Source: Polyangiaceae bacterium (GTDB lineage Bacteria > Myxococcota_A > Polyangia > Polyangiales > Polyangiaceae). Taken from it: a stretch of 48,347 nt of DNA. A program made the translations under genes and the position numbers. Below are positions 1 to 48,347 of the stretch, piece by piece. Below the pieces are notes generated by a model, which worked only from the letters and a program-made list of their open reading frames with translations, was not told the DNA's origin and made no database searches. Position 1 is the first letter of the stretch, and each line of letters opens with the position of its first letter. The DNA is taken from NCBI GenBank assembly GCA_025937835.1, contig JAICQO010000047.1, positions 1 to 48,347 of the forward strand, read 5' to 3'.

Positions 1-149
1 CCTGCGCTAGCCGTTCTGCCGCGATCAGCGCTGCAGCAGCTTCCAGAGCGTGGCCAGAATGCGCCGCAGCCGTGATGAGTGCGAAGCGCGAGCGACCCCA
101 CGGCAGCCCGCGCCGGCGGAGTCCAGGCTGCCCATCAGCCCCAACAATA
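1..149. other. Window edge, no supported gene
   Basis: No reading frame here can be supported as a gene. One minus-strand frame stays open to the left edge and reads like alanine-rich protein, but it has no start codon with a ribosome site and runs through the terminator-like hairpin at 150-182. It may be the tail of an unrelated shadow frame. Confidence 0.3.
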
Positions 150-182
150 GACGGCCGCCGCCCGCGTGTGGAGGCGGCCGTC
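150..182 (-). terminator. Hairpin terminator after the sulfatase gene
   Basis: A perfect 10-bp stem, GACGGCCGCC pairing with GGCGGCCGTC, encloses a 13-nt loop. On the minus strand it lies about 30 nt past the sulfatase stop and is followed by a short T-rich run (TATTGTTG). The tract is weak, but position and stem fit an intrinsic terminator. The stem is nearly the same as that of the ahcY terminator at 2466-2501. Confidence 0.6.
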
Positions 183-210
183 CCTCGTTCCGCGACTCTC
201 TCCTAGCGCC

Positions 211-2295
211 TCACGGGAAGTATCCCGCGGGCGCCTGCGCCTTCAGTCCGGCGATCTCTGCCTCGAGGCTTGCGCGCGCTGCGTAGTGCGCGGGGCTCGT
301 GTAGAGGTTCGTCGTCTCACCGGGATCGGCGTTCAGATCGTAGAGACCCCACGCCCCGTTGTCCCAGAGGAGCTTGTAGCGCGTGTCCTTGACCGTCCAG
401 CGCTTGCTGGCAGTGCCCTGGGTGATCTCCGTGAACGAGTGCGTGCGCCCGGTGGAGGCGGCCTCGTCGGTGAGGAGCGGCTTCAGGCTGTAGCTGTTGT
501 TGATCTGACTCACGTGTTGCCCCGTAAGCTCGAGGATCGTCGCGTGGTAGTCGGAGGAGACGACCAGGTGGTCGTCTCGGCCGCGCCGAGTGACGCCGGC
601 GCCAGCGATCACGACCGGGACCCGCACGCCTCCCTCGTAGACGCTGCCCTTCGAGCTCCGGAGCTTGGTGCCCGTGTCCTTCACCGGCGGCGGAGTTCCG
701 TTGTCGCCGACGAAGATCACGACCGTGTTCTCGAAGTCGATCTCGGCGAACAACCTGCCGAGCTCGGTGTCGAGGGCCTGGACGTTCGCCTTGTACACCG
801 GAATGTTGGTCGCGTACGAGCCGGGCGCGGGGTTTCCGACCGAGCTCAGGTCCACGGAGTGGAGCTCGGCGGGTGGCACCTGGTACGGGTTGTTTCCGCC
901 GTTCGCGGCGTGCGGAGCGTTGAACGACTGGTAGAGGAACCAGGGCTCGTCGGGCTTGGTCTCCTCGTGCTCGTGGATGTAGTCGATCGCAAAATCGGTG
1001 AGCGCGGTCGTGGCGTAGGTCGTGTTCGCGACCGACGGCCCGTTGATGTCGAAGGTCGTCCAGTTGAAGTAGTTGGCCACGCCGCCGCCGAGGATGCCGC
1101 GGAAGCTGGTGATGCCGATGTCGCGGATGTGCTGGAGGATGCCCGGCGCCTGCGGGAACGCGGCGGTCGGAAGCGGATCGATGCTGCCGCCGCCGACGTG
1201 GTACTTGCCGAAGAACGCCTGCGAGTATTCGGGGCTGTCCGCGCTCAGACGGTCGAAGAGCGTCGGCGTCGAGGTGAGCAGCACGTTGCCGACTGCCGTG
1301 ACGCCGGTGCGGTGGGCGTACTGGCCGCTGATGATGGTGCCGCGCGTGGGCGAGCACGCAGGGCTGGACCAGGCATCGTCGAACACGACGCCCTTTTCGG
1401 CGAGCGCTTCGATGTTCGGCAACGGCACCTGGCCGCTGTCACCGGCCAGCTCCGGATACAGGGAAACGCCCTCCGCGCCGAGGTCGTCCACGATCAGGAA
1501 CAGGACGTTCGGCGCCTTGCCGGTGCCTCCGCCGCTTCCGCCGCCCGCGCCGCCGCCTCCGTCGGCTCCGGGTCGCACGAAGCTGACCGTGGAGCTCGTG
1601 GTCGAGCTGCTCTCGCCATCGGAGACGCGGAGCTCGACCGTGAAGGTGCCGGGCGTGTCGCTGGTGAGCGTCGCCTCGCGCGCGATCGGATCGTCGATCG
1701 TGCCGCCGGTCGTGGACCAGTAGTACGTGAGCGGCGACGGCGCCGCGTCGGGATCGCTGGCGGCTGCCCGGAGCGTGATCGAGCTGCCGACGTAAACCGA
1801 GAGCGGCGTCACGGTCAGCTCGTCGATCACCGGCGCCACGTTGAACGTGCCGTTGACCTGCAGGTTGCCGTTCTTGCCAGGGGCCGTCCCTTTCAGGTGG
1901 ATCGTGACCGACGTGGTTCCACCGGCGCTCACGCTGAAGCTCTCCGAACCGCTGAAGGTCGCTGCGTCGGTCGCCGTCGCGGTCAAGCTGATGGTGTACC
2001 CGGTGCCTGCGGGGATGCCGCCGATCGTGCCTGTGATCTGCGGCGCCCCGCTGACGTCGATGCTGCCGGTCTTGCTGAAGCCGTTGCCCGTGATCGAGTA
2101 CGTGACCGAGTCGAGCGTGATGCCAGGCGCCACGTCCAGGTGCACACCGACCGCCCCGCGCTGCTCGTCCCCATCGGAGGACGGAGCGCTCGAGCACCCT
2201 TCGAGCGCCGCCGCGGAGCCGAGCGCCAGGACGCAAACCAACGGAACAGTACCGAACCTCGTGGCGAGCGCCGAGTTACCGAGCCAATGCTTCAT
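211..2295 (-). CDS. Exported sulfatase lipoprotein with Ig/PKD-like domain
   Basis: A 694-residue predicted lipoprotein of the sulfatase (alkaline-phosphatase superfamily) type, which would remove sulfate esters outside the cytoplasm. The ATG at 2295 was chosen because it follows AAAGGGA and gives a signal peptide ending in a lipobox with Cys34; longer upstream frames lack this. Residues about 45-140 look like a beta-sandwich. Residues 150-240 resemble a PKD/Ig-like domain (PVIDELTVTP, then a late ELRVSDGES). A Gly-rich linker follows at 243-259. The sulfatase domain starts with NVLFLIVDDLG (metal ligands Asp270 and Asp271) and carries the signature CSPTR, with Cys314 as the residue to be converted to formylglycine. 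Later VGDNGT and SSKGSVYEGGVRVP fit the family. The substrate cannot be read from the sequence. It appears to be a single-gene unit with its own promoter and terminator. Confidence 0.93.
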   Translation of the reverse strand: MKHWLGNSALATRFGTVPLVCVLALGSAAALEGCSSAPSSDGDEQRGAVGVHLDVAPGITLDSVTYSITGNGFSKTGSIDVSGAPQITGTIGGIPAGTGYTISLTATATDAATFSGSESFSVSAGGTTSVTIHLKGTAPGKNGNLQVNGTFNVAPVIDELTVTPLSVYVGSSITLRAAASDPDAAPSPLTYYWSTTGGTIDDPIAREATLTSDTPGTFTVELRVSDGESSSTTSSTVSFVRPGADGGGGAGGGSGGGTGKAPNVLFLIVDDLGAEGVSLYPELAGDSGQVPLPNIEALAEKGVVFDDAWSSPACSPTRGTIISGQYAHRTGVTAVGNVLLTSTPTLFDRLSADSPEYSQAFFGKYHVGGGSIDPLPTAAFPQAPGILQHIRDIGITSFRGILGGGVANYFNWTTFDINGPSVANTTYATTALTDFAIDYIHEHEETKPDEPWFLYQSFNAPHAANGGNNPYQVPPAELHSVDLSSVGNPAPGSYATNIPVYKANVQALDTELGRLFAEIDFENTVVIFVGDNGTPPPVKDTGTKLRSSKGSVYEGGVRVPVVIAGAGVTRRGRDDHLVVSSDYHATILELTGQHVSQINNSYSLKPLLTDEAASTGRTHSFTEITQGTASKRWTVKDTRYKLLWDNGAWGLYDLNADPGETTNLYTSPAHYAARASLEAEIAGLKAQAPAGYFP

Positions 2296-2409
2296 CGTGT
2301 GATCCCTTTCGCTGAAAACGTCGCCGCAGCCGCCACGGAAGGCGCGATGCGGACGACTACGTACAGTCGAAGGGAGCCAAAGCCAGTCCCTTATAGAGGA
2401 CTGCGATCC

Positions 2410-2438
2410 ATTATACAAGACAAAAGGCGCAACGTCAC
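2410..2438 (-). promoter_or_regulatory. Sigma-70-type promoter for the sulfatase
   Basis: On the minus strand a perfect TATAAT (2415-2410) lies 17 nt after GTGACG (2438-2433), a 4/6 match to TTGACA. The surrounding stretch is unusually A/T-rich for this genome. Transcription would start near 2403, giving a leader of about 108 nt before the ATG at 2295. Read by eye only. Confidence 0.5.
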
Positions 2439-2465
2439 GAGAGCGTTCTCGAGTATGTCGACCCG

Positions 2466-2501
2466 GAAACAAAAACGGCCGCCCCGTGAGAGGCGGCCGT
2501 T
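2466..2501 (-). terminator. ahcY: Intrinsic terminator after ahcY
   Basis: A perfect 10-bp stem, AACGGCCGCC with GGCGGCCGTT, has an 8-nt loop. On the minus strand it is followed directly by TTTTTGTTT, about 30 nt past the ahcY stop. This is a textbook Rho-independent terminator. A short direct repeat of CGTGCCGTT lies between it and the stop codon. Confidence 0.88.
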
Positions 2502-2532
2502 CGTGCCGTTCGTGCCGTTCCGAGCGCCGAGC

Positions 2533-3909
<1,377 letters not shown>

Positions 3910-3944
3910 CGTCGTTCTCCTTCTCTTTCTCTCTTCGCTATCGG

Positions 3945-3965
3945 GGCTCCCGCGGTGCGCGAGCC
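3945..3965 (-). promoter_or_regulatory. Hairpin in the ahcY leader
   Basis: GGCTC and GAGCC flank an inner GC-rich helix with one mismatch and a 3-nt loop, in the 84-nt gap between the regulator stop and ahcY. There is no T-tract after it, so it is not an obvious terminator. It does not show the conserved core I expect of an SAH riboswitch. It may be a processing or attenuation structure; its function is unknown. Confidence 0.3.
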
Positions 3966-3993
3966 GTTCGAAAAATTTACGGTCCCCTCGAGC

Positions 3994-4998
3994 TCACGTT
4001 TTGTCCGGCAGACGCGTCGCCGACAGGACCTGCCAGCCCAGGTGGCCCCCAGTCGTGGCGCTGACCAGGCCGTGCGGCAAGCGCGAGACCCGGATCTGCC
4101 CGAGGCCGGCGGCGCGGGCGTGGCCCTCGAGCTCGGCCGGCTCGAAGCCGTTCCAGACGTCCGCCTCGCGCTCGCGGAAAGCTTCGTCGGCGTGGCGCTC
4201 GTAGTCGATGACCAGCAAGCTACCCCCGGGGCGCAGCAGGGCCGCGAGCTGCTCGACCGCCGTGCGCGGCCGCACCGCGTGGTGCAACATGCGCGAGGCC
4301 ACGACCACGTCGGCGCCCGCGCCCGCCGAGCCGACCAGCTCTTCGCTGTCGAGCTCTCCGCGCAAGAAGCGGACGTTCTGATAGCCGCGCCGCTCTGCCC
4401 GCTCGCGCGCCCGGGCGAGCTGCGCCTCGCTGCGATCGATGGCGATGACGCGACGGAACAACGGAGATAGCGCGTCGAGCAGCGCGCCGTTGCCGGTACC
4501 GGCGTCGATCGCGAGCTCGCGCTCGGGCAAGAGCACGCTCAGCGCCGACAGGTACGCGGGGATCTCCGGCGAGACCTCGGACGCGCCGCCGTGCTCGCCG
4601 GCCTCGGAGAAAAACTCGCGCGTGCGGAGATCGCGCTTCTCGACGATCTCGACGATCTTCGCCAGGCTGCCCTCGCGCTCGCACAGGCCACGCCCGGACG
4701 CGAGCGCGTCGTTCACCACGGGGTCGAGCGCCGCTCCCTCCGACAGGCGAACGAAGGTGCGCGTGCCGTGACGCCGCTCCGCCAACAGACCCGCTTGTCG
4801 AAGCGGCGCCGCGTGCCGCGAGACGTTCGGCTGCGACTCGTCGAGCAGCTCCGCGAGCTCGCTGAGCGACAACTCCTCCTCGGCGGCCAGAGCCAACAAG
4901 CGCAGGCGCGCGGGCTCCGCGAGCAGCCGATACAGCTGCCAGCGCGTCTCCACTGCGTGCGCCAGAACCATGGGCTGAATACTTGCATCATTTCGCAT
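3994..4998 (-). CDS. ArsR-family regulator fused to a SAM methyltransferase
   Basis: An N-terminal winged-helix ArsR-type domain (residues about 10-90: LLAEPARLRLLALAAEEELSL, then SQPNVSRH as recognition helix) is joined to a class I SAM-dependent methyltransferase domain (from about 150, with AIDAGTGNGALLDALSP as the SAM-binding motif I and VVVASRMLHH as motif IV region). This fusion family is often found near methionine-cycle genes, and here ahcY follows directly on the same strand, so it probably senses SAM or SAH and controls the methyl cycle; that is inference. Start codons at 5013 (TTG), 4998 (ATG) and 4971 (ATG) are possible. I chose 4998 because GGGA lies 9 nt upstream. An inverted repeat overlaps the start region and may be its own operator. 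Confidence 0.88.
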   Translation of the reverse strand: MRNDASIQPMVLAHAVETRWQLYRLLAEPARLRLLALAAEEELSLSELAELLDESQPNVSRHAAPLRQAGLLAERRHGTRTFVRLSEGAALDPVVNDALASGRGLCEREGSLAKIVEIVEKRDLRTREFFSEAGEHGGASEVSPEIPAYLSALSVLLPERELAIDAGTGNGALLDALSPLFRRVIAIDRSEAQLARARERAERRGYQNVRFLRGELDSEELVGSAGAGADVVVASRMLHHAVRPRTAVEQLAALLRPGGSLLVIDYERHADEAFREREADVWNGFEPAELEGHARAAGLGQIRVSRLPHGLVSATTGGHLGWQVLSATRLPDKT

Positions 4999-5008
4999 GC
5001 ACGCAAGT
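4981..5008. promoter_or_regulatory. Inverted repeat, possible ArsR operator
   Basis: ACTTGC and GCAAGT are exact inverted copies separated by 16 nt, with an inner GCAT/ATGC pair. The site lies at the start of the ArsR-methyltransferase gene, between it and the divergent methyltransferase gene at 5121. ArsR-family proteins bind long interrupted inverted repeats over their own promoters, so autoregulation is a reasonable guess. If it is the operator, translation may start at 4971. Confidence 0.45.
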
Positions 5009-5108
5009 CCCAACTTTCCCCGCGGTTACGGGTATTTCGAGCGGGGCTGAACGGCGCCCTCTGACTTGACCCCGACGCCAGCGTGGACGGGAGCACCGTG
5101 CGTTCGGC

Positions 5109-5114
5109 TAGACT
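5109..5114 (+). promoter_or_regulatory. TAGACT, -10-like element of a possibly leaderless gene
   Basis: TAGACT ends 6 nt before the ATG at 5121, exactly where a -10 box of a leaderless transcript would lie. No convincing -35 box is seen at 17 nt spacing and no Shine-Dalgarno sequence is present. Confidence 0.35.
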
Positions 5115-5120
5115 GCCGTG

Positions 5121-5717
5121 ATGGATCGGTTCCGACGCTTCGACGAAGCGTACTACCACCGCTACTACGAGTCGCCGCAGACTCGCGTCACTTCGCCCGA
5201 GGAGCATGCCCCGCTAGCGGACTTCGTATTTTCGTTCGCAGAGTACAATCACATCGAAATCAAGAGCGTGCTCGACGTCGGTGCAGGCATCGGTCTCTGG
5301 AAACACTGGATCGAGAAGAATGCCAAGGGCGTCTCGTACACGGGCACCGAAGTCAGCCAGGCGATGTGCAAGAAGCACGGCTTTCAGTTTCGTGACATCG
5401 CGCGCTGGCGCGATCGCAAGAAGCACGACCTCATCATCTGCCAGGGTGTGCTGCAGTACTTGCCCGATCCCGACGTCGCGCCGGCGGTCGCCAACATCGC
5501 AGCGATGGCGCGCGGGCTCGTTTACTTCGAGGTCACGACCCGTACGGATCTGCGTGAGCGCTGCGACAAGGTCCGCACCGACGCGGACATCTACGTCCGG
5601 AACGGCTCGTACTACCGGGGCATCTTCACCAAACATTTGTTGAGCATCGGCTGCGGCTTGTGGTGGGTGAAAGACCGTCCTCCGCCCTTCTTCGAGCTCG
5701 AGATGACCGGCCCGTGA
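5121..5717 (+). CDS. Class I SAM-dependent methyltransferase
   Basis: A 198-residue protein with the SAM-binding motif SVLDVGAGIGLWKHW (about residues 49-63), an acidic strand-2 end (YTGTEVS) and a motif IV-like KHDLIICQGVLQYLPD. It matches the type-11/type-12 methyltransferase fold, but the substrate is not evident. It has no signal peptide or membrane segment and should be cytoplasmic. The ATG at 5121 is preferred over the adjacent GTG at 5118. No ribosome site is visible, and a TAGACT box 6 nt upstream suggests a leaderless transcript. The next gene follows after 15 nt, so the two are probably co-transcribed with the CBS gene. Confidence 0.85.
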   Translation: MDRFRRFDEAYYHRYYESPQTRVTSPEEHAPLADFVFSFAEYNHIEIKSVLDVGAGIGLWKHWIEKNAKGVSYTGTEVSQAMCKKHGFQFRDIARWRDRKKHDLIICQGVLQYLPDPDVAPAVANIAAMARGLVYFEVTTRTDLRERCDKVRTDADIYVRNGSYYRGIFTKHLLSIGCGLWWVKDRPPPFFELEMTGP

Positions 5718-5732
5718 GGCCACGGAGATCCG

Positions 5733-6050
5733 GTGGCACAATCCAAAGGCATCGTCCGCAACCTGATTTCGCTGGTCCTGCTGGGCGGGACCGCGCTCGG
5801 CCTCTACAACGTGTACTCCGACAACACCGAGGTCAAAACCCAGGCCGAGCGCGTGGCTTGCGCCGGCCGCGAATGCACCAGCAGCTTCCTCCGCGAGTCG
5901 CGCTCGCCGATCGCGCAATCGTTCACGCTCCAGACCAAGCTGGTCGAGAAGGGAAAGGTCGACCGCAGCGCCAGCGTCGACGTCGAATGCAAGCGCGAGT
6001 TCGTCCTGGTCGGTGACTACCGATGTACCGCTCGAGGGGCTCTACCCTGA
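5733..6050 (+). CDS. Small membrane-anchored protein, unknown function
   Basis: A 105-residue protein with one N-terminal hydrophobic helix (about residues 8-26) and a short periplasmic domain holding four cysteines (CAGREC, then VECKREF and YRC). It starts at GTG 5733, preceded by GGAGATCC. The same GGAGATCCGG leader stands before the next gene. I do not recognise the family. Its place between a methyltransferase and a CBS protein suggests an operon, but gives no function. Confidence 0.7.
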   Translation: MAQSKGIVRNLISLVLLGGTALGLYNVYSDNTEVKTQAERVACAGRECTSSFLRESRSPIAQSFTLQTKLVEKGKVDRSASVDVECKREFVLVGDYRCTARGALP

Positions 6051-6079
6051 ACGCAGTGTTCGAGAAACCGGAGATCCGG

Positions 6080-6559
6080 ATGAGACCCGTAAGAGTCGAA
6101 GACATCATGACCCGCGACGTGCGCTCGTGCGCGGCGGACGACACGCTGGCGACCGCCGCGCAGATCATGTGGGAGAACGACTGCGGCGCCGTGCCCGTGA
6201 CGGATCGTGACGGCAAGGTGGTCGGCATCGTGACCGATCGCGATCTGGCGATGGCCTCGCACCTCCAGGGTGTGCCGCTGCACGAATCACGCGTCGCCAC
6301 GGCCATGGCCCGCGACGTGCGCTCTTGCCTGCCCACCGACTCCCCCGCCACCGTCCAGGCCTTGATGCAGCACCACAAGATCCGCCGCGTGCCCGTGGTC
6401 GACGCCGAGCGGCGCCTGGTAGGGATCGTGAGCCTCGGGGACCTCGCTTACCTGATGGGCTCCGATCAGGCCCAGGGCAGCGACGGCCTGACCTGGACGG
6501 CGCTCGCCCACACGCTGTCTGCGGTGAGCTCGCCGCGGCTCCCGCGGTACCGGCGTTAG
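6080..6559 (+). CDS. CBS-domain pair protein
   Basis: A 159-residue protein consisting of two CBS motifs (about residues 8-60 and 72-125). Each shows the typical start VEDIMTRDVRSC / VATAMARDVRSC and end GIVTDRDLA / GIVSLGDLA. Such stand-alone pairs bind adenine nucleotides and act as energy or redox sensors. The start at 6080 is chosen because GGAGATCCGG precedes the ATG and because the first CBS motif begins eight residues later; an upstream in-frame ATG at 6023 would overlap the previous gene. It ends 13 nt from the convergent ROK kinase gene. Confidence 0.88.
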   Translation: MRPVRVEDIMTRDVRSCAADDTLATAAQIMWENDCGAVPVTDRDGKVVGIVTDRDLAMASHLQGVPLHESRVATAMARDVRSCLPTDSPATVQALMQHHKIRRVPVVDAERRLVGIVSLGDLAYLMGSDQAQGSDGLTWTALAHTLSAVSSPRLPRYRR

Positions 6560-6572
6560 CGCACGCTCGCGG

Positions 6573-7565
6573 TCACGAGCTCAGTAACGCGGCGCCCAAC
6601 ACGCCCGCCGAGTCTCCCAATTCATGCCGCACGATCGGCGTGAGCAGCTCGTCGTTCAAAACGTAAGCGGCGACGCGCTCCACCCCCTCCGTGTAGAGGA
6701 ACTCGAGGTTCGAGACGCCGCCGCCGAGCACGATCAAGCTGGGATCGAGGATGTCGATCACGGTCGCGAGCCCGCGGCCGAACGCCTCGAGCATCTCGTC
6801 GATGGCCGCCGCGGCGTGCACGTCGGAGCCGCGCGCGGCGGCGATCTCGGGTAGGCGCGCGGAGCGGCCGGTGCGCCGCAGGTAGTCGCGCTCGACGGCA
6901 GGGCCAGCCGCGTAGAGCTCGAGGCAGCCCATCTTGCCGCAGAAGCACTGAGGCCGCTCGGACAGGCCCGCGCCGACGTCCCGCACCTCCGTCGCGGGAG
7001 CGTTGCGCTGGCGGCGCCACGGCCCGACGGGGTGGTGACCCCACTCGCCGCCCAAACCCTGCAGCCCGCCCCACGGCTTGCCGTCGAACACGATCCCGCC
7101 GCCCACGCCGGTGCCGAGGATCACCCCGAATACGACGCCCTCTCGCACCTGCTTTCCGGCGCCGAGCCGCGCCTCGGCGAGCGCGAAGCAATTGGCGTCG
7201 TTTTCGAACGCCGCCTCGCGCCCGAGCGCGCGCGATAGATCTTCTCGGAACGGCCTGCCGTTGAGGCAGACCGTGTTCGAGTTCTTGACGAAGCCCTCGC
7301 GCCGCGTGACCGAGCCGGGCATACCGACACCGACGGGCAAGTCGCGCGTGTCGATCCCGATTTCGGCAGCGACGCCGCGGACCAGCTCGGTGACCGTGGC
7401 GAGCACGGCGTCGTAGCCCTTTTCCCCGCCCGTGGGCGTGCGCCGACGCAGCAGCACCTCGATCGCTTTCGGCGCCTCGCCAGGCTCTGCCAGCGAGCGC
7501 TTGACCAGAGCGATTTCGGTCTTGGTTCCGCCGAGGTCCACGCCCAGTGACAAGATTTCTCGCAT
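6573..7565 (-). CDS. ROK-family sugar kinase
   Basis: A 330-residue ROK (repressor, ORF, kinase) protein without a DNA-binding domain, so a kinase such as glucokinase, fructokinase or N-acetylglucosamine kinase. It begins with the ATP-binding DLGGTKTEIALV. It continues with ENDANCFALAE, the glycine-rich GTGVGGGIVF and the GEWGHHPVG loop with a zinc/sugar-binding His, then the zinc-binding cysteines CFCGKMGCLE. The start at 7565 is chosen because the phosphate-1 motif begins at residue 9; longer frames upstream have no family similarity. The sugar cannot be fixed from the sequence alone. It is convergent with the CBS gene and divergent from the gene at 7710. Confidence 0.93.
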   Translation of the reverse strand: MREILSLGVDLGGTKTEIALVKRSLAEPGEAPKAIEVLLRRRTPTGGEKGYDAVLATVTELVRGVAAEIGIDTRDLPVGVGMPGSVTRREGFVKNSNTVCLNGRPFREDLSRALGREAAFENDANCFALAEARLGAGKQVREGVVFGVILGTGVGGGIVFDGKPWGGLQGLGGEWGHHPVGPWRRQRNAPATEVRDVGAGLSERPQCFCGKMGCLELYAAGPAVERDYLRRTGRSARLPEIAAARGSDVHAAAAIDEMLEAFGRGLATVIDILDPSLIVLGGGVSNLEFLYTEGVERVAAYVLNDELLTPIVRHELGDSAGVLGAALLSS

Positions 7566-7709
7566 CGATACGGATCCGCTCAATGTCGGGGCAAGTGAGA
7601 GGTCCTCGTGTACCACGACGCCCCGATTGACGGGAGTTCCTCCGAGCCCAAGGCTTGGAGCGCTTTCGAGCGGATCGGGCGTTGCCGCCCGAGGGAACGA
7701 CGGGCCGCG

Positions 7710-8084
7710 ATGGACTTCCAGATCGACGAAACGCAGTGGCCGCTGGTGACGGCGCGCTGGACGAACCTCGAAGGCGGCACGTTGACCACGTTCCTCGCGC
7801 GCATGGACGTGTGGCTGGCTCGCAAGCAGCGCTTCGGGCTGTTGCTCGACACGCGGGGCGCCGGCGCCTTGCCGCCGGAGCAGCGCAAGCTGGTGCTCGA
7901 TCACATGCGAGCGAACGCCGCGCTCACCGAGGAGTACTTCGCGCAAGCGGTGGTGGTCGACAACCTGGTGCAGCGCACGCTCTATCACGCGGTCCGGCTG
8001 CTGTTTCCGAGCCCCTTCCCGACGCGACTGTTCTCGGATCCCGATGCGGCGCGGCGTTGGCTCAGCGAGCAGCTGAACCGTTGA
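7710..8084 (+). CDS. Small STAS/SpoIIAA-like protein
   Basis: A 124-residue soluble protein starting MDFQIDETQWPLVTARW, with an alternating strand-helix pattern and a mid-protein LLLDTRGAGALPPEQRK. This resembles STAS/SpoIIAA-like or myxobacterial DUF proteins found near signalling genes. The ATG at 7710 was preferred to an upstream GTG at 7608 because codon usage and sequence character change there. A GAGGGA lies 14 nt upstream and is at best weak. Its 3' end overlaps by 23 nt the convergent gene at 8062-8529. The function is unknown. Confidence 0.7.
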   Translation: MDFQIDETQWPLVTARWTNLEGGTLTTFLARMDVWLARKQRFGLLLDTRGAGALPPEQRKLVLDHMRANAALTEEYFAQAVVVDNLVQRTLYHAVRLLFPSPFPTRLFSDPDAARRWLSEQLNR

Positions 8085-8529
8085 GCTTCGCCCCTTCCGA
8101 GCGGGCGCGCGCGAGCTCGCTCGCCACCGCTTCGAGCTGTTTGCGCTCTGCGGGTGACTTCGCGCCGGCGTAGATCAGATCCGGCACGCCGGTGTTCGCC
8201 GGGCAGTCCGACTCCGCCACGCACTTCTTGAGCAGCGCCGCCCGCTCGCGCGGCGAGAGCCCCGCAATGCGCGAGCGCTCCGAGGCCTGGATGGCGTCGC
8301 TCGTCACGCGCAGCCGGCGCTGGTTCTCGGCGGCGTCGGCCGCGGCTTTCTCCCGCGCTCGCGCCTCGCGCCCCGAAAGCTCCTCGCGAAGCTGCGCCGC
8401 GTACTCGGCGCGCAGGCGCTCGGCCTCGCGCTTTCGCGAATACTTCACGGCGCTCCACACCACCGCGGGCACCACGACTGCCAGCAACATCACCCCGAGG
8501 GCGAGCCGACCCCGCAACATCCGCAGCAT
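8062..8529 (-). CDS. Membrane-anchored coiled-coil protein, unknown
   Basis: A 155-residue protein with an N-terminal hydrophobic helix (residues about 9-27) followed by a long charged helix rich in Arg, Glu and Ala (about 30-75), probably a coiled coil. A short C-terminal part has two cysteines (KKCVAESDCPA). It has the look of a periplasmic or cytoplasmic stalk protein. No family is recognised. The 3' end overlaps the convergent gene ending at 8084 by 23 nt. Start codons at 8529 and 8520 are both possible. Confidence 0.65.
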   Translation of the reverse strand: MLRMLRGRLALGVMLLAVVVPAVVWSAVKYSRKREAERLRAEYAAQLREELSGREARAREKAAADAAENQRRLRVTSDAIQASERSRIAGLSPRERAALLKKCVAESDCPANTGVPDLIYAGAKSPAERKQLEAVASELARARSEGAKLNGSAAR

Positions 8530-8570
8530 TGTCGCGCGTCTATGGCCCGGCTGCCAGCTGTTCAGGCGAA

Positions 8571-9929
8571 TCAGTACGTCCCTGTGGGAGGGGGCGGCCG
8601 CGAGTCCAGGACTTCTCGCACCTTCTTCAGCAGCGCGTCCGGCGTGATGGGCTTTTGTAGAAAGGCCACGCCGGCCTCCAACACGCCGTGGTGAACGATC
8701 GCGTCGTCGGTGTAACCCGACATGAAGAGGACCTTCATCTCCGGGCGGAGCGGTGACACGCGCTCGACCAGCTGACGGCCGCTCATCCGCGGCATGACCA
8801 CGTCGGTGAGCAGCAGGTGGATGGTGGCCGGGAACTTCTCCACGACGAGGAACGCTTCGCCGGCGTTCTGAGCGTCGAGCACGTTGTAGCCGGCGCGCAT
8901 GAGCACGTTGCGAACGAGCACCCTCACCTGGTCCTCGTCCTCCACGAGCAAGATCGTCTCGGTGCCGCTCGCCGCGCGCTTCGGCGGTGGGTTGGAGTCG
9001 GACTCGAGCGGGGGCTGGCCCGTGCGCGGGAAGTAGATCTTGAACGAGCTCCCGCGGCCGGGCTCGCTGTACACGAAGATGTGCCCGCCGCTCTGGCGCA
9101 CGATGCCGAACACGGTGGAAAGCCCGAGGCCTGTGCCCTTGCCCTGCTCCTTGGTCGTGAAGAAGGGCTCGAAGATCCGGTCGCGCACCTCGGCCGTCAT
9201 GCCCTCGCCGCTGTCGGTCACTGCGAGCAGCACGTGCGGCCCGGTGTAGACGTCCGGGTGCTGTGCGGCGTAGCTGGCATCGACGTCGACGTTCGCGGTT
9301 TCGATCGTGAGCTTGCCGCCGTCCGGCATGGCATCGCGGGCGTTCGCCGCCAGGTTCATCACGATCTGCTCGATCTGCGTGCGATCCGCCTTGAAGCGGC
9401 CGAGCCGCGTCGCCGTGCGCAGCGACAGCTCGATGCCCTCGCCGATCAGGCGTTTCAGGAGCTTCTCCATTCCGAACAGGATCGGGTTCAGATCGATCAC
9501 CTTCGGCTCGAGGATTTGCTTGCGGCCGAAGGCGAGCAGCTGGCGCGTGAGCTCTCGCGCGCGTTCGCCGGCCCGGCGCACCTCCTCGAGGTCGAGCCGG
9601 ATCGGGTGGCCGGGCTCGAGATCGTCGAGCGCCATCTCGGTGTAGCCGATCACGACCGACAACAGATTGTTGAAGTCGTGCGCGATGCCGCCGGCCAGGC
9701 TACCGATGGCCTCGAGCTTCTCCGACTGGCGCAGCCGCTCCTCGATGCGTTCGCGCTCGGTGATGCGCAACGACAGGTCATCGAGCAAGATGTTGAGCGC
9801 GATCGCGAAACGCGTGGCCGGATCGCCGAGCGCGGGCTCCTCGGGTAGCTCGACCCGCGCGTCCGACTTCCCCAACGACGCGGCCTCCATCACCGCGAAG
9901 ATCTCGTCGAACGTCGGCGCGCGACTCAC
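8571..9929 (-). CDS. Hybrid histidine kinase with receiver domain
   Basis: A 452-residue cytoplasmic hybrid kinase. The N-terminal 60 residues look HAMP-like or helical, with no transmembrane segment and no obvious sensor domain. The dimerisation/phosphoacceptor domain has [11 protein letters not shown] with His84. A HATPase domain follows ([15 protein letters not shown] as N box, DSGEGM, EPFFTTK and [12 protein letters not shown]), then a C-terminal receiver (ILLVEDED... LLTDVVMP) with Asp376 as acceptor. The open frame continues upstream through the tRNA-Pro gene, so the true start must be internal; GTG 9929 has GGA 6 nt upstream and is chosen. The sensing input is unknown and may come from a partner protein. 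Confidence 0.92.
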
Positions 9930-10004
9930 GCGCCATCCTACCCCGAGACGGGCGCTCCCCGAGCGGTCGGCGGAGAGCCGACTTCGGTGATGCCCAAAAA
10001 AAGA

Positions 10005-10082
10005 TGGTCGGGGCGAGTGGATTCGAACCACCGACCCCCAGACCCCCAGTCTGGTGCGCTAACCAGGCTGCGCTACGCCCCG
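10005..10082 (-). tRNA. tRNA-Pro (anticodon GGG)
   Basis: A complete cloverleaf can be drawn on the minus strand: acceptor stem CGGGGCG/CGCCCCG, anticodon stem CCAGA/TCTGG with loop CTGGGGG (anticodon GGG), and T arm GGTGG-TTCGAAT-CCACT. The discriminator A is followed by an encoded CCA at 10007-10005. A run of seven T on the minus strand (10002-9996) comes right after and probably ends transcription. Confidence 0.97.
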
Positions 10083-10173
10083 AAGGGACCATCTACCGGC
10101 GTTTTTTTAGGGCGCCGGCTGCCGTTAGGCCCGCGCACCCTAGTCCTTCTGGTGGCGATTGCAAACGCAATCG

Positions 10174-11379
10174 TCAGTGACGCGCGCCCATCCGCGCGAA
10201 ATGCTGGGCGACCCGCCGGTAAAGCTCGGCGGCCAGGCGCAGGTCCTTGCAGATCTCGGCGAAGTCTTCGGCCCGGACGCGCAGCAAGCGGCAGGTCTCT
10301 TCGAGCACGGGGCCGTCGCCGTGGCCGGTAACTCCCAGCAGCGACTCGGGGTAAATCAACGCACCGGGGCCGACGCGCCGGCCGCTCGCCGCGTAGCGCG
10401 CCACGCCCTCGAGCACGATGTACGCGACGAGGTCGCTCGCCACGACGCGCGGCACGACCTCGCCCGCGGGCAGCTCGACCTCGACGGCGGCAGAGAGCGC
10501 GCTCAACGCGAGCGGCTCGGGCAGGCCCGCGAGCAATGGGCTCTCGCGTGCGCGCTCGAGATCGGCCAGGTCGAAGCCGCGGTCTTGGTTGCTGCGGCCG
10601 ACGAAGCGCTCGCCGATGTCGAGCACGATCGCGGTCGCGTTGTCGCGGCCGCCGCGTGCGGCGCGCTGGACCAGCGCCTTGGCCGCTTGCTGGGCGGTGC
10701 CGGCGCGGAGCAGCTCGCCGAGCTCGACCTCACCGGTCATCTCCGAATACAGGCCGTCGGTGCAGAGCAGCAGCCGGTCGCCGCGCGCGACGTCGAGAAA
10801 GGCCGTGTCCACCGCCACGGCGTCGCTCAGGCCGATCGCGTTGGTGAGCCCGCCTCGCGGACGAAACACCGGGCCCGTCTCGCTGCGCAGCGTGGAGACC
10901 GGCGTGTGATCTTCGGTGACCTGCAGCACCGCGCGAGAGCGCGCCAGATACACGCGGCCGTCGCCTGCGTGCGCCACGAACGCGTGGTCGCGCGCCAGCC
11001 AGACCACGTCGAGCGTCGCGCCCATGCCGGCGTGAGCAGGGTTCGCCGCGCCGTCGGCGCGCACGACCGCGTTCGCGTGCTCGACGGCCTGGCGCAAGCG
11101 CCGGAACACCTCGCGCCGCGACGGCAAATCCGCGCGCTGCGCGTAGTTTTCTACGGCTCGCTGCGGCCTGCGTTCGGCGAGCGCCGTGCGCACAGCGCCG
11201 ACCGCGAGCTGTGCCGCGACCTCACCGGCCTGGTGCCCGCCCATGCCGTCCGCCACGGCAAACACGGCGAGATCCGGCGCGATCAGGGCTGCGTCTTCGA
11301 AGCGCTCGCGCTCGCGACCGATGTCCTCGGCCGCCGCGAACTCCACACGGAAGTCGAAGCGGGGCAAAACCTCGGGCAA
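10174..11379 (-). CDS. PP2C protein phosphatase with cNMP-binding-like tail
   Basis: A 401-residue protein. Residues about 5-245 are a PP2C-type Ser/Thr phosphatase: VADGMGGHQAGE (metal-binding Asp), HAGDGRVYLAR, LLLCTDGLYSEM and RGGRDNATAI. These bacterial enzymes reverse Ser/Thr kinase signalling. Residues about 280-395 resemble a cyclic-nucleotide-binding beta-barrel (LPAGEVV, AYIVLEGVARY, GPGALIYPESLLG). The phosphate-binding cassette of true cAMP/cGMP binders (FGE..L..R.A) is not kept, so ligand binding is doubtful. The start TTG at 11379 is the only one that gives a full N-terminus. It is divergent from tsaB, whose start lies 51 nt away. Confidence 0.9.
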   Translation of the reverse strand: MPEVLPRFDFRVEFAAAEDIGRERERFEDAALIAPDLAVFAVADGMGGHQAGEVAAQLAVGAVRTALAERRPQRAVENYAQRADLPSRREVFRRLRQAVEHANAVVRADGAANPAHAGMGATLDVVWLARDHAFVAHAGDGRVYLARSRAVLQVTEDHTPVSTLRSETGPVFRPRGGLTNAIGLSDAVAVDTAFLDVARGDRLLLCTDGLYSEMTGEVELGELLRAGTAQQAAKALVQRAARGGRDNATAIVLDIGERFVGRSNQDRGFDLADLERARESPLLAGLPEPLALSALSAAVEVELPAGEVVPRVVASDLVAYIVLEGVARYAASGRRVGPGALIYPESLLGVTGHGDGPVLEETCRLLRVRAEDFAEICKDLRLAAELYRRVAQHFARMGARH

Positions 11380-11430
11380 GCTGCGAGATCATACCCGGGC
11401 CTCCGGCAGGAGTGGTAGTCGACCGTCGCC

Positions 11431-12111
11431 TTGCGCCTGTTAGCCATAGAGACTGCGACCCAGCGCGGGTCGGTTGCCCTGGTGGAGGACGAGCGCGTGG
11501 TGTGCCTGGCCGAGCACGAGCAGCCGAGCGCCCACGCCGAGCGTGTTTTACCCCTGATTGACGGCTGTCTGCGCGAATCGGGCTGGTCGCGGGCGTCGCT
11601 CGAGCGCATCGCGGCCGGCGTGGGTCCAGGCTCGTTCGTCGGCCTGCGCGTGGGCATCGCGCTGGCCCACGGGCTCGGGTTGGGGCTCGGGGTTCCGGTC
11701 GTCGGTGTCGGTTCTCTGAGATGCTTGGCCGCGGCCGTGCCGCGCGAGCGACCCGAGCGGCGCCTGGCCTTGCTCGACGCACGCCGCGACGAGCTGTTCG
11801 CCGCGGTGTACGCCGCCGACGGGAGCGAGCTCGTCGCGCCGAGCCTGTGGCCGCGCAGCGAGGCGCGGGAACGGGTGACGGGTTTGGGCCCAGGGCTCGT
11901 GATCGTCGGCGAGGTGGCCGCGACGCTCGACCTCGGGGCCGGCTTGCTCTTCGAGGGCGAGCGCTGCTTTCCGAGCGCGGACCGCACCGGGCTCATCGCG
12001 CGCCGGCTCGACCCCCTCGAGTCTCCCGCGACGCCTCACTACTGCCGCGGCCCAGGCGCCGATCTGCCCAATCTTCCGCCCTCGCCACTCGGCGAACCGG
12101 GGCCAGGCTGA
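11431..12111 (+). CDS. tsaB: tRNA threonylcarbamoyladenosine protein TsaB
   Basis: A 226-residue ASKHA-fold protein that scaffolds TsaD in making the t6A37 modification of ANN-decoding tRNAs. The start LLAIETATQRGSVALVED and the central GVGPGSFVGLRVGIALAHGL are family signatures (the usual residue after F is Thr, here Val). The C-terminal part LALLDARRDELFAAVY also fits. The start codon is TTG at 11431. It leads a run of five co-directional genes (tsaB, crp-like, TPR lipoprotein, RodZ-like, recO) with gaps of 13 nt or less or with overlaps. Confidence 0.93.
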   Translation: MRLLAIETATQRGSVALVEDERVVCLAEHEQPSAHAERVLPLIDGCLRESGWSRASLERIAAGVGPGSFVGLRVGIALAHGLGLGLGVPVVGVGSLRCLAAAVPRERPERRLALLDARRDELFAAVYAADGSELVAPSLWPRSEARERVTGLGPGLVIVGEVAATLDLGAGLLFEGERCFPSADRTGLIARRLDPLESPATPHYCRGPGADLPNLPPSPLGEPGPG

Positions 12112-12117
12112 TAGAGT
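12112..12117 (+). promoter_or_regulatory. TAGAGT, possible leaderless -10 element
   Basis: TAGAGT ends 7 nt before the ATG of the Crp/Fnr gene and directly follows the tsaB stop codon. No Shine-Dalgarno sequence is present before this ATG. The arrangement mirrors that at 5109-5114. It could allow the regulator to be expressed apart from tsaB. Confidence 0.3.
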
Positions 12118-12124
12118 CCGCGCC

Positions 12125-12832
12125 ATGTCGGCCGATGCCCTGGAGCGCGCGAAGCTGCTTTCGCGATACGGGCGGCGGATTGCGGCCGGAACCGTGCTGT
12201 ACCGCGACGGCGACCCCGCTGATCACGCCTACCTGATCGAGCAAGGCCGGGTCCGGCTGTTCAAGGAAATCGGCGGGATGGAGCGCAGCCTGCGCCTGGT
12301 GCGGCCGGGCGAGCTGTTCGGCGAGTCGGCGCTGACCCCCGGCTCCGTGCGCGCCTCCACGGCGCTCGCGCTCGACGACGTGGACGCGCTGGTCTTCGAC
12401 GCTTCGGCGTTCGACGAGATCGTGTTCACGTATCCCTCGGTGACCCAGCACGTGGTCGCCGAGCTGGTGCTCAGGCTGCGTGAAGCCGAAGACCAGATCG
12501 AAATCCTGCGCGTGAGCGACGCCCGCTCCAAGGTCCTGGTCGCGCTGATCAAGCTCGCCGAGCACGCCACCGGCGCAGCGACCGGATCGGAGCCGCGCGG
12601 CCTCGAGATCTCGCCGCTCGAGCTGTCGGCCCGGATCGGGCTCGATGTCGAGAGCGTCAAGCGCATCGTGCTCGGCCTCAAGGAGTCGGGGCACCTCCGG
12701 ATCGTCGACGAGCGGGTCGAGATCCCCGACCTCGATACGCTGCGCGAGCTCTACGCCCTGCTCGGTGTACGCGACCAGCTCCGCGGGCCCGAGCGCTCCC
12801 AATCCTTTTCTGGCAAGGCCGCGAGCTCATGA
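12125..12832 (+). CDS. Crp/Fnr-family transcription regulator
   Basis: A 235-residue regulator. The N-terminal cyclic-nucleotide-binding domain (residues about 10-125) has a well-kept phosphate cassette, GELFGESAL followed by VRASTA, which suggests it really binds a cyclic nucleotide. A long dimer helix follows, then a C-terminal winged helix (about 160-220) with LSARIGLDVESVKRIVLGLKESG as the helix-turn-helix. There are no cysteine clusters of the Fnr iron-sulfur type. It overlaps the next gene by 4 nt (ATGA), so the two are translationally coupled. Confidence 0.93.
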   Translation: MSADALERAKLLSRYGRRIAAGTVLYRDGDPADHAYLIEQGRVRLFKEIGGMERSLRLVRPGELFGESALTPGSVRASTALALDDVDALVFDASAFDEIVFTYPSVTQHVVAELVLRLREAEDQIEILRVSDARSKVLVALIKLAEHATGAATGSEPRGLEISPLELSARIGLDVESVKRIVLGLKESGHLRIVDERVEIPDLDTLRELYALLGVRDQLRGPERSQSFSGKAASS

Positions 12833-13638
12833 GAAATCGCTCTTTATCTCGATGGTTTGCAGCGGTAGCTCTGGTGGCGGCTCCGCTCTGGGCCGGTTGC
12901 GCGGCCAATACCCGAGCGCCGGGCGACCCTGTACGTCAAAGTGAGAGCGAGTACGACATTGCGCGCGACCTGTGGCTGCGCCGCGGGCAGACGCGCGAAG
13001 CGCTCGAGCACGCGCTGAAGGCAATCGAGCTCGACGACGAAAACTCGGAAGCGTTCCACCTCGTGGCGCTGCTCTATCTCGACTTCTGTTCGCGGGGCCC
13101 CTCCGAGTGCCGGCTGAAGGATGCCGAGCAGGCGGCGAGCAAGGCGCTGTCGCTGAAGAAGGACTTCCGCGAAGCTCGAAATACCCTGGGGGTGGTGTTG
13201 ATCCACCTGAAGCGGCCGAAGGACGCGATCGCCGTGCTACGTCCGCTCTCGGAGGACATCCTCTATCAGACGCCCGAGAAGGCCTGGGGGAACCTGGGGT
13301 GGGCCTACTACGAGGCCGGCGAGCTCGACCGCGCGATCGACGCGCTCCGGCGCAGCATCGCGGCCCAGCCGCTGTTCTGCGTGGGGGCGCTGCGCCTCGG
13401 GATGGCGTATGAACGGCGCGGTGAGCTCGCGCCTGCGCTCGCGTCGTTCACGCGCGCGATCGAGACCAAGGCGCCCGAGTGCAACCGGCTCCAAGATGCG
13501 TTCTGGGGAAGAGCTCGCGTGGCCGAGCGGCTGGGGCAGACGGATTCAATCCGGGCGGATCTCGAGCGCTGCGTCGAACTGTCGAGCGCGAGCGAATCCG
13601 GGAAAAATTGCCGATCCATGCTCGACCACCTGAAGTAG
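12829..13638 (+). CDS. TPR lipoprotein, candidate Tgl/PilF homologue
   Basis: A 269-residue predicted lipoprotein: a signal peptide ends in WAGC (Cys23). Residues about 45-245 form at least five tetratricopeptide repeats (for example AWGNLGWAYYEAGELDRAIDALRRSIAAQP). Its size, the lipoprotein signal and the Cys-containing C-terminal repeats resemble Myxococcus Tgl and pseudomonad PilF, which help assemble the PilQ secretin for type IV pili; that assignment is inference. It overlaps the Crp/Fnr gene by 4 nt. A RodZ-like gene follows after 12 nt. Confidence 0.8.
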   Translation: MRNRSLSRWFAAVALVAAPLWAGCAANTRAPGDPVRQSESEYDIARDLWLRRGQTREALEHALKAIELDDENSEAFHLVALLYLDFCSRGPSECRLKDAEQAASKALSLKKDFREARNTLGVVLIHLKRPKDAIAVLRPLSEDILYQTPEKAWGNLGWAYYEAGELDRAIDALRRSIAAQPLFCVGALRLGMAYERRGELAPALASFTRAIETKAPECNRLQDAFWGRARVAERLGQTDSIRADLERCVELSSASESGKNCRSMLDHLK

Positions 13639-13650
13639 TCTCGCCTCCCC

Positions 13651-14079
13651 ATGCCGAGCGTCGGCCAGTACCTGCGGGAGCAACGCGAATCCCGCGGCAT
13701 GAGCGTCGAAGAGATCTCACGCGGCACGCGTGTGCCCGTTTCCAGCGTCGAACGCATCGAGGCCGACCGCTTCGACGAGTTACCGGGCGAGGTCTTCGTG
13801 CGCGGCTTCGTCAAGTCCTACGCCCGCGCGCTGAGCCTGCCGCCGGACGAGGTGCTGGCGCGGTACACGGCCAGCCGGCGCGTGGTTTCGGTGACGCCGC
13901 TGCCGCTCTCGAACGCCACGCAAAAACCCGCACGCGGTCGCAGGTTCGGCGTGGCGATCGCGTTCGTGCTGCTGCTGATCTTGTTCACGCTCGCGCTCAG
14001 CATCGTGCTCAAGCCGCGCGGTGACGACATGCCGCAAGAGTTGTCGCACGCGGCGGGCCGGCTCACGCTCACGGCGTGA
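13651..14079 (+). CDS. RodZ-like HTH membrane protein
   Basis: A 142-residue protein with an N-terminal helix-turn-helix of the RodZ type (residues 3-70: LREQRESRGMSVEEISRGTRVPVSSVERIE, then ELPGEVFVRGFVKSYAR) and one transmembrane helix at about 95-115. A short outer tail follows. RodZ links MreB to the wall-synthesis machinery; this one lacks the large periplasmic beta domain and is shorter than classical RodZ (over 300 residues). It is co-directional with and close to both neighbours, overlapping recO by 4 nt. Confidence 0.82.
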   Translation: MPSVGQYLREQRESRGMSVEEISRGTRVPVSSVERIEADRFDELPGEVFVRGFVKSYARALSLPPDEVLARYTASRRVVSVTPLPLSNATQKPARGRRFGVAIAFVLLLILFTLALSIVLKPRGDDMPQELSHAAGRLTLTA

Positions 14080-14795
14080 GCACGACGTCACGACCCAGCG
14101 TCCACTCGACCGAAGCGCTGGTGCTCCGCCGCGTCGAGTACGGCGACGCCGATCTGATCGTGACGCTGCTCACGCTCTCGCTCGGGCGCGTTTCGGCGCT
14201 GGCGCGCGGGGCGCGCAAGAGCCGGCGTCGCTTCGGAGGCGCGCTCGAGCCGTTCTTCACGCTGCACGTGACGCTCGAAGAGCGACGCTCCTCGGAGCTG
14301 TTCGCGCTGCGCGAGGCCAGCGTGCTGCGGGCGCGCACCGGCTTGCTCGGTAATCTGCCGGCGCTCACGAGCGCGGGCCGCGTGCTCGGCTGGGTGCGGC
14401 GCGCAGCGCCCGCGCACACGCCGGAGCCGGAAGCCTGGTCGATCGTCGAAGAGCTGCTGGATCGGCTCGCCGCCGGCGCGGAGCGCGACGCGGACGTGGA
14501 GGTCGCGCGCGCAGCGCTCAAGCTCCTGGCCGCGTTCGGCTGGGCGCTCGAGCTCGAGCGCTGCGTGCGCTGCGGAAAGCTTTGCCCCGCCGGGCGCCCT
14601 GCCAGCATCGACCCGGCGCGCGGCGGCCTGGTGTGCCGCGAGTGCGGAGGCGCGCGCGTGCGTGTGACGCCCGACATCCGGTCGCGCCTGATCGCTGCCG
14701 CACAGGGACGGATCGAAGAGCTCAGCGCGGACGATGCGCGGTTCGCTCTGGATCTGGTGGAGCGGGTGCTCGAGACGCACGCGCCGGGGAGCTAG
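14076..14795 (+). CDS. recO: DNA repair protein RecO
   Basis: A 239-residue RecO, which with RecF/RecR loads RecA on single-stranded DNA. It has the N-terminal OB fold (ALVLRRVEYGDADLIVTLLTLSLGRVSALARGARKS), a helical middle and a zinc motif (CVRCGKLCP ... CREC). The start is GTG 14076, overlapping the RodZ-like stop (GTGA). Its TAG stop shares the four bases CTAG (14792-14795) with the stop of the convergent phosphate cotransporter gene. Confidence 0.93.
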   Translation: MSTTSRPSVHSTEALVLRRVEYGDADLIVTLLTLSLGRVSALARGARKSRRRFGGALEPFFTLHVTLEERRSSELFALREASVLRARTGLLGNLPALTSAGRVLGWVRRAAPAHTPEPEAWSIVEELLDRLAAGAERDADVEVARAALKLLAAFGWALELERCVRCGKLCPAGRPASIDPARGGLVCRECGGARVRVTPDIRSRLIAAAQGRIEELSADDARFALDLVERVLETHAPGS

Positions 14796-16867
14796 ACAGC
14801 GGCAGCCGGGCTGCTCTTGGCGTAGCTCGCAGCGAGCGACTCGGACAGCCGGTAGACCTGATTTCCAGCCGCTTCGTAGGCGTCGACCAGACCCAACACG
14901 CCGAGGTGCAAGCGCACGATCGACGGCTCCGGCTCACCCGACAAGACCGCGGCGCGCGCGCGCGCTTCGAGGCCGTTCATGTGGATCTCGCGGGCGCGCG
15001 CCAGGTCGAGATCCGCGGGCGAGCGCTGCTCGATCGAGCGCATCAGCGCGTCGACGCCCTCGGCGAGCAAGGTGTGGAGCTTGCGCAGCGTGTCCTCGTC
15101 TTGATGCGGGAGCAGCCGCGCTTCGGCGTTGGCCGAAAGCGCCACGCGGCGATCGATCAGGCGCTCGGCCTGGCGGTGGACGGCATCGAGCGCGCGTTCG
15201 AGCTGCAAGCAGCCGAACGCCGTGCGGCCGAGCACGTGGCCCTCGCCTTCTTTCTCGAGTCGGAGCACGGGGCCCGCGAGCAGCGCCTCGAGCTCGTCGT
15301 GGGCATCCGCCAGGCGGTGCTCCGCCGTGCGCCCGGCCTCGCGCCGGCCTTCGAGCGCCAGATCCAGCAGCGGTTCGAGGCCGCTGCGGTGCGCGGCCAA
15401 GACCCGCAGCAATGACGAGCGCACGACGCCCGCCACGTCGCCGACGCGAGACAGCTCGCCGGGCCGCCCGTCCGGAAACCAGTGCTCGAGCTTGCGCGCC
15501 AAGAAGGGCACGGCCGGTAGCAGCAAGAGCGCCGCGCCGAGCTGCGAGAGCGCGAAGGCCGCGCCGAGGTGCAGCCCGAAGTTTGGCAGCAGCACGCGCT
15601 TGCCCCACTCGATTTCTTGAGGGACGCCCGGCACGATCCGATCTGCGAGCCAGGCCCAGAGCCCGACCGTCAGCGCGCTGACCACGGTGCTACCGGCGCC
15701 CAGGATCAGGTGCAGCTGTGCCAGCCGGCGGCACGAGCGCCCGGCCGGCGTGGTGATCAACGCCCCGAACGCGGCGCCGAGACCGGAGCCGGACAACACC
15801 GCCAGCGCGGTTTTCAAATCCCACTCCGCCGTGGTCTGGGCGAGCATGAGCACCAGGACCACCACGGGCGCCGGGCCCTGCAGAACGGCCACGAGCGCCG
15901 CACCGAGCAGGCTGCACACGGCCACGTGCACCACCGAGTCGGCGCGCAACGAAGCCACGAACGAGAGCAGACGCGGATCTTGGATGAATGGCTCGAAGCC
16001 CGGCCGCAGCGTCTGCAAACCGAACGCGATCAGCCCCGCCCCCAACACGAAGCGCCCGATCGCGGTCGAGCGCCGATCCGCCGAGAGCCCGAGCCAGAGC
16101 ACGCCGATCGCGATCACCAGCAGCCCTTCGCGCGGATCGATCAAGCCCGTGACCAGCGGCGCGCTCGCGGCGCCGATCTGCGCGCCAAGGAAGGCCGAAG
16201 CCGCCGGCACGACCGCGAGCAAGCTCGAGGACACGAGGCCAGCGAGTAAGCCCGCGGCGGCCGTCGTGGATTGCGCGAGCGCACCGACGACTGCACCCAG
16301 ACCGAGCGCTGCCGGTCCGCGCCGGCCGAGCCTCGCAATCAGGTTGGCGTTGCCGAGACCGGCCGCGCCGCGCGCGCCGCGCGCCAGGATGCCGATACCG
16401 AAGATCAACAGCGCGAAGCCGCCGACGAGGTTGCGAAATGGCTTTCGGTAGTTCGCCGTCTTGACCTGCAGAGGGTACGGCTTGCTGCGCTCGTCACCGG
16501 CGTAGACGCGGAGCTTCACGCGCCCGACCGGCAGATCCGACGGCAGCCGCACCACGAGCGCGCCGTTCCGGCGGGCCAACACGGGCAGCTCTTCTTTCCC
16601 GGCAAAGGCTCGGACCGGCACACGCTCGGGCGCTCCCTCGTAACTGATCGTCACGGCCGAGCCGGCGACCGCATCGGTCGGCGAAACCGCGACCACGTCG
16701 AGCCGCTGCTCGGGCGCTGAGTCCGCGCCCGAAAAGTGCCCGGCATCGAGCGTCGCGGCCGGCTCGCCGTCGGGCAAGAGAAAGTAGACGAGCACGATCA
16801 GGCAGCTCGCGACCCAGGCAGAAACCAAGCGGAACGACCGCCTCGGGCGGTGTTCAGCTTGCGCCAT
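14792..16867 (-). CDS. Na+/phosphate cotransporter with IPT-like and PhoU-like regions
   Basis: A 691-residue inner-membrane protein of the NptA/YjbB (Na/Pi cotransporter) family. After one N-terminal helix, residues about 55-135 look like an extracytoplasmic IPT/TIG-type beta domain (VVAVSPTDAVAGSAVTISYEG), which is unusual. The transport core (about 145-465) holds the first-repeat signature GALAQSTTAAAGLLAGL. The matching position in the second repeat reads LQGPAPVVVLVLMLAQTTA, a departure from the usual QSS-type motif, so substrate or ion coupling may differ. Residues 480-680 are a charged helical domain like PhoU. It overlaps the VTC polymerase gene by 14 nt and is the last gene of the six-gene unit, which fits a role in supplying phosphate. 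Confidence 0.9.
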   Translation of the reverse strand: MAQAEHRPRRSFRLVSAWVASCLIVLVYFLLPDGEPAATLDAGHFSGADSAPEQRLDVVAVSPTDAVAGSAVTISYEGAPERVPVRAFAGKEELPVLARRNGALVVRLPSDLPVGRVKLRVYAGDERSKPYPLQVKTANYRKPFRNLVGGFALLIFGIGILARGARGAAGLGNANLIARLGRRGPAALGLGAVVGALAQSTTAAAGLLAGLVSSSLLAVVPAASAFLGAQIGAASAPLVTGLIDPREGLLVIAIGVLWLGLSADRRSTAIGRFVLGAGLIAFGLQTLRPGFEPFIQDPRLLSFVASLRADSVVHVAVCSLLGAALVAVLQGPAPVVVLVLMLAQTTAEWDLKTALAVLSGSGLGAAFGALITTPAGRSCRRLAQLHLILGAGSTVVSALTVGLWAWLADRIVPGVPQEIEWGKRVLLPNFGLHLGAAFALSQLGAALLLLPAVPFLARKLEHWFPDGRPGELSRVGDVAGVVRSSLLRVLAAHRSGLEPLLDLALEGRREAGRTAEHRLADAHDELEALLAGPVLRLEKEGEGHVLGRTAFGCLQLERALDAVHRQAERLIDRRVALSANAEARLLPHQDEDTLRKLHTLLAEGVDALMRSIEQRSPADLDLARAREIHMNGLEARARAAVLSGEPEPSIVRLHLGVLGLVDAYEAAGNQVYRLSESLAASYAKSSPAAAV

Positions 16868-17714
16868 GTACGGCTCCCGAGGCCGCCACGAACTTGCTGA
16901 ACGATATCGGTGCCACGCACGCGCGATCGAGCGCCCGCGAGAGCCAGCTCGGGGTCGCGGAGTGCTGCTTGACCTCGATCACCGCCTCTTCGAGCTCGCC
17001 GCGCACGGGACCGAGCTCGTTTCTGACCAGCGGACGCGGGCGGGTCCACAGATCGGGCTCGGGCGCGTAAAACGCCAGGCCGAGATCGATCGTCACGCGC
17101 AGGCTACCGTCGTCCGCCTGAAACGGCAGGCGCCGGTAATTGACGAGGCAAGACGGCTCGAGCGGCTCGTCGAGCTCGCGGCAGTAGCCGACGATGGCTT
17201 CGAGGCCGCTCCAAGTCGAGTCGTCCAGCCCGAGCTCGGGCGCGGCGAAGGCGTCGGGCACCACCCTGCCGCTCGTGAACAACGACGGCACGCCGCGCTT
17301 CGGCACGCGCAGGCGCTGCTTGGCCGTGCGATCGTTGTGCTTACGCTTCAGCTCGAACCACAGCCAGGGCTGATAGCGCACGATGTGCTCGGGCTCCGTC
17401 GCGAGCTCGGTCAGCGACGGGTGCAGATCGTAATACTCCTTGGCGCGGAACTTGACGTTGGCTTCGACGTTGGAAATTGCCGCGCGGTAGTGCTTCCGCG
17501 ACGGGGTGTCGAAGTAGATCGTGGTCACGTAATGGTGCGGATCCGGCAGGCGGTTCGCACCTTCACCGAGGTAGCGGTGCGAGGAGAGCCGTCGCTCGAG
17601 GTCGGCGAGGAACACACCTAGCCTGTCGCCTCGGAGCAAGTACTTGAGCTCCTGGCGTTCGGCCGTGATGCGCTCGTCGGCCGAGCTCGGGGCGGACTCC
17701 TCGACCGACAACAT
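16854..17714 (-). CDS. VTC-type polyphosphate polymerase
   Basis: A 286-residue single-domain protein of the VTC (CYTH-like triphosphate tunnel) family, which makes inorganic polyphosphate from ATP in yeast vacuoles and has bacterial homologues of unknown role. Visible tunnel-lining motifs are QELKYLL (the E-x-K signature), TIYFDTP, VKFRAKEYYD, WFELKRKHN, VNYRR and AVIEVK. No membrane helix is present, so it should work on the inner face of the membrane. The start ATG overlaps the stop of the preceding lipoprotein gene (TGATG), and its end overlaps the Na/Pi cotransporter gene by 14 nt. Polyphosphate made here could pull imported phosphate into storage; this is inference from context. Confidence 0.92.
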   Translation of the reverse strand: MLSVEESAPSSADERITAERQELKYLLRGDRLGVFLADLERRLSSHRYLGEGANRLPDPHHYVTTIYFDTPSRKHYRAAISNVEANVKFRAKEYYDLHPSLTELATEPEHIVRYQPWLWFELKRKHNDRTAKQRLRVPKRGVPSLFTSGRVVPDAFAAPELGLDDSTWSGLEAIVGYCRELDEPLEPSCLVNYRRLPFQADDGSLRVTIDLGLAFYAPEPDLWTRPRPLVRNELGPVRGELEEAVIEVKQHSATPSWLSRALDRACVAPISFSKFVAASGAVHGAS

Positions 17715-18493
17715 CAGTTCACTTGATACTCCGTGAGCTCTTCGACCTGGCCGCCGGTCTCCTTCACCTTGCCGACGTTGGGCACGTACCAGTACTTCTT
17801 TTCGTTCATCGAGCCGCTGACCTTGCGCAGCACGACGGCCTCGAACGTGCCTGCCGGCACCGTGACCGACTCGATGCCGTCCACGAACCAGCGGTCGTTG
17901 GTGACGACGTCGTTGCTCGCCTGCCCGCCGACCCGGATCTTGTTCTCTTTGTACGACTCGAGCCAGGTCGCACCCACCGCGACGTGCGCCGCGGAGCTGT
18001 CGACGTGCAGCTTGTGCGGATCCCAGAACTCCTCGAGCTCGAGCTCTTTCGTGGAGCGGCTGAACGACTGTTCGCGGTAGCGGACCACGCGCTCGCCGTC
18101 GATCGCCTGCCAGCTCCGGGTCTCGTCGAGATCCACGCCGTCCCCGGTGTCGTTCTTGTGGGTGATGACGAGGTTCGCCATCTTGTCCTTGTTCGGGCCC
18201 GTTCCGCCGACGGGCTGAAGCTCACCGACCGTCGTGCGCTTGGTCGTCACGGTGCCGTCTTCGGTCACGCGGTACGTCCAGCTGTTGCCGACGGTCCACG
18301 GCAGGAGCGGACCGCGCGACATCGCGGCGCCGCTGCTGCCACCGCCGCCGGGTGCGCCGGCGACGCCCGAGCCGCCGCCGGTCGCGCCCGGAGTGCCTCC
18401 GGCATTGCCGTTGTCTTCTCCTGGATCCTCGCTGCCACAGGCCAGGGCCAGCGCGGCCAACAGCGAAACGGCGAAACCTCGAACCAAGTTCAT
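17714..18493 (-). CDS. Lipoprotein of the phosphate unit, DUF3108-like
   Basis: A 259-residue lipoprotein (lipobox ALAC, Cys19) with a Gly/Ala-rich linker (about 25-58) and a beta-rich domain. It starts LLPWTVGNSWTYRV and ends KKYWYVPNVGKVKETG, a pattern seen in DUF3108/TapB-like exported proteins of unknown function. AAGGAG lies 11 nt before the ATG. It follows the kinase-like gene by 22 nt and overlaps the VTC gene by one base. It may bind a ligand or a partner at the membrane, but nothing catalytic is visible. Confidence 0.8.
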   Translation of the reverse strand: MNLVRGFAVSLLAALALACGSEDPGEDNGNAGGTPGATGGGSGVAGAPGGGGSSGAAMSRGPLLPWTVGNSWTYRVTEDGTVTTKRTTVGELQPVGGTGPNKDKMANLVITHKNDTGDGVDLDETRSWQAIDGERVVRYREQSFSRSTKELELEEFWDPHKLHVDSSAAHVAVGATWLESYKENKIRVGGQASNDVVTNDRWFVDGIESVTVPAGTFEAVVLRKVSGSMNEKKYWYVPNVGKVKETGGQVEELTEYQVN

Positions 18494-18515
18494 GATCGGC
18501 GCATCTCCTTGACGT

Positions 18516-20219
18516 TCAGGCGTCGAGCTCCCCGCCGGGATTTTTGAGGCGGTGGATCCCGAGGTACATTGCAGCCACGTGTTTTAGCAGCGACACGTTG
18601 CCGGGGTATTTTTCGAGCTGGCGCTCGACGAGGGCCTTGCCACGGGGGCCGTCGGCGAGCGGACCGAGGGTTTTCGCCACGGTCGAGGGCCAGAGGTCCG
18701 CGCAGCGCTCGCGGAGCTGCCAGGCTTCGGCATCGTCGAGCGAATCCAGGCTGTCGATGGCCTCTTTGCAGTCCAGGGCCACGGCCTGCCGCATCACCCA
18801 GGCGCGCGGCTCGGTGGCGCGCCGGAGCGAGGCCATCACCACCTTGGGTGCGCGGTGCAGGCTCTCCTCGCGCCAGCTGAAGCTGCGCGGGCTGAGCACC
18901 CCGGCAAGTGACGCGAGCGCCGCGACCGGCGCCGCGACGCGCGCCGTTTCGCGCACGGCCCAGGCGCGCTCGTCGTCGAGCCCGGTCACCGACTTGCAGG
19001 CGGTTTTTGCCTCTTCGTAGTCGCGAGCAAGCCCGTTGCCCACGCGCTTCAGCCACTGGTCGCGCAAGAGCCAGGCGCGCTCGCCTGCGAGCGTGGCGAG
19101 CGAGCTCACCACCTGCTCGGAGTGACTCGCGTACTGGCGATCGCGGATGCCCCACGACGCCGCGTCGTCGAGCCCCTCGCACGAGGCGAGCACGTCGGCC
19201 GCTGCGCGGCTCTCGAGCGCGAGGCGCAGCTCACGAGCGCGGACGTGCTCGGCGGGCAGCCCCGCGAGCGTGCGGGCCACGGCAGCTGGAAATTTCTCGA
19301 GCAGCTGTTCGCGGAGCTCCCAGCTCAGCGGATCGTCGAGCCCGGACAGGCCCGCCAGGATCGCCTCCGGAACACGCTCGGCGAGCGCGCGCCGGCGCGC
19401 GTCGATCTCTGCGCCGAACAGACCACTCAGCAAGTACGCCGAGACGCGGGGCTCGCGCTCGCTGCGCTGATCGATCCAGCGCAAGAATGCGTCGAACGCC
19501 GCTCGCTGAGTGCGGAGCGGCGCGGGCGCGGGGCGCGCCGCTCGCTCGGCCCGGAATCCGCGGAGCGCCGTCGGAGAACCCGACTGGCGCGCCTCGCGGA
19601 CCAGGCTCGTCACGCGCTCGACCGTAGCCTCGAGCGCGTCCTCGTTGTCGACCACCGCCCAGCGCTCGGGCGAGCCCGCGGCGAGCTCGAGGTAACCCTG
19701 GCGCATGCGGTGCTGCAGACCCACGCCCGCGAGCCCCTTGCGCGACGGCGCGCGCTTGTCTCGAGCTGCGATCTTGGACGCCTTGCGCCGCGCCCGCGCC
19801 AGCACGGGGTCCACGTCGACCAGCACCACCAGATCCGGTGCCAGACCACGCGCTGCTTGCTCGAGGATCGGCTGCATCCACTCGCGAGACAGCTTGCGCC
19901 CCGCGCTGCCCAGGATCTGCGCCGTGAACAAGAAGCGGTCCGCGATCACCAGATCGTGGCTCGCGAGCGCCGGACGCAGCGCCTCTTCGATGAGCTGTAC
20001 CTCGCGGGCGACGTAGAGCAGAAACTCCGCCTCCGGCACGAGCTCGATGTTCTTCGCGTCGCGGCCCAGATCGCGGATCGCCTCGGTCACGGACGAGGCG
20101 AACTTGCCGTCCGCGCGCAGGTGCTTCACCCGCAGGCCACCCGCTGCGAGCTTCTCCGCCACCAGGTTGGAGACTGTGGTTTTTCCGCTGCCGTCGATAC
20201 CTTCGAACACCACGAACAT
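18516..20219 (-). CDS. Thymidylate-kinase-like protein with helical-repeat tail
   Basis: A 567-residue protein, over twice the usual length of dTMP kinase (about 210). Residues 1-210 are a TMK-fold kinase: P-loop FEGIDGSGKTT, the DRF motif (IADRFLFTAQILG) and an Arg-rich lid (ARRKASKIAARDKR). Residues about 260-550 are roughly ten helical repeats of 27-35 residues. Their consensus is D-D-x-x-x-W-x-L-R-E, then P-x-x-V-x-x-S-L-x-G-L; clear copies start at 294, 350, 414, 469 and 495. This looks like a HEAT-like solenoid and I know no such fusion. It overlaps the porin stop by one base (TGATG). The substrate may not be dTMP; a phosphate- or polyphosphate-linked nucleotide kinase is an alternative. 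Confidence 0.85.
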   Translation of the reverse strand: MFVVFEGIDGSGKTTVSNLVAEKLAAGGLRVKHLRADGKFASSVTEAIRDLGRDAKNIELVPEAEFLLYVAREVQLIEEALRPALASHDLVIADRFLFTAQILGSAGRKLSREWMQPILEQAARGLAPDLVVLVDVDPVLARARRKASKIAARDKRAPSRKGLAGVGLQHRMRQGYLELAAGSPERWAVVDNEDALEATVERVTSLVREARQSGSPTALRGFRAERAARPAPAPLRTQRAAFDAFLRWIDQRSEREPRVSAYLLSGLFGAEIDARRRALAERVPEAILAGLSGLDDPLSWELREQLLEKFPAAVARTLAGLPAEHVRARELRLALESRAAADVLASCEGLDDAASWGIRDRQYASHSEQVVSSLATLAGERAWLLRDQWLKRVGNGLARDYEEAKTACKSVTGLDDERAWAVRETARVAAPVAALASLAGVLSPRSFSWREESLHRAPKVVMASLRRATEPRAWVMRQAVALDCKEAIDSLDSLDDAEAWQLRERCADLWPSTVAKTLGPLADGPRGKALVERQLEKYPGNVSLLKHVAAMYLGIHRLKNPGGELDA

Positions 20220-21616
20220 CAGAACGACACCGCCGCTTGCAATAACAGCCCGAGGTGATCGGGCTTTCGACCACCGAAGTAACCCGTGGCGCCGGAGGGG
20301 AAGTTCCGCTGGGATTTCGCGATTTCACCTTGCAGGCCAAGGCGGGCGCGATCCCAATAGCCGACGTTCACTCCGAGCGCCGCTTCGTAGACGAAGTCGG
20401 AGGTTACCTCGGTATCGGGCTCCATCAAGCTGAACAGGCCGAACGGCTCGACGTAGGTCTGATCCGGCGCCATGCCGCCGAAGCGCAGGCCGGCGCACAG
20501 CCGCCCCGCCACGAACAGCGCGTCGTCTTCGTCCGGCGCTTTTTCGCGGTGCTCGTACCAGCTCTCGCCGACCATGCCCTCCGCCCAGACCCGCAGCCCC
20601 GCGTCGCCGAACGCGACGTCGAGCACGGCGTCCACGCCGGCGGTCAGGTAGTGGTCGAATTCACCGACCTCCGCCGAGCCGGCGCGGTGCTCGTAGTACG
20701 CCCCGAGGTCGAGCGCGTCGGCGAGCTCGATCCCGGCGCGCAGCACGTAGCTCTGCCCGTCGAGATAACTCTCGGGCGAGACCTCGCGCAGCGCGATCGG
20801 ATCGGTGTTGCGATCCCCCGGCACGATTTCCTCTTCCAGCACGCTGCCCTGGAAAGCGCCCAGACTGACGTACGGCTTGATGCCGCCGCGCCCGCGCATG
20901 CCCAATAACACACCGGGGTGACGGCCGCCGACGTCGAGCCAGTCGTCCAGGATGTCGTGCAACAGCCCGCGCCGCACGACCGGAAGGTCGAACAGCGACT
21001 CCATCGCGTAGGCCGAGACCGGCATCTTGAAGTTGCCGGCCTTGGCGCTGAAGTGCCGGTCCTTCGCCAGGAGGTAGGCGTCCTTCATGTCCGGGCCGTC
21101 AGCGACCTCGAGCTCGATCTCGCCCGACAACCACTCGAGCGGGGACTGGTACTTGAGGCTGAAGCGCGCGGTCGGAATCGTGAGATCGAGCGTGTGCGGG
21201 TGCTCGGTTTCGGGGAGCAGCGTCGCCTGGTCCACGACCTCCCGCTCGTGCCGCCGGAGCTCGCCGAGCACGAACACGCGCCCCTTGAAGGTGAACTCAC
21301 CGACCGCGCGGATCTGCTTCGGATCCTTCTTCTTCTTTTTCTTCTTCTTGCCCTCTTCGTCCTGATCGGCGGCGGCCTCGACCTCGGCGAGCGGAGATGC
21401 GCTCGGTACCGAGGCAACGCTCGGTAGAGGAGCGCTGGCAGGCGCCTCCGGCGCCGGAGCAGCCTCCGCTGCCGCGGCCGGAGCGGTAGTGGGCGCCGGC
21501 TCCGGCGCAGCGGCGGGCGGCGTGACCTCGGCCGCTGACTCCTGGGCGTACAGCGGCGAGCCGTACGCGAGAACCGACGATAGAACTAGCCCGGTACCGA
21601 CGCGGCGTCGCTTCAC
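20219..21616 (-). CDS. Phosphate-porin-like outer-membrane protein
   Basis: A 465-residue exported protein with a signal peptide (cleavage after YAQ-like residues, about 25). An Ala/Pro-rich spacer (30-85) leads to an acidic stretch running into eight lysines (about 88-97), and then a beta-barrel of about 360 residues ending in Phe. The barrel segment SGEIELEVADGPDMKDAYL... AKAGNFKMPVSAYAMES... RRGL resembles the OprO/OprP phosphate-selective porins. The barrel ends ...LLLQAAVSF, a proper outer-membrane signal. The start GTG 21616 overlaps the upstream stop (GTGA). The lysine run uses mixed AAG/AAA codons, so it is not a slipped homopolymer. Phosphate uptake is inference from resemblance and context. 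Confidence 0.85.
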   Translation of the reverse strand: MKRRRVGTGLVLSSVLAYGSPLYAQESAAEVTPPAAAPEPAPTTAPAAAAEAAPAPEAPASAPLPSVASVPSASPLAEVEAAADQDEEGKKKKKKKKDPKQIRAVGEFTFKGRVFVLGELRRHEREVVDQATLLPETEHPHTLDLTIPTARFSLKYQSPLEWLSGEIELEVADGPDMKDAYLLAKDRHFSAKAGNFKMPVSAYAMESLFDLPVVRRGLLHDILDDWLDVGGRHPGVLLGMRGRGGIKPYVSLGAFQGSVLEEEIVPGDRNTDPIALREVSPESYLDGQSYVLRAGIELADALDLGAYYEHRAGSAEVGEFDHYLTAGVDAVLDVAFGDAGLRVWAEGMVGESWYEHREKAPDEDDALFVAGRLCAGLRFGGMAPDQTYVEPFGLFSLMEPDTEVTSDFVYEAALGVNVGYWDRARLGLQGEIAKSQRNFPSGATGYFGGRKPDHLGLLLQAAVSF

Positions 21617-23712
21617 TTGCCGCGCCCCGGGTACGGTCGTGCCTGCTTCACGATCAGCTTGGCGTCGCCCGGCGTGCTGTCTTCGTCATCGTATTTGAAT
21701 TCGACGTCCATCGCGTACCAATCGTTGTTACCCGCGCCCGGTCCGTAGGCCTTCGAGAAGCGCTGGTGGATGGCATCGAGGGCCACTCCCAGATCGTAAA
21801 TCTGCCGGCGCGTCAGCACCGTCTGCCCCTCGGGGACCAGGTTGGAGTGCGAGGTATACGTCGTGGGCTGCCCCGGCTCATTGAAATAGTAAACGAAGTT
21901 GTCGGTGGTGATGCCGGGCGGCGGGTGCACGACCTCGCTCGCGCCGCCAAACTGCACGTTCACGTAGAACCCAGGCTGAAGCTGCAGCGGGTCGAACGGG
22001 TTCGCGGTGATCGCCACGCCGTTCGCCTCTTCCTCCGGGAAGTTGTGGTGGACGAGCAGCCCCATGCCCACGGACTTGTGGTCGATGCTGTGGTAGCGCC
22101 GCTCCTCGAACGTGCGGAACAGCCAGATGCTGGCCCAGGTCTCGCGCAGCGCGTCCAGCACGTCGGGCCAGTCGAGCTCACCCGTGGCCTTGTCGATCCT
22201 GCCGGTGTGGGATTCGTAGCAGCCGGCGCAGGGGAACCCGTCGAGGTCCTCGCTGTTGGTGCTGGTGCGGAAGCGCATGCTCGTCTTGGGAAAATCCGTG
22301 TCCAGCTTGGCCCGCAGCAGATCCTGAAGCTCCTGGCTGACCGCACCCAGCATCATGTCGTCGCGCAGCTTCTTCAGCCGCTGGTCGCGCACGGCCGGAT
22401 CGTTCACGAACGTCGGGTCGGCCAGCATCTGGTCGATCTGGTCGTAGAACCCGTTGTCCTCCATGAACTGGACGTAATAGTAGATCGGCACGCCGAAGGC
22501 CTTGCGCACCGGTACGCCCTCGGTCTTCGCGAGGATCGAGTAATGCGCCGTCTTCGCACCGTAGGCCAGGATCGCCGTCTTGATCCCCTGGAGCAGCTCC
22601 CCCGAGCTCTCGTCGACGATGTCCTCGACGTTTTTGAGTGAGCGCTCGTCCAGGTTCAGCGCCGGCAGCGCCACGCCTTTCGGACGGCGGGCTTCCCAGT
22701 CCGCGGCGGCCTCCGCGTCGGTCGCAGGCACCACCGAGTACTCGAACGCGCCGACCGTGAACTTGACCCACTGCCCCTCGAGCGCGCGGAGCGCTGGGTT
22801 TTGCGAAGCCCCACGCAGGCCCATGTTCGGCGTCTTGCGGTTCACCGCCAGCACGTTGACGTGCGAGAGCGGCGTCTGAAACTCGTCCGTGATCATGCCG
22901 CTGACGACCGTGATGTCGTTCGGGATCTCGTCGAGCACGACGATGTCTTGGAAATCGACGTACTTCGACGCGAGCTCGGCGGCGTTGAAGAAGCGCAGCC
23001 GGCCCACGACGGAGCCCAGGTTCAGCGGTTGGTAGTCGATGCCGCGGTAAAGCTCGGTGGTGGAGACCGTGGGCATCGCCGCGCCCGCCTTGGCGGCTTC
23101 GAGCGCAACGCTCTCCGAAGTCGGGTGAAACGCGAGAGCCGGGCCGAAGTACGTGTGGCTCTTCACCGCTTCGTACAGCTTCGTCATCATCGCCGACGAG
23201 GCCGTGTCGTACGGCGCCATCTCGAGCGTCCAGGTCCCCGGGCCCTCGTAGTAGGTGATCGCGCCGAGGATGAAGCGCCGCTCGGGGCTCGAGTATTGCC
23301 CGCTGTTGAAGGTCGCGAGATCCTCGACGAACGGCCGACCGTTGCCGGAGAGGTGCGTCGAAGCGAACTCGTAGTGGATCGCGTACTTCGTGCTGTTCTG
23401 AAAGTAGATCTTGTCGCCGTCCTGCTGGTCGAGCACCACCTTGCCCGAGCGGGCGCCCGGGATGCTCTGATCCAGCGGCAGCGAAGCCAGCGCGTCGAAG
23501 TCAGCGCGGCAGCCGATGCGCGTCGCAAAATCCGACTCCACGCCCGCCGGCAGCTCGCACGTGCCTTCCTGAACGACGGCCGGCGCCCCGCCGGTTCCGC
23601 CGGCACCGCCGCCCGGGCCCGCCGGGGCGGCCGGATTGCCGTCGCTCTCCGAACAACCGAACAACGCGAGCAGCACGCTCGCCAGTACGCCGATCCGCAG
23701 CCATTCCGACAT
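21613..23712 (-). CDS. Exported lipoprotein with phosphohistidine and PEP-synthase-like ATP-grasp domains
   Basis: A 699-residue lipoprotein (lipobox LFGC, Cys20) with a Gly-rich linker. After an N-terminal domain of about 230 residues with no known match comes a phosphohistidine swivel domain (TPLSHVNVLAVNRKTP, His284). An ATP-grasp domain of the PPDK/PEP-synthase type follows (YGAKTAHYSIL, RFRTSTNSEDLDGFPCAG, WASIWLFRTFEERRYHSIDH, AITANPFDP), closing with VKQARP. The PEP-binding barrel is absent, and the domain order matches glucan water dikinases, not PEP synthase. The start at 23712 was chosen for GAGGACATCG just upstream; 23724 and 23727 are alternatives. It is the first gene of the phosphate unit. 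An ATP-using enzyme outside the cytoplasm is odd; the acceptor is unknown. Confidence 0.85.
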   Translation of the reverse strand: MSEWLRIGVLASVLLALFGCSESDGNPAAPAGPGGGAGGTGGAPAVVQEGTCELPAGVESDFATRIGCRADFDALASLPLDQSIPGARSGKVVLDQQDGDKIYFQNSTKYAIHYEFASTHLSGNGRPFVEDLATFNSGQYSSPERRFILGAITYYEGPGTWTLEMAPYDTASSAMMTKLYEAVKSHTYFGPALAFHPTSESVALEAAKAGAAMPTVSTTELYRGIDYQPLNLGSVVGRLRFFNAAELASKYVDFQDIVVLDEIPNDITVVSGMITDEFQTPLSHVNVLAVNRKTPNMGLRGASQNPALRALEGQWVKFTVGAFEYSVVPATDAEAAADWEARRPKGVALPALNLDERSLKNVEDIVDESSGELLQGIKTAILAYGAKTAHYSILAKTEGVPVRKAFGVPIYYYVQFMEDNGFYDQIDQMLADPTFVNDPAVRDQRLKKLRDDMMLGAVSQELQDLLRAKLDTDFPKTSMRFRTSTNSEDLDGFPCAGCYESHTGRIDKATGELDWPDVLDALRETWASIWLFRTFEERRYHSIDHKSVGMGLLVHHNFPEEEANGVAITANPFDPLQLQPGFYVNVQFGGASEVVHPPPGITTDNFVYYFNEPGQPTTYTSHSNLVPEGQTVLTRRQIYDLGVALDAIHQRFSKAYGPGAGNNDWYAMDVEFKYDDEDSTPGDAKLIVKQARPYPGRGK

Positions 23713-23788
23713 CGATGTCCTCATCACGACCTGGGCAAGTAGTCACCCGACGCACATTCACGGAGTCACGGTTTTTCGCAATTTGGTT

Positions 23789-23828
23789 TCAGACCCTTAC
23801 GAACCACCACGATGGTGAGCGGGTCTGA
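23789..23828 (-). promoter_or_regulatory. Nested stem-loop in the leader of the phosphate operon
   Basis: TCAGACCC and GGGTCTGA form an exact 8-bp outer stem. Inside lies a second hairpin, CACCA-CGA-TGGTG. The structure is about 80 nt upstream of the first gene of the six-gene unit. On the plus strand it is followed by GATTTTCT, so it could also act as a terminator of plus-strand transcription. No known riboswitch class is recognised. Confidence 0.4.
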
Positions 23829-23927
23829 TTTTCTGGTTGAGAACCGGGGCTTCGGCGTCGGACCCGTCAACCATGGCTGGAATTTCGACGGACCACCAGC
23901 TGCCTGATCTGCCCCCCTACGAATACG

Positions 23928-23937
23928 TCATATATGA
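23928..23937. promoter_or_regulatory. A/T-rich palindrome TCATATATGA
   Basis: A perfect 10-bp palindrome in a locally A/T-rich patch between the divergent phosphate operon and phosphatase gene. It could be part of a promoter or a regulator site. GTCATA within it recalls half of a Pho box, but the required second repeat is missing. Confidence 0.25.
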
Positions 23938-24014
23938 AGATTTAGGCCCTCACTGGAGCAGGCCAACGCAGCGGGCACTGGGAGCGTGTTAGATCGCCGC
24001 CCACGAGTCCACGG

Positions 24015-25046
24015 ATGCCCGAAGCGTCACCGAACCCGCCTGAGCGGCGGCTCACCCTGAGACAGCGGCGCGTGCTCGGCGTCACGGTGCTCGTCCTCGG
24101 GGCCGGAGCCGCCGGGGCGATAGTCCTCTCTTGTTGCAAGCGCGAGGGCCGAGCTCCGCAGAGCAGCCAGGCGCTCGTCCAGACCGTCCCCGGCGCGGCC
24201 GCCTCTACGCCGGCCGGAGCTGCCGAAGCCGCAGCCGCCCCGTCGTGCGCTCCCCCCGCGCCGCTGCCGACCACCCGCTTCGCCGTGATCGGCGACTTCG
24301 GGTACGAAGGTCCGAACGAGCAGCGCGTCGCCGATTTCGTGAAGAGCCAGACGCCCGAGTTCGTGCTCACGACCGGCGACAACAACTACGTGTACGGCGA
24401 GCAGAAGACCATCGATGCCAACATCGGCCAGTACTACGCCGAGTACATCTGTCCGTACTCGGGTCGCTTCGGTCCGGGCGCGAGCGTGAACCGCTTCTTC
24501 CCTGCCCTCGGCAACCACGACTGGGCCACGCGCTCGCTGCCGTACCTCGACTATTTTCAATTGCCGGGCAACGAGCGCTACTACGACGTCGTCTGGGGCA
24601 ACGTGCACCTGTTCGTGATCGATAGCGACCGGCACGAACCGGACGGCATCACCGCGGACTCGAAGCAGGCCGCGTGGCTTCGAGAGCGGCTCGCCGCCTC
24701 CAAGTCCCGCTGGAAGGTCGTGGCCATGCATCACCCGCCCTACTCTTCGGGCTCTCACGGCTCGTCGCTCGCGCTTCGCTGGCCGTACGAGGCCTGGGGC
24801 GCGAGCCTGGTGCTGGCCGGCCACGACCACCACTACGAGCGCGTCGAGGTCGGCAAGGTTCCCTTCATCGTCAACGGGCTCGGCGGCCGTAGCCTGTACG
24901 CGATCGAAGCGCCGATCCCGGGCAGCGTGGTGCGCTTCGCGGCGGCCTACGGCGCGCAGATCATCGAAGCCACGCCCACCGAGCTAGTGTCCCGCTTCTT
25001 CACCACCGACGGCAAGCTGATCGACGAGCGGAAGTTGTCCGACTAG
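24015..25046 (+). CDS. Exported acid-phosphatase-like metallophosphoesterase
   Basis: A 343-residue protein with an N-terminal membrane/signal helix (residues about 18-38, ending near two cysteines, SCC, a possible lipidation site) and an Ala/Pro-rich linker. A calcineurin-like phosphatase domain of the ACP5/purple-acid-phosphatase kind follows. Metal ligands are seen in VIGDFG, TTGDNNYVYG, ALGNHDW, AMHHPPYSSG and AGHDHHYER. It should hydrolyse phosphate esters in the periplasm or outside. It is divergent from the phosphate operon, a sensible partner for a porin and cotransporter. murJ follows after 13 nt and may be co-transcribed. Confidence 0.93.
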   Translation: MPEASPNPPERRLTLRQRRVLGVTVLVLGAGAAGAIVLSCCKREGRAPQSSQALVQTVPGAAASTPAGAAEAAAAPSCAPPAPLPTTRFAVIGDFGYEGPNEQRVADFVKSQTPEFVLTTGDNNYVYGEQKTIDANIGQYYAEYICPYSGRFGPGASVNRFFPALGNHDWATRSLPYLDYFQLPGNERYYDVVWGNVHLFVIDSDRHEPDGITADSKQAAWLRERLAASKSRWKVVAMHHPPYSSGSHGSSLALRWPYEAWGASLVLAGHDHHYERVEVGKVPFIVNGLGGRSLYAIEAPIPGSVVRFAAAYGAQIIEATPTELVSRFFTTDGKLIDERKLSD

Positions 25047-25059
25047 GCTCCGGCCAGCC

Positions 25060-26670
25060 TTGGAAGCCGAGGAACCAGCGAAAGACCGCGGCGCGCGGGA
25101 GCACGAGCGCATCGCCGGTCGCGCCGCGATCGTGGCCGCTGGCACGCTCGCGAGCCGCTTTTTGGGGCTGGTCCGCGATCAGGTGTTGGCGGCGGTGTTT
25201 TCGCGCCAGCTGACCGATGCGTTCTTCGTCGCTTTCACGATCCCGAACCTGCTCCGGCAAGTGCTGGGAGAAGGCGCCGTGCAGAGCGCCGTGCTCCCCG
25301 TGCTCACGCGCACCAAAGAGCAGCAGGGGGACGACGCCGCGCGGCGTTTCTTCGCCAACCTGCGAGGCCTGTCCTGGACGCTGCTCGTGACGGTGACCGC
25401 GCTCGGCGTCGGCTTCGCCGAACCGCTGGTGTGGCTGTTCGCTGGTGGCTTTCAGGAGATCCCGGGACAGTTCGAGCGCACCGTCTGGCTCACGCGCTGG
25501 GTGTTCCCGTACATCCTGTTCATGGGCACGGCTGCGCTCGGCGTGGCCGCGCTCAACACCTACCGCCGTTTCACGGTCACCGCCTTCGCCCCGGCGCTCT
25601 TGAACGTGGCGTTCATCGGCTGCGCGCTCGGAATGCCCTGGCTTTTCGGCGCGCGCTACGACCCGGCGACCGCGCTCGCGACCGCGGTACTGCTGGGCGG
25701 TGCGCTGCAGGTGCTCGCGCAGTGGCCGAGCTTGCGCCGGATCGGCTTCGCCGCGCGGCCGCGCTTCGACTTCGGTCATCCGGAGGTGCGCGAGGTGCTG
25801 CGGCGCATGGGCCCAGTGATGCTCGGGATGGGCGTGTACTACGTCGACGTGCTGCTCGCGCGGCGCTTCCTCTCCGAGCAGGGCGTCGGCGCACAGAGCT
25901 ACTTCAGCTGGGCGCTCCGGCTCTGCGACTTCCCGCAAGGGATCTTCGTGATGGCGCTGCAGACCGCGGCGCTGCCCAGCCTGTCCCGGCTCGCGAGCAC
26001 CGGAGATCGCGCCGAGCTGTCGCGCACCTTCACCTTCGGCATGCGCTTGACGCTGTTCGCCGCGCTGCCCGCGACGTTGCTGGCGCTGGCGCTCGCGGAG
26101 CCGATCGTGGTGCTGTTGTTCCAGCGCGGTCAGTTCGACGCCATCGCAGCGCACGAGACCGCCCGCGCGCTGGTCGCGCAGGGCGCGGGGATCTGGCTCG
26201 TCGCGCTGTGCCGGCAGCTGGTGTCGCTCTACTACGCCGTCGGCGACACGCGCACGCCGGTGCTGGTGGCGGCGCTCGACCTCGGCGCGTTCGTGATCGC
26301 TGCGCTGGCGCTCGCGGGCCCGCTCGGCCACGTCGGCGTCAGCGCGGCGGTGAGCATCGCGAGCGGAGTGCAGGCCTTGCTCTTGTGGTCTTTCGCCGGT
26401 CGCCACCTGCCAGACCGGCGCAGCGCGGAGATCTTCGGCTCGTTCGCGCGCACCCTGGCTGCCTCGCTCGCCGGCGCGGCCGCGGCCTACGGCGTTCGCG
26501 AGGGCTTGTCTCGAGCCGGGCTCGGGCTGTCGTCCCAGGCGATTTTGGCTGCGCTCGCGGGCGTCGCCGCGTTCGTCGGCGCGGCGTTCGTGTTCCGGAG
26601 CCCCGAGCTCCGGATCGTCACGGCCCCGCTCCTCCGTCGCTTCGGCCGAGGCCGTGGTAGGGAGGGCTAG
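25060..26670 (+). CDS. murJ: Lipid II flippase MurJ
   Basis: A 536-residue polytopic membrane protein of the MurJ/MviN family that flips lipid II across the inner membrane for peptidoglycan synthesis. Family segments include SRFLGLVRDQVLAAVFS, DAFFVAFTIPNLLRQVLGEGA and SAVLPVLTRTKE near the N-terminus, and about fourteen hydrophobic helices. The start is TTG 25060, 13 nt after the phosphatase stop. engB follows after 33 nt. Confidence 0.96.
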   Translation: MEAEEPAKDRGAREHERIAGRAAIVAAGTLASRFLGLVRDQVLAAVFSRQLTDAFFVAFTIPNLLRQVLGEGAVQSAVLPVLTRTKEQQGDDAARRFFANLRGLSWTLLVTVTALGVGFAEPLVWLFAGGFQEIPGQFERTVWLTRWVFPYILFMGTAALGVAALNTYRRFTVTAFAPALLNVAFIGCALGMPWLFGARYDPATALATAVLLGGALQVLAQWPSLRRIGFAARPRFDFGHPEVREVLRRMGPVMLGMGVYYVDVLLARRFLSEQGVGAQSYFSWALRLCDFPQGIFVMALQTAALPSLSRLASTGDRAELSRTFTFGMRLTLFAALPATLLALALAEPIVVLLFQRGQFDAIAAHETARALVAQGAGIWLVALCRQLVSLYYAVGDTRTPVLVAALDLGAFVIAALALAGPLGHVGVSAAVSIASGVQALLLWSFAGRHLPDRRSAEIFGSFARTLAASLAGAAAAYGVREGLSRAGLGLSSQAILAALAGVAAFVGAAFVFRSPELRIVTAPLLRRFGRGRGREG

Positions 26671-26703
26671 TTTCCATTGTCCAGATTGCGGACGGTATAG
26701 CCC

Positions 26704-27306
26704 ATGCCCGAAATCATCCTCGACGCGCGATTCGCAGCGCAGGCGTCCGCGCCGGATCAGCTCCCCCCTCCGGTTCACGTCGAGATCGCCTTCGCGGGTC
26801 GCTCGAACGTCGGCAAGAGCAGCTTACTGAACCGCTTGATGAACCGCCGCAACCTGGCGCGCACGAGCTCCACGCCCGGCTGCACGCGCGGCATCACCTT
26901 CTTCGAGGTCGCGCTGAAAGACGGGCCGCGGCTCACGCTCGTCGATCTGCCCGGCTACGGCTACGCGCAACGCTCGAAGCAAGAGCGCATCGGCTGGGGT
27001 CACCTGATCGACGACTACCTCACGGGTCGCGCCGGGCTGCTGGCGGTCGCGCTGTTGGTCGACGCGCGGCGCGGCGTAGAAGAAGACGACCTCGGGCTGC
27101 TCGAGCTGTTGACCAAAGTGCGTCCGCCCAAGGCCCCGCCGAAGCCCGTGCTGATCGCGACCAAGCTCGACAAGGTCCCGCGTCCGCAGCGCGTGTCCGT
27201 CGTGAAAGGGATTGCCCGCCCCGATCTGCCCGCCGTCGGCTTCTCCACCGAGCTCGCCGAGACCACGAGCGACGTCTGGCGCAAGCTCCGCGCCATCGCC
27301 GGCTGA
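26704..27306 (+). CDS. engB: Ribosome biogenesis GTPase EngB/YsxC
   Basis: A 200-residue TrmE-Era-EngA-EngB-type GTPase that aids 50S ribosome assembly. The GTPase motifs are visible: FAGRSNVGKSSLLNRL (G1), RTSSTPGCT (G2), LVDLPGYGYA (G3), ATKLDK (G4). The usual length fits. Unusually the G2 region reads T-P-G-C-T, where Cys replaces a more common residue. It is followed by a short 27-nt gap to the end of the convergent gene. Confidence 0.97.
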   Translation: MPEIILDARFAAQASAPDQLPPPVHVEIAFAGRSNVGKSSLLNRLMNRRNLARTSSTPGCTRGITFFEVALKDGPRLTLVDLPGYGYAQRSKQERIGWGHLIDDYLTGRAGLLAVALLVDARRGVEEDDLGLLELLTKVRPPKAPPKPVLIATKLDKVPRPQRVSVVKGIARPDLPAVGFSTELAETTSDVWRKLRAIAG

Positions 27307-27333
27307 AGGCGAGCGCCCGGGATCAGCAGCGTC

Positions 27334-28035
27334 TCAAAGCGCTGCGGGCGATTCGTCGCGGCTGAGCTCGCGCTCGCAGTCGCCGTAAAGGTTCATGCGC
27401 ATCGCGCCGGCGACCTCGAAGCGCCAGGCGGGGCCGGCGAGCGAGCGATAGTATTCGATGCGGGCGCGCCCCTTCTGCGGCGCTCCGCGCTTCAACGCCG
27501 CGGACCAGACCTTCGCCAGCGTGCAACGCGGCTCCGGCAGCGCCTCGAACGGCGTGCCGGGACACGGCAAGCCCGGCTGATCGGGCTCGGCAGCGAGCCC
27601 CGAGCCGTTCAGCTGAACGTTCTGGCGACCGCAGGTGTTGCGCCTCGGCACCACGCCGGGCTTGCGCGGCGGCTGAGGCCCCTGACCCGGGCTGCTCTGG
27701 AACATGTAGCGGACCTCGCCGCCCTCGCGGACGTCGAGCGTTCCGTCGCTCTTCGTCCCGTCGATGACGATGCCGCGCAGCTGGTTGCGCGGCGTGAGCG
27801 TGCGTGCCACCGGCAGCGTCTTCAACGAGTCCACGTGATTCGGCCAGCCGTAGATGCCGTGCGTCGAGGGCGGCGCCGGCGCGAGCCCGGCCTCGGGCCC
27901 CGACACGCGCTTGGCCCACAGCGAGATGCCGATGCTGAGCGCGAACGCGACCGCGATCATCGCGAGCCCGATGCGTCGGTCACGGATCCGGTCTTTTGGC
28001 GGGAGCGAAACGGTCGGGGCGGGTTCGTGGTGCAT
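27334..28035 (-). CDS. Membrane-anchored periplasmic protein, unknown
   Basis: A 233-residue protein with one N-terminal transmembrane helix (residues about 22-40, IGLAMIAVAFALSIGISLWA) and a periplasmic domain with cysteines and Pro-rich stretches. The ATG at 28035 was chosen because the helix then lies near the N-terminus; an upstream frame would add a basic tail without a ribosome site. No family is recognised. It is convergent with engB. Confidence 0.65.
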   Translation of the reverse strand: MHHEPAPTVSLPPKDRIRDRRIGLAMIAVAFALSIGISLWAKRVSGPEAGLAPAPPSTHGIYGWPNHVDSLKTLPVARTLTPRNQLRGIVIDGTKSDGTLDVREGGEVRYMFQSSPGQGPQPPRKPGVVPRRNTCGRQNVQLNGSGLAAEPDQPGLPCPGTPFEALPEPRCTLAKVWSAALKRGAPQKGRARIEYYRSLAGPAWRFEVAGAMRMNLYGDCERELSRDESPAAL

Positions 28036-28127
28036 GGCCGAAAGCGGGCGCGTCCGTATATCACGGGCCGGCGGTTCTCGAGGAAAGACGAGCAAAAGTC
28101 GACCCTCGATCTCCCCGATTTTCCCGA

Positions 28128-28156
28128 TTGCCGAAGCCTGCGACCCGCGCTAGAAA
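28128..28156 (+). promoter_or_regulatory. Promoter of tRNA-Val
   Basis: TTGCCG (28128-28133) and TAGAAA (28151-28156) are separated by exactly 17 nt, and the tRNA begins 12 nt after the -10 box. It is a good match to a housekeeping sigma-70-type promoter. Confidence 0.6.
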
Positions 28157-28168
28157 GCCCCTCCCTCC

Positions 28169-28240
28169 GGGCGCATAACTCAGCGGTAGAGTGCGTCCTT
28201 CACACGGACGAAGTCGCAGGTTCAATCCCTGCTGCGCCCA
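28169..28240 (+). tRNA. tRNA-Val (anticodon CAC)
   Basis: A 72-nt cloverleaf: acceptor GGGCGCA/TGCGCCC, D arm ACTC-AGCGGTA-GAGT, anticodon stem CGTCC/GGACG with loop TTCACAC (anticodon CAC), T arm GCAGG-TTCAATC-CCTGC. The discriminator is A. CCA is not encoded, unlike in the tRNA-Pro of this window. About 200 nt after it hold no feature I can support. Confidence 0.96.
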
Positions 28241-28439
28241 CCCGGAAGCCACAGAGTGTTGCGGTAACGCACGCTCCTCGCTGGCAAAAGCCGACGGTCA
28301 GCCCGTCGCACCATAACCTTGGACGTCGTCCTCCAGTCGTGCGCGGGTCAGCTGGGGCACGATGCTGCGCCCTCGTCGACGGCCACGTTTACCTCTTTTT
28401 CAACCAGCGCCGGCGGCTGTCGTTCTGCTTCCTGAGCGC

Positions 28440-29621
28440 TTACTCCGGGATCTGCAACACCCTCTCACAGGCGAACTCGACTTCCAGTTGCGCCTCGATG
28501 ACGCCAGAGACGAGGTCGCAGGCGTTTTCGCAGAGGACGATCTGGTGGGGGGTCGCGGGGTCGTCGTAGTGCCAACCGGTGCCGGACGTGCAGGCGGGGT
28601 CGTAGGTGAAGTTGCTGGCGGTGGCGCCGTTCTGGTAGCGCACGACGACGCTCTCCTTGTCGAAGACTCGGCCGTCGGGTGGTAGGGGGATCTGGACGGT
28701 GCACGCGATGGCGGCTCCGCGGATGGAGTCGATGGCTCCGCTGAAAGCAACTGCTGTGCGGCTCGGCTCGCCCGTGTTGATCAGGTAAGCGTGTTCGGTG
28801 CCGCCCGCGATCGCGATGGATTCGAGGTCGCTCGTGGTATCGGGAGCGTCTTCGAGGGGCGGGTTCTGGACGCCGATGACGTAGGTCGGGATGTCGGCCG
28901 CGACGTCGCCGACGATTGACGCGAGCTCGGTGATCTCGTCGTCGTCGCAATCCTGGGGGTAGCCGTCGGTGACCAGGACGATCGCGTATTTGCCGAGCGC
29001 GCGTTGGCGCTGCGCCTGCACGTAAGCGATCGTGCCGCGCGCGACGTGGAGGGTCGGGGTGCCGCCGCGCCAGTCTTCCGCGCCGATGGCGTCGAGGGCC
29101 GCGCCGAATTGCAGCGACGGGAGCGCCGTCATCGGGACGTCGGGTTCGGCGTATGCGGCGTCGTCGCAGCGCTCGTCTTCGCCGCCGTCGGCGGGGAAGA
29201 AGGTCATCGAGGCGCTCAGGCCCTCGGCGGACGCTGCCTCGAGAAACTGGCGCGTCGCCGCCACCACCGGCTCCCACTTGAGGCTGCGATCGTGCCACGG
29301 CTCGTCTCCCTTGCCCATGCTGCCGGAGACGTCGAACGCGAACGCGAGGAACACGGGATCGAGGCTCGTCTCGGCGTGCACGGCCGCGCATGCCGGAGCT
29401 CCCGCTGCGTTGCCAAGACCAGCGCTGCCGCCGATCTGTACGAGGGTTCCGCCGGCACTGGGCGGAGGCTGAGAGGTCGTGCCTCCGGTGCCCGCGGGAA
29501 GCGCGCCGCTTCCCCCCGTCGCTTCGGACGGTGGATCTGGCGTCACGCTCACACCGTCGGTCTTCGAGCTGCAGCACCAGGCACTAATCGCGATCAGGGG
29601 CAGGAGAAGGGGCTGGCGCAT
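28440..29621 (-). CDS. von Willebrand factor A domain lipoprotein
   Basis: A 393-residue exported protein: signal peptide ending near a Trp-Cys-Cys, a long Gly/Thr/Ala linker (about 25-75), then a VWA domain with the metal-ion site FAFDVSGSMGKGD (DxSxS), TPTLHVARGT and ALGKYAIVLVTDGYPQD. The C-terminal 90 residues form a Cys-rich domain with PDGRVFDKESVVVRYQNG. VWA domains bind proteins through a divalent metal ion. The start ATG 29621 gives a compact signal peptide; the upstream extension has no signal character. Confidence 0.88.
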   Translation of the reverse strand: MRQPLLLPLIAISAWCCSSKTDGVSVTPDPPSEATGGSGALPAGTGGTTSQPPPSAGGTLVQIGGSAGLGNAAGAPACAAVHAETSLDPVFLAFAFDVSGSMGKGDEPWHDRSLKWEPVVAATRQFLEAASAEGLSASMTFFPADGGEDERCDDAAYAEPDVPMTALPSLQFGAALDAIGAEDWRGGTPTLHVARGTIAYVQAQRQRALGKYAIVLVTDGYPQDCDDDEITELASIVGDVAADIPTYVIGVQNPPLEDAPDTTSDLESIAIAGGTEHAYLINTGEPSRTAVAFSGAIDSIRGAAIACTVQIPLPPDGRVFDKESVVVRYQNGATASNFTYDPACTSGTGWHYDDPATPHQIVLCENACDLVSGVIEAQLEVEFACERVLQIPE

Positions 29622-29671
29622 GCCCGTTTCATGCGCGAACGTCGGCGCACGATCACGCAAAATGCCGGGCT

Positions 29672-30583
29672 TCAGCGACGAACGAAGCGCTCGCCGCGTT
29701 TCCCCCAAGCGTGCGTCTTCGGCTTCTGGAAAGCTGGGCCGTCGTTGGACCAGACGTCGAACGTCACGGAGAAACGGTCGAGCTCGGCCTCGAGTCGAAA
29801 GCCGCTGGCCCACCGCGCCGAATCCTCGGCGCTCGCCAGCACGATCGGCGCTTCACCCTCGGCGCTCGGCGCGAGCGCACGGTACCAGAACTTGCGAAAG
29901 TTCGAGGTGGGCCAGGGATGGGTGTGGGCCTCGAGCACGTAGTAGCGGTCGCGTTCGTCGGGCGGCGAGGCTGCCCAGGTCAGCGCTTGCAAGGCGCCCT
30001 CGATCGAGTCGTAGAGATCGCTGCGGACCACGAGTGAACGGCGCAGCGCGCCCTCGCGTCGCTCGTAGATGGCGAGCATGCAATCGGTGCCCGGGCTCAG
30101 CAGGACGCACAGCGTGACTCCCCAGCGCTCGCGATGCATCGGTAATGACCGCACCGCAACGTCGATCGCCGTCTGCTCGGCGCGCTCTTCCGACCAGAGG
30201 TAGCCCTCACTGGCGAGCGCCTTGCCGAGCCCCGCGCCCGGCTCAGGCTGTTCGAGGGTCGGTGACAGGAGCCGGTCCGTGGACTCGAGCAGCGCGTCCT
30301 TCAGCTCGACGAGCACGCGGCGCACTTCTGCGGGTACCACCATGGGCCGAGGTGGCTCGGCGTCGACGAACACCTCGAGGCTCGCGAGTCGCGCCTGCAA
30401 CACCGCGCCCACGCCGAGCGGCACGGGGACCGCCGATGCGGCGGTGAGCGGCGCGCTCGCGCTCGGCGCGGCCGACGCGGACGGACTCGGGGCGGAGCGC
30501 GACGAGCTCCGGCACGCGCCAGCCAGAACGATGGCGAGCGCGGCCGTGACCAGTCTGATCCGTGCCGTTCGGGGTCCGAGCAA
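29672..30583 (-). CDS. Lipoprotein, unknown function
   Basis: A 303-residue predicted lipoprotein (lipobox AGAC, Cys24) followed by an Ser/Ala-rich linker and a mixed alpha/beta domain with HTHPWPTSNFRKFWYRALAPS near the C-terminus. No family is recognised. The start TTG 30583 is the only candidate that keeps the signal peptide. It is tandem with the VWA lipoprotein gene (51-nt gap), so the two may form an operon. Confidence 0.65.
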   Translation of the reverse strand: MLGPRTARIRLVTAALAIVLAGACRSSSRSAPSPSASAAPSASAPLTAASAVPVPLGVGAVLQARLASLEVFVDAEPPRPMVVPAEVRRVLVELKDALLESTDRLLSPTLEQPEPGAGLGKALASEGYLWSEERAEQTAIDVAVRSLPMHRERWGVTLCVLLSPGTDCMLAIYERREGALRRSLVVRSDLYDSIEGALQALTWAASPPDERDRYYVLEAHTHPWPTSNFRKFWYRALAPSAEGEAPIVLASAEDSARWASGFRLEAELDRFSVTFDVWSNDGPAFQKPKTHAWGKRGERFVRR

Positions 30584-30692
30584 CGGTCGGAACTTACAGC
30601 ACCCGCTGCGCGAGAGCGACTATCCGCGCCGGCGTTGCAAAATACCTGGCAAGGGTTGGACAGGGCTCTGTACATTCTCGCTCGAGGAGACG

Positions 30693-31808
30693 ATGCAGCG
30701 ACTCGCGATCGGATGGGGGTTGGTGGTGAGCGTGGCTGTGGGGTGCAGCGGCAAATCGACGAACAGCGACGGCTCTGCCGCGAGCGGCGGCGGGGGCGGC
30801 TCGCCACACGCGGGCGGTGAGCCTGCGGCGACGCTCGGCGGCGCGATCTCATCAGGCGGCGGCGACGGCAGCGGTGGCAGCGGTTTCTCGGGCGCGGGCG
30901 CAGAGACGGGCGGGCAACCGGTCAGCAGCGGCGGCAACACTTCGTCCGAAGCGGGAGCTCCCGCGAACACCGGCGGGCAAACCGCAACCGGTGGAAGCAC
31001 GACCGAGCCCGGCGGCGGCAGTGGCGGCGACAGCGGCGCGCCGGGCGGCGGCAGCGCTCAGGGAGGTGCTGCGCCCGGTGACGACTGCGACTGCGGCCCG
31101 CTCGAGGAGTGCTTCGACGACCGGCTGTGCGTGGCGCGCTCCGTCTCGATCCCGCTCGGCTTCACGATCGACGCCACCGAGGTCACTCGCGCGCAGTACG
31201 CGGCGTGGCTCGCGGTTCGCCCGGAAGAGCCGCGCCAGTCCCCGCAATGTGAGTGGAACGAGGACTTCGAGCCCGATGCCGGATGCATGGCGCAACCGAG
31301 CGTGTGTCAGGGCGCCGACTGCGGCGCTCACCCGCAGCCCTGCGTCGATTTCTGCGACGCCGCGGCCTACTGCCGCGATATCGGCAAGCAGCTCTGCGGC
31401 GGCGTCGACGGGGGTTCTACGGACGCGGCCGGCGCAGACAGCGAGTGGCTGCTCACCTGCAGCGCAAACGGCAAGAACCGGGGAATTTCTGGGGACAGCT
31501 TCGTCAGCGGACAATGCAACGATCAGACGACGAGCGCGCAGACCACCGTGCCGGTCGCGAGCAAGCCGGACTGCCAATCGCCCGAGCCCGGCTATTCGGG
31601 CGTGTTCGACTTGATCGGCAACGTCCGCGAGTGGGACGACAACTGCGACACCATGCGGGGCCGCGTGGACACTTGCCATCTGCGAGGGAGCAGCTTCGGC
31701 ATCAGCGCGGCGGCGCCGCTCTGCAGCGAGACCCTCTTCGCCGAGCGTGGCGACTTCGCGGAGACGGTCGGTTTCCGCTGCTGCGATCCCAGTCCAGATC
31801 GGCCGTAG
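30693..31808 (+). CDS. SUMF1/FGE-domain lipoprotein
   Basis: A 371-residue lipoprotein: signal peptide ending VAVGC (Cys18), a long Gly/Ser/Ala/Thr linker (about 25-130) and a C-terminal SUMF1-type domain (about 150-365) with the family marks FTIDATEVTRAQYAAWL, CDAAAYCRDIGKQLC, GYSGVFDLIGNVREWDD and GFRC near the end. SUMF1 proteins include formylglycine-generating enzyme, but the paired catalytic cysteines (CxxxxC before the GFRC element) are not evident, so it is more likely a binding protein. The ATG has GAGGAG at good spacing. Confidence 0.87.
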   Translation: MQRLAIGWGLVVSVAVGCSGKSTNSDGSAASGGGGGSPHAGGEPAATLGGAISSGGGDGSGGSGFSGAGAETGGQPVSSGGNTSSEAGAPANTGGQTATGGSTTEPGGGSGGDSGAPGGGSAQGGAAPGDDCDCGPLEECFDDRLCVARSVSIPLGFTIDATEVTRAQYAAWLAVRPEEPRQSPQCEWNEDFEPDAGCMAQPSVCQGADCGAHPQPCVDFCDAAAYCRDIGKQLCGGVDGGSTDAAGADSEWLLTCSANGKNRGISGDSFVSGQCNDQTTSAQTTVPVASKPDCQSPEPGYSGVFDLIGNVREWDDNCDTMRGRVDTCHLRGSSFGISAAAPLCSETLFAERGDFAETVGFRCCDPSPDRP

Positions 31809-31834
31809 TCGGCTGCTGCCTGCCGCCGAGCGCG

Positions 31835-33244
31835 CTACGTCCGCGGCCGGCGCTCGAGCTCGATCCCGAGCCGCTGCATCCTGCGATACAGCGCCTGTCG
31901 GCTGAGCCCGAGCTCGGTCGCCGCGAGCGACACCACTCCGCGCGCCCGCACCAGCGCCGATTCGACCAGATCGCGCTCGTCGGAGGCCGGCGGCGGCACG
32001 CTGGCGCGGCGTGCGCGGTCGTCGGGGGTGCGGTCCTGCGCGGGCGCCGCGGCTGCGCTCGCGTCGAGGCCCAGATCCGTCGGGCGGATCGTGGAGCTCG
32101 GTGCGACCAGCACCGCGCGCTGCACGCGGTTTTCGAGCTCGCGCACGTTGCCGGGCCATTCGTGCTGCTCGAGCGCGTCGAGCGCCTCTCCTCCGAAGGC
32201 GAGCTCGCGGTCGCCCTTGTGGATCTCGAGGAAGCGCTCGGCGAGCGGGACGATGTCGTCGATTCGCCGCGACAGCGCCGGGACCGACAGCTCGATCACG
32301 TTCAGACGGAAGTACAGATCTTCGCGGAAACGGCCGGCGGTGATCTCCGCCTTGAGATCGGCGTTGGTGGCGCTGATCACGCGCACGTCGACCTTCTTCG
32401 TGGTGGAGCTACCGAGGCGCTCGAACTCGCCGGTCTGAAGCACGCGCAACAGCCGCATCTGGCCGGCCGCGGACAGGTTGCCGATCTCGTCGAGGAACAG
32501 CGTGCCCTGGTGGGCGGCTTCGAAGCGGCCGATGCGCAGCTTGGTAGCGCCGGTGAAGGCGCCGGCCTCGGCCCCGAACAGCTCCGCCTCGAGCAGCTGA
32601 TCGGGCAGCGCGCCCGCGTTCACCCGCACGAACGGCTTGTCCTTGCGCCGCGAGTTCGCCTGCACGATTTCGGCGACCTTCTCCTTGCCGGAGCCGTTCG
32701 GGCCCGTGATCAGCACCGGCACGTCGGAGCGGGCCACGTTGACCGCCAGCGTGATGGCCTGGTGCATCCCCGCGCTCTTGTAGACGACGCCGCACAGGTC
32801 GTAGCTGTTCGAGAGCTCGCTGCGGGCGCGCGCCTCGCGCGTGCTGCGCGACAGGTTCTCGCGGCGCGCGCGGAACAGCGCGAGCAGGTTCTGCACCGTG
32901 ACCACCAGCTTCTGATCGTCCCAGGGCTTGGCGATGTAGTCCGCGGCGCCTTGCTTGACGAGCTTCACCGCGGTCTCGAGCGAGGTCCAGGCCGTGATCA
33001 GGATCACGGGCAGATCCGGATCGAGGGCGCGCGTGTCGGCGAACAGCTGCGCGCCCTCTTCACCCGAGGTCGTGTCCTTGGTGAAGTTCATGTCCTGGAT
33101 CACCACGCCCACGTCCTCCGTGCGGATCAGATCGAGCGCTTGCTCGGGCGATTGCGCGGTCAGACACTGCATGCCGTTCAGCTCGAGCAGCAGGCTGAGC
33201 GCGGTGCGCACCGCTTCCTGGTCGTCGACGATGAGGACTTTCAT
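31835..33244 (-). CDS. Sigma-54-dependent response regulator (NtrC family)
   Basis: A 469-residue regulator: receiver (residues 1-120, VLIVDDQE, acceptor Asp51 in [15 protein letters not shown]), AAA+ domain (about 160-385) with Walker A GPNGSGKE (the usual motif reads GESGTGKE), the sigma-54 contact loop GAFTGA, Walker B LFLDEI and arginine-finger region [10 protein letters not shown], and a Fis-type helix-turn-helix at the C-terminus ([15 protein letters not shown]). It lies 15 nt downstream of the TolC-type gene on the same strand. Its expected kinase partner is the NtrY-like gene at 39391-40671, and its targets are probably the sites at 34987-35018. Confidence 0.95.
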
Positions 33245-33259
33245 GGTTCGCGGCGGGGA

Positions 33260-34798
33260 TTATCGCCTGACTTGGCCGAGCGCGCGAGCGAGCTGTGCGC
33301 GGGCGACTCCCCGGTCGATGCGGGCCCCGACGGCGTCGTAGCGCGCCTGGGTGAGGTCGGTCTCCGCGTCGAGCACCTCGACCGTGGTGGCGCGGCCGTT
33401 CGCGAACAGCAGTTTTCTCACGCGATACGACTCCTCCGCCGCGCGCAACCCGCGTTCCGTGGTCGACAGGGCGATCTCGGCTTCGTCGGCGGCCTGCGCG
33501 GCCTGGAGCACCTGGGTCCGGACGCCGTCCGCGAGCGCCGAGCGGTCGGCCGCGAGGGCCGCCGCCCGGGCGTCGATGCTGCGCGCGCGCGCCGAGGTGC
33601 CGGGGATATCCGAAAGCGTGATCGACAGCTTCGCTCCGGCTTGCCAGGTCGCCCGCCACTCCTCCTCGGAAGGAAAGATGCGCGAGTTCGGGTTGGCGTA
33701 GGTGGCGCCGGCGAACAAGTCGAGCCGGGGCGCGTACCCGCCGCGTTCGGCGCTGGCCTCGGAGCGACGCGCCTGCTCGGCCTTCTCGAGCGCGCGGAAC
33801 TCGGGCCGCTGCAACTCCGCGACCCGCACGAGCTCGTTCAACCACGGCACCTGGCGCTCGGCGCTCGGCGCGGCGTTGAAGCTCTCGCCGATCGCGTAGC
33901 TCTGGTTCGGCGGATCGTGCATCAACGTCCGCAGCTGATCTTCGGCGAGCTGGCTCAGGTGACGTGACTTCACCGCCACCAGCTCGGCGTGCGCGGTCTG
34001 GGACTCGACGCGCAACAGGTCCGCGCGCGAGGCGGTGCCGGCGTCGACCAGCGCCTTCAGATCGTTCAGGTGGGCTTGCGTCTGCGCGAGCGCCTGGTCG
34101 GCCACGATCGCACCGAGCTTGGCGCGCACCCAGTCGTAGTAGGCGTAGCGAGCTTCGGCGTCGGCATCCAGCTTCTCGACCTCGAGGCTCTTCGCCGTCG
34201 ACTCGCGCACGAGCTTGGCAGCGCGGTGCGCCGGCGCGACCTTCAGAAAGTAGTCCGAAACCGGCACGACCAGGTTCGCCGAGACCGAGTACTGGTTCAA
34301 GATCTGCGGGAATTCGAGGGGGACGTTGACGAGCGGCGAGCCGGGCGGGATGGGCCCCGGCCCGGCCGTGGGCGCCGCGACCAGGTTGCCGAGCTCGCTG
34401 TCTCCGACGTCCGAGAGCCGCGTGTACTGCGCCTCGACGGACAACCGCGGAAAGTAGGCGGCGAGCGCGCGATCGACGTCGGCGGCGGCAGCGCGCAGCT
34501 CCTCCCGTTGCTTCTTCAAGGCCGGGCTCGTCTGCGTCGCGCGCGTGGCGGCCGCATCCGAGGTGAGCCCGCCCGGGCGGCCGAGCTCCGCGCTGATCAA
34601 GCGATCGAAGCTCGCGTCGCCGGACGCCGTGGGTGCCGGGGGTGCGACGGGCGCCGCTGCCGGAACGGCGGGTGCCGGCGCCGGGTTCTGCGCAGCCGCG
34701 GGCAGCGCGAACGCGATCGAGGCGACGACGCCGAGCGCCGACAGAAACCCGCGACCGCGCAAACCGAAGACGCGCGCCGAATACTCTGAGTGCAACAT
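33260..34798 (-). CDS. TolC-family outer-membrane efflux protein
   Basis: A 512-residue outer-membrane channel of the TolC/OprM type: signal peptide (cleaved near residue 35, PAAAQ), Ala/Pro-rich spacer, then two long helical-hairpin repeats (about 90-500), with the typical strand-turn positions and coiled-coil segments (for example TLMHDPPNQSYAIGESF and LVRVAELQRPEFRALEKAEQ). It would be the outer part of the pump formed with the adaptor at 35101 and the RND permease at 36200, transcribed divergently. GGAG lies 11 nt before the ATG. Confidence 0.93.
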   Translation of the reverse strand: MLHSEYSARVFGLRGRGFLSALGVVASIAFALPAAAQNPAPAPAVPAAAPVAPPAPTASGDASFDRLISAELGRPGGLTSDAAATRATQTSPALKKQREELRAAAADVDRALAAYFPRLSVEAQYTRLSDVGDSELGNLVAAPTAGPGPIPPGSPLVNVPLEFPQILNQYSVSANLVVPVSDYFLKVAPAHRAAKLVRESTAKSLEVEKLDADAEARYAYYDWVRAKLGAIVADQALAQTQAHLNDLKALVDAGTASRADLLRVESQTAHAELVAVKSRHLSQLAEDQLRTLMHDPPNQSYAIGESFNAAPSAERQVPWLNELVRVAELQRPEFRALEKAEQARRSEASAERGGYAPRLDLFAGATYANPNSRIFPSEEEWRATWQAGAKLSITLSDIPGTSARARSIDARAAALAADRSALADGVRTQVLQAAQAADEAEIALSTTERGLRAAEESYRVRKLLFANGRATTVEVLDAETDLTQARYDAVGARIDRGVARAQLARALGQVRR

Positions 34799-34835
34799 GA
34801 CTTTGCTCCGCTGCTAAATGATGCGTCGCCGCTGT

Positions 34836-34850
34836 TCACGACTCGTGCCA
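34836..34850 (-). promoter_or_regulatory. Sigma-54-like promoter of the tolC-type gene
   Basis: On the minus strand TGGCACG (a perfect -24 element) is followed after four bases by GTGA where TTGC is expected, so the -12 element is imperfect in its conserved C. Transcription would start about 26 nt before the ATG, which has a GGAG ribosome site. Read by eye only. Confidence 0.4.
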
Positions 34851-34986
34851 AGCGCACGACACCGCGTCGCGGCGGGGTCGACTGAACCACCGTTCGACAG
34901 ACGAGTGCGGCAGTTCCTCGCAGCGCGGGCCGTAAAGCGCAGAGAGCGCGCCACCCGCTTCGGCCCCGCGACCGCGTCCGCGCGTA

Positions 34987-35018
34987 CGGACACGTGTCCG
35001 CGCTCCGGACAGTCGTCC
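34987..35018. promoter_or_regulatory. Two tandem GGACA-type enhancer sites
   Basis: The 14-bp perfect palindrome CGGACACGTGTCCG (34987-35000) is followed by an imperfect copy, GGACAGTCGTCC (35007-35018). Their centres are 19 bp apart, about two helical turns. They lie about 85-105 bp upstream of the sigma-54 start of the adaptor gene, a normal distance for an NtrC-type enhancer, and between the two divergent promoters. The cognate binder is probably the regulator at 31835-33244. Confidence 0.55.
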
Positions 35019-35072
35019 AGGCTCGTAACAGCGTTTTTCGCGTCTACCCCTGAAATTGGCGGGGATTTTTCG

Positions 35073-35088
35073 TGGCCCGGTCCCTGCA
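35073..35088 (+). promoter_or_regulatory. Sigma-54 promoter of the adaptor-pump-kinase operon
   Basis: TGGCCCG-N4-CTGCA matches the -24/-12 consensus TGGCACG-N4-TTGCA except at one base in each half, with GG and GC in exact register. The predicted start is near 35099, only about two bases before the ATG assigned at 35101. Confidence 0.6.
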
Positions 35089-35100
35089 GTGGGCCGCGCC

Positions 35101-36186
35101 ATGCAATCCGTTCTGCGCGTGGCCGGCCGAGGGCTGGCCCTCTCGAGCCTGCTCCTCGGGTTACTCGGCCAAAGCGCCTGCTCGCGCCCAGCGAGCGCGC
35201 AAAGCTCGGGCGAAGCGCCCGCGGTCGCCGTCGAAACCGCCGTCGCCAAACTCGAGACCTTGCCGGAAACCCTGCACCTGCCGGGAACCCTCCGGGCCTA
35301 TCGAGAAGCCGAGGTCGCCGCCGATCAACCGGGCCGCGTGATCTCGACCTTCATCGAGCGCGGCGACGCGGTGAAGGCCTCGCAGTCGCTCGTGCGCCTC
35401 GACTCGCGCGCTGCACGGCTCACGAACCTCGAGTCGAGCGCCCGCGCTGCGGCGCTCGCCGCCGAGGACGAGAACGCGACGCTCGAGTGTCAGCGGGCCG
35501 AGCAGCTGTTCAAGGCCTCGGCCATCTCGCGCTCGGAGTACGACCGCATGTCCGCGAGCTGCGCCGCGGCACGCCACTCGGTGGACGCGGCGCGCGCCCG
35601 GCAGAAGCTGTCGGAGCAAGCCGTCGGTGACTCGATCGTGCGAGCGCCGTTCGCGGGCCGGATCGCGGAGCGCCGCGTGACGATCGGGGAATACGTGGTC
35701 CCGGGCACGAAGATCGCGACCGTCGTGGACGTGAGTAAGCTACGGCTCGAGCTCGAGGTGCCCGAGTCCGCCACGGGTCGGATCGCCGCGGGCTTGCCGG
35801 TGGTGTTCTCGGTGGCCGCCTTCCCGGAGCGGCGTTTCACCGGGAAAATCGTGTACATCGGGCCGGTCGTCGAGAAGAGCGGCCGCGACCAGGTCGTCGA
35901 AGCGCTGGTCGAAAACCCCGACGAGAAGCTGCGACCTGGCATGTTCGCGAGCTCCGAGCTCGCCGTCGGTTCGAGACAGCTCCCCGTCGTCCCCGAGCGC
36001 GCGCTGTTCGGCAACGAGAATGCGCGCCGCGTGTTCGTCCTCAACGGCGACCGCGTCGAAGAACGCGTGGTGCTCGCCGGCGAGCCCCGAGCGGGCTCCG
36101 TGCCGATCGTGACGGGCCTGAAAGCAGCCGAGCGCGTCGTCGTGACCCCTCCCCCGGGTCTCCGCGACGGCGCCCGCGTGAAGTGA
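35101..36186 (+). CDS. RND efflux periplasmic adaptor
   Basis: A 361-residue membrane-fusion (adaptor) protein linking RND pump and outer-membrane channel: N-terminal export signal with a possible lipid site (QSAC), barrel-sandwich start [21 protein letters not shown], helical hairpin (about 95-160), second lipoyl half [29 protein letters not shown], then beta-barrel and membrane-proximal domains. The start ATG 35101 keeps the signal peptide; GTG 35119 is an alternative that would leave room for a short leader after the sigma-54 start. The RND gene follows after 13 nt. Confidence 0.92.
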
Positions 36187-36199
36187 ACGGAGTCCGACC

Positions 36200-39100
36200 A
36201 TGCAGTGGCTAGCAAACGTCAGCGTCCGCCGTCCCATCTTCGCCACCGTGCTGATCCTGGTGGTGCTCGTATTCGGCATCGTCGGCTACGCCCAGCTCGG
36301 CGTCGATCGCTTCCCCAAGGTCGACTTCCCGACCGTGAGCGTGATCACCGAGCTACCCGGCGCAGCGCCGAAAGAGATCGAGACCGAGGTCAGCGCCAAG
36401 ATCGAGGAGGCCGTCAACACCATCAGCGGCATCGACGAGCTGCGCTCCACCTCGAGCGAGGGCGTCTCGCAGGTGTTCGTGACCTTCGTGCTCGAGAAGG
36501 ACATCGAGGTGGCGGCCCAAGAGGTGCGCGACCGCGTGAGCCGCGTCGTGAGCTCGCTGCCGAAGGGCGTCGAAGAGCCGGTGGTCATGAAAATCGACCC
36601 CGAGGCGACGCCCGTGCTCTACATCGCCGTCAACGCCAAGGCGCCGCTCGCCGAGATCACCGAGGTCGGCGACAAGCTGGTGCGGCGGCGGCTCGAGAGC
36701 ACGCCCGGCGTCGGCCAGGTCAGCGTCGTCGGCGGCAGCAAGCGCCAGATCAACGTGTGGCTGGACCCGGCGCGGCTCCGCGCACACGGCCTGACGGCGC
36801 TCGACGTCGAGCGCGCGATCTCGAGCTCCAACCTGACCATCCCCGGCGGCCGCATCGAAGCCGGCCCGAACCAGCAGATCTTGCGGGTGCGGGGCCGCGT
36901 CGAAAAGCCCGCGGAGCTCGCGCGCCTGTCAATCGCCGAGAAAGACGGCCGCGAGGTCCGGCTCGCCGAGGTGGCGCGCATCGAAGACGGCGTCGAGACC
37001 ACCGAAACCAGCGCCGTGCGCGACGGTGAGCCGGCGGTGGTGCTGTCGATCCGCAAGCAATCCGGCGCCAACAGCGTGGTGGTCGTGGACCAGGTCAAGG
37101 AGCGCATGGACGAGATGCGCGCCGAGCTGCCGAAGGGCTACACGCTCGAGGTGGTGCGCGACAACACCGCCACGATCCGCACCAGCGTGGCGGCGGTCGG
37201 CGAGCATCTGATCCTCGGCGCGCTGTTCGCCGGCGCCGTGGTGCTGTTGTTCCTCGGCAACCTGCGCAGCACGCTGATCGCGGCGATCGCGATCCCGGTC
37301 TCGATCGTCGGCACGTTCGCGCTGATGTGGACGCAGGGCTTTTCGCTAGACACGATCACGCTGCTCGCGCTGGCGCTCGCCGTCGGCATCGTGATCGACG
37401 ACGCGATCGTGGTGCTCGAGAACATTCACCGTCACATCGAAGAAAAGGGGCTGTCGCCGATCAAGGCCTCGGTGCTCGCCACGCGCGAGATCGGCCTGGC
37501 CGTGCTGGCCACCACCCTGTCGCTCGTCGCCGTGTTCCTGCCGGTGGCCTTCATGTCCGGCATCGTCGGCCGGTTCTTGAAGAGCTTCGGTATGACGATG
37601 GCGTTTTCGATCCTGGTCTCGATGCTCGTGAGCTTCACGCTCACGCCGATGCTCTCTTCGCGCTGGCTCAAGGCCCACCGCCCGCACGCTCACGGTGGTA
37701 GCGGCGGCGGCGACGTCAAGAAGCCGCTCCTCGAACGCGTGGTCGACACGGTCTACCTGCCGATCGAGCGCGGCTACGTGCGGCTGCTCGGCTGGGTGAT
37801 GCGGCGCCGCTGGGTCGTGGTGGTGGCCTCGGTCGCCACGCTCGCCTCGACCGTGCCGCTGATGGCCGCGGTGCCGAAAGGCTTCTTGCCGAAGAGCGAC
37901 GAGGCCCAGTTCGAGATCAACGTGCGCACGCCCGAAGGCACGAGCCTCGACGCCACCGAGATCGTCACCGAGCGGATCGCTCGCGCGGTGCGCCGCCTGC
38001 CCGAGGTCACCTCGACGCTGCTCACGATCGGCGACAACAACGAGCGCACGCCGAACCTCGGCCGTGTCTACGTGCGCTTGAAGAACCCGGACCAGCGCGC
38101 GCTGAGCCAGCACGAGCTGATGGACCGGGTGCGCCACGAGATCGTCGCCAAGCAGCCCAAGGAGCTCGAGATCGACGTCTCCGAGGTGCCCATGTTCTCC
38201 GGAGGCTGGAAGCAGGCGCCGGTGATGTACGAGATCAGCGGCCCCGAGCTGGCCGAGCTCGAGAAATATTCGAAGGAGCTGATGGCCCGGGTGAAGCAGA
38301 TCCCGGGAGCAGTCGATGTGACGACCTCGCTCGTCTCCGGCAAGCCAGAGCTCGCGCTCGCCATCGATCGCGACCGCGCCGCCGACCTCGGCGTCAAGGT
38401 CCAGGATCTCGCCTCCACGCTGCGGCTGTTCGTGGGCGGGGGCGAGGTCTCCACCTACGAAGAAGCCGGGGAAACCTACGCGATCCGCGTGCGCGGCGAG
38501 GCCAAGTACCGGACCGACCTGTCCGGGCTCGCGCTGCTCACGGTTCCCTCGAGCAAGCACGGCAGCGTGCCGATCCTCGACGTGGTCTCGAGCGAGCCGG
38601 ATACGGGGCCCGCCTCGATCATGCGCCTCAACCGCCGCCGCCAGGTGGTGTTGTTCGCGAACCTCGCCCCCGGCACGGCGCAAGCAACGGTGATGCAGGC
38701 CGTCGAGCACGAGATCCGCGCGCTCGACCTGCCGCCGGGTTACCGCTCGGCGCCGGTCGGGCAATCCAAGGAAATGGGCCGCGCCGGCGTGGCCTTCCTG
38801 GTCGCGTTCGGCTTGTCGTTCGTGTTCATGTACCTGGTGCTCGCCGCCCAGTTCGAGTCGTGGCTGCACCCGATCACGATCCTGCTGGCGCTGCCGCTGA
38901 CCTTGCCCTTCGCGCTCTTGAGCGTGATCTTGTTCAAGCAGCAGCTCGACATCTACTCGATGCTCGGCCTCTTGGTGCTGTTCGGCGTGGTCAAGAAGAA
39001 CTCGATCCTGCAGATCGACCACACCAATCAGCTTCGCGCGCGCGGCCTGGATCGCGCCACGGCGATCCTCGAGGCCAACCGTGAACGGCTGCGGCCGATC

Positions 39101-39394
39101 CTGATGACGACGCTGGCGTTCGTCGCGGGCATGCTACCGCTCCTGCTCTCGAGCGGCATCGGCGCGGCATTCAACCAGGCCACGGCCGGGGTGATCGTGG
39201 GCGGCCAGGCGCTGAGTCTGCTGCTCACCCTGCTCGCGACGCCGGTCGCCTACTCGCTGTTCGACGATCTCTCCGTCCGGTTCGGCAGGCTGTTCCGGCT
39301 CGGCCGGGGTAAGGCCGAGCGCGATCGCGAGCTCGAGGAGTTGTCGAGGATGGATCCCGAGGCTCTACCTCTCGTATCCTCGGGCGCACGATGA
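36200..39394 (+). CDS. RND-family efflux permease (HAE1-like)
   Basis: A 1064-residue inner-membrane proton-driven pump, normal length for AcrB/MdtB-type multidrug exporters. It has the N-terminal helix and [16 protein letters not shown], the duplicated porter loops, the proton-relay pair in [18 protein letters not shown] and the Lys site in [19 protein letters not shown] lies 8 nt before the ATG. It overlaps the kinase gene by 4 nt (ATGA). Substrates are unknown; a variety of hydrophobic compounds would be typical. Confidence 0.97.
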
Positions 39395-40671
39395 GCGACG
39401 CACGGGCCGAGGCCACCTCCCGGCACACTCACCACCCGGCCGTGGGCCTCGGCATCGGCGCAGCGCTGGCCCTCGCCGCGCTGGTGTTCGGCTTGAGCGA
39501 GCTCGCCGCCTTGCCGCCGCTACCCGTCGCAGCGGCGACCGGTGCCGCCGCCGCGGGCGCGTTCTGGCTGCTCGGGCGGCGCGACGTCCCGCGGCCGTCC
39601 GCCGCGGCACCGAGCTCCTCGTCCGACAGCGACACCGCGCGCCGGCTGATGGAGATCGTCACCGACACCGCCCCCGAAGCCGTGCTGTTCTTCTCCGACG
39701 CCGGCGCGATCCGCTACGCCAACGCCAGCGCGCGCGAGCTGTTCTTCGACGGCAAGTCACCCGAGGGTGAGAATTTCATCCGGCTCGTGGCGGAGGCGCC
39801 GCCGGCGCTGCGCGAGGCGCTGCTCGGCGAGACCGATCGCCTGTTCACGGTCGAGCTCGAGGGCCGGCACGAGACCTTCCACGTCTCGCGCCGCACCTTC
39901 TCCCTGGACGACTCGGTGCACACGCTGCTCGCGGTCAAGTACCTGACGCGGGAGATCGCGCGCCGCGAGGTCGAGGTGCTGAAGCGCGTGGTGCGCGTGA
40001 TCAGCCACGAGGTGAACAACTCGCTCGCGCCGATCAGCTCCCTGGTCCACTCGGCGCGGCAGATCGCCAAGCTGCCGGAGCACGCCGGCAAGCTCGAGCG
40101 CGCCTTCGATACCATCGAGGATCGCGCCGCGCACTTGAAGAGCTTCCTCGAGGGTTACGCCGCGCTCGCGCGCCTACCTGCCCCGCGCCCGCGCCGCGTC
40201 GAGTGGCAGCCGTTCCTGCGCCAGGTCTCGGAGTTGTATCCGAAGATCACACTCGAGCCCGCGCCCGACGAGCCCGGCTGGTTCGATCCGACGCAGATCG
40301 AACAGGTCGTGATCAACCTGATCAAGAACGCACAAGAAGCGGGCAGCGATCCGGGCTCCGTCGAGCTCGGCATTCGCATCGCGCGTGACGGCACGGCCGA
40401 AATCGAGGTTCGCGATCGCGGTCCCGGCTTCGGCTCGGAGGCCCTCAAGAACGCCTTGCTCCCGCTCTACACGACCAAAGACGGCGGCAGCGGCATGGGG
40501 CTCTCGCTCAGCCAGGAGATCGTCGAGGCCCACGGCGGGAGCCTGGCGTTGATGAACCGCAAAGACGGGGGCGCGATCATCCGCGCCAGCCTGCCTGGCA
40601 AGCCGAGCCCCGCCTCACCCAGCATGACGCACTCGCGGCTCACGCTGGTGCGCTCGCAGCCCGGGATCTGA
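39391..40671 (+). CDS. NtrY-type membrane sensor histidine kinase
   Basis: A 426-residue kinase with two transmembrane helices (about 18-38 and 43-61) and almost no loop between them, so it probably senses the membrane or signals within the cell. A PAS-like region (85-185) is followed by the phosphoacceptor helix [16 protein letters not shown] with His206. A HATPase domain with [16 protein letters not shown] and [14 protein letters not shown] comes last. The subtype (H-E-V-N-N-S-L-A-P) is typical of NtrY-like kinases that pair with NtrC-type regulators. Being coupled to the pump gene, it should serve the regulator at 31835. Confidence 0.94.
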
Positions 40672-40679
40672 GCGCCCGC

Positions 40680-41942
40680 TCAGGGACGGCAGGCTTCGAC
40701 GTCCGGGTCCGGCCGCAAGAGCGCTTCGCAACGGCCGTTCTTGCACTCGGTGGGCTCGGCGCACCAGGCACCGGCAAAGTCGCAGTTGGCCCCGGGCGGG
40801 AGGATCCGACTGCACTGCCGGGCGCCGGTCGAGCAGGTTCTGTCCGTGCACGCGCAGGCGAGCCCCGCCTGACACGTGCTGTCGTAGAGACCGGGGCCCT
40901 CGGAGTTCGCCGTACACGGCTCCGCGAGCAGCGCCGGATTGACGCACAGGGGAACGTCGAAGCTCGCGTCGCAAACGCCGGCCCCAGCGCAGGCGCGCCC
41001 CAGGTAACGCGCCTCGAGGGCGCAGGGCATCCCCACGACCGGAGACAGCGTGCAGACCTTGGTCTCTGCGTCGCAATATCCCTCGAGACATTGGTGCTGG
41101 CTGACGCACGGCTGTCCGGTCGCGAGCGGGGCCGCGGGCGGAGTCGCGCTGGGCGGAGCCGGCTCTGTGCACACGTCCTTGCAATCGACGCCGTTCGTCA
41201 CGCAGGTCGTGGTGCACGCCAGACCACCGCCGCACGCCGCAATTTCAGCGCCACACTCCTGCCCTTCGCCGACCTCGGGAACGCAGCGTCCGCAAGCACC
41301 CTTGCTGCGATCGCAGTGCCGCGTCTCGCATTGCGTGTTGAAGGAGCACGGCTGACCGATCCGGCGGTCACCCGGGGCGAGCTCACAGCCGGGAAAGTCC
41401 GGCGCGTCGAGCTCCTCGCAGGTGGCGCCCCGCCACTTCTCGGTGCAAGTCCGGATGGCTTCCGGCGTCGCGTGCGTGCTCGAAGCGAAGAAAAAGTGCG
41501 GACACAGCGGGATCGCGATCCCGAGACACTCCTCGTAGCGAAGCCTGCTGCAGTCGTCGAGCCGTCGGCACTGCGCCAGCATGTACTCGGCGCACACCTC
41601 GAACTGCTGCTCGGCAGTTAGCGCGGCGGGCGCGGGGCTCGCGGGTCCGACGCCTGCTCCCGCGACCGTCGCTGCTCCGCCGGTGTGCGCGGCTGCTCCG
41701 CCAGTGTGAGCCGCAGCCCCGCCGGTTGGCGCCCGCGGCGCGCCCCCGGTGGCTGCCGGGGCGCCCCCCGTTTCCGTGGGCACACCGCCGCTCGCCTCGG
41801 CGCCCCTGGCAGCGTTGCCTCCGCTCGCGACGCTCGCCGCACCGGCGGAGGCGACCTCGAAATACACGCGCTCCGGGGGCTGACAGGCCAACACCGTCAC
41901 GGACCACACCAGGACGCATCTCAAGGCTCGACCCCTCGTCAC
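40680..41942 (-). CDS. Cysteine-rich lipoprotein with tandem TGGA-type linker
   Basis: A 420-residue exported protein: signal peptide (lipobox LAC, Cys20), a spacer of imperfect repeats built on TGGA (about 40-95), then about 300 residues with nearly 40 cysteines in short loops (GQPCSFNTQCETRHCD, GQPCVSQHQCLEGYCD, ANCDFAGAWCAEPTECKNGRCE). These resemble Dickkopf/EGF-like disulfide modules common in large myxobacterial secreted proteins. The function is unknown. It starts at GTG 41942. It is convergent with the histidine kinase gene. Confidence 0.85.
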   Translation of the reverse strand: MTRGRALRCVLVWSVTVLACQPPERVYFEVASAGAASVASGGNAARGAEASGGVPTETGGAPAATGGAPRAPTGGAAAHTGGAAAHTGGAATVAGAGVGPASPAPAALTAEQQFEVCAEYMLAQCRRLDDCSRLRYEECLGIAIPLCPHFFFASSTHATPEAIRTCTEKWRGATCEELDAPDFPGCELAPGDRRIGQPCSFNTQCETRHCDRSKGACGRCVPEVGEGQECGAEIAACGGGLACTTTCVTNGVDCKDVCTEPAPPSATPPAAPLATGQPCVSQHQCLEGYCDAETKVCTLSPVVGMPCALEARYLGRACAGAGVCDASFDVPLCVNPALLAEPCTANSEGPGLYDSTCQAGLACACTDRTCSTGARQCSRILPPGANCDFAGAWCAEPTECKNGRCEALLRPDPDVEACRP

Positions 41943-42021
41943 GGCTGACGAATAAGCTCGCGACGCGCGAAACGATTGTACGAACGTGCAGCTCGAGTGT
42001 TCGGACGATGATCGAAGAGCG

Positions 42022-44598
42022 TCAGCTGCCTTCGCTGTAACCGACCGACAGCGCCCAGAACTTCAGGGTCCCGACGTCCAGCTCGGCGAGGTCCGCCACC
42101 TCGAGCACCCACGGCCCTTGCACGGGCTGGCCGACGAGCGCAGCGAGCGCCGGTGAGCTCGCCGAAGACAGCTCGAGCGAAAGGTCCCTGGTGCGACCGC
42201 CTTCACGATTCCAGAGGCTCACGCGCGCTCCAGAGGGCGCCAGCAGATCCACGCGCAAGTCGCCGATGTACGGGTGCTCGATTTTGGCCTTGAGCGCGAT
42301 CGATTGCAGCGTCCCCGCCTCCGCGACCACGAGCGAGCTGCCGACGCCGGCCGAGTTGTCGTCGGGAATGGACAGGTCCGGCGCGGCCTCGCTCTGAACC
42401 AGCTTGGGCGAGGTACCCTTGCGGATTTCGAGCTCCCAGAAGTTCAGCCTGCCCGTGTCTCGGCCGGCGAGATCCGCCACCTTGAGCGCCCAGGTTCCGC
42501 GCAGCGCCTGCCCGACCAGCACCGATAACCCCGGCGTATCGAGCGAGGCGAAGGTCGTCTTCAGGTCGCGCTGCCGGCCGCCGCTGCGGTTGTGGAGCAA
42601 GGCCCGCGCGCCCGTCGGCCCGACCAGCTCCACCCGCAGATCGCCGACGTGCGCGTGGCTGATATCGACCTTGACCGCGAGGCTGCGCGCGATCCCGGCG
42701 TCGCCGAGGCTCACGCTATCGGAGACGCCCGCCGCGTCGCCGTCCGGGATCGGCAGCTCCGGTACGCGCGACACGCGCACCACGTCGCTGCCGCGATCCA
42801 CGACGATCGAAAGCGCCCAGCTCTCGAGCAGGCCCGTGTCGCCCTTGGCCGTGTCGACGACGCGCAAGCGCCAGCTGCCCCGCAGCGAGACCCCGGACAT
42901 CGCGCGCAGCCCCACGAGCTCGCTCGACCGGAATACGCGCCGGATGTCGCGCGTGCTCGCGCCGGTGCGATCGTGCAGCATCGCCCGCACCCCGGAGGGC
43001 GAGACCAGCTCGACCCGTAGATCACCGATGTAGCTGTGCTGGATTGCCACTTCCACCGCGATTTCTCGGGCATTTCCGGCCTCGTCCAGCGTGATGACGC
43101 TCTCGACGCCGGCCGGATCGTCGTCCTGGATCAGCGCGTTCGGAGCGGCGCGGCCGTTCACGATTTCCGCAGCGTCGCTGCCAGCTCCCCCGCTGGTGCC
43201 GCGGAACGCGACGCTGAGGCTCACGCGCCCGGACGCCGCGTCGCGCGCGATCGCGCCGAAGCTCACGCCCGACGCGCTGCCCTCGGGGAACGTGGTCGAC
43301 AGCTCCCCCGAGTCGCTGAGCTCGGTGCGCAGGGCGTTGCCGGGAAATGGATCACCCGCGTCACCGGTGTTCCAGTCGTCGCTCCGCTCGAGATCGTGAC
43401 GGCCGTCGGCCTGGAGCAAGAGCAACGCGGGGCGCTCGGGCTTGAACATGTCGCGCGCCTCGTCGACCCGCCACACCAGCAGCCCCTCGCCTGGAAGATC
43501 CGAGTCGAAGCCGCGCCGCGTCCGGTTTTCGAGCAGCAGGTACTGCCCGGAGCGGTACTCCGGGCTCACGACGCGGAACACCTTGCCCTGAGTCGGACCG
43601 TACGGCTCGAGCACCAGCTCGGCGGGCGCAGACACCGTCTCGGCCTCGATCCAGCCGTGTTGCAGCTTGTGTAACCCCGCAGGGTGAGCGGGGCGCGCGC
43701 CGTTGCCGTTCCACGAGCCACCGGCCATCAAATCCCAGGTACCCGAGCCGTCCCACTCCGTCCCGTCGTCGGCGTAATTCGGGTCGTAGAAGTCCTCCCA
43801 CTGGAACGCCAGGTGGCCGAGCTCGTGGGCGCACACGCCGACCTTCGCGTCCTCGGGCACGGTCAGGTACACCGAGGCGAGCAGCCGCGGGCCCACGCTG
43901 ACGGGCGTGCGCAACAGCCACTTGTGCGACCAGATGTTGGCGTTGCGCGTCGCCTCGTCGCGCTGCGTCTCCGCGCCGACGCCGGCGTGCACCAGGAACA
44001 GCGCGGTGATCGCGCCGTTTCCGAGCCGGTCGAGCTCGGGTTCGAACGGCACTCCGGCGGCGATCGCGGCGCGCACTGCGTCTTCCGCCATGCGCTGCGC
44101 GTTGCGCGGGTAGTTTTGGGACGTACCCGACGCTCCGCCCGCGTAATCCGCGTAGAGCTCGGGCATCCGCAGCCAGCCGTGCACGGTGCCCGTCACGTCG
44201 ACCTTGCCCAGGCTGATCTCCGAGAAGTAGTCGCGCAGGCTGCCAGTCGGAAACGTGCCCTTCGAGAACAGCATCGACTCGTAATGGCTCGGCGCGAGCG
44301 CGCCTGGTTGGTCGCGAAAGTCGACCAGCAACACCTTGACCCGCAGCCCGCCGCGGATCGCCTGCCGCGGCACGCTGACGAGCTCCGGGCGAGCGGGCGC
44401 GCTGGGTGCGGCTCCGACCCGCTCGACGTGGACGCCGTCGTCCATGCCCGGCCGCGTCTCGGCGTCGTTGCCGAGCCCGATCACCATCAGGTATTGCTTG
44501 AACGACAGCCCGACCGGGCGCCCCCTGCGCAGATACTGCGCGTAGAGCTCGGCCATCACCTCCGGACTCGGTGGAACACGCTTCGCCAATAGCGACAT
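42022..44598 (-). CDS. M6-type metalloprotease with three P-domains
   Basis: An 858-residue protein. A zinc-protease domain (about 80-420) has the HExxH site in VGVCAHELGHLAFQWEDFYDPNY and GSGTWDLMAGGSWNG, as in M6 (immune inhibitor A) peptidases. A beta linker is followed by three proprotein-convertase P-domains of about 115-125 residues each, clearly repeated (IQDDDPAGV / IPDGDAAGV / IPDDNSAGV at their starts, GDLRVELVSPSG-like cores). The ATG at 44598 is chosen for AGGAGGG 5 nt upstream. No signal peptide is visible at this start (MSLLAKRVPPSPEVMAELYA), which is odd for a protease of this kind; a non-classical secretion route or an intracellular predatory-stage role is possible. Confidence 0.92.
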   Translation of the reverse strand: MSLLAKRVPPSPEVMAELYAQYLRRGRPVGLSFKQYLMVIGLGNDAETRPGMDDGVHVERVGAAPSAPARPELVSVPRQAIRGGLRVKVLLVDFRDQPGALAPSHYESMLFSKGTFPTGSLRDYFSEISLGKVDVTGTVHGWLRMPELYADYAGGASGTSQNYPRNAQRMAEDAVRAAIAAGVPFEPELDRLGNGAITALFLVHAGVGAETQRDEATRNANIWSHKWLLRTPVSVGPRLLASVYLTVPEDAKVGVCAHELGHLAFQWEDFYDPNYADDGTEWDGSGTWDLMAGGSWNGNGARPAHPAGLHKLQHGWIEAETVSAPAELVLEPYGPTQGKVFRVVSPEYRSGQYLLLENRTRRGFDSDLPGEGLLVWRVDEARDMFKPERPALLLLQADGRHDLERSDDWNTGDAGDPFPGNALRTELSDSGELSTTFPEGSASGVSFGAIARDAASGRVSLSVAFRGTSGGAGSDAAEIVNGRAAPNALIQDDDPAGVESVITLDEAGNAREIAVEVAIQHSYIGDLRVELVSPSGVRAMLHDRTGASTRDIRRVFRSSELVGLRAMSGVSLRGSWRLRVVDTAKGDTGLLESWALSIVVDRGSDVVRVSRVPELPIPDGDAAGVSDSVSLGDAGIARSLAVKVDISHAHVGDLRVELVGPTGARALLHNRSGGRQRDLKTTFASLDTPGLSVLVGQALRGTWALKVADLAGRDTGRLNFWELEIRKGTSPKLVQSEAAPDLSIPDDNSAGVGSSLVVAEAGTLQSIALKAKIEHPYIGDLRVDLLAPSGARVSLWNREGGRTRDLSLELSSASSPALAALVGQPVQGPWVLEVADLAELDVGTLKFWALSVGYSEGS

Positions 44599-44732
44599 CG
44601 GACCCTCCTGCCGCGAGCCTCGAAGGTGCGCTCTTCGGCGCCGTTCCACCATGGTCATTTCGTTTCTGAAAGCAGCCTCAACTTCCCGGTTCTCCTGCCG
44701 TTCTCACGAGGAAGCTGAAGAGCGACCCCAAC

Positions 44733-46391
44733 GTGCAGAGCCTCGCACCGCGACAAGCTGATCCGGACGACTCGCCGGGAGCCCAAGAGCCCGAACAAAG
44801 GCTGGGCTCGACGTCCGCCGTGGTGCCTGTGCTCGGTCATCACACCGCGCCGGGTGTGATCGTGGAGCAGAAGTACGAGCTCGTACGCTTGCTCGGTGAA
44901 GGCGGGATGGGCGCGGTCTGGGTCGCCAAACATCTCACCCTCGACGTGCACGTCGCGCTCAAGGTCATGCACAGCGACCTCGGCGAGCACGTCCCGGGTG
45001 CGGCCGACCGCATGTTGCAGGAGGCGCGGGCTGCCGCCTGCATCGGCCATCCGGCGATCGTGCAGGTGTTCGACTTCGGACGCACTCGCGACGGCGCCCC
45101 GTTCATCAGTATGGAGCTCTTGCACGGCGAGAGCCTCGCGCAGGCCGTGGAGCGCCGCGGTCGTCTTCCCGCCACGCGCGCGCTGCAGGTGCTCTTGCCA
45201 ATCGCCGACGCGCTCGCGGTCGCGCACCAGCGTGGCATCGTTCACCGCGATCTCAAGCCCGACAACGTGTTTCTGGCGCGGCTAGCCGACGGCCGCGTGC
45301 AGCCGAAAATCCTCGACTTCGGCATCGCCAAGCTCGAGACCGAGCACCTGCCGAAGCTCACCGTGCAGGGGACCGTGCTCGGCAGCCCGGCGTACATGGC
45401 GCCCGAGCAAGCCTGGGGCGAAAACGACATCGATCAGCGCGCCGACATCTGGGCCTTCTCGGTGATGCTCTACGAGCTCCTGACCGGCACCGTGCCGTTC
45501 CAGGCCGACAGCTACAACGCGCTGTTGTTCGCGATCACGCGCAACGAGCCCAAGCCGCTCGCCGACTTCGGCGTGGACTCGCCCGAGCTCTGGCAGATCC
45601 TGCTCAAGGGCCTCGCGAAGGATCGCGACGCGCGCTACGCGGACATGCGCGAGCTCGGCCGCGCCTTCGCGAGCTACCTGCTCTCGCAAGGCGTGAAGAC
45701 GGACATCACCAAGGCGCCGATCACGAGCTGGCTCGAGTCGCGCCCGTCTCCGCTCGATGCGTCCCTGTTCCCCTCGCTCTCGCCGCACGGTTCGAGCGCG
45801 CCGCCCGCGCGCGGCGTGGCCACGCAGGTGGCCGGCTCGCCCATCCCGCCGCGCGAAGCCCCCTCTTCGCGGCCGGAGGCCGATCTCGAGCTCGCTTCGC
45901 CCGCGCGCACCGCCGCAAAGAAGCTCGTCGTCCCGATCGAGCGCAGCCCCGGCGTCGCGATGCGCTTCTCCTTCCGCAGAAACAAGCGCACGCCCGCCCA
46001 ACCCCAGCTCGCGCGCCCGAGCCTCGGCTTCGAGGACCCGCGCTTCTTGCAGTTCGTCGGCATCGCCGTGATCAGCGCCGCGGTGTTCGTCGGCGCGGCC
46101 TGGTGGCAATCCGCGCACAACCCCCCGCGCGCCGCCACCGCCCCCACGCCCGCCGCCGCTCCCGCCCCTGCTCCAACTCCGACGCCCGCGCCCACGCCGC
46201 AACCGAGCGCCCGCGCCGGGCTCGAGCGCTACCCTTCACCCGACGGCGTCCCCAGCATCGACTTCCACGCGCGCGAGCTCGACGACGAACCCGAAGCGCG
46301 CGAGCCCGCGCGCGATCGCAGCTCGGTTTCCCGCCCCCGCCCCAAACGCCGCCCCGCATCGAGCGCCGATCTGAAGAACCCCTTTCGCTGA
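44733..46391 (+). CDS. Ser/Thr protein kinase with C-terminal membrane helix
   Basis: A 552-residue eukaryote-like kinase: ATP loop [11 protein letters not shown], Lys77 in VALKVMH, catalytic [13 protein letters not shown] (Asp173), DFGIAK (195-200), activation loop ending [10 protein letters not shown]. After residue 330 comes a Pro/Ala/Arg-rich linker, one transmembrane helix (438-458) and a Pro/Thr-rich outer tail. This is the usual layout for myxobacterial kinases, which often pair with PP2C phosphatases. The start GTG 44733 has no strong ribosome site. It is divergent from the protease gene. Confidence 0.95.
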
Positions 46392-46457
46392 CGCTCTCCC
46401 TTCCCGCAGACGCGGGACCGCTGTTCACCGTCAGCTTGGTCGTGTATCGCGTATTCG

Positions 46458-46941
46458 ATGCGTGTGGGTCGAGCCGCGGTGTGGTTGCTCTTGGTCGCGG
46501 GCTGCGGCGGCGACAGCGAATCGGATCGCGATGAGCTGTATCGAGTCATCAGCGGCGGCTCGGTTCAGCGGCAACATGCGTGTGCGGAGGTTCGACGCGG
46601 CGAGACCTCGCTCCGCACGGACTTGCTCCCACTGGGTTTGGCACGCGCTGCGCGAGCGAATCGACCAGGCCGAGCTGGTTGTGGTGACACGCTGTCTCGA
46701 GCAGGTGCGAACCTACAACGCTTGCTTTACCGAGCTGCCCTGCGAGGCGTTCGAAGACCGACGTCAGCCGGCATGGCTCAGTGGAATCGAACTCGCGCCG
46801 TGCGGCTGTGGTGTCGCGGACTACGCTCCCGAACCCGGCTGGATCGTTCGCCGCGCAGTGCTTCCGGAGAACCTGTCGGCGTGCGAGGGCGTCTTGCCGC
46901 TGCAAGGGGCTCCGCCCACTCCTGGCTTCGCCTGCCCATGA
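46458..46941 (+). pseudogene. Frameshifted lipoprotein gene
   Basis: The first frame from ATG 46458 gives a clear lipoprotein signal (WLLLVAGC) and then DELYRVISGGSVQRQHACAEV. Beyond about 46625 the likely coding frame shifts by +1 to HWVWHALRERIDQAELVVVTRCLEQVRTYNACFTELPCEAF..., ending at 46941. Each part alone looks like half of a small Cys-rich exported protein, and joining them needs one indel in or near 46570-46640. It may be a real pseudogene or a sequencing error. No family is recognised. Confidence 0.6.
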
Positions 46942-47336
46942 GCGCGAGCCAGCACTTCAGAAAGCACTCGCATCTTGAATCGGGCTGACTTCCCGGGTGC
47001 GCCCATTGAAAAGAGCGCGACTCGCGTCGGAGCGCTCCAAAGGCAACCAACAGCGCCCACCACGACGCAGCAGCCGCGCCTCGCCCGCGATGTAACGGAG
47101 CTCTGGCTGCACCTGCTAACCGTGGCGTCCTCTTGGTTGGATTTACCGCCACGCGCGCCACGGCGGACCGCCATGGGCGCCAGATTTTTGGGGACCGAGC
47201 TCCTGCGGACGCTGCGCGACGCATCGCGTCGCAGACGTTGAAGCCGCACCCATCCGTCATTCCGACGCCGCTCGACGCGCAGCGCACGCCCGAAAGCCCG
47301 GCTTGATGTCACCGATCCAATCAGATACTGAAAGTC
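46942..47336. other. Gene-free stretch with small hairpins
   Basis: No frame here has coding character on either strand. Two perfect hairpins are visible: GCGACGC-ATC-GCGTCGC at 47216-47232 and CCGCC/GGCGG near 47149-47165. Neither is followed by a T-tract. GATACT at 47324-47329 ends 7 nt before the next start codon and may be a -10 box. Confidence 0.4.
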
Positions 47337-47759
47337 ATGGCGTCGGTCCGATACGCAGGGCCACTTGCGATTGTCCTTCCCTTGGTCGTCGTGCTCGCGT
47401 GTGGCGGAGTCACCGTCACCCGAGTCGAACCCGGGATCCCCAAGCCCGAAGGCTGCGACCTCCCCGTGTTCACGCGCGACAACCCGATCGATCAGCCTTA
47501 TGAAGTCGCCTGCCTCCTCGAAGCCCGCACTGGCACATCCCTGTTCGTCAATAAGGATCCAAACTCCGTCATTCCCGACGTCAAAGTACCCGCGTGCGAG
47601 TGCGGTGCCGACGCCCTGCTCGTCGTAGAGACGCAACGCCACCCCTTCAGCCTCCTCCCCCCGGAAAAGGGCTACGGTCAGGGCGTCGCCATCCTTCAAC
47701 GCATCCGCTTCACGCGCACCGGCCGCTACGGTCGAAACAAGAGCTCCCTCGAAGATTGA
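47337..47759 (+). CDS. Small lipoprotein, unknown function
   Basis: A 140-residue predicted lipoprotein (lipobox VLAC, Cys22) with four further cysteines, including an ACECGADALLVV segment, and an Arg-rich tail. The character resembles small exported proteins common in myxobacteria. No family is recognised. The ribosome site is weak, and a GATACT box 7 nt upstream could point to a leaderless transcript. Confidence 0.7.
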   Translation: MASVRYAGPLAIVLPLVVVLACGGVTVTRVEPGIPKPEGCDLPVFTRDNPIDQPYEVACLLEARTGTSLFVNKDPNSVIPDVKVPACECGADALLVVETQRHPFSLLPPEKGYGQGVAILQRIRFTRTGRYGRNKSSLED

Positions 47760-47980
47760 TGCCCGCGCACGCACCTGCGAGCGAAAGCCGGCGATGACTG
47801 TGGCCTCTTTCGAAGCCATTGAGCACGTGGTGAACCTTCGCAGCGAAGCCGAAGCCGTGCTGCCCACCAGCGATGCGCTTCGGCGCGGGTGGCGCAACGA
47901 GGACGCATCCGCCGCACGAACCAGCGGCTTTTTCTCGGCGATGGACGCGCCGCACGAACTCTGCGCCTCTGCGGCAGCAG
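47760..47980. other. Non-coding spacer before the repeats
   Basis: No supported gene. At its end (47956-47980) it contains a partial match to the last part of the 181-bp repeat unit that follows (GCGCCTCTGCGGCAGCAG against GCGCCTTTGCGGCAGAAG), so a decayed earlier copy may have been there. Confidence 0.4.
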
Positions 47981-48347
47981 CTCACCAAGCCCGTCTCTTC
48001 GACTCTCGAAGACGCGCACAGCGCCCCCCAAAAACTTGCGCCCGTGGCGCCCGTGGCGCTCTCTCCCCGACCGCGTCGTCACTCAGTCGCCGTGGGTCGT
48101 GCAAAGCGCCCCCGAAAAACCTTGCGAGTCTTTGCGCCCCTTTGCGCCTTTGCGGCAGAAGCTCACCAAGCCCGTCTCTTCGACTCACGAAGACGCGCAC
48201 AGCGCCCCCCAAAAACTTGCGCCCGTGGCGCCCGTGGCGCTCTGTCCCCGACCGCGTCGTCACTCAGTCGCCGTGGGTCGTGCAAAGCGCCCCCAAAAAA
48301 ACTTGCGAGTCTTTGCGCCCCTTTGCGCCTTTGCGGCAGAAGCTCAC
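47981..48347. repeat. 181-bp tandem repeats, running off the window
   Basis: Two complete units start at CTCACCAAG (47981 and 48162), exactly 181 bp apart, and a third begins at 48343 at the edge. Copies differ at only a few positions. Each unit holds an inner half-repeat, GCGCCCCCnAAAAAC followed by TTGCG (at 48021, 48106 and 48202; spacing 85 then 96), a doubled GCGCCCGTG, and a run of CTTTGCGCC-like blocks. 181 is not a multiple of three, so the repeat cannot encode a periodic protein. Confidence 0.93.

Follow-up and report, generated by a model that had tools for sequence, protein, structure and literature searches.

A conserved gene set around a predicted VTC-type polyphosphate polymerase in a Polyangiaceae genome

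The window, the whole 48,347-nucleotide stretch of Polyangiaceae DNA analysed here, carries a six-gene overlapping array on the minus strand and a divergent phosphatase gene between positions 14792 and 25046. The positions and gene order of the array (14792-23727) and its divergent neighbour were re-derived from the window and are as follows.

14792-16867, minus strand: NaPi-like membrane protein, 691 aa (PF02690)
16854-17714, minus strand: VTC domain protein, predicted polyphosphate polymerase, 286 aa (PF09359)
17714-18493, minus strand: DUF3108-like lipoprotein, 259 aa (lipobox by eye; PF21347 sub-threshold)
18516-20219, minus strand: TMK-solenoid kinase, 567 aa (TIGR00041, Thymidylate_kin)
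20219-21616, minus strand: outer-membrane porin, OprP/OprO family by its homologues, 465 aa
21613-23727, minus strand: exported phosphohistidine/PPDK_N ATP-grasp lipoprotein (PPDK lipoprotein), about 700 aa (PF01326)
23713-24014, no strand: intergenic region shared by the predicted operon and the divergent phosphatase
24015-25046, plus strand: exported purple-acid-phosphatase-like metallophosphatase, 343 aa (PF00149)

The NaPi-like and VTC genes overlap by 14 nt (16854-16867), two junctions are 1-nt TGATG overlaps (17714 and 20219), and the porin and PPDK lipoprotein genes share a 4-nt GTGA overlap (21613-21616); the one gap in the array, of 22 nt (18494-18515), separates the DUF3108-like lipoprotein and TMK-solenoid genes. 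Coordinates, strands and junction types, and the divergent exported phosphatase itself, agree with a preliminary description of the locus. The PPDK lipoprotein gene has two candidate starts, ATG 23712, which is likely the one used, and an upstream GTG 23727; the phosphatase start at 24015 lies 302 nt from the former and 287 nt from the latter. Scans of the locus found no Pho-box (0.96 expected) and no sigma-70-like promoter site, and returned 8 terminators vs 5.6 expected, both minus-strand ones lying inside genes.

The VTC protein matches PF09359 with 84.7 bits (cut-off 23). A profile of 26 members matches the yeast Vtc4 structure 3g3q (E 1.1e-26), whereas a PDB search with the single protein gave nothing useful. 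Residues R90, E121, K132, R195, R206, E247 and K274 are invariant in 26/26 aligned members, and position 92 is Lys or Arg in all 26 (Lys in the window protein, Arg in Vtc4). According to the accessible text of PMC9911596, the changes R264A/R266A/E426N inactivate yeast Vtc4; the changed letters are visible in structures 7ytj and 5iig, and the three positions align with R90, K92 and E247. Vtc4 Lys-458, described as catalytic in the part of PMC4641920 consulted, aligns with K274. The protein had been put forward as a polyphosphate polymerase, and its catalytic residues are indeed kept, not lost, across the 26 members and Vtc4; with the active site intact, the idea that this copy is a dead remnant could be ruled out. 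In addition the genome has a PPK1 and, on contig C95, a housekeeping tmk distinct from the TMK-solenoid gene, so that the module copies are extra.

The gene described previously as a TMK-like kinase with a repeat tail proved to be a thymidylate-kinase fold (residues 1-214) fused to an alpha-solenoid of ~10 short repeats (about 238-552, about 320 aa); the assignment of the fold stood, and the tail was redefined. It matches Thymidylate_kin in Pfam with 91.7 bits (cut-off 27) and TIGR00041, the dTMP kinase equivalog, with 107.5 bits (cut-off 83.25). Its AlphaFold2 model (pLDDT 91.5) matches the TMK structure 4edh with a Z of 23.8; thymidylate kinases alone figure among the structure matches listed, which bear on the kinase fold and not on the solenoid. 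With its added solenoid and a lid motif of its own, R-[KR]-[GS]-L-x-G, present in 25/25 aligned TMK-solenoid kinase domains and absent from the genome's housekeeping tmk, the protein departs from the canonical stand-alone dTMP kinase form. The tmk on contig C95 rules it out as the only thymidylate kinase of the genome. In the 144 genomes of the window's class that we sampled, TMK-solenoid is a hallmark partner of VTC: all 21 genomes that encode it also encode VTC, compared to 63/144 overall (Fisher p 3e-9; by genus 16/16, p 9e-8). These linkage counts were made with 71 VTC (one fragment left out), 23 TMK-solenoid and 58 DUF4956 matches.

DUF4956 is equally faithful to VTC, in 55/55 genomes (45 of them over the Pfam cut-off, the count including sub-cut-off matches; p 1e-31) and 33/33 genera, and in 14 control genomes VTC and DUF4956 match in the same three. 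DUF4956 thus belongs to the VTC system. The copy of the window genome lies outside the operon on contig C127; it scores 25.2 bits in Pfam (cut-off 30.6) and matches a profile made from DUF4956 members of the class itself with E 2.1e-51. The preliminary description had set this operon apart from the known DUF4956 neighbourhoods, a contrast that is weakened now that DUF4956 is seen to accompany VTC at the genome level, here as elsewhere. In relatives, DUF4956 adjoins the TMK-solenoid gene. It is found at 1/13 NaPi loci vs 15/25 other VTC loci (p 0.002), indicating that VTC loci alternate between the two genes. The NaPi-like protein does not replace DUF4956 for good, however, since 10/11 genomes with the module NaPi keep DUF4956, nine of them on another contig. 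Foldseek and VIA searches with DUF4956 gave matches essentially to the C-terminal ferredoxin-like domain, and none at E<=0.001.

The six genes, put forward earlier as a candidate module, form a conserved set common to relatives. All six occur in the same order in a Polyangiaceae MAG (L110), and five of the six, in order, in four other genomes (L032, L103, L107 and L111), where the PPDK gene is not adjacent. Two genomes keep a divergent phosphatase homologue beside the module, with 58% identity in L103 and 59% in L104. The recurrence of gene order and linkage in other genomes rules out chance clustering. Divergence of five module proteins is correlated over 8 loci (r 0.83-0.95), a figure that includes any effect of species phylogeny and is not taken as proof. 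Genes in the surveyed genomes were called with a simple codon-usage caller, and the profiles used on the 38 VTC neighbourhoods derive in part from these neighbourhoods themselves, making the counts descriptive.

The NaPi-like protein matches PF02690 (Na_Pi_cotrans) with 57.9 bits (cut-off 29.1) and falls below the cut-offs of NCBIfam models (47 vs 210.1 and 33.5 vs 50). An N-terminal membrane anchor and an extracytoplasmic TIG-like region, both identified by eye, precede the Na_Pi_cotrans domain, which is followed by a C-terminal helical region. The QSSS motifs have a role in Na/Pi binding, and both are present in ordinary PF02690 members, L088 of the same class and SLC34A2a; the latter matches the window protein over repeat 1. 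The window protein has QSTT in repeat 1 and QGPAP in repeat 2. The second QSSS is lost in 14/14 module members (QGP in 13, QGA in 1), making phosphate import by this protein doubtful, while the Q[ST][ST][ST] of repeat 1 is kept in 8/14, window included, and lost in 6/14. The proposal that phosphate flows inward through a Na/Pi cotransporter is weakened by these losses. The module form occurs in 11/144 genomes, all of which have TMK-solenoid.

Export of the lipoproteins, porin and phosphatase was read by eye from their signal sequences. The DUF3108-like lipoprotein has the lipobox LALAC (by eye), scores 25.6 bits against PF21347 (DUF3108-like; cut-off 27) and has a homologue in 17/38 VTC neighbourhoods. 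The porin itself had no Pfam match at E<=1; its assignment to OprP is based on homologues, four of the seven tested (L044, L059, L080 and L110) scoring over the PF07396 cut-off. The PPDK lipoprotein matches PF01326 (PPDK_N) with 64.9 bits (cut-off 27) and PEP-utilizers below threshold (12.6 vs 23.1 bits). Its phosphohistidine region, with a phosphohistidine-type His in the motif TPL[SA]H that is invariant in 8/8, comes before the ATP-grasp, and the protein ends after the QARP motif of the latter, with no PEP/pyruvate-binding barrel in Pfam at E<=1. The phosphatase matches PF00149 (Metallophos) with 61.9 bits (cut-off 21.5) and the purple acid phosphatase 1qhw (E 2.2e-10).

We propose that these genes make up an operon serving a VTC-type polyphosphate polymerase and its dedicated, envelope-coupled partners, a tentative reading, with predicted activities and direction of flow throughout, to which we give a probability of about 0.45. 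The VTC protein, to judge by its residues, would make polyphosphate from ATP in the cytosol, as a second route beside PPK1. TMK-solenoid may be its cytosolic partner, as suggested by their association, both a platform for docking and a kinase that acts on nucleotides or polyphosphate. The NaPi-like protein and the DUF4956 protein encoded on the other contig would be inner-membrane partners that couple synthesis to the membrane, and might shuttle phosphate or polyphosphate across it, to or from the periplasm, by analogy with what the membrane portion of the VTC complex does in yeast. The two lipoproteins, porin and phosphatase would then deal with either form of phosphate in the envelope. In favour of the proposal are the conserved gene set, the ties of TMK-solenoid and DUF4956 to VTC and of the module NaPi to TMK-solenoid, the active-site residues of VTC, and the VTC loci of relatives, which contain DUF4956, HlyD and outer-membrane-efflux (TolC-like) parts (at L063, Pfam gave only a sub-threshold phytase-like match for the HlyD label). 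Several observations count against it. In seven of the 21 genomes that encode TMK-solenoid, the 10 kb around VTC contain no copy of it, contig ends accounting for some, and in L042 the P-loop of TMK-solenoid is lost, so that some members can do without kinase activity. The operon has no adjacent DUF4956, and the genome's copy scores below cut-off. VTC is found in only 1/14 other sampled genomes of the family, suggesting that the module is dispensable. Lastly, beside the window operon there is no HlyD or efflux partner, these marking another type of VTC locus.

The alternative closest to the original interpretation is uptake and storage, where the phosphatase would free ester phosphate, the porin pass it, the NaPi-like protein import it and VTC polymerize it in the cytosol. 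Such a role would suit the porin family, the purple acid phosphatase and the Na/Pi fold alike, the phosphatase stays divergent in L103 and L104, and the window protein keeps its QSTT. Porins of the OprP type and purple acid phosphatases typically serve in uptake and scavenging, a point for inward flow and against our own proposal. However, the missing second QSSS in every module member, with both motifs present in L088, the lack of a Pho-box, the export parts at VTC loci elsewhere and the unexplained presence of DUF4956 lead us to consider it rather unlikely. A purpose of storage only is weakened by these export parts and by the exported phosphotransferases (CotH, PPDK) at relatives' loci. What stands of the original interpretation is a conserved set centred on VTC, its catalytic residues intact, to which a Na/Pi-fold membrane protein, a kinase, a porin and two lipoproteins belong.

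These phosphotransferases raise the possibility that the VTC set serves them (CotH elsewhere, PPDK here) in phosphorylating surface proteins or polymers, rather than phosphate nutrition. In 12/38 neighbourhoods a CotH or PPDK gene is no more than 10 kb away from VTC (CotH Pfam-confirmed in 7 loci). Among the best 76 PPDK matches (down to 258 bits), a PPDK homologue lies within 10 kb of VTC, DUF4956 or TMK-solenoid in 16/42 genomes, compared to about 0.5 expected by chance in a rough model (6.5 Mb, uniform). Pel polysaccharide clusters also have CotH, polyphosphate polymerase and DUF4956 as neighbours, as far as the available text of PMC7112168 goes. On the other hand, 26/38 neighbourhoods, some on short contigs, have neither CotH nor PPDK, the four five-gene loci have no adjacent PPDK, and in 26/42 genomes (best 76 matches) no link was seen. 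We think this explanation improbable. In a bolder version, which we would hold to be a long shot, VTC with DUF4956 (or the NaPi-like protein) would secrete polyphosphate across the cytosol boundary as an energy-rich phosphate donor for the ATP-poor exterior, with which exported CotH kinases or the PPDK phosphohistidine lipoprotein would phosphorylate surface proteins or polymers, TMK-solenoid acting as a cytosolic gate matching output to nucleotide state. It is very unlikely that TMK-solenoid is a PPK2-like, polyphosphate-dependent nucleotide kinase spending VTC-made polyphosphate: PPK2 has an architecture similar to that of thymidylate kinase, with Lys/Arg residues binding polyphosphate between its core and its lid (PMC8776046, in part), and the lid motif of TMK-solenoid sets it apart from the housekeeping enzyme, but its fold and sequence matches are true TMKs, with PPK2 not among the structure matches listed.

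Bacterial VTC proteins are frequent in the class, yet we found little on them in the literature. Our search, with subscription journals mostly outside its scope, found nothing joining VTC domain, thymidylate kinase and polyphosphate, or DUF4956 with VTC; further mentions of DUF4956 were a table line or list entry in the text available. Adding partners not previously reported with the polymerase makes their roles testable, both those never seen without VTC in our sample (DUF4956, TMK-solenoid) and the conditional ones (NaPi-like protein, PPDK lipoprotein, porin). It also opens two questions: how bacterial polyphosphate synthesis is coupled to the membrane, and what the phosphate donor of exported kinases is.

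Known counterparts exist for parts of the system and for the set as a whole. TMK-solenoid shares kinase fold, P-loop and DR motif with thymidylate kinase, and differs by its solenoid, its lid motif and the coexistence of a housekeeping tmk. The bacterial Na/Pi cotransporters of PF02690 include NptA and YjbB; the NaPi-like protein shares with this family and SLC34 the Pfam match and the similarity over repeat 1, but has QGP/QGA for the second QSSS and an extra extracytoplasmic N-terminal region. The PPDK lipoprotein shares the PPDK_N ATP-grasp and phosphohistidine-type His with PEP synthase and glucan water dikinase, but is an exported lipoprotein with the His region ahead of the ATP-grasp, a dikinase-like order, and models of PEP synthase cover just the ATP-grasp portion of it. 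At the level of the whole set, CotH, poly-phosphate polymerase and DUF4956 are described together as an accessory set beside Pel clusters in PMC7112168, whose accessible text does not use the word VTC. The VTC-type polymerase, an exported phosphotransferase as neighbour and, across the genomes surveyed, DUF4956 as constant partner are shared with our system; the window operon lacks an adjacent DUF4956, the genome's sub-cut-off member being on contig C127, and CotH, of which Pfam finds none among the eight proteins of 14792-26670, and has TMK-solenoid, NaPi-like protein, porin and DUF3108-like and PPDK lipoproteins instead. With the VTC complex of eukaryotes (in which Vtc4 is joined by Vtc1 and Vtc3; PMC9911596 and PMC10657179, in the parts available) the window protein shares the catalytic tunnel residues, but at 286 aa it has no fused membrane or SPX domain, its possible membrane partners being separate proteins.

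All seven genes assigned to this locus in the preliminary description were recovered, with coordinates and junctions as it had them. The features of the window are:

14792-23727, minus strand: six module genes, encoding a PPDK lipoprotein (phosphohistidine region and PPDK_N ATP-grasp), a porin, a TMK-solenoid protein (thymidylate-kinase fold with an alpha-solenoid tail), a lipoprotein, a VTC protein and a NaPi-like protein
24015-25046, plus strand: divergent phosphatase
25060-26670: MurJ, after the divergent phosphatase
211-2295: sulfatase carrying a PKD domain
31835-39394: separate efflux locus (NtrC-type regulator, outer-membrane efflux protein, AcrB-family RND pump)
42022-44556: probably secreted M6-type peptidase that contains three proprotein convertase P-domain stretches

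The module proteins and the phosphatase matched the Pfam families Na_Pi_cotrans, VTC, Thymidylate_kin, PPDK_N and Metallophos, with a sub-threshold DUF3108-like match for the lipoprotein. The Pfam search gave no match for the window porin itself; four of seven homologues tested pass the OprP/OprO model PF07396. The divergent phosphatase is a purple-acid-phosphatase-type enzyme (match to 1qhw, E 2.2e-10). Signal sequences, judged by eye, predict export of module proteins. The genome assembly (6.9 Mb, 227 contigs, 95.8% complete) also encodes PPK1. It is myxobacterial and falls in the same class as Paraliomyxa and Enhygromyxa (Myxococcota, Polyangia).

The module is a conserved set, with intact VTC residues and strict co-occurrence. 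A bacterial and archaeal genome collection held 22 loci encoding a relative of the VTC protein. All six genes lie on one strand in the window's order in L110, a Polyangiaceae MAG, and the last five recur in L103, L107 and L111, as well as in L032, a locus of the class survey; the proposed grouping is thus conserved in relatives. Cultured carriers include Enhygromyxa salina SWB005, with porin, TMK-solenoid, VTC and NaPi genes, and Paraliomyxa miuraensis. The divergent phosphatase is retained in L103 (58% identity) and L104 (59%), the latter also having the PPDK lipoprotein, lipoprotein and VTC genes. VTC adjoins TMK-solenoid in four Planctomycetes MAGs, two of them with DUF4956 as well, so the pair spans two phyla. 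Counting only loci where the gene caller called VTC, and with short contigs depressing the numbers, 38 VTC neighbourhoods contained TMK-solenoid (20), lipoprotein (17), DUF4956 (16), porin (15) and NaPi (13), and more rarely CotH (9), HlyD (7), outer-membrane efflux proteins (7), PPDK (3) and phosphatase (3). Pfam confirmed CotH in L033, L034, L039, L052, L056, L059 and L061, HlyD in L052 and L086, and efflux proteins in L050, L052, L055 and L063. Genome G003 has three VTC genes, one in a TMK/NaPi module (L032) and two beside CotH kinases (L033, L034). A second type of VTC locus (L050-L055, L057 and L063, from other class members) combines VTC and DUF4956 with an HlyD-like adaptor and an outer-membrane efflux protein; it looks like an export system, with parts incomplete at some loci. 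In L086, an HlyD-like adaptor is fused to a phytase-like esterase domain.

The class survey sampled 144 genomes, counting that of the window; VTC (PF09359) occurred in 63, DUF4956 in 55 and TMK-solenoid tails in 21. VTC was present in every TMK-solenoid genome (21/21; 16/16 by genus) and every DUF4956 genome (55/55; 33/33 by genus), and the same three of 14 control genomes were positive for VTC and DUF4956. The genes lie within 10 kb of VTC in 14/21 and 41/55 genomes for TMK-solenoid and DUF4956, respectively. In the remaining seven TMK-solenoid genomes the kinase gene still has partners from the set as neighbours. Four have it next to the PPDK lipoprotein (G009, G045, G131, G137), two next to DUF4956 together with porin and lipoprotein (G062, G140), and one, at a contig end, next to DUF4956 only (G134). 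Module-form NaPi is a distinct group (11 genomes at 381 bits or more, next best 197), and all 11 genomes have TMK-solenoid. Distribution of the module is patchy, VTC being found in only one of 14 other genomes sampled from the window's family.

A profile of 26 VTC members matched yeast Vtc4 (E 1.1e-26), and their alignment has 16 invariant positions, including R90, E121, K132, R195, R206, E247 and K274. According to two papers, the triple change R264A/R266A/E426N inactivates Vtc4 (PMC9911596) and Lys-458 is its catalytic lysine (PMC4641920). R264, R266 and E426 map onto R90, K92 and E247 of the window protein (position 92 being Lys in 13 members and Arg in 13), and Lys-458 onto K274. The VTC protein is therefore likely to be active.

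In the TMK-solenoid model (pLDDT 91.5) a kinase domain is joined to a tail of helical repeats. The lid motif R-[KR]-[GS]-L-x-G is present in 25/25 aligned kinase domains and absent from the housekeeping thymidylate kinase of the window's genome. The TMK-solenoid of L042:11192-12817 no longer has a P-loop (the sequence reads GIEGSRKHA), yet both the gene and the adjoining VTC gene persist; this loss points to a separate function for the solenoid. A literature search, with subscription journals mostly outside its reach, found no publication on VTC with a thymidylate-kinase-like protein. The ATP-grasp of the PPDK lipoprotein is preceded by a motif of phosphohistidine type (TPL[SA]H), whose His is conserved, together with key ATP-grasp residues, in 8/8 aligned members. 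In 16/42 genomes its gene is no more than 10 kb from VTC, DUF4956 or TMK-solenoid, against about 0.5 expected. ATP is scarce outside the cytosol, where the exported protein would reside. In L076 its neighbour is a small lipoprotein with a lamin-tail domain (Pfam), and L077, L082 and L086 have proteins that look similar by eye. The window's genome has this domain fused to a paralogue, and two Planctomycetes loci likewise encode lamin-tail proteins.

The DUF4956 copy of the window's genome (L072:6647-7345) scored 25.2 bits with Pfam, against a cut-off of 30.6, and E 2.1e-51 with a profile built from members within the class. Its model has would-be membrane-spanning helices and a C-terminal ferredoxin-like domain, residues 151-232 forming an ACT/S6-like ferredoxin domain after the helical bundle. 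MgtC has a similar plan of helical bundle and ferredoxin domain.

QSSS motifs bind Na and Pi. Both are present in an ordinary family member from genome G133, whereas the second is replaced in all 14 module NaPi members (QGP in 13, QGA in one); in repeat 1 a Q[ST][ST][ST] form survives in 8/14, among them the window protein (QSTT). We therefore do not class the preliminary description's Na/Pi cotransporter as a Na/Pi symporter, although it could still move phosphate.

We propose that VTC would synthesize polyphosphate and that this synthesis would be coupled to the membrane or envelope; a direction of phosphate or polyphosphate flow is likewise a provisional part of the scheme. The inward phosphate capture originally suggested is less favoured, keeping a quarter of the weight because the porin and phosphatase point inward. 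Envelope coupling is preferred to a pathway for storage alone on three grounds: the association of VTC with DUF4956, a membrane protein; the HlyD/efflux parts or exported phosphotransferases at relatives' loci; and the loss of half of the signature in the NaPi protein.

Among known systems, SLC34A2a matches the module NaPi protein only over repeat 1. PPK2 resembles thymidylate kinase, with basic residues between core and lid holding polyphosphate (PMC8776046), and the TMK-solenoid kinase domain likewise matches thymidylate kinases (4edh, Z 23.8, rmsd 2.2, 204 aligned); by this analogy polyphosphate is a fair candidate ligand. Finally, the CotH/DUF4956 neighbourhoods of bacterial VTC named in the preliminary description are borne out by an already published set of CotH, poly-phosphate polymerase and DUF4956 adjoining Pel clusters (PMC7112168); the window's genome carries DUF4956 on a separate contig, C127.
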